DNA of 64,000 bases, taken from the NCBI GenBank assembly GCA_963682175.1, contig OY821788.1, forward strand, positions 15,332,001-15,396,000. Reading direction: 5' to 3'. Positions 1 through 64,000 of the stretch are shown piece by piece. The notes under the pieces were generated by a model. It was not told the origin of the DNA. It saw nothing but the letters and a program-made list of their open reading frames with translations, and made no database searches. The translations under genes and the position numbers were made by a program. Position 1 is the stretch's first letter; each line of letters opens with the position of its first letter. Source of the DNA: Triglochin maritima. Taxonomy: Eukaryota; Streptophyta; Magnoliopsida; Alismatales; Juncaginaceae.

Positions 1-1068
1 TGAGCACACTTGGGTAGGATGAAGAAATCATCACTAAGTGTGGAAGGTTTGTAGCTTTGAGTGTTTGGAATTCTCTCTAAAGTTTGGGACAAGTTTGTAG
101 TGGGAGAGTTGTGTTAAAATGTGTTTTACAACTCTATTTATAAGCATTAGAGAGAATAGATCCGTTGGGACAAGATTTGATTGGGTTTTGTGCAAGATAC
201 ACAAAGCAGAAAATTCGGGCTGCAAATCTGTCCAGAAACGGTCGACCGAAAACTGGAACGGTCGACCGAACGCTTGGGTTTGATAAGGATACGGTCGACC
301 GAAATATGAATAGATCGACCGAACACTTAAGTCTATTAAGAAAACGGTCGACCGAACAGGGTTACCGGTCGACCGAATAAGCGTTTCGGTAGAGGGAAAA
401 TTGGATCGGTCGAACGAAATCGTATCGACCGATAGCAGGGAATTTTTGACAAGGTTAAACGGTCGACCGAACTTGGCACATGGTTTGACCGTTTGGTTAA
501 GTATATGGAGGTGTATATAGTTTTAATACGAATACGACCGTTGGGCATATACGACAAGAAAAACGGTCATATGAAAATCCGGAATCGGTCGACCGAAAAT
601 GTAGAACCGGTCGACCGGTAGAGTTCGGTAAAATCACTGTGGAGAGTCTGTTATAAACCGGTCGAACTGAGAACTGGTTCGGTCGACCGGTTCACACAGG
701 AAATCTGAGTTTAAGTTTATAAGTGATTTCCGACTAAGGTTTGGGTGATCTAATGAAGTCCAAATAATGTGAAATTTCGTGTGTGACTTCTATAGGGAAC
801 CTATTGTGTATGTGATTGGTTTTTAACTCTTGTATGCTCAATTTACACATGTTCCTAAGACTCAAAATAAATCAAGATTACATGTCTTTGATTTAGCTTT
901 AATTACATGTCTTGACTTCATTTCCTTCTTTCTTGAGTCTTGATCACCTGTAGAGGTTAGCACAATACAATATATATGCAATACAATATGTGTGCTACTC
1001 TACATCATCATAATTAAGATTAGGTTAATTAAATCATCAAAACATAGATTAAGGCCAAAAAGCCAACA
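1..1068 (-). repeat. D1 3' LTR (partial)
   Basis: Matches 3811-4878 at a constant offset. On the minus strand it begins TGTTGGCTTTTTGGCC directly after the polypurine tract. About 407 bp of its far end lie outside the window. It carries the palindrome array at about 238-692. Confidence 0.93.
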
Positions 1069-1082
1069 ATCTCCCCCTTTTT
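1069..1082 (-). other. Polypurine tract of D1
   Basis: On the minus strand AAAAAGGGGGAGAT abuts the LTR start TGTTGG. This is the expected plus-strand DNA primer position for an LTR retrotransposon. Confidence 0.88.
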
Positions 1083-1693
1083 GATGATGGCAACCTATAT
1101 CTTAATTCTATCTAAATACATGGAATTTGTATATGTAAACTATGCATATTAATGCTCCCCCTATGGATGTGCATAGTTTTTGTTCAATTTTATGCCAAAT
1201 TCCAAGTTACCCCCTTAATTATCTCTCCCCCTTTGACATCCATCAAAAATAAAAAATATGACTTCAAGCATAGAATTTGGATGTCTTGTAATGAAGTTGC
1301 TCCCCCTAAATTTTGCACTTCATTACTTTAAAAGATATAACATTTAAGCTCCCCCTATCAATAAGGCTAAATGGAACCAATGAGTATGATTCAAGTTAAG
1401 TTCAATTTAGTTTCAATTTAAGCCTTATTCTAACATCCATTTACAATATGACATTTAATATCAATGGATGTGATATATGATTTGCAATGAATAGGGTATA
1501 TGATTTGCAATGAATTAAACTTATAAAGATATGACAATTAAGCATATAAACTAGATTAGAGCTAAATTTTCAGAAATTTCAAGGATAGAAATTTATACCA
1601 AACTTGAATCTTGATTAGCTCCAATCTCATTTGGTGATGCAACCGGATTCGAATTCGACGCTTTGGCTCACCCGGTCACCACCAATTTCCTCC
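1083..1693 (-). other. D1 3' untranslated region with repeated purine tracts
   Basis: No reading frame is recognisable. On the minus strand AGGGGGAG-type tracts recur near 1155, 1207, 1226, 1299 and 1350, besides the terminal one at 1069-1082. The same tracts recur at homologous places in the three array units (for example 51386-51640). Confidence 0.75.
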
Positions 1694-3351
1694 TCAAGCT
1701 CCTACAAGTGTAGACTTAGGTACCCAAACAACTTTGGGTCCTTGAACATTAGCTTTTGGGATCCAAACCATTTTGGTTTTGGGTGCCCACACACTTGAGG
1801 AACTAGATTTAACAAATAAATGCTTGTCATTTAAAGTAGTATGAGATACATGGTTTTTCAAATGCACATTGTATCCTAAACCATGTTTAGCTAATGATTG
1901 TCTTTGACTACTCAAAAGCATATCAAGCATTTTTGTCCCTTTAGTGAACATTTCAAGATCTTTTCTTAATTGCATATTTGAAGCTTTAAGATCTACATGT
2001 TCATCAATAATGGGTGTTTTACTTAGACTAGCAAGTGATGATTCATTTGATTCAAGTCTAGCAATCACCTCATTCTTTTCATTCATGATTAATTCAATTT
2101 GGCATTTGAGATCATTTATAGTTTTTCTAGCATTTTTGTTCTTTTCACAAATGATCTCATATTGTTTAACTAAATCATGAAATGCATTTTGTAGCTCATC
2201 ATGTGTATATGATTCATCATTAGCATTAGAATTGGAGCTATCACTAGAATATGATTTACTTGAACATGAATTACTTCTAGTGGAATAAGATTTAGAGGAG
2301 TTGGAAGCTACCTCACTTTGTTCATCTTCAATGGCCATGAAGCATGAATGTGCAACCTCTCTTCTACTTTGCAAGGAAGAAGATGATGATGATGGAGATG
2401 AAGAGTCATCCCAAGTGGCTTTGTGAGCTTCCTCCTTCCTTTCTTTCCTCTTACTCTTCTCCTTTTCTCTTCTCCTCTCTCTTCTCTCATTTTTCTTCTC
2501 CCTCTCTTTTCTCTCATTTTCGCTCTCCTCCCTCTCTTTTTCTTTTTCTCTTTTCTCACTTCTTCTACCTCTTCTTTCATTCTTTTCTCCCTTATCCCTC
2601 TTGAGGTATTTGAAGAAGTCTTGGGAAGGACCTCAATGTCCTCTTCTTCCACCCTCCTTGGCTCATCAAAATTTGCATGTAATGCCACCACGGAGTTTTT
2701 CTTTGAAGCTTCCTTCTCTCTTCGATGACTCAATTGGAGCTCATAGGCCATGAGATTTCCAATGAGTTCCTCCATCTTCAATTTTGAAAGATCGTGCGAT
2801 TCTTCGATTGCCACGACCTTGTCTTCCCAATCGTTGCTCAATGACCGGAGGAATTTTCGAGTCATCTCTCCTTCATTTATCCTTCTTCCAAGAATCAAAA
2901 GAGAGTTAGTGATATCGGTGAAGCGAGTGTTCATGTCGCTTATGTTCTCACCGATTTGCATAGAAAATATTTCATATTTATGCATGAGAAGACTAACCCT
3001 AGTTTCTTTAGTTTTACTATCACCCTCATGATGCATTTGTAACCTATGTCATATTTCATTTGCACTTTCACAACCCCTAATTCTATTGTATTCTCCATCA
3101 TTAAGGCCACAATAAAGAATGTTCATGATTTTAGAGTTCATTTCAATTTCTTTCATTTGAGCCCTAGATAAAGAATCTAAATCATCTTCATTTGGGGGTA
3201 TGTATGGATTTTGAATAAATTTCCAATACTTAAGGTCATTTGATATTAAAAAGATTTTCATTCTATTTTTCCAATAATCATAATTTGACCCATTAAGCAA
3301 AGGAGGCCTTGTGGTGCATAAACCCTCTAAGTGATTAGATGTGCTAGCCAT
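1694..3351 (-). pseudogene. gag: SIRE-like gag, broken (D1)
   Basis: The start is MASTSNHLEGL at 3351, 38 bp inside the primer site. The N-terminal half is a UBN2/DUF4219-type copia gag domain (YDYWKNRM, then SLSNDWEDKVVAIEE). The middle is a long Lys/Arg/Glu low-complexity stretch. The C-terminal half has the coiled-coil and WVPKSTLVGA tail typical of SIRE gag. The CCHC zinc knuckle normally sitting before the ATWDDS motif is absent. A Trp codon is TGA at 3049-3051 (TGG in the array copies), and a 1-nt deletion near 2625 shifts the frame before the charged stretch. Gag would form the virus-like particle in the cytoplasm. This copy cannot make a full-length product. Confidence 0.88.
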
Positions 3352-3388
3352 GCTAAAAATACGATTAAGTATAGAATTTAGCTAACAA

Positions 3389-3401
3389 GGCTCTGATACC
3401 A
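3389..3401 (-). other. Primer binding site, initiator tRNA-Met (D1)
   Basis: Minus-strand TGGTATCAGAGCC lies two bases inside the 5' LTR end. This is the classic plant copia primer site, complementary to the 3' end of initiator tRNA-Met, and it fixes the element's orientation. Confidence 0.93.
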
Positions 3402-3943
3402 AATGTAGGATCGTGTGGGTTATGGGTTCACTAATCACTTTTAATCTAATCACCTACTTGTTTAAGCAATCGATATGCGCAGCGGAAATTAAAAACAAAA
3501 CAAGCAAGTGTAGGAAAATGCAAACCACAAGAAGACGTGTCGTTTTTATAGAGGTTCGGCACCCCACCCGGGTCCTAGTCCTCTCTTGCAAGCTCCGCTC
3601 GGATCACCGAGCTCCGCCTACGACTTCACTATCCGCTCCCTGTTCCGGGCCGGGAGACAACGCCTTACAACCGTCAAACTCGCGAACAACCCTCGCCGAG
3701 CTTGGAATCTTCCTCTCACAATCCGAGAGGGACACTTCGGGCTTTCACCGAAGTCCTTGCTTCCTTTTACAACAATTGTAACCTTGAGTGGAACAACACT
3801 CTCTAAACTTTGAGCACACTTGGGTAGGATGAAGAAATGATCACTAAGTGTGGAAGGTTTGTAGCTTTGAGTGTTTGGAATTCTCTCTAAAGTTTGGGAC
3901 AAGTTTGTAGTGGGAGAGTTGTGTTAAAATGTGTTTTACAACT

Positions 3944-3954
3944 CTATTTATAAG
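3944..3954 (-). promoter_or_regulatory. TATA box of the D1 5' LTR
   Basis: CTTATAAATAG on the minus strand. The same box occurs at 50357-50367 and once in each other array LTR. It marks the U3/R boundary region of the LTR promoter. Confidence 0.7.
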
Positions 3955-4047
3955 CATTAGAGAGAATAGATCCGTTGGGACAAGATTTGATTGGGTTTTG
4001 TGCAAGATACACAAAGCAGAAAATTCGGGCTGCAAATCTGTCCAGAA

Positions 4048-4502
4048 ACGGTCGACCGAAAACTGGAACGGTCGACCGAACGCTTGGGTTTGATAAGGAT
4101 ACGGTCGACCGAAATATGAATAGATCGACCGAACACTTAAGTCTATTAAGAAAACGGTCGACCGAACAGGGTTACCGGTCGACCGAATAAGCGTTTCGGT
4201 AGAGGGAAAATTGGATCGGTCGAACGAAATCGTATCGACCGATAGCAGGGAATTTTTGACAAGGTTAAACGGTCGACCGAACTTGGCACATGGTTCGACC
4301 GTATGGTTAAGTATATGGAGGTGTATATAGTTTTAATACAAATACGACCGTTGGGCATATACGACAGGAAAAACGGTCATATGAAAATCCGGAATCGGTC
4401 GACCGAAAATGTAGAACCGGTCGACCGGTAGAGTTCGGTAAAATCACTGTGGAGAGTCTGTTATAAACCGGTCAAACTGAGAACTGGTTCGGTCGACCGG
4501 TT
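4048..4502. repeat. TCGGTCGACCGA palindrome array in D1 5' LTR
   Basis: Nine exact GGTCGACC cores plus about six degenerate ones (for example AGATCGACCG, GGTCGAACG), irregularly spaced by roughly 10 to 100 bp. The full motif TCGGTCGACCGA is its own reverse complement and contains a SalI site. It lies 100 to 550 bp upstream of the TATA box on the minus strand. Confidence 0.92.
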
Positions 4503-4878
4503 CACACAGGAAATCTGGGTTTAAGTTTATAAGTGATTTCCGACTAAGGTTTGGGTGATCTAATGAAGTCCAAATAATGTGAAATTTCGTGTGTGACTTC
4601 TATAGGGAACCTATTGTGTATGTGATTGGTTTTTAACTCTTGTATGCTCAATTTACACATGTTCCTAAGACTCAAAATAAATCAAGATTACATGTCTTCG
4701 ATTTAGCTTTAATTACATGTCTTGACTTCATTTCCTTCTTTCTTGAGTCTTGATCACCTGTAGAGGTTAGCACAATACAATATATATGCAATGCAATATG
4801 TGTGCTACTCTACATCATCATAATTAAGATTAGGTTAATTAAATCATCAAAACATAGATTAAGGCCAAAAAGCCAACA

Positions 4879-5058
4879 AATACACCCCCAAATACTTTTG
4901 AACCAGTCGAACAAAATACCTTGTTCGGTCGACCGTTCTATTAGGGAAAATCTACCTGCTATCGGTCGACACAAGTTTAGTTCAACCGATCGAGTTTTCC
5001 CTCTACCGAACCCTGTAGTTCCGTCGACCGTTGACTTATAGAACTTAAGTGTTAGGTC
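4879..5058 (+). repeat. Inverted fragment of a D-type LTR
   Basis: The sequence is close to the reverse complement of about 50560-50740 in the array LTRs, including the palindrome units and the stretch around AGTTTTCCCTCTACCGAACC. One palindrome unit present in the array LTR is missing here, as expected from recombination between neighbouring motifs. It abuts the end of D1 at 4878, so D1 probably inserted into it. Confidence 0.8.
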
Positions 5059-5783
5059 TGTTGGCTTTTTGGCCTTAATCTATATTAATTTTGATGATTA
5101 ATTAAACTAATCTTAATCAATCAACCTAATCAATCAAAGTGAGCAAACACGATTACATGCATTGCATATATGTTTGTATACTTGCAATTATCTTAATAGG
5201 TTGATCAAGACAATCAAGGAAATGAGCATTGGGACAAGGACATCAAGACTCAAGACTTGCAATCAAAGCTTTGGACCAAGACATGTAACTTTATATTTAT
5301 TGAGTCCATAGGATTTTATGTAAACTTGAGCACTAGGATTCTGTCCTGTCATTTCTCGGTAAATCGAACTTATTTCGGTTAACCGAACTCTACCTAGTTC
5401 GGTCCACCGAACACCTATCGGATGGTCGAAAACTTCCCAACAGTGAAACTTAGGTGTTCTCTGGAATTGCCCCAACGGAAGACCGAAACACCTTCGGTCG
5501 ACCTGAATAGCCCTGGACCGGTTTTGGACTTTGCTCCAACGGTCGCATTCAAATCAAGACCCTAGAGCCCAAATTAAATTGACCCACTTCGGTACTCCGA
5601 ACTTCATTCGGTCAACCGAATCATATTGCTTTAGGAGCCCAACGGCTATTTAACTTGACCGTTATTGGTAAAACACTTTCCCACGCATTGTCAGCGCAAA
5701 ACCCGCGCTAACTTCGGTCTACCGAAGTGATCACGGTCAACCGAACTTGAGTAACTCAGGGCCCAATCAATTCTACTGTCCAC
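5059..5783 (+). repeat. LTR fragment H, SIRE-like, plus orientation
   Basis: Opens with TGTTGGCTTTTTGGCCTTAA, the same terminus as the D LTRs but on the plus strand. It contains decayed palindromes such as TTCGGTTAACCGAA, TTCGGTCAACCGAA and TTCGGTCTACCGAA. It stops at 5783 where the A1 LTR begins, so it is truncated. Confidence 0.72.
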
Positions 5784-7015
5784 TGATGAGAATTAAAATT
5801 TATACCGCAAGTGCACGGCGTCAATGGAGACGTGGCAAATACGGGTCGAACACAAGGAGGGAGAGATTCTGTTTTTAGTGTGATTTTCGATTAAGGAGAA
5901 GAAGGAGAGAAGAATTAAGTTGGTTTTGAGATTTTTGGATTTTAATTATCTAAAGCAAGAAACAAGAACAATTAAAACTAAAATAAGAACAAAGATGTGA
6001 ATTCCGTCGGGTGGAGGTTTAGATTTAAGGTTCAGATTAGAGAATTTAGAAACTTATAATAAATCATATTAGTTATAAAGCATTACATGATAAATGATTT
6101 AACATAAACTCAAGTAATCAAAATATACTAACACGAAATTAAAATAATAACATTCATTCATCTTCTCTTCACCCTAAATCCGTCACCTCCACCCTTTGGA
6201 AGGAGTTAGAAACTCATAGAGGGAGGAAGAAGGGGTCCTTGAGACATTACAAAAGAAAACTAAAAGTAAGAAATAAATGACAGAATTTTATTAATGAAAA
6301 GAAGAATACAAAACTAAGATTAAGAATAAAAACTAACACCAAAGACTAAGGACCCTTCTAACATCGTTCTCGGGTCTATTTATAGTTGCTACAAGGGATC
6401 TAGGTATAATATTGGAAAGTACACGTGTCCAGACACGACTGGACGAAATTGGAGCACACGGATCGACTAGGGGGCGGCGGAATCGCCGCATGGTGTGTGT
6501 GATCTGCGGCGGAATCGCCGCACATCATGCTCTGATTTGGTCCAGATTTTGGTTGAATGTTTATGGTATGATTTGATCCTCCTTTACGCGTCTGGATTGA
6601 TTCTTTCCATTCTTTTGAGCTCCGGATTAATTCCTTCACATATTTGGAGATATACATTGATTTTTCTATATATTTTCTCCAAGATAATAAAAGCTACTCG
6701 TGATTTGCAATTAGGTCCTTGACTTTTTGCAGTTAAGTCCCCGGCTACTTTTGTGCTTAAGTCCTTGTTCTTTTTGCAATTAGGACTTGAATGCTTTTAT
6801 GCTTGGGATGCATTTCCATTCGTAACCCGATAATCTTGAACTTGGTCTTTATGATAGAAATGAGTCTTTTGCATGCGTTTATGCTCGGGATGTGGGTAAA
6901 TTGCATTCAGGTCCCTGTAATCTGTAAATAAGACTAAACACATACCTTAGTAGCATTTATTGATGTAAAAGTAATCTAAATGAAAGACATATGATGCAAT
7001 GTATGCAATGCATCA
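5784..7015 (-). repeat. A1 3' LTR (1232 bp)
   Basis: Plus-strand ends are TGATGAGAAT and AATGCATCA. It aligns with the two LTRs of A2 along its whole length. A minus-strand TATA box (CTATAAATAG) is at 6376-6385. Confidence 0.9.
6474..6521. promoter_or_regulatory. Paired GC-rich inverted motifs upstream of the A1 TATA box
   Basis: GCGGCGGAATCGCCGC occurs at 6474-6489 and again at 6506-6521. The arms GCGGCG and CGCCGC are complementary around GAAT. The pair lies 90 to 145 bp upstream of the TATA box. Regulatory function is inferred from position. Confidence 0.5.
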
Positions 7016-7031
7016 AATACCCCCACACCTA
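7016..7031 (-). other. Polypurine tract of A1
   Basis: Minus-strand TAGGTGTGGGGGTATT directly precedes the LTR start TGATGCATTG. The same tract occurs at 33396-33411 (B3) and 38624-38639 (A2), and in interrupted form at 24270-24285 (B2). Confidence 0.85.
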
Positions 7032-7111
7032 GATTTTGCTAGTCCCTAGCAAAACAGAAGATACGAAAAATAAAAACAGGGAAATCCTAACTCACTTTCG
7101 TAGGAATCACG

Positions 7112-7179
7112 GTTGCACTTAGCATGTGCAACAAGCCTTTAAACCTCCAAGTTTCCTTAGAGGACGAGTTTTGTCTCGT
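7112..7179 (-). promoter_or_regulatory. Three-hairpin RNA module in the A1 3' untranslated region
   Basis: In minus-strand (RNA) order: hairpin I at 7179-7164, ACGAG[ACAAAA]CTCGT; hairpin II at 7163-7144, CCTCTAAG[GAAA]CTTGGAGG, with a GNRA tetraloop; then an 11-nt spacer; then hairpin III at 7132-7112, GTTGCAC[ATGCTAA]GTGCAAC. Hairpins I and II abut. The same module is at 24370-24437, 33497-33564 and 38720-38787 with compensating changes. Confidence 0.75.
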
Positions 7180-8149
7180 GAGGGTTTTCAGTTGACACAC
7201 CCACAAAGTCTTAAATCAACATTCCATTAATAGCTCTTAATATCCCTACCTCAACCTTATACATCTCACTGAGAATTCTTGCATGCTCATTATATAAATC
7301 TAACTCATTAAAAATATGACTTGATCTTTGTTCCTCCAACATTCACACCACTAACCCTTCTACACATGTTTATCACTTGAATTATTTTGCACGCCTCCTC
7401 TGGTGGTGAAGTATCATTCGGATCAACCATGGCATGAATCATTCTTTTAGCTTTGGGCCTTGAGTATTATTATTTTTTTCTTTTCTTTTCTTTCGTGATT
7501 CAACACATTTGCTTTTTGATACTTTTACCCTTTTGCATTTGTGTAGCGAGTTTGGTCGATAATCCCGAGCTGGTAGACTCAAGTTACCGGGTTTCAAGAT
7601 ACCCCTACGGACCAGTGACTCAAAGGCTTGGGCTTTTGTAATCATTTTGCAAAATGTGTTTTCTTCACTTTATTCCTTTATTTTTATTTTTATTTTCCTC
7701 AAGGCTTAATTGCTATTAGAAGTCCACACTTCCTGGTATATTTTCCTCAACCTCTGCTTTTTATCAACCACTTCAAAGATTTGATTCATCCAATTTAAGT
7801 GCATACATGTCTTAAAGGGAAATGAGTTATTTCTTTGGAACTTAGATTTATGTCACAATTTCTACAAGCAGAACTATATAATAAGGAACAAAAACTCAAT
7901 GCAATTTGTACACGGTTTTTCGCAATTCAATCTTAAGCTATGTCATGAAACATTGATGATTTTTCCTTTTTTTATTTTTTTTATTTTTTTATTTTTTATT
8001 TTTAGAAATAAAAGACAGATCTATAGATAAATATATACATAAACACCCCCCACACCTAAATCATGCATTGTCCTCAATGTATGCAAATATAAAGCAAATG
8101 CACTTATTACCTTGATGAACTGCGGTGGAAGGGTGGAATTTGCTCAAAG
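7180..8149 (-). other. A1 3' untranslated region, remainder
   Basis: No coding sequence seen. Homologous to 38788-39761 of A2. T-rich low-complexity runs lie at about 7465-7490 and 7960-8005. The short ORFs here are not conserved. Confidence 0.7.
8062..8083 (-). promoter_or_regulatory. Conserved stem-loop beside an internal polypurine tract (A1)
   Basis: Minus-strand CATACATTG[AGGA]CAATGCATG pairs at eight of nine positions and is followed by a purine tract (GGTGTGGGGGGTGTTT) resembling the terminal polypurine tract. Copies are at 25525-25546, 34621-34642 and 39674-39695. Confidence 0.6.
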
Positions 8150-8390
8150 TCAGCCATAGTCAGAACTGGATTGAATGACACCATATTGGTGCATGTGTCC
8201 AGTTGAATTGTTCCCCATGTTGCAATGAGAGTTCTGAGTCACAAATTTCACACCCCTCACATAAATAGGTTCTCTTATTTGCTCGAGTGATGGTGGGTGT
8301 GTAGATGAATTTCTCCCATTTTTCTTACTTCCTTTTTGATTTTGTGATGACTCATAAATCTTATAGATACGCGATTTCATCACAACGTCC
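8150..8390 (-). pseudogene. End of the A-family gag-protease frame (A1)
   Basis: The minus-strand frame contains SRIYKI, NSSTHPPSLEQIRE and a tail ending SSSDYG, matching the last ~70 residues of A2 (39762 onward, ending SSSDHG). The match ends at about 8390, where the A2 frame continues toward its protease and this copy runs into unrelated sequence. Only the C-terminal tail after the protease is left, so no function is possible. Confidence 0.75.
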
Positions 8391-9142
8391 CTCGATCGAT
8401 GACTACTAGTGGATGAAATAAGAAAGAAAAATATCCACGACTTCCTCTTGCACCATGGATGTAGATGTTGCAAAATAGAAACATGCATATCACAATTTCG
8501 AAAATTGTCTAGTGCAAGTCCTATGTAAAAATCCTCTCATATGCATGCATAGACATATATAATTGGCTTTTACATATACATAAGCCCCTGTGATTAAATA
8601 ATAATAACATACACATCATTCACTCACACATGGCTTTTATTGAACATATAAACTCACTTGTCCCGGCAAAAGAGAATTAGTGCAACGCTTGTACATATAC
8701 TATATATTACACGATTTAGTTTATCCTTCATCTCTTAATCAAACATTTCCAAAATCATTTGAAATCCATTAAAAATGATTTATGCATCCATAGTTCAAAA
8801 TATAAATCATTTGAACCACAGTTTATTTAAATTTCTAAAAGAAAAACTTTTAAATAAACTTATTTGTCCCCATCGTTTCGTTGATTCCTTGTAAAACAAT
8901 CATTTAATAAAAAACGAAAATTTTACGTATTAGACATAAGTCTAAATCTTAATTCTAATATTCATATGACATGTTTTAAAATATTTAAAACTATTGAAAG
9001 AATTAATTAGAATTATATCAACAAAACAATCAAAAAACTCGAAAGAGACATCAAACATGAATTGTTCCGATTGGAGATGGTAAACTAAAATTAGTTATAT
9101 AATCTAATCATTGAAAATTTGGACTAAAAACTCTGATGCCAC
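8391..9142 (-). other. Internal remnant attached to LTR E
   Basis: AT-rich with no recognisable protein. It lies on the internal side of LTR E, judged from the primer site at 9131-9141, so it is probably the leader of element E truncated at the A1 junction. Confidence 0.4.
9131..9141 (-). other. Primer binding site beside LTR E
   Basis: Minus-strand TGGCATCAGAG is one base from the LTR end and differs by one base from the initiator tRNA-Met site TGGTATCAGAG. Confidence 0.65.
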
Positions 9143-10230
9143 TGTTGGATTTCATGCCCCTATGTATGTGTATATTTTAAAAAAAATGTACATGCATACA
9201 AGATCGATTTCAATATTTTCAACAATCTCATGTACATTGTTTTATATTTATTCTGATATCATATAATCTACATATATATTAAAACAAATTTTAGAGGATC
9301 ATACCCAAATGTTCTCTAAAACCTTTATGAAGATCCGGAGTTGCGTCACACATCGAATCGCCAGTTGATTCGCCTTCAAGTGTTCACCAAACTCTAAACA
9401 AGATTAGAGAGAAAGGAGCTAGTAAATCAATCTCTAATTAAGCTTAGAATCTAGCTAATAACCGCTCTAAAGCTCCCTCATATTTAATCTCCAAAAGTTT
9501 GAAAGAATTAAGAGAAATTCGGATGGATTAGTGGGGAGGTTACAGAGAGAGAGAATTTTGCATTTTATGAAACAAGTAGGGAGAGGACACCTATTTATAG
9601 GCTCTCCCAACACCCACAACATGGGCTACCCATTAACCCATGATCTCTTATTTTTCTCTTCCTTCAACCAATCACAAATTGACACATAATCATCCTTAAA
9701 AACGTTTGACCATAATTGGAATATATATAACCCATGATCAACAATAATCTATTAATAATTCTAGCAAAATTGTGCTCACCGGTCGACCGAAACTTGCCTA
9801 CCGGTCGACCGATAGGCATTTAATTGTGGTTTCAGTTGGACCATGAAACTAGACGGTCCACCCATCACATGCTACCAAAGCTACTGTGATTTTTTGGTCG
9901 AACAAAACGTATAAATAGTCGACCGATTCAACACGAGAAATGACTACTGGAAGATTTCGATCGGACTGAGCTACAAGTCGGTCGACTGATTACTACCAAG
10001 AAGAATTTACGGAAGCTCCTGGAATTTTTCGGTCGAACCACGACTTCTACCGTTCGACTGATCAATCCCAAAAATAGTTCATGGAATTTTTTGGTTGACC
10101 CATGTGTCCTTCTGGTCGACTGTTCACATACGCAACAGCTACTGTAAATTTTCGGTCGACCAGTCCCCGAAAATGTTCGACCGTTTTGTCTGATTTTTGC
10201 CTTTATCAAATTTTGGATTTATATCCAACA
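9143..10230 (-). repeat. LTR E, copia-like (1088 bp)
   Basis: Bounded by the inverted ends TGTTGGAT and ATCCAACA. The primer site on the left makes this a minus-strand 5' LTR. A minus-strand TATA box (CTATAAATAG) is at 9591-9600, and GGTCGACC-type palindromes run from about 9778 to 10185, upstream of that box. The matching 3' LTR was not found. Confidence 0.8.
9778..10185. repeat. TCGGTCGACCGA-type palindromes in LTR E
   Basis: Exact cores occur at about 9781 and 9802. Many decayed forms follow (TAGTCGACCGAT, CGGTCGACTGAT, CGGTCGAACCA), along with GTTCGACCGTTT. The flanking LTR sequence is otherwise unlike the D LTR. Confidence 0.8.
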
Positions 10231-10511
10231 AAATTCAATCTTTGGGGTTTTTAGTAAATTCGTATATCTTGTAATATATTATCATATATAATGTCAAACT
10301 CTTACACCCCATAAAACATACATCTCATATGATTTTTTTATGATTCTAACTATGTCATTTTCACGACATATTGATTTTATTGATTCACCACATGTATCCT
10401 ATTTCACATGAAACCTGATACATCATATGAACACAAAATCAAGCTTCTTGTTTCCAAGTTTCGTGGTGTGATCTATAGGAGGACCTAAGCTATATTGACA
10501 GTGATATTAAA
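10231..10511. other. Unassigned AT-rich spacer
   Basis: No gene or repeat recognised. It probably continues at 11893 on the other side of the solo LTR. Confidence 0.5.
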
Positions 10512-11887
10512 TGTTGAACGTTTTAATTAAACTGTAAGTGCACGGCCGCGCTGAAGCGGTGACAAATACGGGTCGTCCTAAGGAAGGCGAGCAGCCTCTC
10601 ATTTGCACGAAATCAATTGGCAAAAAAATGGAGAAGAGAGTTGATTATACTACTCTACGCTACGCTACACTACAAAATACGAAATGTGAAAGAAAGCAAC
10701 AAACGATTAACTAAAACTTAACTAAGAATGAAAGAAGAGTGCTGGAATACAGAAGTGGAAAACCCCTAAGAGGTGGAGTGAGTGCACACATGCAAAGAGG
10801 TGGGTGTTGAACACATTCTTTAAGCACAAATGAAGGTGGTGTTATCATGCATAGGAAGTGTCTAAATGTTATGGCAAAACGTATCAATCTATTCACCAAC
10901 CTAGTTGATTAACATTTACATATGCAAGTTGTTTATTTTAGAACCTAAACAAGCATGAGAGGTGTCTAATCATTTTGGCAAAACTCATCAAGTTATAAAT
11001 TCTATCCTAAACAAGCAAGCATACATTCATGTTTTATCAACACATTGTAAATAAAGAATTCATTCCATTCTCTAATGCATGTATGAACATCTACTCCACC
11101 CCCCAAAGGGGATGGAACTACTTACACATTACACTAATTTTCAAACTAAGCAAAGACAGCATAATAGCTAAGCTACTAAAATTAATGAAATGAAATTAAA
11201 CAAAGTAAAACAAACGACAAGAAACAAACAACATAATGAAGAAACTTTTATTAACAAATGACTCACATTTCAAGTAGCATCCTCCTACTTTAGTGTGTGC
11301 TTCAAGGCCTCACTTCTAGTAGGAAGAATAGCCACCCAAAATATGGAGTGATTACAATAGAAGGTGAAGAGTTCTATTTATAGCCAAAGAAAAAGGCAAT
11401 CCGGGACAATCCCCCGATGTGAGACTAAACAGATACCAAAAATAGCCTAAACATCCTCTAATACATGTGCTGGAGAAATCTGAGCGGATCCAGAGTGATC
11501 TGGACCGCCAATTAGTGGTCCATAAACTTTGGATCGAGTTGGAATTTGTTGTGGGCTTTTCTTGTATATTTGTTGGTCTTGGATGCATTTACTTGGTTTG
11601 TTGGAGCTCCGACCCGAATCGAATTGCTAAAATACTCCCCATGATGGTGTGGAGTATTCTGTTTTCTCTTAGGTCCTTCGGTCTTACGTTCAGGTAATTC
11701 TCCCTTGCATCTCAGTCCCCAGATCTCACAATTCAGTCCTTTTTCCCAGCTTTTGGGTCCTTTTATGCTTCATCTCTTCAAACCTATTTATTCCTGAAAA
11801 CTAAACATAAAACTCGTAATATAACATTGTTTAGGTGAAAGATAATGGATATAAGATACAAATATAAGCATGAAATGATGTCAATCA
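10512..11887 (-). mobile_element. B1: solo LTR of Athila-like family B (1376 bp)
   Basis: Plus-strand ends TGTTGAACG and GTCAATCA match the LTRs at 22872-24269, 31862-33395 and 63931-64000. It is flanked by the perfect 5-bp duplication TTAAA at 10507-10511 and 11888-11892, with no internal sequence. This is the signature of recombination between the two LTRs of a former full element. A minus-strand TATA box is at 11374-11385, with an imperfect inverted GGACC/GGTCC motif upstream at 11502-11521. Confidence 0.93.
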
Positions 11888-11892
11888 TTAAA

Positions 11893-12950
11893 CACTTAAT
11901 ATTACAAACTATAAGCGGTATCTAGCTACACATTATAGTTACCCACTTAGCATAGATGTCTTGTTCACTCGAACTAAACACGATCCATTTAGTGATGAGA
12001 GATTACCTGTGTCTATCCCTTACCACATGATATTAAAAATATATATAAAGTAGAAAAGTTTCACCTTTGTATTATATATTCATTTCTTCATCTCTTAAGC
12101 TAATTATAAATATGTAACTTAACTCAAGTTACATTGTGCACATTATAATTTTGCTTTATCAAGAGCCCCACTAATATGATCACTCAAATTAAGAGGGGCA
12201 ATGATAATCTTTTGACTAGCTATCTTTTCCAGCACAAGCCGAGCTCAACCAACTATTGCCTTTACCACTATGCTCATTGATAGCTTTTGACAATAATCAA
12301 ATTGAACACTTCTTATGTGAAAAGACAGAAGTCTCATATCTTAGGATTCAAGACACAGTGAAAACATTAATGACACATAACACAAATCTATAATGTTTCA
12401 CTTGCTAGGTCCATTCAATATATAAAAGTAACCATTTTCCCCTTTTATATACTCGTGTCGTCAAATATTTGTAGAGCTACAATAATCAATGACCAACATG
12501 ACAATCTTTTCTCGGTAATTATTGTTCCATGTCAACTACCATGATTGTGAATAACTTTTGATTTATGTAAATGATTATCTTTTAGAGCTCTACAGTTAAG
12601 GACCAAGAGCCTCTTCCTCAACACTTCCAAAAGACGAATACATTAATCAAGGAACAAAATGCTTGCACATTCAATTTATAATAATTGACATATAAAAGTA
12701 AAACTTTTGGAACACATCCCTTTCATTTTTAATTTTTTGAATCGTTACTTGTATAAATATTGATTACATCCTTATTTAGAATGTTCGCTTTTGATCAAAT
12801 AACTAGATGGATGAGAACGAGATTACGACACCTCTCAAGAAGATTGAAAAGATGGCTCTTTGATATAAGTAGGAACCACAACTGGTGAGTATTAAATTTT
12901 TTAAAATGGCATTTAGTGTTACTTTTATCTGTAGAATATCATTACATGTT
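11893..12950. other. Unassigned AT-rich sequence
   Basis: No convincing ORF, RNA gene or terminal repeat seen on either strand. Confidence 0.45.
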
Positions 12951-13289
12951 GTAGATTAAGATACAAGCATTAGCCTGCTAAAATTCACTGAGTTGGCATT
13001 GAACCAAGAGAGAGGTGAGTGTTCGAAGCCGAAGCTTCATGAGGTTATTGAGGAGGAGGCTATAGAAGAAATCTTGGGGAAAGAGAAGACGAATAAGGTG
13101 TGAGAGTGTTGACATTGGAGCCTACAAGAAAGGCAACACGTCGACGAGTCGACATAGCAGCATTCACATCGAGCATCTTCAAACAAAGATTTCGCAATCT
13201 GTATCGCTTGTAAGTGTATACTTAACTTCATAGTTTTATTTTATATATAGAATATATGTAATACAAATTAAAAGGCAATGCACGAGGAG

Positions 13290-16236
13290 TAGGGCTGTCA
13301 AATCGGGTCATGACACGAAATTCGAACCCGAATCGTACCTGAAATTTCCGTGTTCGGGTTGATCTATTTCGTGTTTCATGTATTTCATGTCGACACGAAC
13401 TACCCAAACTATGATTGGGATTGTGTTCGGGTTTACCAAATTCGGGTTTCGTGTAATTCAAGTTGACACGAAATACACAAAATATTCACCCATATATATA
13501 TGTTAAAAAACCTTAACCCTATCAAACCTCATTTCATTTTGTCTTAGCCGACACCCATCTCCTCCTCCGCTGTGCCATCTCCTCCTCCGAGCCGACAACC
13601 CAACACCCATCTCCTCCTCTGTTGAGCACTCCTTGGCCTCCTCTGCTGGGTGGGTTTAACTATTTCAGCAAATTCTTAGTAGTTGAGCCTTTTCGGTCCT
13701 CTAGTATTTAATATGGATATTATTTTATTTTTTAAAAACTTACGGTTTCTTTTCTTTTCTACGAATTGCAGTGGACCTTCCAAATGACATCTTCTATTTT
13801 CTAATATGAATGTCGATGAAATGACCTAGTGGACACTAATGTGGAACAAGTACCACAAGGAGTAATAGAAGTTCAAACACGAAAAAAAGAGAAATAGAAA
13901 TTTTCTAAGAGATCACATGTTTGGAATTTGATTGACTGCCAGTTGGAAGTTGCAGAAAAGGATCTTAAACTTTTCATACCTCCCACCTCCTCACTTTGGT
14001 GTTGTATTATGTGATTCCATTTCTAATTTGTTGCTTGAATGGGGTGTTGAGAAAAAAAATTGGCATTACGTTAGACAATGCAAGTGCTAATAATGTATCG
14101 GTGGCTAAGTTGAGAGAAGACTTGAATTCGAAAGGACTACTTCTGTCTGGTGGTAATTTTTTTCCATCTACGATGTTGCACTCATGTGCTGAATTTGATT
14201 GTGCAAGATGGTTTGAAGGGAATCGACTCCTCGGTTTACAAAGTACGGGAGAGTGTAAAGTATGTAAAGCGTTCTCAAGTTAGAAAGCTGAAGTTTCTTA
14301 TGTGTTAGATTAGTCTCCATTGATGGTAAAAGAGCTTTGTGTCAAGATGTGGCTACTAGATGGAATTCTGCATATCTTATGCTTGATAGAGCTTTATTTT
14401 ACCGTCGTGTCTTTCAAAATTTGGCATTGATTGATTCAAACTACAGTAAATATCCATCAAGTGAGGAGTGGGAGAGAATTGAAAGTGTGCACAAGTTCTT
14501 GAAGTTTTTTTTATGAAGCCACTATTACATTCTCTGGAACTGAGTATCCAATTTCTTCATTCAATTTTCCTGTCAAGAACTTGTGCACACTTTTACATAC
14601 TTGTGCAAGAATGTTGTAATATTGTTAGAATTTGTATTATATTCATGAATTTGAATGTTATGATAATAAGTGAAATATTGTTATTCTGCTTTGAGAAATG
14701 CAACGGAGAGTAGAGATGAGTATATGTCTTCTATGGCAACCAAGATGTGCGAGAAATTTCAGAAATATTGGGCTGAATTTAGTGATACATTAGCTATTGC
14801 TTCAATATTTGATCCTCGTTGCAAGTATGAACTTGTAGACTTCATCTACAACAAGCTTTATGGCTCAGATTCTGTTGACAAACTACATGAGAAGATAAAT
14901 TGCCTTTATTCTGACTAGTCTACAACTTTTGATTGTGGTATGCCTCCTTCAAGCAAAGATGAACATCCTAACCCGAAAAGGGCCAAGTCACTATATGAAG
15001 GTTTTTACGTTAATTGCTCACCTTTTAAGGTAAATTTCTAACAGTATCAATGTGTCATGATTAATATCTTACTGTTGTTGTTATATTTTGCTAATGTTTT
15101 ACTTTAATCTCTTGATTGTAGGAATTTGACAATGTTTTTGTAGAAAACACAAATTCCTTGAAGTCACAACTTCACCTTTACCTAGAGGAGCCGAGGATGA
15201 GTAGACAAGATAATCTGGATGTCCTTGCCTTTTGGAATTCAAATAAAAATCGTTATCCAATTGTTGCTGCTATGGCTAGTGATATCCTAGGAATTCCGGT
15301 CTCAATTGTTGCTTCAGAAGCTGCCGTTAGTGTTGGCGGTCGTGTTCTGGATATGTTTCGTAGCTCTCTTAAGCCAGAAACGGTTGAAGCAATAATTTGC
15401 ACTTGAGATTGGCTATTTAGAGATAAAGGTCATCCCAATATACTACTATTTTTCATGTTCATTTTTGCTGAATTTTGGTCGAATTTGCATATTCCCACTT
15501 GTTTAAACTTGGAATGACTTTTAACTAGGTGATCCAAAATTTGTTGAAGCTATTGACAAACTCACACAAAATGTAGTGGTCCTTCAAGTGAGTGACAAAG
15601 AAATTGTTGATGTTGATAACTCATTGGAAGAAGGAATCAATTCTCATGCAGGTTTGTAGATATTCAAATCCTTTCATTTAACATAAAGTAGATTTATTAC
15701 TATGTTTTTTTTATTACTCTACTCATCATCCCACAACTTGATAACAAGGAATGTGGAGAGTCTGGAGACATGATTGCAAGGAAGTTTAACAATGTTGACT
15801 CATGATGTTTATGGAAGTCTTTATCTTTTTTGTCAAGGAGGTTTATGATTGTTTACGGAAGTTTGACTTTTTGTGATGAAATTGTTGACTTTTGGATAAA
15901 GTTTATATTGATGTTAGGATGTATCATTGTATCCTTTCATATTTTAAAAGAGTTTGTGATGATGAATCATGAATGTTTACTTTGTTTTTGAGTTGACAGT
16001 TGACACCAATTGTTTGTGTCAATTCGTGTTGACATGAACACAACTCGAAAGTCGGATTTGACAAACACGAAAAGAAATTCGTGTCAACTCGGGTCATGTT
16101 CGTGTTTAGGTGTAAAATTCTGTGTTCGTGTTCGGGTCGATTTTTTTTAATTTCATGTTCATGTTTGTGTTCGGGTTGAGCAAAAAAGAATTCGTGTCAA
16201 CACGAACACGACCTAAACACGAATTTGACAGCCCTA
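13290..16236 (+). mobile_element. hAT DNA transposon (2947 bp)
   Basis: The ends are the inverted pair TAGGGCTGTCA (13290) and TGACAGCCCTA (16236). Both sides carry the perfect 8-bp target duplication ACGAGGAG (13282-13289 and 16237-16244), diagnostic of the hAT superfamily. Subterminal CGTGTTCGGGT-type repeats occur on both sides. The internal transposase is deleted and broken, so it could move only with a transposase in trans. Confidence 0.96.
13860..15406 (+). pseudogene. hAT transposase, RICESLEEPER-like, internally deleted
   Basis: A BED-finger-like start (KRSHVWN) near 13905 is followed too soon by the catalytic-domain motif ITLDNASANN near 14065, so a large N-terminal portion is missing. 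Downstream pieces match the plant hAT order: DVATRWNS near 14350, the region with AIASIFDPRCKYELVDF near 14795 (DUF4413 type), and the C-terminal dimerisation domain at 15158-15406 (YLEEP, NRYPIVAAMA, VASEAAVSVGGRVLD). A likely intron spans 15030-15121 (GT to AG). A frameshift lies near 14205, a stop near 14914, and an Arg codon is TGA at the end of the dimerisation domain. The intact protein would cut and paste DNA in the nucleus. Confidence 0.9.
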
Positions 16237-16834
16237 ACGAGGAGCACGAGAAGTTGAAGGCTCAAGTCGCAAGGTTGATGGCTGACCATTTTTGAGTAAA
16301 TCTGGTGCATGTGACTTATGGTATCAGTATGTGACTTGTGACTATGGTTTAGATTGTGACTCATATTTCATATATTGACTTATGTATGACTTAGATTTTA
16401 ATCCATCTTATTGTGAAAGTATGTGGAATGGATTTGTTCCTTGACTTAGAGGTTGAAATGGACTTTTATTGCAGGTTGTATGTATATACCGGACATGGGT
16501 TGAGGATCATATCACTAACAACAATTTTTTTTGTGACATGCTCTACTATTACCGACAAACATTCTGTCGACAAGAGTAGCATGGTAAGATCTAATGTTGA
16601 CGGAAATTCTGTCCGCCATAGCCAACTATGTGACTTTTTTTAGTGTGCAAACAATGGACATGTTGACTGAATTTCCATCTGCAATTCTATTGCCGATGAG
16701 GCAAGCGCTAGGGGACTTTTGCCAACAAAATTTACGTCAGCATATCCTCTTGCGGACGGAATTATGGCCTTTTGCCGATGGAATTGGCCATTCATAAAGG
16801 TCATATTTGTAGTAATATAAGCTTACAGAAGCGA

Positions 16835-16847
16835 GCTTGTGATACCA
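16835..16847 (-). other. Primer binding site beside LTR F1
   Basis: Minus-strand TGGTATCACAAGC is two bases from the LTR start at 16850, the same AA spacing as in the D elements. Confidence 0.6.
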
Positions 16848-16849
16848 AA

Positions 16850-17940
16850 TGTTAGGATATGAAGCTACTCTAGAGGGGGTAAATAATGTATTTGAAATTT
16901 TAATTAATTAATAACGTATTCTTAGGTGGTTTTGTGAAAAATATAGAAAAAAGCACAAACCACAAAAAGGGAGACACAAGACTTTTATACAGGTTCGGTG
17001 GCCTAACCCGTGACTTAGTCTTATCACCAAGAACCATGTTTGAGAATTCCCTTAATACAAACCTTTTATTGGGCAAGGTTTGTTACCTTTACACTCACTC
17101 TCAATGAAGAACTCTTGTCGAGACATTTCACCAACCGTGAGTAGTTCAGTCACCATTAAGAACTGCCTACTAGGTAACTCCTCAGTCCATTAGATTGGTC
17201 TTTTAGTATGGGATCAAGAGAGAACAGCCTGAAAAAGTAATAAGAATTGAGGTTTCTAAAACACTTGGAAGAATGTATGCAATGGCTCTCTAAGGTGTAT
17301 AAAGTTGTGTCTAAAGGTCTTATTTATTTAAGGTGAAGACCGACTCAACATGGAAGACAATCAGGGTCAATCTAGCCAAAAAATGAAAAAACTTCAAATC
17401 TCAAACTTTGGATCGGTCGACCACTTCAACAAATCGGTCGCCCAGTTTACAGGTTCGATTGAAGGACCACTTGACTGATAGTGTAAGCTGGTCAACCGCT
17501 TTGGACACTGCCCAATGAAGAGCATAAACTGGTCACCCAGTTGGGTAAATCGCTCACACAGGTTGGCATTGACCGGTTAACCAAGTTTAAAATCTTGATG
17601 CTTTGGTCAAATACTGGGTGATGCAAGTATGATCTTAATTGAGTCTTGATAGGACATTGATTGAGTGTGTTTTAGATCATATTTGATCAAGATTGGATTA
17701 TGGTTAAGTTTAATTAGATTTTAATAGAACATTATGAATTTTGATTGGATGTTGATTGGTTGTGAAGGATCTAAGTGTATGTTAGAAGCTTCTAGAAAAA
17801 TCCAAGGGGATCTAGATGGATACTAATAGATCTAGATGGATCCTAGATGAAAGCAATTACAATATCTTGACTAAATTAACTTGCTTTGTTTGTTGTTTTT
17901 AGTGTATGTACTCTTCATCTTTAATTTTTTAAATAAAATT
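16850..17940 (-). repeat. LTR F1, old copia-like LTR (far end approximate)
   Basis: Starts TGTTAGGATATG next to a primer site. It contains TTTATACAGGTTCGG, parallel to TTTATAGAGGTTCGG in the D LTRs, and palindrome remnants at about 17408-17580 (ATCGGTCGACCAC, CTGGTCAACCGC). It resembles the F2 sequence at 18290-18840 and 21330-21890 at moderate identity. Confidence 0.6.
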
Positions 17941-18075
17941 TCAATTAATTTGGAGTGTTGCATTAGAAAAATGATATTTTGTCATTAATTGAAACTATGA
18001 GCTTTCTCTAAATCCCACCACATTGTTGTCACACTTAGTTCCAAAATTTTCGGTTGGTTAAAACTCTAATACCAT
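17941..18075. other. Short internal remnant between F1 and F2
   Basis: AT-rich, no ORF. It ends in minus-strand TGGTATTAGAG (18064-18074), a decayed primer site. Confidence 0.4.
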
Positions 18076-19379
18076 TGTATCGTGTTTTCCTTGGGCCTAC
18101 ATCAATTGTGAGTCTGGTCTGTCCCCAATGAGTCTATTGGTCTAAAATATCCAATTTGATTGCTAACGAGTGTGATTTTGATGTTTTAGAATTCAAGTGG
18201 CCATAATAAATCAGGCTAAATCAAGGCAGTTAATTTTGATTTACTCTTACTTTTATTATTACTGAAATAAAAGGATTTGAGACTATTTTAAAAGGGGGTG
18301 CATATAGTATTCAAAATTTTAGTTGGTTGATTAAGTATTTGTTATGCGATTTTCTGAAATAAAGAGAAAACTACCACAAATAGGGACATGATATTTTAAT
18401 ACATGTTCAGTCACACAATTCGCGACGTATTCATATCCCAACTACCACACATAAGAATCCCCTTTCCAAAACCTTTGTACCCATGATTGACAAGGACCCT
18501 CTTCAATGCTCTTCATTTTACCGTCAAACCCTCTTCCACAACTAGGAAGCTCCATTACGACCTTTGAGTCACTTGGTCCACATCGAGCACTCCTTACTTA
18601 CAAGCTCCTTAATTGATTAGATTATATATTGGGTATGGATCCATAGATAACAATGAGAATAGAAGTGAGGTGAAGAAAGATAAAGAATTGAGGTTTCTAA
18701 GACACTTGTAGGGATGTATGCAATGGGTGTGAAGACTGTAGAAAGTTGTGCCTATGGTTCTATTTATAGACAAAGCAAGGCCAACTAAAATTGAAGAAAT
18801 TAGGAATAAACCGGCCATTTGAATTTCAAATACTAGACAAGTCAACTTGTAATAACCCTAACTTGGTTATGGATTAATGGTGATTAGGTTGCTAATATTG
18901 GAGGTTTGCATGGGAAATTGAGGAGGGAATAGGAGGGTGCTGTTGGTGATGAGGATGGAGTGACGTGAACAGTGGGCTGGAGTGTAGGGGTGAGGTTGAG
19001 GTGATGGTTGGGTTGGTGGGGTTTAAGAAGAAAACGTGGATCCATTCTCTTCCTTTTCTTCTCTTCAAACCTTTCTCCTCTTCCACCCATCTCTTCCTCT
19101 TCCTCGGTGGCGTTCGTGTGGTGGTGAAGGTGCACGAGGCGAGCGTGCTGGGCATGGTGCGAGGAGGACGTGCGTGAGGTTACAGTCCGGAGGCGTTGTC
19201 GCGCGAGCTCCGGCGTTCGTCGTCGTCCTACGCGTTGAGGTATGCCAAGTTCTTGCATTAGAGGCCTATAGTGATCACCCACGTTGGGGTGATGTTTTGG
19301 TAGGTCGCGGGAGGTCGGAGACCTTGCCGACGACGAGTTTCGGCGTCAAAACCTCGGCTGGAGCGAGGTTGAAGACGTC

Positions 19380-19876
19380 TGTCGGTCGATCGGGTCCCTT
19401 GGACGGTCGACCGAACGTAGTGTTTTTAGACAGCCTGTCGTGTTTCAGTCGACCGGGTCTTTGTGTTCGGTCGACCGGAACTTAAGTGTACCGGACCCTT
19501 GGTGTGGTTGCGGTCGACTGTTGATGACGTAGAAGATATTAGGTTGACCCTGTAAGGTTTCGGTCGACCGAGACCCCTGAGTCGGTCGACCAATAGATTG
19601 GATTTTGATGTTGACCAGACTCCGGATTTTGACCTCGTTCGGTCGACCAGTTTTAGACCTTCGGTAGACCGTTAGGAATTATTGTGTTGCGCAAATAGTT
19701 CGACCGTTGCAGACGCTTCGGTTGACCGATTCCCTTGTGGAAGCGGTCGACCGAGCTGTCACGTTCGGTCGACCGATTTCCCTTGTGGAAGCGGTCGACC
19801 GGATGTCACTTTCGGTCGACCGATTCCCTTGAGGAAATGGTCGACCGAGTGTCTCTTTCGGTCGACCGTTTTTGCA
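19380..19876. repeat. TCGGTCGACCGA palindrome array in C1
   Basis: Eleven exact GGTCGACC cores plus decayed versions. Between about 19730 and 19870 the units become nearly regular, alternating with CCCTTGTGGAAG-type spacers, suggesting local tandem duplication. Confidence 0.92.
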
Positions 19877-20720
19877 CAGGACAGAATTCCTGGTTCTGCT
19901 GAGGATGCCAACTCCGTCCACGGAAACCCGTGTCCTCGCCTTGTGCGTGAGCCGGGAGGTGACGGTGGGCGCGTTATGCGTGCCTGCCCAGGGACCACCG
20001 TGTGGAAGAGTGTGGGTGTTCGGAACGCGTCACCTCCATGTATGGATCGTGACTATATCTGGTGGATCGTTTGACTCGCGTTAGAGTAGCAGCCTGAGGG
20101 ATTACGGATCCCATTGCTTCAGCAACACGCAACTGCTGACGGGTGCAGTGACTACCGGCCGATGGCTATGGAGGCACAGTGACTACCGGCCGGGATTGGC
20201 GACGGAGGTTCAGAGAGGTACCAGCCTATTGACGGCGACGGAGGTCGCGACCCTGCTCGTTTGGAGCCGGAGTTGGTGTTGCACGTGGAGCTCATTGACC
20301 CTGCGGACTTCGGTTCAGATCTGTCGATTGTCTGGCCTTTGTGTGGCGGATATGTTCGACTAGCCTTGATGGCAGTGATTGCACGTGTCGTGCGGCCTGT
20401 GTGGCGGCAGGGAGGATCGCGCGTGGCCTGTGTGGTTGCAGTGATGGACTGCCGATGATGTGTTCCGGCAGGTAGCTCGACTGGGCACCTATCGAGTGAT
20501 ATCCCGTGCGGTCTGTGTGGCGCCGGTTGATGGACCGACCTGAGCGACGGCTCCGTTGGTGTGGTGGTGGACCACGATGTTTTCAGATCTGATTCTACCT
20601 GCGCGGAAGTGAAAATGCCTCCTCACCGATCCCTTGGCTTGTGTAGTCGCGTGTGGGGATGTGTTGCGTACTATCCGTTAGACCGTATGTGCCTACGGTA
20701 GGTCTCTACGGGGACCCGAT

Positions 20721-20890
20721 GCTGGACCGTGCGGCCTGTGTGGCGGCGGTGATGTTTGACCGTGTGGCTTGTGTGGTACCGGTGGTTGTTGGCTGTGCGA
20801 CCTGTGTGGCGACGACGATGTTGTGGATCGTGGGGCCTGTGTGGCAGCGGTGGCGATTGTAGACCGCGGGACCTGTGTGGCAGCGGGAAC
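20721..20890. repeat. GC-rich minisatellite in C1
   Basis: About four or five degenerate units of roughly 36 to 40 bp, each containing GACCGYG and CCTGTGTGGCRGCGG. The same unit is at 49690-49762 in C2, where the D array inserted. Confidence 0.7.
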
Positions 20891-22212
20891 GATCGCGGGA
20901 TGGATGTCCGGTTCGGCCCTTGGTGGTAATGTTGTTTTACTGCTTTGTATTCCATGCCATGCTATACTAGTATGTTAGGGCATATAGGTGAGCTTGTCAT
21001 ACGGGGTTTCCTTATGGAAACTCAGGCATTGTTGTTGCATCTTTTTCAGGACCGCGTTAGGTTCCGGCGGGTGGTGACCGAGGGAGATTGCACTTTGGGA
21101 CTGGATCCTGTCGTCTACCTATTTAGGTTGTCGTGATTACGTGTTTTATGTATTTTGTATTCCGATGTAATCACTCTTTTGACAAACGCTTATGTAATAT
21201 GGTGCACCTTATGTATTTGGGTATTTCTTTCAGTAATGTCCCCACTCTTGATGGTTTTATCCATGTGTGTCCACTTGATTTAAAAGTTTAAATTTTCCGC
21301 TGTTCGGGGATGTTACACAACTAGTTAATCAAATTAATTGGTCTCTCGACTTTAGTGATTCATCACTAGGACCGATACTTCGACCTCTAGCTTCAACCAG
21401 TAGACTAGTCTAGACACTGTCTGATGCAAAGCCTAGACTGGTCGCCTACTTTGGTTGTTAACAGATCAATAAGGTTTGAATTCCTACAAAAAATGGGTCA
21501 AATCTTGGGTGATGCTAATAGCATCTTAATTAGATGTGATTCAACCCAAATTAGTCATGAATGGATTTCATTGAATATAATCAGATCTTTATTGAGTCTA
21601 ATTAGATTTTGATTCGACATAATTGTTTCCTGGTTGATTCTTGATAAAAATCTTATTTGGAAATTAAGGATCTAAGTTTGTCCTAAAAGCTTTTATAGAA
21701 ATCTAAGGAGTTCTAGATGGTTACTAATTTATCCTAGGAGCTTGATTTACATGAGTCAAATCTAATCTTAATCTACCTTTTACAAAAAAGAAATAATCAC
21801 CATATCTTTGATAAATTCTTACTTTGTTTATTGATCTTGATGTATGCACTCTTTATCTTTGCCTATTGAAGAATTTGAGATTCTGGTAATTTGCAGATGA
21901 CACATTGTAGTATGATTTATTTTCTAGATTTAATCCAATCTTGTAGTCTTGTTCCTCATTTTCTAAACTTCTCTCAATGCAAGTTTTAGTTTAATACATT
22001 GGTTAGATTTCTAATTGTAGTTTTCTGTCTTGTTTAGCCTTATTTTACATGCTTTTATGTTACTTTGCATGATTAGTGAGTAGTTGCACCTTAATAGGTG
22101 GAGGATAATGTAGTTGTGGTATGTGTGTGGATGTGTGATGCCTCATTTGTTCTCATGCTATGTTCCTAATGTTAGATATCTACATATGTATGATTGATGC
22201 TTAGGATTGATT

Positions 22213-22609
22213 GGTTAATGACAACTTAGGATCGAAATTCATGCTAGATAGGGTTCTTCTTACTTGTTTATTGATCTATTTATCATGAATGAAATGGTTG
22301 AGTGTAAGGGTTCATGTTATTGTCTATGTTTTCATGTAATGCTTGTTGTAGTTTTTGAACTCTTGATATCCAAGTGACCACACTAGGATCTTAGGTTATG
22401 TTATTGTATGGGTTAATGACAACTTAGGATCTAAATTCATGCTAGCTAGGGTCCTTCTTGCATGTTTATTGATCTATATCGCATGAATGAAATTGTTGAG
22501 TGTAAGGATTCATCTTGTTGTCTATGTTTTCATGTAGTGCTTGTAGTTGTAGTTTTTGAACTCTTGATATCCTAGTGACCACATAAGGATCTTAATTTAT
22601 GTTATTGTT
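22213..22609. repeat. Tandem duplication of about 198 bp
   Basis: Two direct copies, starting at about 22213 and 22411. Both begin GGTTAATGACAACTTAGGAT and end near GATCTTAGGTTATGTTATTG, with scattered substitutions and a few short indels. Confidence 0.85.
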
Positions 22610-22747
22610 CCAAAATTCACCTACATTAATGTCAATGTTGGAAAAAAATTAAGGGCTATACGTCGGATATTAAGGGGGTACAACATCGGGTTGACCACCT
22701 TTGTTGACGATGTGGTAGGTAGGGGACGTTATATTGGAGTACTCTTT

Positions 22748-22771
22748 CACGTCGGTCTAAAATCCGACGTG
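22748..22771. repeat. Perfect 8-bp inverted repeat
   Basis: CACGTCGG and CCGACGTG separated by 8 bases, with further GACGTGG/CACGTC-like words nearby. Possibly the remnant of a small DNA transposon; no termini identified. Confidence 0.4.
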
Positions 22772-22871
22772 ATAGTGGGGGCCTACCACGTCAGTTATGA
22801 ACCATGTCAGTTATGAAGAACAGATATTGGTAGAACCCTTAAGCAATTTTTTTAATTTTTCGCTTTTATAC

Positions 22872-24269
22872 TGTTTAATCGTTTAAACTACCGCAAGTGC
22901 ACGACGTTGGTGAAGACGTGGCAAATACGGGTTGATCCACGGGGAGGAGACAAATCTCTGGTTTGCACGAAGTCAAGTGGCAACAAAAGGGGGGAAGAGT
23001 TTTGTTTATGCTAATCTACTCTACACTAAACTACTAAGAAGAAAATGCAAAGGAAAGCGACTAACGATTACTTCGAACTAAACTAAGAGAACTTAATAAT
23101 AAGCTGTGAATAAGGAAGAGAGAGACCCCTAGGAGGTGGAGTGATTACACACATGCAATAAGATGGTAAGAATGCATTCCAATGGGCACAAGTGGAGGTA
23201 GTGCTTTCACGTTTAGGAAGTGTCTACTTGTCATGGCAAAACCCATCAATTCAATCACTAACCTATTTAATTAACATTCATATACACAAGCTAGTTATTT
23301 CAGAACCTAAACAAGCATGGGAGGTGTCTAAGATTTGTGGCAAAACCCATCAAGTGAAGTATTTTACGCTAACAAGCAAGCATACATTCATATTAATCCA
23401 CACATTTCTAAATAAAGCATTTTCCCATTCTTAATTGCATGTATAAGTATCATCTCCACCCCCAAAGAGGAGTGGTTTTACTCACTAACCATTAAACTAA
23501 CTATTATACTATGATAGGAAAACATATCAACTAAGCCTACTAGATTTAATAAAAGGCAATTAAGCTAAACATGCAAGAACCATAAAAGAAGCAACATAAC
23601 AAGGAAAATTTTATTGATTTCAGACTCACAATACAAGTAGCATCTTCCTACTTCAGTATTTGCTCCAAGGCTCCACTTCAGGTAGGAAGAATAGCCACCA
23701 AGTATGTAGTGCTTACAATATCAGGTGAAGAGTTCTATTTATAGCCATACAATAAGGTAATCCAGGACAATCCCCCGCTATGGGACTAAACACATACCAG
23801 AAATAGACTAAATACACTCTAATACACGACCCGACTAAACCGCATCGGATCCAGAGCAACCGTGACCACCAATCCGCGGTTTCAGACCGCCAATTGGCGT
23901 TCTACAGGGTTTGGATCACGTTGGGCTTTCGTGTGGGCTTTTCTGGAAGGCTTTGTTTATGTTTGTTGCGTCTAATTCAGTTGCTGGAGCTCCGACCCGA
24001 ATAGAATTGCCAAAATACTCCCCATGATGGTATGGAGTTTCTTCATTTGCTCATTGGTCCTTTGGTTTTGCATTTGGGTCTCTCTCTCTTGCATTTTAGT
24101 CCACAACTCTTTCAAATCAGTCCTTTTTCCTGCTTTTAGGCCTTTTATGCTTCTTCTCCTCAAACCTATTTATTTCTGAAATTCAAACATAAAACACATT
24201 ACGTAGCATTGTTTAGGTGAAAGATAACGGATATAAGACACAAATATATGCATGAAATGATGTCAATCA
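22872..24269 (-). repeat. B2 3' LTR (1398 bp)
   Basis: Plus-strand start TGTTTAATCG and end GTCAATCA, followed by the polypurine tract (24270-24285, interrupted: TAGGTGTGTGGGTATT on the minus strand). TATA box at 23735-23746 and the partial palindrome CCGCCAATTGGCG at 23888-23899. Confidence 0.88.
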
Positions 24270-24369
24270 AATACCCACACACCTAACTTTTGCTAGTCCC
24301 GAGCAAAACAAAGAAAGAGAAAAACATACGAAAAACAAGAAATTCTAACTCACTTTCGTAGGAATCACG

Positions 24370-24437
24370 GTTGCACTTAACACGTGCAACAAGCCGTTAT
24401 ACCTCCTTGTCGCCAAGGAGGAGGTGTGTTGTCGCCT
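24370..24437 (-). promoter_or_regulatory. Three-hairpin RNA module in the B2 3' untranslated region
   Basis: Minus-strand order: hairpin I (24437-24422) AGGCG[ACAACA]CACCT with one mismatch; hairpin II (24421-24402) CCTCCTTG[GCGA]CAAGGAGG, eight perfect pairs with a GNRA loop; hairpin III (24390-24370) GTTGCAC[GTGTTAA]GTGCAAC. It aligns with 7112-7179. Confidence 0.75.
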
Positions 24438-25442
24438 GAGGGTTTTCAGCAGATACACCCACAAAATCAGAACAAAGATGCATTATTCAACCTAGCTACA
24501 CGACTCGATGACTCATTTTTTGTCGATCATTAGACGCGGTAATGCTACGGGCCGACTCTATATATGTAATCAGTCCACACACCTAGCCTAATGAATCATT
24601 CGTGAAAGTTAATTAAGGACTAAAGTGAAAGACATGGGCAACCTTAACTTCTGAAAGTGATACATTGTGTAATGTCCATTAAGGTTCTTATTTGACTCTT
24701 TTTTTTCTTTTTCTTTTCTTTGGAGTATTACATTGGTTGGTGTTTGATTCTCCCAGGGTCGGGTTTTGTGCATCATTGCCTGTGAGGACTTACACTATCA
24801 CATACACCTTCCCCCAAATCTCCACATAGGGCGATCCCTACTACCCGTGTAACGGGAGTTCGGTTAGTGCATCCCAACTCAGATGACTAGAGAGCACCAG
24901 GCACTAAGTCCCCTCGGACCTAATTTCCTGACTGATAGGAGCCATACGAGAAGAGAGAACACCACATATTCATTTATCTACATGGGAACCAAAACCCCTA
25001 CACTTACAATTTCACAAAAAGAGTTTAAAGGCCCTTGACTACGACAAACTTCCTTATACTAACAGACACTAATTATTGACTCACTAGGTTCTGGGTGGAC
25101 TTCTTTAATTGTTTGAGTACTAAAACCCTTTGATTACTCGCCCCCTGAGGGAAGGACGGGGTGCATTCTTACGACTCGATAAGACCTAAAGCCAGTATAC
25201 TAGATATCCTAATGCATCATGTTCAAGACAATTTTGGTAGCTTTCTTTTTACTTTGCCTCTCAACGGTTTTGCACATGCTAAACACATGCAAAACCCACA
25301 AAACATTTTCTTTCACAAACACATGAAGATTTTGAAAGAAATGTGAAAATTTTAAGGCACTAGGCAAGTAAAAGAAGACAATTCACCCAAGGATCATGGC
25401 AAGCAGATATATCAATATTAAATATAGCACACTAACATGACC
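24438..25442 (-). other. B2 3' untranslated region
   Basis: No conserved ORF. Homologous to 33565-34650 of B3. It includes a T/C-rich tract at about 24695-24720 and a conserved stretch at 25195-25350. Confidence 0.7.
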
Positions 25443-26480
25443 CTAGCAGTACAAACAAAAGAAAACGAAATAAAAACAAAAAGGCACACAAACTATGTAC
25501 AAACGTGAAACCCCCCATCTAATCCATGCATTGTCCTCAATGTATGACAAAATGGTGCCAATGCATTGATAGGGTGTACCAGAATAATGACGGCGGCCAA
25601 TGGTGCCCGAAGAGGCACATCGCTCAATAGCCGACAATTTCCTATAAAGTTTCCGGTTTTGTTTGGCTAAAATGATGTTTTGCTTCTCAATCGCCATCTC
25701 AGAAATGTCGGTGTTAAAGAGCGTTCCCGAGCTCACAGAGGAGCTTGAGGAACTGGCTCTAACATCCTCCTTTAGGTAATCAGGCATCCATGCCTCCGGA
25801 AGGCAATGGAGAAGTGACGGGGTCATCTTCACTACCTCGAGGTCGGTGCCTTGGCGCCGTAACATGCGCTCAAATCGTGGGATGTCCAACATGCCACACA
25901 ATTTGGTAACCAGAGTAGGCAAACAATGTATTTCTTTAAGCTTAGCATTCACCAAAACGTCGAACGACGTTCGACAAATGTAGTGAGGTGAACCATCCAT
26001 AAGACTATACACGATTCGCAAACTAGGTGTGAAGAATGTGGAGGTCCGCTCTTGGCCCAACACATTCCTACACACCCACCTGGCTACAATGTGCACATTG
26101 GAGTAAATATGCGCATTAGGTATTCCCCCATGTAATGAGATGGGTTGCCCGCGCCCAAGCATAGATCGGTAAAAATTAATGTCACGGGTGGGCGCGAGAT
26201 CATCGACTAAGGGGATCCCAGTCGCGCCAGAGATGAATTGGGGTGTCACGGTGTGCTTCACCCCTCTGAGAGTGACACTACACTCGAGTGGTTTGGTCTG
26301 GTCACACTCGAGTTTAGTAAAGAACTAATGTACGAGAGGCTCTACATACATTGTTTCGTCACCCTCATACAAAAAATGGTACCACCCTTTGGCTACGATT
26401 CTATCGTAGATGGGTTCTCCGAATTCACGAATCAGGGAGGCAAAATTATGTTCATGCACCTACCTTAGTGATCTTTAATG
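25443..26480 (-). pseudogene. Env-position ORF of B2 (Athila-type), broken
   Basis: A minus-strand ORF of 272 codons (26261-25443) contains ARWVCRNVLGQE, YICRTSFDVLVNAKLKEI and a Ser-rich segment before a coiled-coil-like stretch. Upstream, 26480-26262 continues in a similar style (REFGEPIYDRIVAKGWYHF) but has an in-frame TAG after EPLVH. It sits between integrase and the 3' LTR, where Athila elements carry an env-like or plant-transposon-protein ORF of uncertain role. I see no clear signal peptide or membrane segment in the conserved part, so calling it an envelope would be unsafe. Confidence 0.6.
25525..25546 (-). promoter_or_regulatory. Conserved AGGA stem-loop (B2)
   Basis: Minus-strand CATACATTG[AGGA]CAATGCATG, as at 8062-8083. 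In this copy it falls near the 3' end of the preceding reading frame. Confidence 0.6.
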
Positions 26481-26900
26481 GCGGAACCCGCGACGGCGAA
26501 GACGAACACGGCGCGAGAGGGTCGGAAACCACAGCACATCGACTCCACAGAAAATAAACACTCCACCAAACGGAACCAACAGAAGACACCAAATCCCACA
26601 ACCCGGCGAAGATAGAAGGGAAACAGGCAACAACAGACCGCTGGTTGGCGGTGGGAAACCGCTGATTGGCAGTCTGTTGGTGAGATCTGGGAGTGGTATT
26701 TGGGTGGTGGCGGAACCATGGAGAAAAACACGTTTTTCTTCTGGTGGAGAATGGGTAGGGCAAGGCATCACACGTTTTTAACAAAGGAAAAAGGAAAATA
26801 TCCAAAAGCCACTTCAAATTTTTTTCTTTTCTTCATTTTTCACTTTTTTTTTGTTTCAACAAAGATATGTACAGCAAAATGAAGGGATGGATCACATCAA
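26481..26900. other. Spacer between env-position ORF and pol in B2
   Basis: Several overlapping minus-strand ORFs exist but none is recognisable. Words like GGTTGGCGGT and CTGATTGGCAGT at 26640-26680 echo the palindromes of B LTRs. Confidence 0.4.
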
Positions 26901-26929
26901 GTGACCACATCCGTGGGGAGTTCGTGTAA

Positions 26930-28191
26930 TGACACGACTTCCGCCTCGACCTTTGTCGTGGTCCCTTCCTAGTACGGTTTGAGGCGTTGTCCATTAACTT
27001 TGAACACGTCCCATTCCTTGGATTCTGAATCTCAACCACCCCATGAGGGGAGACGGTTAAAACTATAAAGAGCCTTGACGGGGGGAGACGGTTAAAACAA
27101 TAAAGGGCCTTGACCAACAACTTCAAAGTTTCCCCAGAAACAAGTGGTGGCGAGAGTTATACAACAAGACCTTTTGTCCCACCTCGAAGGTTTTGATTCA
27201 GACCAAGCGGTCGTGAATTTTTTTAGTGCGAGACTTGCAGATCTTGGCTTTCTCATATGCTTCATTTCTCAACTCCTGCAACTCGTTGAGGTCTAACTTG
27301 CGATTGGCACCGGAAACATCAAGACTCATGTTGAAATGTTTGATTACCCATAATGCCCGGTTCTCAAGCTCTACCGGAAGATGGCAAGCTTTGCCATAAA
27401 CTAGCCGGTAGGGGGACATGCCAAGGTCGGTTTTAAATGCAGTGCGGAAAGCCCACAATGCATCATTAAGCTTGACTGACCAATCTTTCCTTGAAGCATT
27501 AACCGTTTTCTCAAGAATTTGCTTGAGTTGACGGTTGGAAATTTCCACCTGGCCACAGGATTGAGGACGATAAGGTGTGGCCAACTTGTGCGTGATGGAA
27601 TATTTCCTCAACACTGCATTACTAGAAAGAAGCACTCTCATTATCCGCAGAAAGAGAAGAATTAAGCTAGCGCGCCTCAAGGGATCGGTTCACAAAGTGT
27701 GTACCCCGATCACTTATGATACAACGAGTTGTCCCAAACCTCGCAAAGATGTGTTCTTTTAGAAACTTGATCACAACCTTGCAGTCGTTAGTGCGAGTGG
27801 GGATTGCTTCCACCCAATTTGACACATAATCAACCGACACAAGAATGTAAGTGTGACCATGGGACACGGGGAAATGACCCATGAAGTCAATTCCCCAAAC
27901 ATCAAAGATGTTGACCACTAAGATAGGATTGAGTGGCATCATATCACGTCTGCCAATGCGGCCCACACGTTGGCACCTATCTCATGCTTTGCAAAATGCA
28001 AAAGCGTCTTGGAACAACGTGGGCCAGTAAAAACCGCATTGGAGCACTTTGGCACCGGTTCTCTTGGCACCGAAGTGCCCACCACATGCCTCCTTATGGC
28101 TAAAGGACAAGACACTCTGAATCTCGTCGTTAGGAATGCACCTTCTTATGATTTGATCGGCACAATACTTAAATAAGTAGGGATCATCCAA
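26930..28191 (-). pseudogene. Integrase of B2, broken
   Basis: The zinc-binding H2C2 region is at 28191-27982 (SHKEACGGHFGAK, then CGFYWP), with a stop just after CKA. The catalytic core has its first Asp in WGIDFMG and its second in ISDRGTHF (27966-27667), and Glu in [11 protein letters not shown] (27680-27198). The core is split because the reading frame changes near 27670-27680. The C-terminal tail, matching the Athila region around VNGQRL, continues with stops and a small duplication near 27040-27100 down to about 26930. Integrase would insert element cDNA into nuclear DNA; this copy cannot. Confidence 0.88.
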
Positions 28192-28227
28192 TAGAAGTGC
28201 TTGACTAACAACTTGAACTTTGCTTTC

Positions 28228-29829
28228 TCAATGTGTCCAATGAGCCGACACCTCCCCGGTTGCTAAATAGTTCACAATGTCAGCGAACCAGGGAGGTGAA
28301 GCTATTGCCATAACGTTCTCATCAGGGAAGAACTCGTTCACCGGTGGATCCGGTGAAAGATCAACTGGGATGCGAGAGAGGTGATCTGCCACGACATTCT
28401 CGCATCCCTTCTTGTCCCGTATTTTGAAGTCGAACTCTTGCAACAACAAGATCCAACGCAGGAGACGTGGTTTCGCATCCTTTTTAGACAAAAGGTAGCG
28501 GAGAGCTGAGTGATCAGTGTAGATGATGACGTGCGACCCCATGAGGTACTGGCAAAATTTTTTCAACGCAAATATGATCGCGAGGAACTCTTTCTCAGTA
28601 ACGGAGTAGTTGAGCTGAGCATCATTGAGAGTACGACTTGCATAGTAGATCACATGAGGCAATTTGTCGACTTTCTGACCCAAAAATGCTCCAACTGCAT
28701 AGTCAGATGCATCACACATCAGCTCGAATGGTAGAGTCCACACCAGTGCCTTAATAATAGGAGCGGAGGTCAACTCACGCTTCAGAAACTCAAACGCAGT
28801 CATGCACTCGGGTGTGAACTCAAAAGAGGTACCTTTAGCAAGCAAGCTCGTCAAGGGGCGAGCTATCTTGCTGAAATCCTTAATAAACCTCCGGTAAAAT
28901 CCGGCATGTCCAAGGAATGACCGGATTTTGTTTACCGAGGTGGGTGGCGGAAGCTTAGATATAAGCTCAATCTTTTCCCTATCCACCTCGATACAATCAC
29001 GAGATACCACGTGACCCAAAACGATGCCTTTTGTAACCATTAAATGACACTTTTCCCAATTAAGGGCTAAGTTCGTTTCTGAACACCTCTTGAGAACAAG
29101 GCTCAGGGGGTGCAAGCACTCATCAAAGGAGGTGCCATGAACCGAGAAATCATCCATGAAAATCACAAGGAAGTTCTCGACCATATCGGAAAAGATACTC
29201 AACATTCAATGTTGGAATGTTGCCGGTGCATTGCATAGTCCAAAAGGCATCCGTCTATAGGAAAACGTCCCAAAAGGATAGGTGAACGTGGTTTTCTCCT
29301 TGCCTTCAGGGGCGACTGAGATTTGATTGTACCCCGAATAACCATCAAGGAAACAATAATAGGCGTGCCCAGCGAGTCTCTCCAACATTTGGTCGTTGAA
29401 AGGTAGAGGGAAGTGGTCCTTACACGTGATGGCATTCAACTTCCTATACTCAATGCAAACTCGCCACACAGTTTGAAGTCATGTGGGTACAAGCTCATTG
29501 TTGCCATTCTGGACAACAGTTATACCCGACTTCTTGGGCCCAACCTGGACAGGACTTACCAAAGTACTGTCCGAAATGGGAAAAATGATGCCATGATCTA
29601 AACATTTGAAGATCTCTTTCTTAACTACTTATGTCATGGCTGGATTTAAACGCCTCTGTGGGTCGCGACGTGGTCGTGCCTCATCCTCCCTAAAGATGTA
29701 GTGTTTCACGACGTCGGGACTTATCCCTTTAATGTCCTTCAAGGACCACCCAATGGCTGATTTGTGCTCCTTTACGACTTGAATCAGACGTTCTTCCTGA
29801 TCACCAGTCAACAACGATGAAATAATCAC
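28228..29829 (-). pseudogene. Reverse transcriptase and RNase H of B2, broken
   Basis: Minus-strand frame with RT motifs in order: YRKLNAIT, QISVAPEGKEKTTF, YRRMPFGLCNAPATFQ and the catalytic box VIFMDDF near 29145. RNase H follows with [14 protein letters not shown], the [11 protein letters not shown] region and [10 protein letters not shown]. The frame is conserved but interrupted by stops near 29627, 29482, 29207 and 28226. It is the only reverse transcriptase in the window. Neighbours are protease upstream and integrase downstream, the Ty3/gypsy order. Confidence 0.92.
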
Positions 29830-30131
29830 CGGAAATGACCTATCGGGACCAAGAAAAGCGTGTTTCAGTTCCTTAGGGAGTTCTTTAAGCTCAATTGTGG
29901 GTGGTTCCTCAAGGCAAGGCGTGATATCTAGCTCGAGATGTAAGATAGGAGGAGCTCACATGTACTGAACAACATGCACATCATTGCTCAACTCGCCCCA
30001 TCCTCTTCATGATTGGAATCATCCATGATGTAAGCACTTAGATTTTCATGAATCAGGGGGTACTCTTCTTCTATTTCTTCTTCCAAGTCCCGGATAAGAT
30101 TAATTTCCTTGGGGTCCTCGAAAGATGCCGG
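29830..30131 (-). pseudogene. Protease-RT linker of B2
   Basis: Readable with frame changes: an acidic stretch (RDLEEEIEEEYP) followed by LEEPPTIELKELP, typical of the sequence just before Athila reverse transcriptase. Confidence 0.6.
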
Positions 30132-31861
30132 CTACTTACACATATTGAACACATGGAATGTCGCGTTCAAGTTCCCGAACGACAATTTCATGAGTCCAGT
30201 ACGACAATTGATCAAGGCATTTGACGTTGCCAAAAAAGTTCTACCCAAAATCAATATAATCTGAGAGTGGGTAGCCTTGATTGGTTCAGTCTCAAGGACG
30301 ACAAAGTCAACATGAAATTTGAAATCACCGACCTTCATTAGGACATCTTCAATGACCCCCAACGGTACTTTGATCGAACAATCAACCAATTGCAAAGTTG
30401 TTTTCGTAGGCTTGAGCTCGCCTAGACTTAATCGTTGATACACAAAAGCTGGTAAGAGGTTAACCGCCGACCCTAGATCTAGCAAGGCATTATTAATACG
30501 AGAGTCCCCAATGATACATGTAATTGTTGGACTACCTGGGTCCTTCAATTTTACGTATGTTGAGTTTGAAATGATCGAGCTCACATTAGCCGCCAAAAAG
30601 GCTTTGCTAGGGACATTGGTTTTCCTCTTAGTCGTACAGAGATCCTTCAGGAATTTTGCATAGGGAGGTATTTGTTGAATCATGTCTAACAAAGGAATGT
30701 TGACATTCACTTTCTTAAATATCTCCAGCATTTTATCCACATTGTCACTCTGCTTCTTAGACAACCTACTATGATAAGGAGCTTTTGGTAGGTATGTCTT
30801 ATGCGGACCCAGAGAAGGAGGCGTTGGTGTATTACACTCACCCTCGGCCTCTTTCTCACCATCATTGCCACAAGGGGGCTGCACAGATGGATTTACTGGC
30901 AAGGAAACATGGTTGTTGACCTGCTTCCCATTTATCAGGGTCACAATGGCATTGACGTGGTCTATAGGTTCTTTCATGTACTTCACGTTCCTCCCCTATG
31001 GTCTTCAACTTGCATTTTGCATGTTCGAGTGAAGTTGAGCACGGGGGTTAGCCACATGTTAGCTAGGCATACTCCCTCTCTCTCATGTACAGACTGAACC
31101 AATTGGCCCATCTGAAGCTCGAGAGATTTCATGGTCTGCTGATTCAAAGTGAGGACTTGACTCGTGGACGACATAAAGTTTTTTACAGAGTTCTCAAGTC
31201 CACGAGTTAAGTTCTCAAGCGAATTAAACTGGGTTTCCAAGTTGTTAGAATTTGGGAAACCTGGTGGGTTGGTGTTTTGACTTTGGGGTGGCTGATAAGA
31301 CTGTGAATGCATGGGAGGTTGGTGTGGTCGGTTAGGCGGTCGAGAAAAGTTTGAAGGACCACCTGGGGCATTGTTATGGTTCCATAAAAAATTAGGGTGG
31401 TTCCTCCATCTAGGGTTATATGATGATGAATATGGGTCATTCCTAGATCTATCATAGATGACATTAACATGTTCCATCTCAGGAGGAATGGATGCACACT
31501 AACCCCCTATATGACCTATCCTACCACATAAATGACAGGGAACTTGACCAGATGCGGATACATGTGACACATCGTGCTGGTTTTGGAGCTCAATCGAATC
31601 CATATGGCGCATTAAGGCCGTCATGCGTGCTTCGGTGGCCGTAGTGGTATCAATGGTACATGCGGCACCCGATCTAGTCGAGCTTGTATTTGCGATCCTC
31701 GCTCCTATGCTAGATGATGCTGGTGGTTCCCTCACACTCTCCCATTGCATGGTTTTCTCAACGAGGTCATCTAGGAAAGCGCATGCCTCCCTTTCCTTTC
31801 CTAGGAACTCTCCTTGACACATGGACTCAAGGAGCGTTCGGGATGGGATGGGAAGACTGAT
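30132..31861 (-). pseudogene. Gag C-terminal part and protease of B2
   Basis: From the 5' side: gag residues SRTLLESMCQGEFL, a damaged zinc knuckle (CHLCGRIGHIGG then a stop near 31497), an Asn/Pro-rich linker, a frame change near 30985, the conserved IPLLDMIQQIPPYAKFL block and the protease LLDLGSAVNLLP, ending with LSFGNLNATFHVFN. The active site uses DLG, as Athila proteases do. The N-terminal gag is missing because B3 inserted at 31862. Gag packages the RNA and protease would mature the polyprotein. Confidence 0.88.
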
Positions 31862-32085
31862 TGATCGTTTTATATTAACCGCAAGTGCACGGCCGCGTTG
31901 AAGCGGTGGCAAGTACGGGTCGTCCACTAGGAGGTGTGTCGACTTTTGGTTTGTGCGAATGTAAGTGGAAAGAAAGGGAAGAAAGATGTATTACACTAAA
32001 CTACACTACAATGTGAAACGAAATGGAGAAGAAGTAATAAAACTAAACCCCAAAGGGGGTAGAGAAATAATGTGAACAAAAAGAA

Positions 32086-32105
32086 GTGTGTGTGTGTGTG
32101 TGTGT
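32086..32105. repeat. (GT)n microsatellite
   Basis: About ten GT units within the B3 3' LTR. Confidence 0.9.
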
Positions 32106-32160
32106 TTAATTAAGCTCCTCACAAGATGTAGTGCATAAAATATAAAAATACATCCAACTT

Positions 32161-32310
32161 TGCCTCCACATGAATTAAGATAAGACTACATCATTAAAAC
32201 ATACAAGACAATAATTGGAATGAAGCTAAATGAACTCATGTATAATGACTAGACCCTACTATGCCTCCACATGAATTAAGATAAGCTACATCATTAAAAC
32301 ATACAAGACA
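32161..32310. repeat. Direct repeat of 50 bp inside the B3 LTR
   Basis: 32161-32210 and 32262-32310 are the same 50-bp sequence (TGCCTCCACATGAATTAAGA at the start), differing by one missing base, separated by 51 bp. Confidence 0.9.
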
Positions 32311-33010
32311 TTAACCAAGGTAAGGGCAACAAGAGTTCATACACTACAACTTGTGTTTCCAATATTAATTCCATCAATATCCTAACCTTATCAATCCACA
32401 TAAAATAGGTCCACTAATCAAAGCATAAGCTAAGTTTCATTCAAGAGCATTAGCATATCAAAGATAAGAGTGGAGACCATTTAGATGGTTATGGAAATCA
32501 TATAAAGCTCAAGGGATTAAGATAACACACACTTAATACACTACATGATTATATCACATATTTCTCCACCACCAAATGGGGATGGATCTACTCACTACTC
32601 ATTACACTAACTACATTAACAAAATGAAGCATTATACTGAAATGAAACTACACTAATCAAGCAAGAAATATTAAAGAAGCTTAAAAGGTAAAGAAAGACT
32701 AAACAAGCATGCACAAATTAAAAGACAAGATTAAAAGAAACTAGAACAATTATTTTATTAACAATGACTCACATTGAAGATAGCATTCTTCTCCACCTTG
32801 AGTTTTTGCTTCAAGGCTCACTCCTTAGTAGAGAGAATGCCACCAAGCAATGGGTAATTACAATGGAAGGTGAAGAGTTCTATTTATAGCCAAAGAAAAA
32901 GGTAATCCGGTACAATCCTGCGGTATGGGACTAAACAAATACCAGAAATAGAATAAACACACTCTAATACACATGCCCGCCAAAGCATAACGGATTCGGA
33001 GCCAAACAAA

Positions 33011-33024
33011 CCGCCAATTGGCGG
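33011..33024. promoter_or_regulatory. Perfect 14-bp palindrome upstream of the B3 TATA box
   Basis: CCGCCAATTGGCGG equals its own reverse complement. It lies about 120 bp upstream of the TATA box on the minus strand, as in the A and D LTRs, but with an unrelated sequence. Confidence 0.55.
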
Positions 33025-33496
33025 TCTATCGGTTCTGGATCCTTCTCGAATTTGTTGTAGGCTTTTCTGGATGTCTATGTTGGTCTTTGATGCATATATT
33101 TCGTTTATTGGAGCTCCGACCCGAATTGAATTTTAAAAATACTCCCCATGATGGTGTGGAGTTTTCTGTTTTGCTCTTTGGTCCTTCGGTCTTACGTTCA
33201 GGTCCTTCTCCCATGCATCTTAGTCCCCAGGTATCACAACTCAGTCATTTTTCCCTGCTCTTGGGTCCTTTTATGCTTCATCTCTTCAAACCTATTTATT
33301 TCTGAAATTCAAACATAAAACTCGTCACGTAGCATTACTTAGGTGTAAGATAATCGATATAAGATACAAATATAAGCATTAAATGATGTTAATCAAATAC
33401 CCCCACACCTAAGTTTTTTCTAGTCCCGAGCAAAACAAAAAAAGAGAAAAGCAAACGAGAAACAAGAAATCCTAACTCACTTTCCTAGGAATCATA

Positions 33497-33564
33497 GTTG
33501 CACTTAGCACGTGCAATAAGCCGTTAAACCTCCTTGTTGCCATGGAGGAGGAGTGTTGTCTCCT
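33497..33564 (-). promoter_or_regulatory. Three-hairpin RNA module in the B3 3' untranslated region
   Basis: Minus-strand order: hairpin I (33564-33549) AGGAG[ACAACA]CTCCT, perfect; hairpin II (33548-33529) CCTCCATG[GCAA]CAAGGAGG with one A-A mismatch and a GNRA loop; hairpin III (33517-33497) TTGCAC[GTGCTAA]GTGCAA, six pairs. Confidence 0.75.
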
Positions 33565-34954
33565 AAGGGTTTTCAGCGGATATACCCACAAAATCCGAAC
33601 AAGATGCATTATTCAATCTAGTCTCTCGACTCGTTGGAAATATTTTGTCGATCATTGGACACGGTAATCCTACGGGCCGACTCTATAAGGTAATCAGTCA
33701 ACACCTAGCCTAATGAACCATTCGTGCAAGTGATACAAAGTGTAAGGTCCATTAAGGTTCTTATTTGCATTACCAATTTTTTTTCTTTTTGTTTCTTTTC
33801 TCATTTTTTTCTTCTTTTTTCTTTTTATTAGGTGGAGCTTCATTCTCCCAGGGTCAGGTTTCGTTCATCATTGCCCATGAGGACTTACACTATCACTACA
33901 CCTTTCCCCAAATCTCCACATAGGGTAATCCCTACCACCCGTGTAACGGGTGTTCGGTAGGCGCATCCCAAGTCTGATGACTCGAAAGCACCAGGCACAA
34001 AGTCCCCTCAGACCTACTTTCCCGAGTGATAGGAGCCGTGCGAGAAGAGAGAACATTTACTCACTTATTTCTTATCTACATATGAACCAAAACCCCTACA
34101 CTTAATGTCTCACAATAAGATTAAAAGGGTCCTTGACTACAACAAACTTCCTTAAGTTAACAGACACGAATTATTGACTCACTAGGTTCAGGGTGAACTT
34201 CTTTAAATGTTTGAGCACTAAAACCCTATGATTACTCACCCCCAAGGGAAAATTGGGGTGCATCCTTACGACTCGATAAATCCTAAAGCCACTGCACTAG
34301 ATATCCTATTGCATCAAGTTCAAGACAATTTTGGGAGCTTTCTTTTTACTTTGCCTCTCAACGGTTTTGCACATGCTAAACACACGCAAAACCCAGAAAA
34401 CATTTTCTTTCGCAAACACATGAAGATTTTGAAAGAAATGTGGAAATTTTAAGGCACTAGGCAAGCAAAAGAAGACAAGTCACCCAAGGATCATGGCAAG
34501 CAGATATATCGATATTTAATACAACACACTAACATGACCCTAACAATGCAAACAAAAGAAACAAAATCCAAAGAAAAGACTCGACTATGTACACACGTAA
34601 AACACCCCCCACATCTACTTCATGCATTGTCCTCAATGAATGCGAGAAAGATACTACATGGAATTATGCAATGAAACATGAAAGATCTCACCAACGTGAA
34701 GTACAAAGGGAAGTGCATGGCTATGTTGATGGACACAACCCGAATTCCCTCAAAAACCTATGAGATGCTAAAGAAGGGATACAAATTCGTGAAAGAACTG
34801 GGGGCCAAATACACAAGGGTTGGAGCCCACAACAATCAATGTTCACTGAAGGAGTCTTTTATTGTACTTCTTATTTTCTTTTTTTATTTTCTTTTTCTTT
34901 CTTTTTTTTATTTTTATATAACTATGTACAAACATAAGTTCCCATCTTCATTTG
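33565..34954 (-). other. B3 3' untranslated region
   Basis: No conserved ORF; homologous to 24438-25442. T-rich runs at 33775-33830 and 34850-34915. The AGGA stem-loop is at 34621-34642. Confidence 0.7.
34621..34642 (-). promoter_or_regulatory. Conserved AGGA stem-loop (B3)
   Basis: Minus-strand CATTCATTG[AGGA]CAATGCATG next to a purine tract ending GTGGGGGGTGTTTT. Confidence 0.6.
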
Positions 34955-36515
34955 TCAAAAGACATCAAATGGGAACCTCAAGAGTGGGTCAATGCACTTG
35001 GAAAGGGAACATGACACCACGCGGGGCCAGAATACGCATGCGTGGGCCCCTTCACAAAGAGCACAAGATGAAATGAGAGGTTCATGAATTGGACGCAACG
35101 GCGTCTCATTCAAAGGATCAAACTGAAAGAGCTTGAACCTCTCGAGAGTTTGGGAAATAAGGAGCAACGGAAGAAGAATCTCTCCCATTGCAGAACTGAA
35201 GTTATGATCATCAATCCAAACTGTCCAACCAACAGGCTGGTGAGTCGGAACGAGGTCAAGCACCTCGTTATGCATGTCCAACTCACCAGGAGAACAGGAA
35301 GTGGGTCGCATACCCAAGGTATCATCCAAGGAACTCCTAATACCCCCATGAGCAATGTGGTTGTTTGATGTTCCATCATTTCTAAGATGATCAGGAACAA
35401 TAGTGAGAGGCAAACTCTCATCAGGTTGTTTGAAATTGAGGGTACTAGGGAGCTCTTGCTCCACCAGAGGTGAGTCCTCAAGAGGCACAATATGAAGATC
35501 ATGTGGCTCAAGGGCCACAGGACAAAAAGATACGGTACAATCCTGTGCCGACTCATAATGAAGCTGGTCCAAGTTATTCTCAATTTGAATCGAATCCTCC
35601 ACTAAGTGATCGTGAATTGAAACCCCAAGTTCCTCAGATTGACTAGGAGTTTGACTTTGAAAGGTTGTGCTTTGAATTTGTGGATGTGGTGGTGGTTCAA
35701 TATCAAAAGAAGAATCCTCATGTTGACATGAAATGTCACTCTCCTCACATTCACGTAATTCCTGCGACATTTGACTCACTTGCAGTGCCATATTTTGTAT
35801 GGACTGTTGAGTGGTTTCCATGAACGTAAGGAAAGTTTGTTTCAAGGAATCAGGTATGCGGTCAACGATGAGGTCCATGTCAGAGCTTGGGAAATTTTGG
35901 GGTTGGGTGTTGATGCGCTGCGAATGAGTCCAATGATTTGGAGTGGGGTGTTGGTAGAATTCTGGGTATTCGGGAGGAGGATACTGGGTGAACATGAAGT
36001 ATAAGAATTTCAATAAGAATTGCTCCCCATGAATCCATCACTCTCGGGTTGTACGCGGATGCGTAATGACCATAATGAGCATTTTGGGAAAATGTATGCT
36101 CATACTCAGGCTCTGGGGGAACATAAGGGCATTCCCCAGTGACATGACCACTCAACCCACAACAGTCGCACGGTACGGTTACTGGAGCCACCGGTACAAA
36201 CATGTCGTCTGCCGCACGCATGAAAGAGGCCAAAGTTTCTTGCAATGTCTTAGTTTGATGACCAGTGTATGATCCGACGTAACTAGATTGTGGTCTAGCA
36301 GTCGGTGCCTCTCTCATGTTATCCCAATATGAAGATTGCTCAGTCACACAATTGCGATCATCCCAACCATACAGGGTGTTAGTCTGAGCCACCCCAGGTT
36401 GCATGGGTCCGGAGTACCAGGGAGAATCGTCCTGGTCCCAACAATGATATGGATGGTCGCCCATGTAACCATCCATCTCAAGAAAAACTCTCGAGTCGAC
36501 CACTCTCACCACCAC
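34955..36515 (-). pseudogene. Second gag-like ORF in B3, with zinc knuckle
   Basis: Two overlapping minus-strand frames. The first (36515-35880) begins with an Asp/Trp/Tyr-rich segment (MDGYMGDHPYHCWDQDD) and has an intact CCHC knuckle (CDCCGLSGHVTGEC). The second (36013-34955) is Gln/Pro/Ser-rich with a region of coiled-coil character (FMETTQQSIQNMALQVSQM) and acidic segments. One frameshift near 35990-36010 separates them. The N-terminal gag domain found in A2 and B3's main gag is absent, and there is no protease or pol. It is preceded by a leader like that of family B, so it is probably the gag of a related non-autonomous element fused into B3. I cannot name the family. Confidence 0.6.
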
Positions 36516-37330
36516 GAGGCTAAGCTCGTAAAAAGTGCTCGATTCGACCCTAAAACTCTACCAGCGAGTGTAAAGGGGAGGAGACTAAAACATAGAAGTA
36601 GGTGAGACGAAGATGACTCAGAGGAGAAGGGAAGAATCCCTAAAGCTAGCGTGGGTAAAAGGATCAGGTAGAAGCCTAACTAGCAAGCACGACTCAAACA
36701 ATGTAAGGCAATGGGTCCTTAGGCTAGACGACGCCTAACTTCGAGGTCACTAGCCTCGACACGCCTCACCTCCCTACAACGAGGACCACAATGCCCAGCA
36801 AGTGATACCAGATCCGGAGATCCAGTACCTCCTACTATCGACAAGGTAGGCAACGCCGATCAGGTCATGGCGGTCTCAACTAGATTACTCTCCTAGTGCG
36901 TCCAAAATCCTAGGGCCAATGTCTACTTGCTTTTAGTTAAGGCTTGATTACGAGTGATTTTTGGGGCCAAAGAAAGGGTGATGAAATCCCCCACCTTATC
37001 TTTTATGGGACAACCCCTCCTTAGCAGCGTTTTGATCCTAAATCTAGCAATCAATCGCTCCAATCAAACGCTCACTCACTCTTGTCCCGATGCACCTTAC
37101 TAACGAATGCATGATCGAAACATGCATGAATGAGAGATTTGGGTGCACGTACCTCACGCCAGCAATCAACAACAAAATGTAAAGCAAAGAAAAGGCAAAT
37201 GCATGCAAGGTCTACACATGATGCAAATACAGGCAATGAGTTTTCGCTGGGCCCACAAACATTCTCAATGGGTTGCATTGGTGTTAGGGGTGTTCGTTGA
37301 TTTTGTGGTATTTTCTACAATTGGCAGATG
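36516..37330 (-). other. Second copy of a B-type 5' leader inside B3
   Basis: 36620-36880 aligns with 47260-47529, and 36846-37330 aligns with 63181-63520 (shared words include GTGATGAAAT and CTTATCTTTTATGGGACAAC). The leader is thus present twice in B3, and here it has no primer site or LTR beside it. Confidence 0.75.
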
Positions 37331-37372
37331 AGATTTAGATTTAAAGGTTGATCCATGGGCTCCTATTCCCTA

Positions 37373-37420
37373 CCAGAGTTGAACACATCAAACTCGGCAC
37401 TCATGTTACCGAATGAGAGA
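37373..37420 (-). pseudogene. Last codons of B3 protease region, cut off by A2
   Basis: Minus-strand codons read LSFGNMSAEFDVFN, the usual end of the Athila protease block. The codons just before (ILGRPFLATSNALINCRN through MKL) lie at 44807-44890, on the other side of A2. Confidence 0.85.
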
Positions 37421-38623
37421 TGATGAGAATTAAATTTATACCGCAAGTGCACGACGTCAATGAAGACGTGACAAGTACGGGTCGAACACAAGGAGGGAGA
37501 GATGTTGTTAATTTTGTGATTTTTGATTAAGGAAGAAAGAGAGAGAAATAATGTTGGTTTGAGATTTTTTGTTTTTTATATATCTAAAGCGAGAACAACA
37601 AAAGAAGAAACTAAAAAGAAAACAAATATGGATGGGAGTCCAGCGGGTGGAGGTTTAGAAATCGGGTTTAGATTAGAGAATTCTAAAACTTATAATAAAT
37701 CACATTAGTTATAAAGCATTACATGATAAATGACTCAACATAAACTCAAGTAATCAAAATATACTAACACAAAATTAAAATAATAACTTTATTCTTCTTC
37801 TCATCACCCTAAATCCGTCACCCCCACCCTTTGGAGAGAGTTAGAAACTCATGGATGAAGGGAAGGAGAATGGGTCCTAGAGAAACTACAAAAGAAAACT
37901 AAAAAAACAAGAAATAAAAGAACAGAATTTTATTACTAAAATTTGGAACAAAAACTAAGGACCCTTTACAACATCGTTTCGGGGCTATTTATAGTCGATA
38001 TAAGGGATCCCAATATATAAAAGGAAAGTACACGCGTCAATACAACATTGGTAAAAATTTGAGCGCACGTATCAACTTTTGTGCGGCGGAATCGCCGCAA
38101 TTTGTACATGAGGTGCGGCAGAATCACCACCTTTTTGGCTCAGAATCGACCTGGATTTTTCTTGTGTGTTTATGGTATGTTTTAGCTGTCATTTGCGTGT
38201 CCGGATTAATTATTGCATATCTTTGGAGATCCGAGTTAATTTCTTCATATATTTGGAGATTCAAATTGATTTTTCTCTAGACCTTCTCCAAAATAATCTT
38301 TTGGTTTTCGTAATTTGCAGTGGGGTCCTCGGCTTTTGCAATTAAGTCCCTGACTACTTTTGTGCTTAAGTCCCTGATATTTTTGTAATTATGTATTTGA
38401 ATGCTTTTATGCTTGGATGAACTTCCATTTGAGTCCCGATAATCTTGACTTGGTCTTAATGATAGAAATGAGTCTTTTGCACGCATTTATGCTCGGGATA
38501 TGGGTAATTTGCATTCTGGTCCCTGTATTATGTAAATAAGACTAAACACATACCTTAGTAGCATTTATTGATATAAAATTAATCTAAATGAAAGACATGT
38601 GATGCAATGTATGCAATGTATCA
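37421..38623 (-). repeat. A2 3' LTR (1203 bp)
   Basis: Aligned with 43637-44806 and 5784-7015. TATA box at 37985-37994. The GC-rich inverted motif is at about 38085-38100, with a decayed second copy beside it. Confidence 0.92.
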
Positions 38624-38719
38624 AATACCCCCACACCTAGATTTTGCTAGTCCCTTGCAAAACAAAATATAAGAAAAATGAAAACAGGGAAATCCTAACT
38701 CACTTTCGTAGGAATCACG

Positions 38720-38787
38720 GTTGTATTTAGCATGTGCAACAAGCCTTTAAACCCCCAACTTTCCTTAGAGGACGAGTTTTGTCTCGT
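38720..38787 (-). promoter_or_regulatory. Three-hairpin RNA module in the A2 3' untranslated region
   Basis: Hairpin I (38787-38772) ACGAG[ACAAAA]CTCGT; hairpin II (38771-38752) CCTCTAAG[GAAA]GTTGGGGG, GNRA loop with G-U pairs and a G-G closing mismatch; hairpin III (38740-38720) keeps five of seven pairs. Confidence 0.7.
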
Positions 38788-39761
38788 GAGGGTTTTCAGT
38801 TGACACACCCACAACGTCTTAACTCTACATTTCATTAATAACTCTAAATATCTCCACCTCAACCTTATACATCTCACTTAGAAGTCTTGCATGCTCATTA
38901 TATAAATCTAACTCATAAAGAATCTGACTTGGTCTGTGTTCACATCACTAACCCTTCTACACATGTTATCACTTAAATTATTTTGCACGCGCTCCTCTGG
39001 TGGTGAAGTATCATTCGGATCAACCATGGCATGAATCATTCTTTTAACTGGATCCAGCTCGTGATCCATAAGCACCAGTTGCATCCCTTCCAGTTCCATG
39101 CCGGTATCTTAAGTATTTCTTTTCGTGATTCAACACATTTGCTTTTAATGACACTTTTACCCTTTTTGCATTCGTGTAGCGAGTTTTGTCGATAATCCTG
39201 AGCCAACAGACTCAAGTTACCGGGTTTCAAGATACCCCTACAGACCAGTGACTCGAAGGCTTGGGCTTTTGTAATCATTTTGCAAGATGTGCTTTCCTCA
39301 CTTTATTCCTTTTTTTTACTTTTATTTTCCTCAAGGCTTAATTGTTATTAGAAGTCCATGCTTCCCGGTATATTTTCCTCAACCTCTGCTTTTTATCAGT
39401 CACTTCAAAGATTTGATTCATCCATTTTAAGTGCATACATGTTTTAAAGGGTAATGGGTTATTTCTTTGTAACTTAGATTTATGTCACAGTTTCTACAAG
39501 CAGAACTATATAATAAGGAACAAAAACTCAATGCAATTTGTACTCGGGTTTTGGTGGTTCTATCTTAAGCTATGTCATGGAACATTGAATTTATTTTATT
39601 TATCTATGTTTTTTTATTTTTTTAAGAATATATATATAGATAGATAGATACATAAACACCCCCACACCTAAATCATGCATTGTCCTCAATGTATGCAAAG
39701 ATAAAGCAAATGCACTTATTACCTGTGTCAACTGTGGTGGAGGGATTGAATTTGCTCAGAG
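38788..39761 (-). other. A2 3' untranslated region
   Basis: Homologous to 7180-8149. The AGGA stem-loop is at 39674-39695 beside an internal purine tract. No conserved ORF. Confidence 0.7.
39674..39695 (-). promoter_or_regulatory. Conserved AGGA stem-loop (A2)
   Basis: Identical to the A1 copy at 8062-8083. Confidence 0.6.
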
Positions 39762-42371
39762 TCAACCATGGTCAGAACTGGATTGAATGACACCATGTTG
39801 GTGCATGTATCCATTTGAATTGTTCCCTGTGTTGCAATGAGAGTCCTGAGTCACAGATTCCACACCCCTCACATGTATTTGTTCTCTTATTTGCTCGAGT
39901 GATGGTGGGTGTGTAGAAGAATTATTCCCCTTTTTCTCACTTCCTTTTTGATTTTGTGATGATTTATTTGATTCAGAAATCTTATAGATACGCGATCTCA
40001 TCACAACATCACTTTGATTGCATACTATTTCTGGCTCATTATCAACATGAAAGATATTAAATTCAGCCTTTAAGTTTCCAAAAGATAGTTGCATGAGCCC
40101 ATTTCGACAATTTATCAAAGCTTCAGAAGTGGCTAAAAAGGGTCTGCCTAGTATTACAGGGATTTGTCTCTTAGGATCGACAACAGGTTCAGTGTCTAGA
40201 ACGACAAAATCCACTGGGTAAATGAAGTCACCAACCTTAATCAAAACATCCTCTACTATACCTCTTGGTTTCTTAATAGAGCAATCAGCAAATTAAAGAG
40301 TTGTCTTAGAGGGTTTTAGTGGACCAAGGTTCAGTTGCTCATAGACAGAGTACGGGAGTAAGTTAACCCTAGCACAAAGGTCTAGAAGGACTTTGTTGAT
40401 AAAGTATCTCCTATCGCACAAGAAATTGTGGGACACCGAGGGTCCTTATACTTTATAGGAGACGAGTTTGACAGAATAGAGCTTATATTTGCAGTTAAGA
40501 ATGCCTTCTTTGGTACATTCGTTTTTCTCTTTTTAGTGCACAGATCTTTTAAGAATTTAGCATAAACTGGTATTTGATGAATCATATCTAGGAGTGGAAT
40601 ATTCACCTTAACTTGCTTAAATACTTCCAAGATTTTCTCCATTTGTGCACTTGAGCTCTTCTTGAGTCTATTGGGGAATGAGGCTTTAGGAACATAGACT
40701 CGCTCAGGTTGAGCTATAGGTTCAGGTTGAGTAGGTGGGTTGGGCTTTTCAATTTGGACTTCAGGTTCAATGGTCAGGTCACATGTGGGTGCTTGACAGC
40801 TAGATTGATTAGGAGTTCTAGGATTTACCACATTGTTATCAACTTGTTTACCAGACCGTAATGATACAACTGCATTTATTTGTTGGAACGGTCCTTCCTC
40901 ATGAACCATTTGAACCGGTCTAGGGTTGTTATTTCCTGAAGGTGGTTGATAAGGCTGATATTGATTATTAGATCTTGGGTTTACCTCAGGTTGACTTGGA
41001 AACTGACCATTTTCTCTTTCACCTACTATTTGTGCTAGTTGCCTGACTTGTGTTTCTAACCTTTGGAAGGATTGGTTGGTTGTTTGCATAAAAGTCTTAA
41101 CCAAATTTTCCAAGCTCGTCAATCTAACATCATAATCTCCATTGTTACTAAACCCAGATGATGTATTATTTTGGTTATACGGGTTTGGTTGTTGTCTAGG
41201 AGGTTGACCTTGTTGGTTCCAGGAAAGATTGGGATGATTACGCCAACCCGGGTTATAGGTTGATGCGTATGGGTCATTTCTAGAATAGTTAAAGGTGGCA
41301 TTAACTTGTTCCAAGTCCGCATAATCCTCCATTATATGACCAGTCTGACCGCATCTAGAGCAAGGGATAGAAGACGCTTGATTCACTAGGGGTAGGGTTT
41401 TTTGCTCTAGACTTTCCATTCTACGCATAAGGGTAGCTAGTTTTGCTTCAGCAGCTACGGTAGCATCTACAGCTAAGACACCTGGTTTGGGTTGACTTGC
41501 TTTTCTCGATCCAATACTCGTGTTAATCGATGCTCTAGCATTGTCCCATTGCATACTGTTTCGGCTAAATCCTCAAGAAAAATCCAAGCATCATTCTCAT
41601 TTTTGGACATAAACCTTCCTTGGCTTACAGATTCTAGCATAACCCTAGATGTGGGTGTCAATCCCTCATAGATAATTTGGCACAATTGCCATCTTGGAAT
41701 TCCATGATGAGGGCATTGGGTCAACAGACTTTTAAATCTTTCTAAATAGGATAGAACAGCTCGCCCTCAGATTGAACGAATGCAACAATTTCATTCCTAA
41801 TCCTAATAGTCTTATGGTTGGGGAAATATTTCTTTAAGAAAACTTGAACAAACTCGGCCCAACTCCTAATAGATCTTTCGGCTAGACTATATAGCCATTT
41901 CTTAGCGTCATCCTTCAGTGCTAGAGGCACGAATTGCAGACGCACTGCCTCCTCAGAAATATGCTGGTATTGCATAAGAGAGAAGATTTCCTCAAATTCT
42001 CTAAGGAAGAGATAAGGGTCTTCCTTAGAGGTGAACTTGGGGAACATACTCCTGTATTGTGCCTTCAGTTCGAAGTCGCGACCCGGTATGACGGGCATAA
42101 CGATGCATGATGGCTGAGCAGCCATCGTTGGGTAGCACCGATCCCTCAGAGTCATAGGTGGTGCAACAGGTGGGTCCACTACATTCTCACCTATTGGATC
42201 TGGGTGAGGTGGTGCAACAGGTGGATTGGGGCTAAGCTCCAGACAGGAATCTAGATGAACTCGTGAGAGTCGATTACTCAAGTCCCAAATCCAAATCTGA
42301 GTGCACCGGTTTGAATCAATTTTTGAATTCAAATTCGAAATTTCAATTCCAAAGTCAAATTCAAGAATCAA
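39762..42371 (-). pseudogene. Gag-protease frame of A2, broken
   Basis: Gag domain at 42371-41742 (YLFLREFEEIFSLMQY, then KKWLYSLAERSIRSWAEF); remainder of gag at 41724-41473; zinc knuckle at about 41370-41330 (CSRCGQTGHIMEDY, last Cys replaced by Tyr); Asn/Gln/Pro-rich linker; IPLLDMIHQIPVYAKFL block; protease region with DLC in place of the usual DLG; then ILGRPFLATSEALINCRN, LSFGNLKAEFNIFH and a C-terminal tail. At least three frame changes (near 41740, 41550 and 40400) and a stop near 40295 make it non-coding. Gag would assemble particles and protease would mature them; there is no pol after it. Confidence 0.88.
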
Positions 42372-43612
42372 TTGATTTTATTTATTTATTTATTTATTAA
42401 AAAAAATCAAAAATGGAAACAAACAATAGAATGGGGAAAGATGAGAAAAGAATCCTAATCTAGAGAATTGAGGTGAGAAGAGAAAGAAGACTCAGATGAG
42501 AAGGGAAACTTAACTCCAAAGATAGAAAAGAGGGTCGGTCAGAAATTTCCTAAGCATGCACGGTTCAAACAATCCTAGACCTAAGGGAGCCTAATTCTAT
42601 ACGACTCCTAACTGGTTGAGTTGAATTTGCTCGCTTGATTCACCTCCCTCACTAATCAAACCAACTTGGCCAGGCAGTGTATAGCTATTGGGGGCGCTTC
42701 CAACAGAGTCGGTGCCAATTAGACAACCACTTCGCTTGGAAGACTTACGTCAACACAAAAACACTTTCTAGACACCAAATCAAATTCGATCAGCTTCAAG
42801 TCATAGCAAGTCAAACCAATTTTCTCCTTAATTGAGTCTGAGTCCTTAGGGGCCAATGTCTAATTGATTTTAATTTTAAGGCTTGGGTGACACTTTGGAA
42901 TTGTGATTTGTGGGCCACAGAAGGGTGATGAAATCCCCACCGTATCTTTTCCTACGGAGTTGCCCTTAAGATAGTTTAACTTAAATCTAGCAAAGATAGT
43001 CAAACATTGGTCTTTTTAGTGGGGGGCAATTGCAAGGTTGTATGCAAACTAGATTATATGCTTAAATGCAATCGAAAAAAACTGCGCACGTACCTTGCCT
43101 CCAGCACTCTTCAACAAAAATTAATTTGCAAGAATTTAGAAAGAATAATGCAAACAAAACACTATATGATGCATGCACTAAGTCCTTCTAATTTTGGCAA
43201 TTTTTAGGTCAGAGTTGAATTATTGCCACTTATGGAATTTTGCCCTAACACGTGCAGTTCTACGAAAAGGAACTTTTCGAAAATTAAGATTTTACGAGAA
43301 AGGCAAGAAGAGTTACCTCCTTAATGCTCAGACGGGTTCGCCGCCCGCTTTAGAAAATTCCCAGATGCTCTACGCGTCCACCCAGAGATGACACCAGAAA
43401 AAATTGAAGCCCAGATGCTTCAGTTGTGCAGCGGATGCGCCGTAGATTCTTCTTTTTGTGCGGCGATTTCGCCGCCCTTCTTCCTCAGAGTGTGCCCGGA
43501 TTTCGCCGCGCACTCTGTTGTCTCCTGAAACGTAAACCCAAATAGTTAGATCGCGCACATGATTAACAGGATAGAATCGAAATCACAACAAATAAACAAG
43601 ATCTTCGTCACC
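42372..43612 (-). other. A2 5' leader
   Basis: Long untranslated leader between primer site and gag. It shares the words GATGAAATCCCCACC and GGCCAATGTCTA with the B leaders. No conserved ORF. Confidence 0.7.
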
Positions 43613-43630
43613 TCCCCGGCAACGGCGCCA
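43613..43630 (-). other. Primer binding site, tRNA-Asp (A2)
   Basis: Minus-strand TGGCGCCGTTGCCGGGGA, 18 bases complementary to the 3' end of plant tRNA-Asp, six bases from the LTR. This is the primer type used by Athila elements. Confidence 0.92.
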
Positions 43631-43636
43631 AAAACT

Positions 43637-44806
43637 TGATGAGAATTAAATTTATACCACAAATGCACATCGTCAATGAAGACGTGACAAGTACGGGTCG
43701 AACACAAGGAGGGAGAGATGTTGTTATTTTTGTGATTTTCAATTAAGGAAGAAAGAGAGAGAAATAATGTTGGTTTGAGATTTTTGGTTTTTATATATAT
43801 AAAGCGAGAACAACAAAAGAAAAAACTAAAAAGAAAACAAATATGGATGGGAGTCCAGTGGGTGGAGGTTTAGATATCAGGTTTAGATTAGAGAATTCTG
43901 AAACTTATGATAAATCACATTATTTATAAAGCATTACATGATAAATGACTCAACATAAACTCAAGTAATCAAAATATACTAACACGAAATTAAAATAATA
44001 ACTTTATTCTTCTTCTCATCACCCTAAATCCGTCACCCCCACCCTTTGGAGAGAGTTAGAAACTCATAGATGGAGGGAAGGAGAAGGGGTCCTAGAGAAA
44101 CTACAAAAGAAAACTAAAAAAACAAGAAATAAAATAACAGAATTTTATTACTAAAATATGGAACAAAAACTAAGGACCCTTTAGAACATCGTTTCGGGGC
44201 TATTTATAGCCGATACAAGGGATCCCAATATATAAAAGGAAAGTACACGCGTCAATACAACATTGGTAAAAATTTGAGCGCACAGATCAACCTTTGTGCA
44301 GCGGAATCGCCACCTTTTTGGCTCCGAATCGACCCGGATTTTTCCTATGTGTTTATGGTATGTTTTAGCTGTCATTTGCGCGTCCGGATTAATTATTACA
44401 TATCTTTGGAGATCCGAGTTAATTGCTTCATATATTTGGAGATTCAAATTGATTTTTCTCTAGAACTTCTCCAAAATAATCTTTTGGTACTCGTAATTTG
44501 CAGTCGGGTCCTCGGCTTTTGCAATTAAGTCCCTGACTACTTTTGTGCTTAAGTCCCTGGCCTTTTTGTAATTATGTATTAGAATGCTTTTATGCTTGGA
44601 TGAACTTCCATTTGAGTCCCGATAATCTTGACTTGGTCTTTATGATAGAAATGAGTCTCTTGCACGCATTTATGCTCGAGATATGGGCATTTTGCATTCA
44701 GGTCCCTGTATTATGTAAATAAGACTAAACACATACCTTAGTAGCATTTACTGATATAAAATTAATCTAAATGAAAGACATATGATGCAATGTATGCAAT
44801 GCATCA
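43637..44806 (-). repeat. A2 5' LTR (1170 bp)
   Basis: Matches 37421-38623 except for a deletion of about 33 bp in the GC-rich inverted motif near 44295-44315, and scattered substitutions. TATA box at 44200-44209. Confidence 0.92.
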
Positions 44807-47194
44807 AGAGCTTCATGATATCATTTCTACAATTAATTAAGGCGTTGGAAGTTGCCAGAAATGGTCTACCCAAAATCAAAGGTATTTGAGAGTGGGTGTT
44901 CGCAATAGGATTGGTATCGAGGACAACAAAATCGACTGGAAATATAAAATCTCCAACTTTGAGAAGCACGTCCTCGATAATCCCATTTGGAATACGAATG
45001 GATCTTTCCGCCAATTGGAGGGTGATCTTAGTTGGTTTCAATTCTCCCAAATTTAACTATTGATAAGCAGAAGATGGGAGGAGGTTGACCGCTGATCCTA
45101 AATCAAGCAAAACATTCCTCATGCTATTGTCCCCTATCGTACACTGAATAGTAGGACACCCAGGGTCCTTGTATTTTGTGTAGGCGGGATTGGACAAAAG
45201 TGAGCTTACATTTGCAGCCAAGAATGCTTTCTTAGGAACATTGGTCTTCCTCTTGGTTGTGCAGAGATCCTTCAACACTTTGGCATATTGAGGTATTTGT
45301 TGGATGACATCCAACAAGGGGATATTAACCTTAACTTGCTTAAACACCTCTAATATCTTGTCCATTGTGTCACTCTGCTTTTTAGTTAACCTACTTGGAT
45401 AAGGAGCTTTTGGCAGGTAGGTTTTCTGCAGTGCCTGAGAAGGAGGCGTTGGTGTATTACCCTCACCCTCAGCCTCTTCTTCACCACCATTCCTACTAAG
45501 GGGCTGCATAGATGATGGTGGGTGTGGCAAGGAAATGTGATTGTCAACCTGCTTTCCATTCCTTAAGGTCACAATGAAATTGACATGGTTAACAGGTTCC
45601 TCCACATGGTTCACTTGCCTCCCCCGAGGTACCACATTCTCATTTTGCATGTGTTGCTGCTAGTACATGCGGGTGTTAGCCTCAGGCTTGCTAGGTAAAG
45701 ACCCTCTCTCTCTTTCATGCACAAATTGAGCCAATTGGCCCATCTGAAGCTCTAGAGATTTGATGGTCTGCTGATTTGAAGTGAGAACTTGACTTGTGGT
45801 TGATAAAAGAAAATTCATTGAGTTTTCAAGTCCACGAGTCAAGGTCTCAAGCGAATTAAATCGGGTTTACATATTATTGGAATTTGGGAAACCCAATTGA
45901 TTGGTGATTGGTGCTTGGGGTGGCTGATAAGATTGTGCATGCATGGGAGGTTGGTATGATTGGTTAGATGGTCGAGAGGAGTTTGAAGGACCACCCGTGA
46001 CATTATTTTGGTTCCATGAAAAATTGGGGTGGTTCCTCCATCCAAGATTATAAGATGATGAGTATGGGTCATTCCTAGCTCTGTCATAGATGGCGTTGAC
46101 ATGTTCAATCTCAGGAGGAATGGACGAACACTCACTTTCTACATGACCTATCCTACCACATGCATGACAGGGAACTCGACCAGATGTAGACATGTGAGGT
46201 GCACTTTGTTGGTTTTGGAGCGCAATCGAATCCATACGGCGCATTAAGGCCGCCATGTGTGCCTCCGTGACTGTAGTGGTATCGATAGCAAATGCGGCAC
46301 CCGAGCTAGTCGGGTTTGCATTCGCGATCCTCGCTCTTATAATAGTTGATGCAGGTGATTCCCTTACACTCTCCCATTGCATTGTTTTCTCAGCAAGGTC
46401 TTCTAGGAAAGCTCATGCCTCCCTTTCATCCTTTCCTAAGTACTCTCCTTGACACATGGACTCAAGGAGCGTCTGGGACGGGATGTAAAGACCCTCGTAA
46501 ACAATCTGACAAAGACGCCAGAACTCAATGCCATGGTGAGGGCATGAGGATAGTAGCTCCTTGAACCTCTCTAGATATGCATGAAATGTCTCCGTCTCAA
46601 GTTGATAGAACAAATTGATTTCGTTCCTCAATCTTTGAGTCTGATGATTTGAAAAGTATTTCTTGAGGAATGCAGATTGAAACTTATCCCATGTCCTAAA
46701 GGCATTCGCCTAGTTTCTGTACAACCAATTCTTGGCGTCATCTTTCAGCGCAAAGGGGACAAGCCTAAGATGGATGGAGTCTGTGCTAAGTTGTTGCAGC
46801 TTGAACACAGCACAGACCTCCTCAAATTCCCTGAGAAAGATATAGGGGTCCCCTTTCCCAGTGAAGTGAGGGAGCATGGCAATAAACTGAGGCTTAACCT
46901 CAAAATGGTCCCCATTTGCCTCTGCAATACGATGCATGAGGGTAGAGCGGTACGGCTCGGGTAATATCGATCACGTAGAGGTATGGGAGCGACAACTAGA
47001 AGCACAGGTGGAATAGGTGGGTCCAGCAACTGCTCCTCCACACGGAAATGAGCAGCCATTGAACCAAGACTGTGTGTGACATGAGAGGAGGAAGGCATCG
47101 AGAAATCGACTACCGAAGCCAGATTGACAACGCTCCTCATCAAACAACCCCTCTCGTCTCGTGTCCATGAAAGCATGCACAAAGGTTCACACAC
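44807..47194 (-). pseudogene. Gag-protease frame of B3 (5' portion)
   Basis: Gag starts near MAAHFRVEEQLLDPP (about 47060), with a frameshift near 46925. From 46937 to 44807 a single frame is kept and broken only by stops, near 46708, 46411, 45865, 45658 and 45055. Domains in order: gag (YIFLREFEEVCAVF, SCPHHGIEFWRLCQ), an intact CCHC knuckle (CHACGRIGHVESEC), linker, IPLLDVIQQIPQYAKVL, protease LLDLGSAVNLLP, then ILGRPFLATSNALINCRN. The reading frame is cut after MKL by A2 and resumes at 37420. Decay by point mutation rather than indels sets it apart from A2. Confidence 0.9.
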
Positions 47195-47529
47195 ATGAAA
47201 ACCTTTTTTTGTTTTTTTAACAAAGAATGTGCGTAGAGGAGAAGACGGGGGAACACAACAGAGAAAGAATGACTCAAGAGAGAAGGGAAGAAGTCCTTAT
47301 GCTACGACGGATGGGTACAAGTAGAAGCACACAAGCAGACAAGGCTCAAGCAATTCTAAGGTCGCTATAGGTCCTTACAGCTAGACGACGCCTAACTGCG
47401 AGGTCACACGGCCTCAACACGCCTCACCTCCCTACGACGAGGAACACAAAGCCCAGCAAGTGAGCCAAGATCCGAAGATCTCGTCTCTCCTACTATCGAC
47501 AAAGTGGGCAACGCCGATCAGGTCATGAC
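47195..47529 (-). other. B3 5' leader, gag-proximal part
   Basis: Aligns with 36620-36880. It ends with ATGAC (47525-47529), one copy of the C2 target duplication, and continues at 63186. Confidence 0.85.
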
Positions 47530-49119
47530 TATAAAATCCCAAACCTTGATTAGTGCCTAATAGGAGATTAGATGGGGCTAATTGGGGTTTGACTTAAAGG
47601 TGAGGTGAAGTGATGGGGTATGTGGTGGAGGGGTGGTGCAAGTATGGTGACCCATGCTTGTGTTGGCTTGGTTGGGGTTTTGTTGGAGGAAACCCACGAC
47701 TCACACACCACAACTCCACATTCCTCTCCAACTCCCCTTCTTTCAATATCTCTCTCCCTCCTTTCCATTCCTGAGCTCCGGTGAGCAAGGTTGGTTACTG
47801 GCAAGGCGGATGTACGGTTGCGGCGTGGATAGAGTGGACATGCGCGACTTCGAGGCAAAGACTGACGACGTGGTGGTTGCTGGAGGAGGTCGCTGACGTT
47901 GATAAGAGCTCCGACGATTTCCGGCTCGCGACGAAAGGTATGCCACTGGGTTTTAATGTGTTGGGGTGAAGGTGGTGTGGTTGCACAACGTTTTGCAAGT
48001 GATGCGTTGAGGCCGGCCGAGGTTGTTGGTTGGGACTGGGCTCTGGAGAGGTTCCGGCGTGACTCGCTTGCGATGGGACAACCTCTCAGGCTGCACCGAC
48101 GTTGTGGGGTTGATGGGTTCATGTTAGAAATATTTAATGGTTATCCTGAGCATTTGTCTTGCTTGTGTTGGCATAAAACTCTTGTTGCATGGATATCTTT
48201 GTTAGTAATGCATGAGTAGGTGAATGGATAAAGATATGTATATATTTAGATGATTATTTTAATGCCTTGAAATTGTGACTTAATGCATTATGAAACCAAT
48301 GTAGTAAAGCTATTAAATTAGTTATATATGTATTGTGATGGTTATGCTCATGTTGCCTTCACTGTTGCTGCACTTCAATTGTTGCATGTTACCTGACTTT
48401 TTTGAGCAGCACATCGTTAGTGGACTTTATGCATATATTGCTACGTGGACTAGTCTAGTATCATGTATAAGTATGAATAATCACAAGGTATTTGTCATGT
48501 TGACTTCAACATGCCACATGTTTAGTCATACTAATAGATTCTCATGCCATTTCAGATTCACACTTGCATACCCCATGATTTGTGAGAATTCTTGATCATT
48601 AGCATCCTTGTAGTCGTAGGCTACTCCATGGATCATGTGTACATGCTATATTCACTCATGTTTGGTTTATGACAAACATTGCTTAGGATTGTGTCCATCT
48701 CTATTGTATGCATGGTAGCATGAGGCTTACATTAATGGGGGTAATAAGCCTACCATTCATTAGTGTAATGTAATTGGGTGAGTTGGTGTGACTTGTCATT
48801 CCTTCTCATGTACTTGTGTGCATACTTTGATTATTGATCAGGTGATAATCACAATATCTTTATACATGATAATTTTGTTGTGTTTTGTATGCTTCCATTT
48901 TAGTGACCTTGGGAGGACTTTTAAATAGCTCGCATGCCATGTTGATTACGTGTGGGTACATCTGAAGGAGGCACGAGAGGTGGAGCTTCGACGAACTTCG
49001 GGGATCGCAAGAAGAAGGTATGCCAAGTTCATTATTGGTGCTCACCCGAGGAGTGTGAGGTGTTGGTCGGACGGTGGCTGGTGACCTCGTCGGTGTTGTT
49101 GTGCAGCAGTTTGCTGCAC

Positions 49120-49355
49120 TGTTTCGGTCGATCGACGTGTGCTTCGGTCGACCGGTCGTAGTGTTAATTTAGGAATCTGCCTTGCATCGGTCGAACGATG
49201 CTTCCGAGCGGTCGACCGGTTAAGCATATTAGGGAGACTCTTGGAGTTTTCGGTCGAACGGGTCCCCTTTGCCGTTCGACCGGTTAGATAGTTTGGTTGG
49301 ACCAGGCCTTTGTGTGGGGTTTCAGTCGACCGCGAGGTTGGTTTGGTCGACCGTT
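49120..49355. repeat. TCGGTCGACCGA-type palindromes in C2
   Basis: Examples are TCGGTCGATCGA near 49125, TCGGTCGACCGG near 49144, GCGGTCGACCGG near 49208, and decayed forms up to 49355. Confidence 0.85.
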
Positions 49356-49762
49356 TCTGCCCAATTTTGAATTTGTTGCTTGTGATTGTTTATGAATGGG
49401 TTGACGCATGGTTTTATATTATGTTTTCATAGTATGACATGCATTGATACATTTGTCGTGGTACAGTAGATCTTTATGTATTGCATTGCATTGCATGGTA
49501 CCCGGCTCGACGGAGCGGGAAGTCCGTCTGGCGTTGGCCGGCGGAGGGGGTATTACAGCTTGTGTGAGCAGCCCCTGTTTTCAGAAGCGAGTGCGTAATG
49601 GGATTATAGCTTCTGTGAGCAGCTGTTGCGCCTCTCGAGTAAATATTGGTATTACAGCTTGTGCAAGCAGCCGATGTTTACAGCTGGTGTTGGTTGTGGA
49701 CCGCGTGGCCTGTGTGGCGGCGGTGTTGCTTGTGGACCGTGCGGCCTGTGTGGCGGCGGTAT

Positions 49763-51300
49763 TGTAGGATCGTGTGGGTTATGGGTCCACAATTAAGACT
49801 AATCACACTTAAACCCTAATTCACTACTTGGTTAATCGATCAAAGAAATGCAGCGGAAATTAAACTAAATCAAACACAAGTAGAAAGGTAATGCAAACCA
49901 CAAGAAGACACGTCGGTTTTATAGAGGTTCGGCCACGCCTACGTCCTCTCTTACAAGCACCTCTCTAATCTCCGTTCGAGCCCCTCTTGCGTCTTCACTA
50001 TGCCTCCCCGTTCCGGGCCGAGAGCAACGCCTTTTACAAGTCTTCAAGCTCGCGAACAACCCTCGCCGAGCTTGGCACCACCTCTCACAAACTAGAGAAT
50101 CACTTCGGGCTTTCACCGAAGTCCTTGCTTCTTTGTCTTGGGCTTTCACCAAGACCCTTGCTCACTTGACAACAGTGGTAACTTGAGTGGAACTCACTCT
50201 CTAATTGAGCACAACAATTGCTAGATGATTGTATGATGAATGATGTGGAAATTAGGCTTTGGATGGCTAATTTGGAGCTTGGAGGTTGAGGAAAATCTCA
50301 CTATAGGTTTGACACTTTGGAGTTGTGAAATCTTGTGGAAAACTAAGTGTGAACCTCTATTTATAAGCTCCTAAAGATTTCTAGCCGTTTGGACAAGATT
50401 TGATTGGGTTTTCTGCAAGATACACAAAGCAGAAAATCGGGCTGCAAATCTTTCCAGAAACGGTCGACCGAAAGGTGTATCGGTCGACCGAACCCTTGAG
50501 TAAGTTAATGGATTGGTTGACCGAACATAGGTACTGGTCGACCTAACACTTAAGTTCTATAAGTCAACGGTCGACCGAACAAGTACCGGTCGACCGAACT
50601 ACAGGGTTCGGTAGAGGGAAAACTCGATCGGTTGAACTAAACTTGTGTCGACCGAAAGCAGGTAGATTTTACCTAATAGAACGGTCGACCGATCAAGGTA
50701 TTTTGTTCGACCGGTTCAAAAGTATTTGGGGGTATATTTAGAGAAAAATGTGTATACGACCGTTGTATAATACGACAAATATAACGGTCGTATTTTTACC
50801 AAAAATAGCAAACGAAACGGTCGACCGAACAGGTCTGGGTAAACGGTTAAATGGAAGGGTGATCGGTTGAACTGATTGGTCTGATATAACAAATATTGTG
50901 TATAACCGGTCGACCGAAAGGTGAACGGTCGACCGAACTCAGGCAGACTGGCGACCAATGTTTTAGGTGTTTAGGTGATCTAATGAAGTCCAAATGATAC
51001 GATATTTTGTGTGTGACTCCTACAAGGAACCTAGTGTGTGAATGCATGCATATTACCTTAAGTTATGCTCAATTCACATAAGTTCCTAATACTCAAAGAA
51101 AGGTAAAATTACATGTCTTCAATCCTAGCTTGATTACATGTCTTGACTTGATTTTTCTTCTTTCTTGAGTCTTGATCACCTGTAGAGGTTAGCACAAAGT
51201 AATATATATGCAATGCAATATGTGTGCTACTCTACATGATCATAATTAAGATCAGGTTAATTAAATCATCAAAACATAGATTAAGGCCAAAAAGTCAACA
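49763..51300 (-). repeat. D array LTR 1 (1538 bp)
   Basis: Outermost 3' LTR on the minus strand. Compared with LTR 2 the first ~280 bp carry most of the differences (for example GGCCACGCC against AGCCGCGCC), and the remainder is almost identical. TATA box at 50357-50367; palindrome array at 50460-50938. Confidence 0.95.
50460..50938. repeat. TCGGTCGACCGA palindrome array in D LTR 1
   Basis: Nine exact GGTCGACC cores and several decayed ones. The same array recurs at about 54271-54749, 58082-58560 and 61893-62371 in the other LTRs. Confidence 0.93.
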
Positions 51301-51314
51301 ATCTCTCCTTTTTT
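51301..51314 (-). other. Interrupted polypurine tract, unit 1
   Basis: Minus-strand AAAAAAGGAGAGAT replaces the AAAAAGGGGGAGAT of D1. The same change is at 55112-55125 and 58923-58936. Confidence 0.75.
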
Positions 51315-51931
51315 GATGATGGCAACCTATATCTTAATTTTATCTAAATACATGGAATTTGTATATGTAAACTATGCATATTAATGCTCCCCCTATGGAT
51401 GTGCATAGTTTTAGTTCAATTTTATGCCAAATTCCAAGTTACCCCCTTAATTATCTCTCCCCCTTTGACATCCATCAAAAAACAATAACAATTATGACTT
51501 TAAGCATAGGATTTTGGATGTCTTGTAATGAAGTTGCTCCCCCTAAACTTTGCACTTCATTACTCTAAAAAATATAACATTTAAGCTCCCCCTATCAATA
51601 AGGCTAGATGAAAACTATGAATATGATTCAAGTTAATTTCATTTAAGTTTCAACTTAAGCCTTATTCTAACATCCATTTAAAATTTGACAATTAAAATCA
51701 ATGGATGTGATAATTGATTTGCAATGAATATGGTAAATGATTTTCAATGAATTGAACTTCTAAAGATATGACAATTAAGCATTTAGACTAGATTAGAGCT
51801 AAATTTTCAGAAATTTCAAAGATAGAAATTTATACCAAACTTGAATCTTGAATAGCTCAAATCTCGACTTGGTGATGCAACCGGATTCGAATTCGACGTT
51901 TTGGCTCACCCGGTCACCACCAATCTCATCC

Positions 51932-53520
51932 TCAAGCTCCTACAAGTGTAGACTTAGGTACCCAAACAACTTTGGGTCCTTGAACATTAGCTTTTGGGAT
52001 CCAAACCATTTTGGTTTTGGGTGCCCACAAACTTGAGGAACTAGATTTAACAAATAAATGCTTGCCATTTAAAGTAGTATGAGATACATGGTTTTTCAAA
52101 TGCACATTGTATCCTAAACCATGTTTAGCTAATGATTGTCTTTGACTACTCAAAAGCATATCAAGCATTTTTGTTCCTTTAGTGAACATTTCAAGATCTT
52201 TTCTTAATTGCATATTTGAAGCTTTAAGATCTACATGTTCATCAACAATTTGTGCTTTACTTAGACTAGCAAGTGATGATTCATTTGATTGAAGTCTAGC
52301 AATCACCTCATTCTTTTCATTCACGATTAGTTCAATTTGGCATTTAAGATCATTTATAGTTTTTCTAGCATTTTTGTTCTTTTCACAAACGATCTCATAT
52401 TGTTTAACTAAATCATGAAATGCATTTTGGAGCTCATCTTTAGTAAATGTTTCATTAGATGCACTTGAGTTTGAGCTATCACTAAGATCTCTAGATGAGC
52501 AAGAATTAGAAATCGAAGAGTTAGAGGCTACCTCACTCAATTCATCTTCAATTGCCATGTGACATGAGTAAGCAAATTCCTCTTTACTATGCAAGGTGGA
52601 AGATGATGTTGATTGTGATGAGGAATCATCCCATGTAGCTTTGTGAGCTTCTTCCCTCCTTTCTCTTCTTTTGCTCCTTCCCTTCTCATTTCTTTTCTCC
52701 CTCTTCTTCTCCACTTCTTTTCTCTCACTTCTAATACCTCTTCTTTCACTTTTGTCTTCCTTATTTTTGAGGTATTTGAAGAAGTCTTGGGCAAGGACCA
52801 CCATCTCTTCTTCTTCATCTTCTCTCCTTGGTTCATCAAAGTTTGCATGTAATGCCACCAAGGTGTTTTTCTTTGAAGCTTCCTTCTCTTTTCGATGACT
52901 CAATTGGAGCTCATAGGCCATGAGATTTCCGATGAGTTCCTCCATCTTCAATTTGGAAAGATCGTGCGATTCTTCAATTGCGACGACCTTGTCTTCCCAA
53001 TTGTTGCTCAATGACCGGAGGAATTTTCGAGTCATCTCTCCTTCATTTATCCTTCTTCCAAGAATCAAAAGAGAGTTAGTAATATCGGTGAAGCGAGTGT
53101 TCATGTCGCTTATGTTCTCACCGATTTGCATAGAAAATATTTCATATTTATGCATGAGGAGACTTATCCTAGTTTCTTTGGTTTTCCTATCACCCTCATG
53201 ATGCATTTGTAACCTATGCCATATTTCATTGGCACTTTCACATCCCCTAATTCTATTGTATTCTCCCTCATTAAGGCCACAATAAAGAATATTCATAATT
53301 TTTGATATCATTTCAATTTCTTTCATTTGAGGCCTAGATAAAGAATCTAACTCATTTTCATTTGGGGGATGTATGGAGTTTGAATAAACTTCCAATACTT
53401 AAGGTCATTTGATATTAAAAAGATTTTCATTCTATTTTTCCAATAATCATAATTTGACCCATTAAGCAAAGGAGGCCTTGTGGTGCATAAACCCTATAAG
53501 TGATTAGATGTTGAAGCCAT
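51932..53520 (-). pseudogene. gag: SIRE-like gag of array unit 1, N-terminus broken
   Basis: The ancestral start is at 53520 (MASTSN). Codon 9 is TAG (53494-53496), and a missing base near 53370 shifts the frame. The remaining 487-codon open frame (53395-51932) starts at an internal Met and keeps most of the UBN2-type gag domain (IGENISDMNTRFTD, SLSNNWEDKVVAIEE), a Lys/Arg/Glu-rich stretch of about 45 residues, ATWDDS, a coiled-coil region and the WVPKSTLVGA end. The CCHC knuckle is lacking and no pol follows. The open frame could encode an N-truncated gag, but it lacks the UBN2 start, so I treat it as broken. The D1 copy is at 1694-3351. Confidence 0.85.
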
Positions 53521-53558
53521 GCTAAAATTACGGTAAAGTAATGAAATTTAGCTAACAA

Positions 53559-53571
53559 GGCTCTAATACCA
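53559..53571 (-). other. Mutated primer site, unit 1
   Basis: Minus-strand TGGTATTAGAGCC; one base differs from the initiator tRNA-Met site seen in D1. The same change is at 57370-57382 and 61181-61193. Confidence 0.85.
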
Positions 53572-53573
53572 AA

Positions 53574-55111
53574 TGTAGGATCGTGTGGGTTATGGGTCCA
53601 CAATTAAGACTAATCACACTTAAACCCTAATTTACTACTTGGTTGATCGATCAAAGAAATGCAGCGGAAATTAAACTAAATCAAACACAAGTAGAAAGGT
53701 AATGCAAACAACAAGAAGACACGTCGGTTTTATAGAGGTTCAGCCGCGCCTACGTCCTCTCTTACAAGCACCTCTCGAATCTCCGTTCGAGCCCCTCTTG
53801 CGTCTTCACTATGCCTCCCCGTTCCGGGCCGGGAGCAACGCCTTTTACAAGTCTTCAAGCTCGCGAACAACCCTCGCCGAGCTTGGCACCACCTCTCACA
53901 AACTAGAGAATCACTTCGGGCTTTCACCGAAGTCCTTGCTTCTTTGTCTTGGGCTTTCACCAAGACCCTTGCTCACTTGACAACAGTGGTAACTTGAGTG
54001 GAACTCACTCTCTAATTGAGCACAACAATTGCTAGATGATTGTATGATGAATGATGTGGAAATTAGGCTTTGGATGGCTAATTTGGAGCTTGGAGGTTGA
54101 GGAAAATCTCACTATAGGTTTGACACTTTGGAGTTGTGAAATCTTGTGGAAAACTAAGTGTGAACCTCTATTTATAAGCTCCTAAAGATTTCTAGCCGTT
54201 TGGACAAGATTTGATTGGGTTTTCTGCAAGATACACAAAGCAGAAAATCGGGCTGCAAATCTTTCCAGAAACGGTCGACCGAAAGGTGTATCGGTCGACC
54301 GAACCCTTGAGTAAGTTAATGGATTGGTTGACCGAACATAGGTACTGGTCGACCTAACACTTAAGTTCTATAAGTCAACGGTCGACCGAACAAGTACCGG
54401 TCGACCGAACTACAGGGTTCGGTAGAGGGAAAACTCGATCGGTTGAACTAAACTTGTGTCGACCGAAAGCAGGTAGATTTTACCTAATAGAACGGTCGAC
54501 CGATCAAGGTATTTTGTTCGACCGGTTCAAAAGTATTTGGGGGTGTATTTAGAGAAAAATGTGTATACGACCGTTGTATAATACAACAAATATAACGGTC
54601 GTATTTTTACCAAAAATAGCAAACGAAACGGTCGACCGAACAGGTCTGGGTAAACGGTTAAATGGAAGGGTGATCGGTTGAACTGATTGGTCTGATATAA
54701 CAAATATTGTGTATAACCGGTCGACCGAAAGGTGAACGGTCGACCGAACTCAGGCAGACTGGCGACCAATGTTTTAGGTGTTTAGGTGATCTAATGAAGT
54801 CCAAATGATACGATATTTTGTGTGTGACTCCTACAAGGAACCTAGTGTGTGAATGCATGCATATTACCTTAAGTTATGCTCAATTCACATAAGTTCCTAA
54901 TACTCAAAGAAAGGTAAAATTACATGTCTTCAATCCTAGCTTGATTACATGTCTTGACTTGATTTTTCTTCTTTCTTGAGTCTTGATCACCTGTAGAGGT
55001 TAGCACAAAGTAATATATATGCAATGCAATATGTGTGCTACTCTACATGATCATAATTAAGATCAGGTTAATTAAATCATCAAAACATAGATTAAGGCCA
55101 AAAAGTCAACA
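53574..55111 (-). repeat. D array LTR 2 (1538 bp)
   Basis: Internal LTR shared by units 1 and 2; same layout as LTR 3 with almost no difference. Confidence 0.95.
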
Positions 55112-55742
55112 ATCTCTCCTTTTTTGATGATGGCAACCTATATCTTAATTTTATCTAAATACATGGAATTTGTATATGTAAACTATGCATATTAATGCTC
55201 CCCCTATGGATGTGCATAGTTTTAGTTCAATTTTATGCCAAATTCCAAGTTACCCCCTTAATTATCTCTCCCCCTTTGACATGCATCAAAAAACAATAAC
55301 AATTATGACTTTAAGCATAGGATTTTGGATGTCTTGTAATGAAGTTGCTCCCCCTAAACTTTGCACTTCATTACTCTAAAAAATATAACATTTAAGCTCC
55401 CCCTATCAATAAGGCTAGATGAAAACTATGAATATGATTCAAGTTAATTTCATTTAAGTTTCAACTTAAGCCTTATTCTAACATCCATTTAAAATTTGAC
55501 AATTAAAATCAATGGATGTGATAATTGATTTGCAATGAATATGGTAAATGATTTTCAATGAATTGAACTTCTAAAGATATGACAATTAAGCATTTAGACT
55601 AGATTAGAGCTAAATTTTCAGAAATTTCAAAGATAGAAATTTATACCAAACTTGAATCTTGAATAGCTCAAATCTCGACTTGGTGATGCAACCGGATTCG
55701 AATTCGACGTTTTGGCTCACCCGGTCACCACCAATCTCATCC

Positions 55743-57331
55743 TCAAGCTCCTACAAGTGTAGACTTAGGTACCCAAACAACTTTGGGTCCTTGAACATTA
55801 GCTTTTGGGATCCAAACCATTTTGGTTTTGGGTGCCCACAAACTTGAGGAACTAGATTTAACAAATAAATGCTTGCCATTTAAAGTAGTATGAGATACAT
55901 GGTTTTTCAAATGCACATTGTATCCTAAACCATGTTTAGCTAATGATTGTCTTTGACTACTCAAAAGCATATCAAGCATTTTTGTTCCTTTAGTGAACAT
56001 TTCAAGATCTTTTCTTAATTGCATATTTGAAGCTTTAAGATCTACATGTTCATCAACAATTTGTGCTTTACTTAGACTAGCAAGTGATGATTCATTTGAT
56101 TGAAGTCTAGCAATCACCTCATTCTTTTCATTCACGATTAGTTCAATTTGGCATTTAAGATCATTTATAGTTTTTCTAGCATTTTTGTTCTTTTCACAAA
56201 CGATCTCATATTGTTTAACTAAATCATGAAATGCATTTTGGAGCTCATCTTTAGTAAATGTTTCATTAGATGCACTTGAGTTTGAGCTATCACTAAGATC
56301 TCTAGATGAGCAAGAATTAGAAATCGAAGAGTTAGAGGCTACCTCACTCAATTCATCTTCAATTGCCATGTGACATGAGTAAGCAAATTCCTCTTTACTA
56401 TGCAAGGTGGAAGATGATGTTGATTGTGATGAGGAATCATCCCATGTAGCTTTGTGAGCTTCTTCCCTCCTTTCTCTTCTTTTGCTCCTTCCCTTCTCAT
56501 TTCTTTTCTCCCTCTTCTTCTCCACTTCTTTTCTCTCACTTCTAATACCTCTTCTTTCACTTTTGTCTTCCTTATTTTTGAGGTATTTGAAGAAGTCTTG
56601 GGCAAGGACCACCATCTCTTCTTCTTCATCTTCTCTCCTTGGTTCATCAAAGTTTGCATGTAATGCCACCAAGGTGTTTTTCTTTGAAGCTTCCTTCTCT
56701 TTTCGATGACTCAATTGGAGCTCATAGGCCATGAGATTTCCGATGAGTTCCTCCATCTTCAATTTGGAAAGATCGTGCGATTCTTCAATTGCGACGACCT
56801 TGTCTTCCCAATTGTTGCTCAATGACCGGAGGAATTTTCGAGTCATCTCTCCTTCATTTATCCTTCTTCCAAGAATCAAAAGAGAGTTAGTAATATCGGT
56901 GAAGCGAGTGTTCATGTCGCTTATGTTCTCACCGATTTGCATAGAAAATATTTCATATTTATGCATGAGGAGACTTATCCTAGTTTCTTTGGTTTTCCTA
57001 TCACCCTCATGATGCATTTGTAACCTATGCCATATTTCATTGGCACTTTCACATCCCCTAATTCTATTGTATTCTCCCTCATTAAGGCCACAATAAAGAA
57101 TATTCATAATTTTTGATATCATTTCAATTTCTTTCATTTGAGGCCTAGATAAAGAATCTAACTCATTTTCATTTGGGGGATGTATGGAGTTTGAATAAAC
57201 TTCCAATACTTAAGGTCATTTGATATTAAAAAGATTTTCATTCTATTTTTCCAATAATCATAATTTGACCCATTAAGCAAAGGAGGCCTTGTGGTGCATA
57301 AACCCTATAAGTGATTAGATGTTGAAGCCAT
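55743..57331 (-). pseudogene. gag: SIRE-like gag of array unit 2
   Basis: The 487-codon open frame at 57206-55743 translates identically to unit 1. The same codon-9 stop (57305-57307) and 1-nt deletion (near 57181) lie upstream. Identical damage means the copy arose after the damage. Confidence 0.85.
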
Positions 57332-57384
57332 GCTAAAATTACGGTAAAGTAATGAAATTTAGCTAACAAGGCTCTAATACCAAA

Positions 57385-58922
57385 TGTAGGATCGTGTGGG
57401 TTATGGGTCCACAATTAAGACTAATCACACTTAAACCCTAATTTACTACTTGGTTGATCGATCAAAGAAATGCAGCGGAAATTAAACTAAATCAAACACA
57501 AGTAGAAAGGTAATGCAAACAACAAGAAGACACGTCGGTTTTATAGAGGTTCAGCCGCGCCTACGTCCTCTCTTACAAGCACCTCTCGAATCTCCGTTCG
57601 AGCCCCTCTTGCGTCTTCACTATGCCTCCCCGTTCCGGGCCGGGAGCAACGCCTTTTACAAGTCTTCAAGCTCGCGAACAACCCTCGCCGAGCTTGGCAC
57701 CACCTCTCACAAACTAGAGAATCACTTCGGGCTTTCACCGAAGTCCTTGCTTCTTTGTCTTGGGCTTTCACCAAGACCCTTGCTCACTTGACAACAGTGG
57801 TAACTTGAGTGGAACTCACTCTCTAATTGAGCACAACAATTGCTAGATGATTGTATGATGAATGATGTGGAAATTAGGCTTTGGATGGCTAATTTGGAGC
57901 TTGGAGGTTGAGGAAAATCTCACTATAGGTTTGACACTTTGGAGTTGTGAAATCTTGTGGAAAACTAAGTGTGAACCTCTATTTATAAGCTCCTAAAGAT
58001 TTCTAGCCGTTTGGACAAGATTTGATTGGGTTTTCTGCAAGATACACAAAGCAGAAAATCGGGCTGCAAATCTTTCCAGAAACGGTCGACCGAAAGGTGT
58101 ATCGGTCGACCGAACCCTTGAGTAAGTTAATGGATTGGTTGACCGAACATAGGTACTGGTCGACCTAACACTTAAGTTCTATAAGTCAACGGTCGACCGA
58201 ACAAGTACCGGTCGACCGAACTACAGGGTTCGGTAGAGGGAAAACTCGATCGGTTGAACTAAACTTGTGTCGACCGAAAGCAGGTAGATTTTACCTAATA
58301 GAACGGTCGACCGATCAAGGTATTTTGTTCGACCGGTTCAAAAGTATTTGGGGGTGTATTTAGAGAAAAATGTGTATACGACCGTTGTATAATACAACAA
58401 ATATAACGGTCGTATTTTTACCAAAAATAGCAAACGAAACGGTCGACCGAACAGGTCTGGGTAAACGGTTAAATGGAAGGGTGATCGGTTGAACTGATTG
58501 GTCTGATATAACAAATATTGTGTATAACCGGTCGACCGAAAGGTGAACGGTCGACCGAACTCAGGCAGACTGGCGACCAATGTTTTAGGTGTTTAGGTGA
58601 TCTAATGAAGTCCAAATGATACGATATTTTGTGTGTGACTCCTACAAGGAACCTAGTGTGTGAATGCATGCATATTACCTTAAGTTATGCTCAATTCACA
58701 TAAGTTCCTAATACTCAAAGAAAGGTAAAATTACATGTCTTCAATCCTAGCTTGATTACATGTCTTGACTTGATTTTTCTTCTTTCTTGAGTCTTGATCA
58801 CCTGTAGAGGTTAGCACAAAGTAATATATATGCAATGCAATATGTGTGCTACTCTACATGATCATAATTAAGATCAGGTTAATTAAATCATCAAAACATA
58901 GATTAAGGCCAAAAAGTCAACA
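57385..58922 (-). repeat. D array LTR 3 (1538 bp)
   Basis: Internal LTR shared by units 2 and 3. Confidence 0.95.
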
Positions 58923-59553
58923 ATCTCTCCTTTTTTGATGATGGCAACCTATATCTTAATTTTATCTAAATACATGGAATTTGTATATGTAAACTATGCA
59001 TATTAATGCTCCCCCTATGGATGTGCATAGTTTTAGTTCAATTTTATGCCAAATTCCAAGTTACCCCCTTAATTATCTCTCCCCCTTTGACATGCATCAA
59101 AAAACAATAACAATTATGACTTTAAGCATAGGATTTTGGATGTCTTGTAATGAAGTTGCTCCCCCTAAACTTTGCACTTCATTACTCTAAAAAATATAAC
59201 ATTTAAGCTCCCCCTATCAATAAGGCTAGATGAAAACTATGAATATGATTCAAGTTAATTTCATTTAAGTTTCAACTTAAGCCTTATTCTAACATCCATT
59301 TAAAATTTGACAATTAAAATCAATGGATGTGATAATTGATTTGCAATGAATATGGGAAATGATTTTCAATGAATTGAACTTCTAAAGATATGACAATTAA
59401 GCATTTAGACTAGATTAGAGCTAAATTTTCAGAAATTTCAAAGATAGAAATTTATACCAAACTTGAATCTTGAATAGCTCAAATCTCGACTTGGTGATGC
59501 AACCGGATTCGAATTCGACGTTTTGGCTCACCCGGTCACCACCAATCTCATCC

Positions 59554-61142
59554 TCAAGCTCCTACAAGTGTAGACTTAGGTACCCAAACAACTTTGGGTC
59601 CTTGAACATTAGCTTTTGGGATCCAAACCATTTTGGTTTTGGGTGCCCACAAACTTGAGGAACTAGATTTAACAAATAAATGCTTGCCATTTAAAGTAGT
59701 ATGAGATACATGGTTTTTCAAATGCACATTGTATCCTAAACCATGTTTAGCTAATGATTGTCTTTGACTACTCAAAAGCATATCAAGCATTTTTGTTCCT
59801 TTAGTGAACATTTCAAGATCTTTTCTTAATTGCATATTTGAAGCTTTAAGATCTACATGTTCATCAACAATTTGTGCTTTACTTAGACTAGCAAGTGATG
59901 ATTCATTTGATTGAAGTCTAGCAATCACCTCATTCTTTTCATTCACGATTAGTTCAATTTGGCATTTAAGATCATTTATAGTTTTTCTAGCATTTTTGTT
60001 CTTTTCACAAACGATCTCATATTGTTTAACTAAATCATGAAATGCATTTTGGAGCTCATCTTTAGTAAATGTTTCATTAGATGCACTTGAGTTTGAGCTA
60101 TCACTAAGATCTCTAGATGAGCAAGAATTAGAAATCGAAGAGTTAGAGGCTACCTCACTCAATTCATCTTCAATTGCCATGTGACATGAGTAAGCAAATT
60201 CCTCTTTACTATGCAAGGTGGAAGATGATGTTGATTGTGATGAGGAATCATCCCATGTAGCTTTGTGAGCTTCTTCCCTCCTTTCTCTTCTTTTGCTCCT
60301 TCCCTTCTCATTTCTTTTCTCCCTCTTCTTCTCCACTTCTTTTCTCTCACTTCTAATACCTCTTCTTTCACTTTTGTCTTCCTTATTTTTGAGGTATTTG
60401 AAGAAGTCTTGGGCAAGGACCACCATCTCTTCTTCTTCATCTTCTCTCCTTGGTTCATCAAAGTTTGCATGTAATGCCACCAAGGTGTTTTTCTTTGAAG
60501 CTTCCTTCTCTTTTCGATGACTCAATTGGAGCTCATAGGCCATGAGATTTCCGATGAGTTCCTCCATCTTCAATTTGGAAAGATCGTGCGATTCTTCAAT
60601 TGCGACGACCTTGTCTTCCCAATTGTTGCTCAATGACCGGAGGAATTTTCGAGTCATCTCTCCTTCATTTATCCTTCTTCCAAGAATCAAAAGAGAGTTA
60701 GTAATATCGGTGAAGCGAGTGTTCATGTCGCTTATGTTCTCACCGATTTGCATAGAAAATATTTCATATTTATGCATGAGGAGACTTATCCTAGTTTCTT
60801 TGGTTTTCCTATCACCCTCATGATGCATTTGTAACCTATGCCATATTTCATTGGCACTTTCACATCCCCTAATTCTATTGTATTCTCCCTCATTAAGGCC
60901 ACAATAAAGAATATTCATAATTTTTGATATCATTTCAATTTCTTTCATTTGAGGCCTAGATAAAGAATCTAACTCATTTTCATTTGGGGGATGTATGGAG
61001 TTTGAATAAACTTCCAATACTTAAGGTCATTTGATATTAAAAAGATTTTCATTCTATTTTTCCAATAATCATAATTTGACCCATTAAGCAAAGGAGGCCT
61101 TGTGGTGCATAAACCCTATAAGTGATTAGATGTTGAAGCCAT
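59554..61142 (-). pseudogene. gag: SIRE-like gag of array unit 3
   Basis: The 487-codon open frame at 61017-59554 translates identically to units 1 and 2, with the same upstream stop (61116-61118) and deletion (near 60992). The 3' untranslated part differs from unit 2 at 59356. Confidence 0.85.
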
Positions 61143-61195
61143 GCTAAAATTACGGTAAAGTAATGAAATTTAGCTAACAAGGCTCTAATACCAAA

Positions 61196-62734
61196 TGTAG
61201 GATCGTGTGGGTTATGGGTCCACAATTAAGACTAATCACACTTAAACCCTAATTTACTACTTGGTTGATCGATCAAAGAAATGCAGCGGAAATTAAACTA
61301 AATCAAACACAAGTAGAAAGGTAATGCAAACAACAAGAAGACACGTCGGTTTTATAGAGGTTCAGCCGCGCCTACGTCCTCTCTTACAAGCACCTCTCGA
61401 ATCTCCGTTCGAGCCCCTCTTGCGTCTTCACTATGCCTCCCCGTTCCGGGCCGGGAGCAACGCCTTTTACAAGTCTTCAAGCTCGCGAACAACCCTCGCC
61501 GAGCTTGGCACCACCTCTCACAAACCGAGAGAATCACTTCGGGCTTTCACTGAAGTCCTTGCTTCTTTGTCTTGGGCTTTCACCAAGACCCTTGCTCACT
61601 TGACAACAGTGGTAACTTGAGTGGAACTCACTCTCTAATTGAGCACAACAATTGCTAGATGATTGTATGATGAATGATGTGGAAATTAGGCTTTGGATGG
61701 CTAATTTGGAGCTTGGAGGTTGTGGAAAATCTCACTATAGGTTTGACACTTTGGAGTTGTGAAATCTTGTGGAAAACTAAGTGTTAACCTCTATTTATAA
61801 GCTCCTAAAGATTTCTAGCCGTTTGGACAAGATTTGATTGGGTTTTGTGCAAGATACACAAAGCAGAAAATCGGGCTGCAAATCTGTCCAGAAACGGTCG
61901 TCCGAAAGGTGTATCGGTCGACCGAACCCTTGAGTAAGTTAATGGATTGGTTGACCGAACATAGGTACTGGTCGACCTAACACTTAAGTTCTATAAGTCA
62001 ACGGTCGACCGAACAGGTACCGGTCGACCGAACTACAGGGTTCGGTAGAGGGAATACTCGATCGGTTGAACTAAACTTGTGTCGACCGAAAGCAGGTAGA
62101 TTTTACCTAATAGAACGGTCAACCGATCAAGGTATTTTGTTCGACCGGTTCAAAAGTATTTGGGGGTGTATTAAGAGAAAAATGTGTATACGACCGTTGT
62201 ATAATACGACAAATATAACGGTCGTATTTTTACCAAAAATAGCAAACGAAATAGTCGACCGAACAGGTCTGGGTATACGGTTAAACGGAAGTGTGATCGG
62301 TTGAACTGATTGGTCTGGTATAACAAATATTGTGTATAACCGGTCGACCGAAAGGTGAACGGTCGACCGAACTCAGGTAGACTGGCGACCAGTGTTTTAG
62401 GTGTTTAGGTGATCTAATGAAGTCCAAATGATATGATATTTTGTGTGTGACTCCTACAAGGAACCTAGTGTGTGAATGCATGCATATTAGCTTAAGTTAT
62501 GCTCAATTCACATAAGTTCCTAATACTCAAAGAAAGGTAAAATTACATGTCTTCAATCCTAGCTTGATTACATGTCTTGACTTGATTTTTCTTCTTTCTT
62601 GAGTCTTGATCACCTGTAGAGGTTAGCACAAAGCAATATATATGCAATGCAATATGTGTGCTACTCTACATGATCATAATTAAGATTAGGTTAATTAAAT
62701 CATCAAAACATAGATTAAGGCCAAAAAGCCAACA
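61196..62734 (-). repeat. D array LTR 4, outer 5' LTR (1539 bp)
   Basis: The first ~320 bp match LTR 2 and 3. From about 61526 on I counted roughly two dozen differences, including one inserted base. It ends AGCCAACA, as D1 does, where LTRs 1-3 end AGTCAACA. Confidence 0.94.
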
Positions 62735-63185
62735 GGTATGACCAAGGGTATTCGATTGGTTTTGGGACCTGGATTGTTGGTCATATGTCATTTATGTTAT
62801 TGTCTGTGAATGTCATGAGATACTAGTATGGTAGGATCATTCATTGTACGTAGTATGCATGTAGGTGAACTTGGTATACGGGGTTTCCTTATGGAAACTC
62901 AGGCATTGTTGTTGTTATGTTGCTTTTCAGGACCGCTGTGGGTTCTGGTTGGGTGGTGACCGAGGACGAGTTCATTTTGGATCCGGATCCTCCAATCTTT
63001 TGTGGTGATTATGATTACATGTATTTTTATGTTGCATTTTGATGTAATCATACGTTTGACAACTCTTGTATTCGGTGCACCCGGTGTATATATTTTAGTA
63101 GTGTTCCCAGTGTGGTTGTTGATATCTTCTTTTATTCCTTTTTAAAGTTTCAAATTTTCCGCTATTTTCGGGACGTTACAATGAC

Positions 63186-63906
63186 GGTCGGGACCGGATC
63201 GCTCTCCTAATACGCCCGAAATCCTTAGGGCTAATGTCTACTTGATTTTAAAAATTAGGCTCTTGATTAGTGTGGTTTGTGGGGCGAAGGAAAGGGTGAT
63301 GAAATGCCCCACCTTATCTTTTATGGGACAACCCCTCCTTAGTAGCGTTTTGGACTCTTAATCTAACAATCAACTCTCCAAACAAACGCTCAACTCACAC
63401 TTGTTTCAATGCACTTCCTACTAACTAATGCATGTTCATATGAAATGCATGAATGAGAGTAGAAGGAGCGTACCTTACGCCAGCACTCAGCAACTGAAAA
63501 TAAAGCTAAAATGAAAGACAATCTATATGCCTAAGTCACATACATGATGCATGACCTAAACAAAAAGAATGCCTAATCTTTTGCTTTGGTTTTAGGGTCG
63601 AAGTTGCTTAAAGGAGGTTTGATTTTTTATCTGGGAACAAACTATAAGTCAAAACATGCCAAATCAAGTCCCAGATCACTACATCAATTATGCAAACACG
63701 CCAAAGAAATAAGAGAGTAAACGAAGCTCACCAGACTGCCAATTGGCGGTCTCAGGCCACTGATTGGCGGTCTACAGTGCCCAGATTGCCTCAAAACTTC
63801 TCCAGTTGTTCCTCCTGGCGACTCCAAGTCTCCTGAAATAAAGAAAAACTACACAACACAAATTAAATCCACTCGAATCGTCCAAACAATAGTCTGGACT
63901 GGCACC
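63186..63906 (-). other. B3 5' leader, primer-proximal part
   Basis: Continues the leader interrupted at 47529; aligns with 36860-37330. It contains GCCAATTGGCGGTCT near 63738 and CTGATTGGCGGTCT near 63760, the palindrome words of the B LTRs. No ORF. Confidence 0.8.
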
Positions 63907-63924
63907 TCCCCGGCAACGGCGCCA
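63907..63924 (-). other. Primer binding site, tRNA-Asp (B3)
   Basis: Minus-strand TGGCGCCGTTGCCGGGGA, identical to the A2 site, six bases from the LTR. Confidence 0.93.
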
Positions 63925-63930
63925 AAAACT

Positions 63931-64000
63931 TGTTGAACGTTTTAATTAAACCGCAAGTGCACGGCCGCGCTGAAGCGGTGGCAAATACGGGTCATCCTCA
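63931..64000 (-). repeat. B3 5' LTR, first 70 bp
   Basis: TGTTGAACGTTTTAATTAAA followed by CGCAAGTGCACGG, as in B1 at 10512. Continues beyond the window. Confidence 0.9.

Follow-up and report, generated by a model that had tools for sequence, protein, structure and literature searches.

The window, that is, the whole stretch of 64,000 nucleotides of Triglochin maritima DNA that was analysed, carries four LTR retrotransposons (referred to as A1, A2, B2 and B3) at the four sites where a pair of small hairpins occurs. They belong to two families, A and B, and all of them lie on the minus strand, which is the sense strand of these Athila-like elements. The features discussed below are collected in Table 1.

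Table 1. Elements and 3' features in the window (one row, as marked, refers to contig L004).
Feature	Position	Strand	Remarks
A1 3' LTR	5784..7015	-	
Conserved 3' block as aligned, A1	7012..7215	-	takes in the first 4 nt of the LTR
Terminal polypurine tract (PPT), A1	7020..7031	-	
Hairpin IV, A1	7034..7054	-	directly before the PPT
Most conserved motif of the block (31 nt), A1	7081..7111	-	no significant fold
Hairpin III, A1	7112..7132	-	7 bp, 7-nt loop; sequence conserved, no covariation
Hairpin II, A1	7144..7163	-	8 pairs, one G-U; GAAA loop
Hairpin I, A1	7164..7179	-	5 bp, 6-nt loop ACAAAA
Internal PPT-like site with hairpin, A1	8020-8083		
B2 3' LTR	about 22870-24270	-	
Conserved 3' block as aligned, B2	24266..24473	-	
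Hairpin III, B2	24370..24390	-	
Hairpin II, B2	24402..24421	-	8 Watson-Crick pairs; GCGA loop
Hairpin I, B2	24422..24437	-	C.A mismatch at pair 4
Internal PPT-like site with hairpin, B2	25483-25546		
B2 coding region	27081..31645	-	alone of the four in matching RT, RNase H and integrase
B3 3' LTR	about 31856-33395	-	also flanks B2
Conserved 3' block as aligned, B3	33392..33600	-	
Hairpin III, B3	33497..33517	-	6 bp; outer pair A.C
Hairpin II, B3	33529..33548	-	7 pairs, A.A mismatch at pair 6; GCAA loop
Hairpin I, B3	33549..33564	-	
Internal PPT-like site with hairpin, B3	34579-34642		
Element A2, LTR to LTR	37421..44807	-	gag and protease-like part only; putative tRNA-Asp primer binding site at 43630
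Conserved 3' block as aligned, A2	38620..38823	-	
Hairpin III position, A2	38720..38740	-	two C.A mismatches; does not fold
Hairpin II, A2	38752..38771	-	7 pairs, two G-U, closing G.G mismatch; GAAA loop
Hairpin I, A2	38772..38787	-	
Internal PPT-like site with hairpin, A2	39632-39695		
Internal PPT-like site with hairpin, L004	8940-8980		on contig L004

The gag-pol frame (2004 aa) of a related element from plants, on contig L004, served as tblastn query to compare the coding content of the elements. B2 was matched along this frame from gag to integrase and A2 over the gag-to-protease part alone, and A1 and B3 gave no match. Neither RT nor integrase was matched by tblastn in A1, A2 or B3, which leaves one element of the four with RT, RNase H and integrase. 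In Pfam, the pol piece of B2 gave RNase H matches and an RT match just under the cut-off, and the piece of A2 at 41742-42371 gave a gag match. The integrase piece of B2 has no Pfam match of its own; PF00665 is found in many of its relatives among the matches listed (at least 120), the best of which shows 73% identity. The protease label of A2 is our assumption from position and motifs. An 18-nt primer binding site follows the 5' LTR of A2, which we take to be complementary to the 3' end of plant tRNA-Asp, and A2 is the only element in which a tRNA-Asp site was found; at the LTR end before B2 (the LTR shared with B3) none was found with two mismatches or fewer. Judging from their sequence, the three hairpin-carrying elements with no detectable RT or integrase are consistent with pol-less Athila. 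Among Athila copies of Arabidopsis that are potentially active, 70% code for Gag or Env and lack Pol, and both pol-less Athila families and recombination between distant Athila families are documented in the available text of PMC2410132.

Other features of the window are the LTR-internal-LTR-internal-LTR order at 22870-33600, where B3 and B2 seem to have the LTR at 31856-33395 in common, and the gag-protease part of a further element at 44808-46964, which was probably interrupted by the insertion of A2, since its match stops at 44808, right where the 5' LTR of A2 lies. An inverted repeat (TGATGCA ... TGCATCA, 6992-7015) opens the A1 LTR just after the PPT. Furthermore, positions 1-5040 (partly) and 49763-64000 are occupied by a tandem array with a 3811-bp unit and a 487-aa ORF in three copies, and with what we presume, from a motif, to be tRNA-Met-like primer sites.

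The hairpins named I and II sit inside a larger non-coding block, about 200 nt long, whose end is marked by the PPT and the 3' LTR and which was absent from the first-pass annotation of this DNA. On the RNA strand the order is hairpin I, hairpin II, hairpin III, a 31-nt motif, hairpin IV and the PPT. Block identity between the families is 82-83% for A1 against B2 and B3 and 78-81%, depending on the scoring, for A2 against B2 and B3. The LTRs of A1 and B2 are alignable over 76 nt only, and outside the block the 3' UTRs of A2 and B2 align only around an internal PPT-like site (75 nt); their gag regions show 65% identity over 621 nt and 75% over 100 nt.

Within family A, the block is better kept than its flanks: A1 and A2 are identical at 193/204 positions in the block, 1045/1186 upstream and 981/1187 in the LTR, and 0 of 204 other windows are as conserved. 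The same holds more weakly within family B (block 186/208, upstream 871/1033, LTR 598/790), where the conservation of the block is equalled or exceeded in 22 of 149 windows. These values bear on the idea that the block spread between the families by recombination and not by selection, its pairing being a relic of an ancestral palindrome. Recombination is documented between distant Athila families (PMC2410132), and it homogenises non-coding regions of pararetroviruses according to the available text of PMC5491270. However, spread by recombination is a quite improbable explanation in view of the higher conservation of the block over its flanks, above all within A, and of the stem letters, which have since diverged with pairing kept, unlike those of a relic.

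A coding explanation was also considered, since in each of the four copies one sense frame stays open over most of the block and closes at a conserved stop. It was rejected: another stop precedes the open frame in every copy, none of the three sense frames is free of stops over the 300 codons before the conserved one in 4/4 copies, and the codon changes in the hairpins alter amino acids. A protein search with the antisense frame of the block (one candidate) gave no match at E 10.

Regarding hairpins I and II, the coordinates given for them by the first-pass annotation are exact in all four copies, on the minus strand, and both hairpins form back to back in 4/4 copies when the 36 nt of the sense strand are folded alone. 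Hairpin II is 20 nt long with a GNRA loop in every copy, the loops of hairpin I are ACAAAA in family A and ACAACA in family B, as had been described, and hairpin II ends 112-117 nt before the PPT by coordinates, in agreement with the place upstream of this tract that had been proposed. The stem of hairpin II had been said to be always of 8 bp, but it is full in A1 and B2 only and has 7 pairs in A2 and B3. With one mismatch each in A2, B2 and B3 across the two hairpins, their perfection had been overstated. Standard pairs number 13 of 13 in A1 and 12 in each of A2, B2 and B3 (49 of 52 cells in total).

The differences between the families fall in part on both sides of a pair. Pair 2 of hairpin I changes from C-G in family A to G-C in both B copies with pairing kept, which is the compensated change noticed earlier. 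The two A-U/U-A reversals claimed for hairpin II of B2 were located at pairs 6 and 7; at both, the two sides changed and pairing was kept, pair 7 in both B copies and pair 6 in B2 only. Of the 26 stem letters of hairpins I and II, 17 are the same and 9 differ between A1 and B2, and 20 are the same and 6 differ between A1 and B3, which makes them the fastest-changing hairpins of the block. The only parts of the block less conserved than these two hairpins are the T-rich linker before hairpin IV (15 and 14 of 26 positions the same, A1 against B2 and B3) and, for B3, the first 36 columns (27/36 against A1).

Such compensation could arise by mutation alone if template switching in a short palindrome rewrote one arm from the other, and a single event of this kind could account for the reversed pairs in hairpin II of B2, which are neighbours. 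Nevertheless, neither B hairpin is, by eye, an inverted copy of the A hairpin, hairpin I has changed too, and the loops of hairpin II stayed GNRA, so that this is the least probable of the explanations weighed here.

The conservation of pairing was evaluated against shuffled alignments. In pattern-preserving shuffles of columns 37-72, none of 3000 reached the consensus fold energy, and 6 of 3000 had at least three pairs changed on both sides. When the whole block was shuffled by conservation class its fold energy was reached by 0 of 500, and with columns 37-72 left out by 18 of 200. Random placement of the same number of changes gave P = 0.0013 for B2 (9 changes), 0.011 for B3 (6 changes) and 0.35 for A2 (2 changes), values that are mutually non-independent and refer to a structure picked from the same data. 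When the two-hairpin template was slid across the block (173 offsets), 49/52 cells paired at its actual position, and the runner-up paired 38. Matches to the geometry as such, with a GNRA loop and a minimum of 4/5 and 7/8 pairs, occurred 1-6 times per Markov-simulated 64-kb window (n = 6), and the real 64-kb window contains exactly four matches, the known copies. The hairpin geometry alone is thus not rare, and it is the conservation of pairing at one homologous place that is beyond chance.

The covariation itself had been called strong, and this wording did not stand. The comparison covers four copies from two families, effectively one deep split; the RNAalifold covariance term of the whole block is unfavourable, with 417 of 500 shuffles at least as good, and the count of doubly changed pairs in the four-helix structure lies within the shuffles (156 of 500 reach it). 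For the same structure, 3 of 500 shuffles had as many doubly changed cells, and again 3 of 500 attained the covariation score. The covariation in hairpins I and II is therefore suggestive and not proven, and a claim of strong covariation needs many more copies.

Folding in longer sequence gave a more varied picture. For the 36 nt alone, the dinucleotide shuffles that folded as well were 0, 8, 3 and 0 of 200 for A1, A2, B2 and B3, respectively. In the 108-nt folds, hairpin II was present in three of four copies, missing in A2, and hairpin I in all four with 4-5 of its 5 pairs. Single-sequence folds of the whole block (204-209 nt) contained hairpin II in A1, B2 and B3 and again not in A2, and hairpin I was complete in B3 only (3/5 pairs in A1, 4/5 in A2 and 0/5 in B2). 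The consensus fold of the whole block reached -44.9 on the sense strand versus -33.5 on the opposite one; over the central 108 columns the strands were nearly equal (-28.2 for the sense strand versus -27.5). Considering all of this, hairpins I and II are in our opinion probably a real RNA structure under selection.

The rest of the block seems to be conserved in another way. The 31-nt motif is its best-conserved part (30/31 for A1 against B2 and 28/31 against B3), hairpin III shares 19/21 letters between A1 and either B copy, and hairpin IV shares 20/21 with B2 and 19/21 with B3; no covariation was seen in hairpins III and IV among the four copies. In fold tests with 1000 shuffles, 468 folded as well for columns 161-209 (hairpin IV and PPT), 197 for the 31-nt motif and 86 for the first 36 columns. 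Since shuffles fold as well, the conservation of these three parts looks sequence-based.

Two further roles were tried and rejected. A 5'-3' cyclisation element was considered for A2 only, and the duplex of its block with its 5' region (-69.5) is within the range of 60 shuffles (mean -66.9, sd 4.2, extreme -78.4). A small-RNA precursor was discarded as well, as it would need longer stems than the 5 and 8 bp present here. The longest complementary runs between the block and the tRNA-Asp body were 13, 13, 9 and 13, and 40 shuffles each gave means near 10 and maxima of 13-18. Regarding small RNAs from related elements, siRNA854 of Athila6 is RDR6-dependent, and the authors of PMC3276544 (available text) do not regard it as a microRNA.

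All four elements present a second PPT-like site upstream of the 3' UTR. In A1, A2, B2, B3 and L004 this internal site is preceded by a hairpin (CATTG AGGA CAATG; CATTGAGGACAATG), and GGAC stands at the apex of the hairpin before the terminal PPT and before the internal site alike. The hairpin with the internal PPT-like site echoes hairpin IV with the PPT at the 3' LTR. No copy of hairpins I-III was found at the internal site, so that they are not simply part of every PPT.

This arrangement is relevant to the possibility that the whole block serves plus-strand priming, where structure near the PPT would guide RNase H to the right cut. The block does end at the PPT with hairpin IV directly before it, a hairpin with a GGAC apex precedes both sites, and RNase H guidance has been proposed for the inverted repeat of Sireviruses in the available text of PMC2829016. 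Hairpins I and II, however, lie more than 110 nt from the PPT and are absent at the internal site, and we consider it unlikely that priming explains the whole block. The presence of a hairpin before the internal PPT-like site and the lack of hairpins I-III there suggest instead a division of labour, in which hairpins I-III would recognise the 3' end of the RNA, likely through Gag or RT, and hairpin IV and the PPT would prime the plus strand.

To look for the block elsewhere, a covariance model was built from its central 108 columns. It finds its own four source copies, and no other credible match was obtained in the window and in the contigs L004 and L005 (three matches at E 1.8). These two contigs are 99.7% identical over 9 kb and belong to two bacterial assemblies, those of Solirubrobacter sp. 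CPCC 204708 and Geminicoccus harenae CPCC 101083; with the open plant Athila-like gag-pol frame of 2004 aa in L004, they probably represent contaminating plant DNA. They were the plant DNA searched outside the window. No block was detected in L004 and L005, but as neither a terminal PPT nor an LTR was recognised there, this result carries no information on its absence. Viral contigs yielded no relative (three DNA matches, L001-L003, with unrelated surroundings), and a plasmid search with the pol piece of B2 returned three records with identities of 39% or less.

An outside relative was suggested by a 39-aa ORF on an ENA contig (P0121), which matches the block in the same sense frame with an E value of 6.4e-5 (one candidate) and, like the block frame, ends in KVS. 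Its frame is considered accidental and non-coding, and its use is in finding the relative. On the basis of this match the block probably occurs outside this window. The codons of P0121 permit all eight pairs of hairpin II, as is the case for 18 of 400 random peptides, and seven pairs together with a GNRA loop, as for 6 of 400; for hairpin I they permit at most 3/5 pairs in register. Hence, hairpin II may also be present outside the window, as far as can be read from a peptide.

Rfam gave no match above the curated threshold in the whole window, and a permissive search of the A1 and B2 regions gave a single sub-threshold match to BsrC in A1 (E 0.72) and none in B2. This has to be weighed when the block is compared, by analogy, with export or stability elements such as the animal CTE, RTE and MTE, with which the full-length RNA would leave the nucleus. 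The position in the 3' UTR and the multi-hairpin form fit this type of element, and pol-less copies would need export too. With no Rfam family matched, we hold an export or stability role to be rather unlikely.

The reading that we prefer, tentatively and with a probability of roughly 0.45, is that the block could be a cis-acting 3'-terminal RNA domain that is read in trans for packaging or template selection. This domain, of about 200 nt, would comprise hairpins I, II and III, the nearly invariant 31-nt motif, hairpin IV and the PPT, and each genomic RNA would carry it a single time, immediately before the 3' LTR. Hairpins I and II may be its shape-conserved, sequence-tolerant part. Trans-acting proteins of the elements, the Gag nucleocapsid or RT, could select the correct template RNA and retain it close to its 3' end, provided that the fold forms in the cell and is recognised there. 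The non-coding block is kept in elements that make no polymerase, which is expected of a signal read in trans. Among the roles suggested by the first-pass annotation, packaging or the recognition of non-autonomous RNA is the one that we favour. For dimerisation, also suggested there, the sequences gave no support in the form of kissing palindromes, as no palindrome of 6, 8 or 10 nt lies within the loops of hairpins I and II; CACGTG occurs at hairpin III in B2 and B3 only. As for the steps that the block may serve, packaging or template selection is tentatively placed first, followed by priming and then by export, all three being compatible with the present data.

Several results weaken the preferred reading: the RNAalifold term, the pair count reached by 156/500 shuffles, the poor hairpin I of P0121, the lost hairpin III of A2, the failure of hairpin II in A2 and of hairpin I in B2 to form when the whole block is folded, and the short distance between pol and PPT in Diaspora (see below). 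Known retroelement packaging signals are mainly at the 5' end, which also counts against packaging from the 3' end. A more daring version, which we think unlikely, is that hairpins I-III might act as an address label at the 3' end, read by the coat or polymerase of a single autonomous plant retrotransposon, which would in this way recognise RNAs from several families, including pol-less ones. If true, this would be a packaging or template-selection signal at the 3' and not the 5' end, kept by shape and not by sequence.

The RNA structure is ordinary in kind, and no description of these hairpins was found in the open-licence literature searched, among the matches listed. In the available text of PMC11410651, on Athila, the hairpins mentioned are introduced RNAi constructs, and that of PMC11963269, a survey of the region from pol to the 3' LTR in Retand elements, has no occurrence of hairpin, stem or secondary structure. 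For Diaspora, an Athila relative, the available text of PMC1142308 gives 128 bp as the distance from the pol stop to the PPT, an interval for which no similarity was found, and contains no occurrence of stem, hairpin, palindrom or inverted repeat. A block such as the one found here would not fit in this gap. An extra PPT has been described in Athila4 and Calypso (Wright and Voytas 2002, as cited in the available text of PMC2829016), and the second PPT-like site of A1, A2, B2 and B3 resembles it. A SHAPE map exists for the genomic RNA of Ty3, in which the PPT falls within a paired region whose probability is lower (PMC11381356, available text).

Among the systems closest to the block are the Sireviruses, which have a conserved stem-loop at the PPT, conserved linker motifs and several PPTs (PMC2829016, available text). 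However, the left arm of their inverted repeat borders the PPT and the right arm is inside the 3' LTR, whereas hairpins I-IV are wholly upstream of the PPT, and Sireviruses are of the Ty1/copia type whereas the elements described here are of the Ty3/gypsy type.

The RTE of IAP is located at the 3' end. Together with the MTE of musD, it shares with the block the nature of a folded cis-acting RNA of an LTR element (PMC12786077, available text), but RTE and MTE belong to animal hosts and the block is found in a plant, without an Rfam match. In the Ty1 element, hairpins in the genomic RNA are also known, namely the TIPIRT pseudoknot and the kissing hairpins; these are at the 5' end and have complementary loops, whereas the loops of hairpins I and II are non-palindromic. 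In addition, a Ty1 mini-element in which terminal sequence is retained at both the 5' and the 3' end, with the 3' PPT, is mobilised by a helper (PMC5454406, available text). A conserved RNA domain common to pol-bearing and pol-less elements is a concrete and removable candidate for the mark that helper proteins could read, and the covariance model could be used to look for the block across plant genomes.
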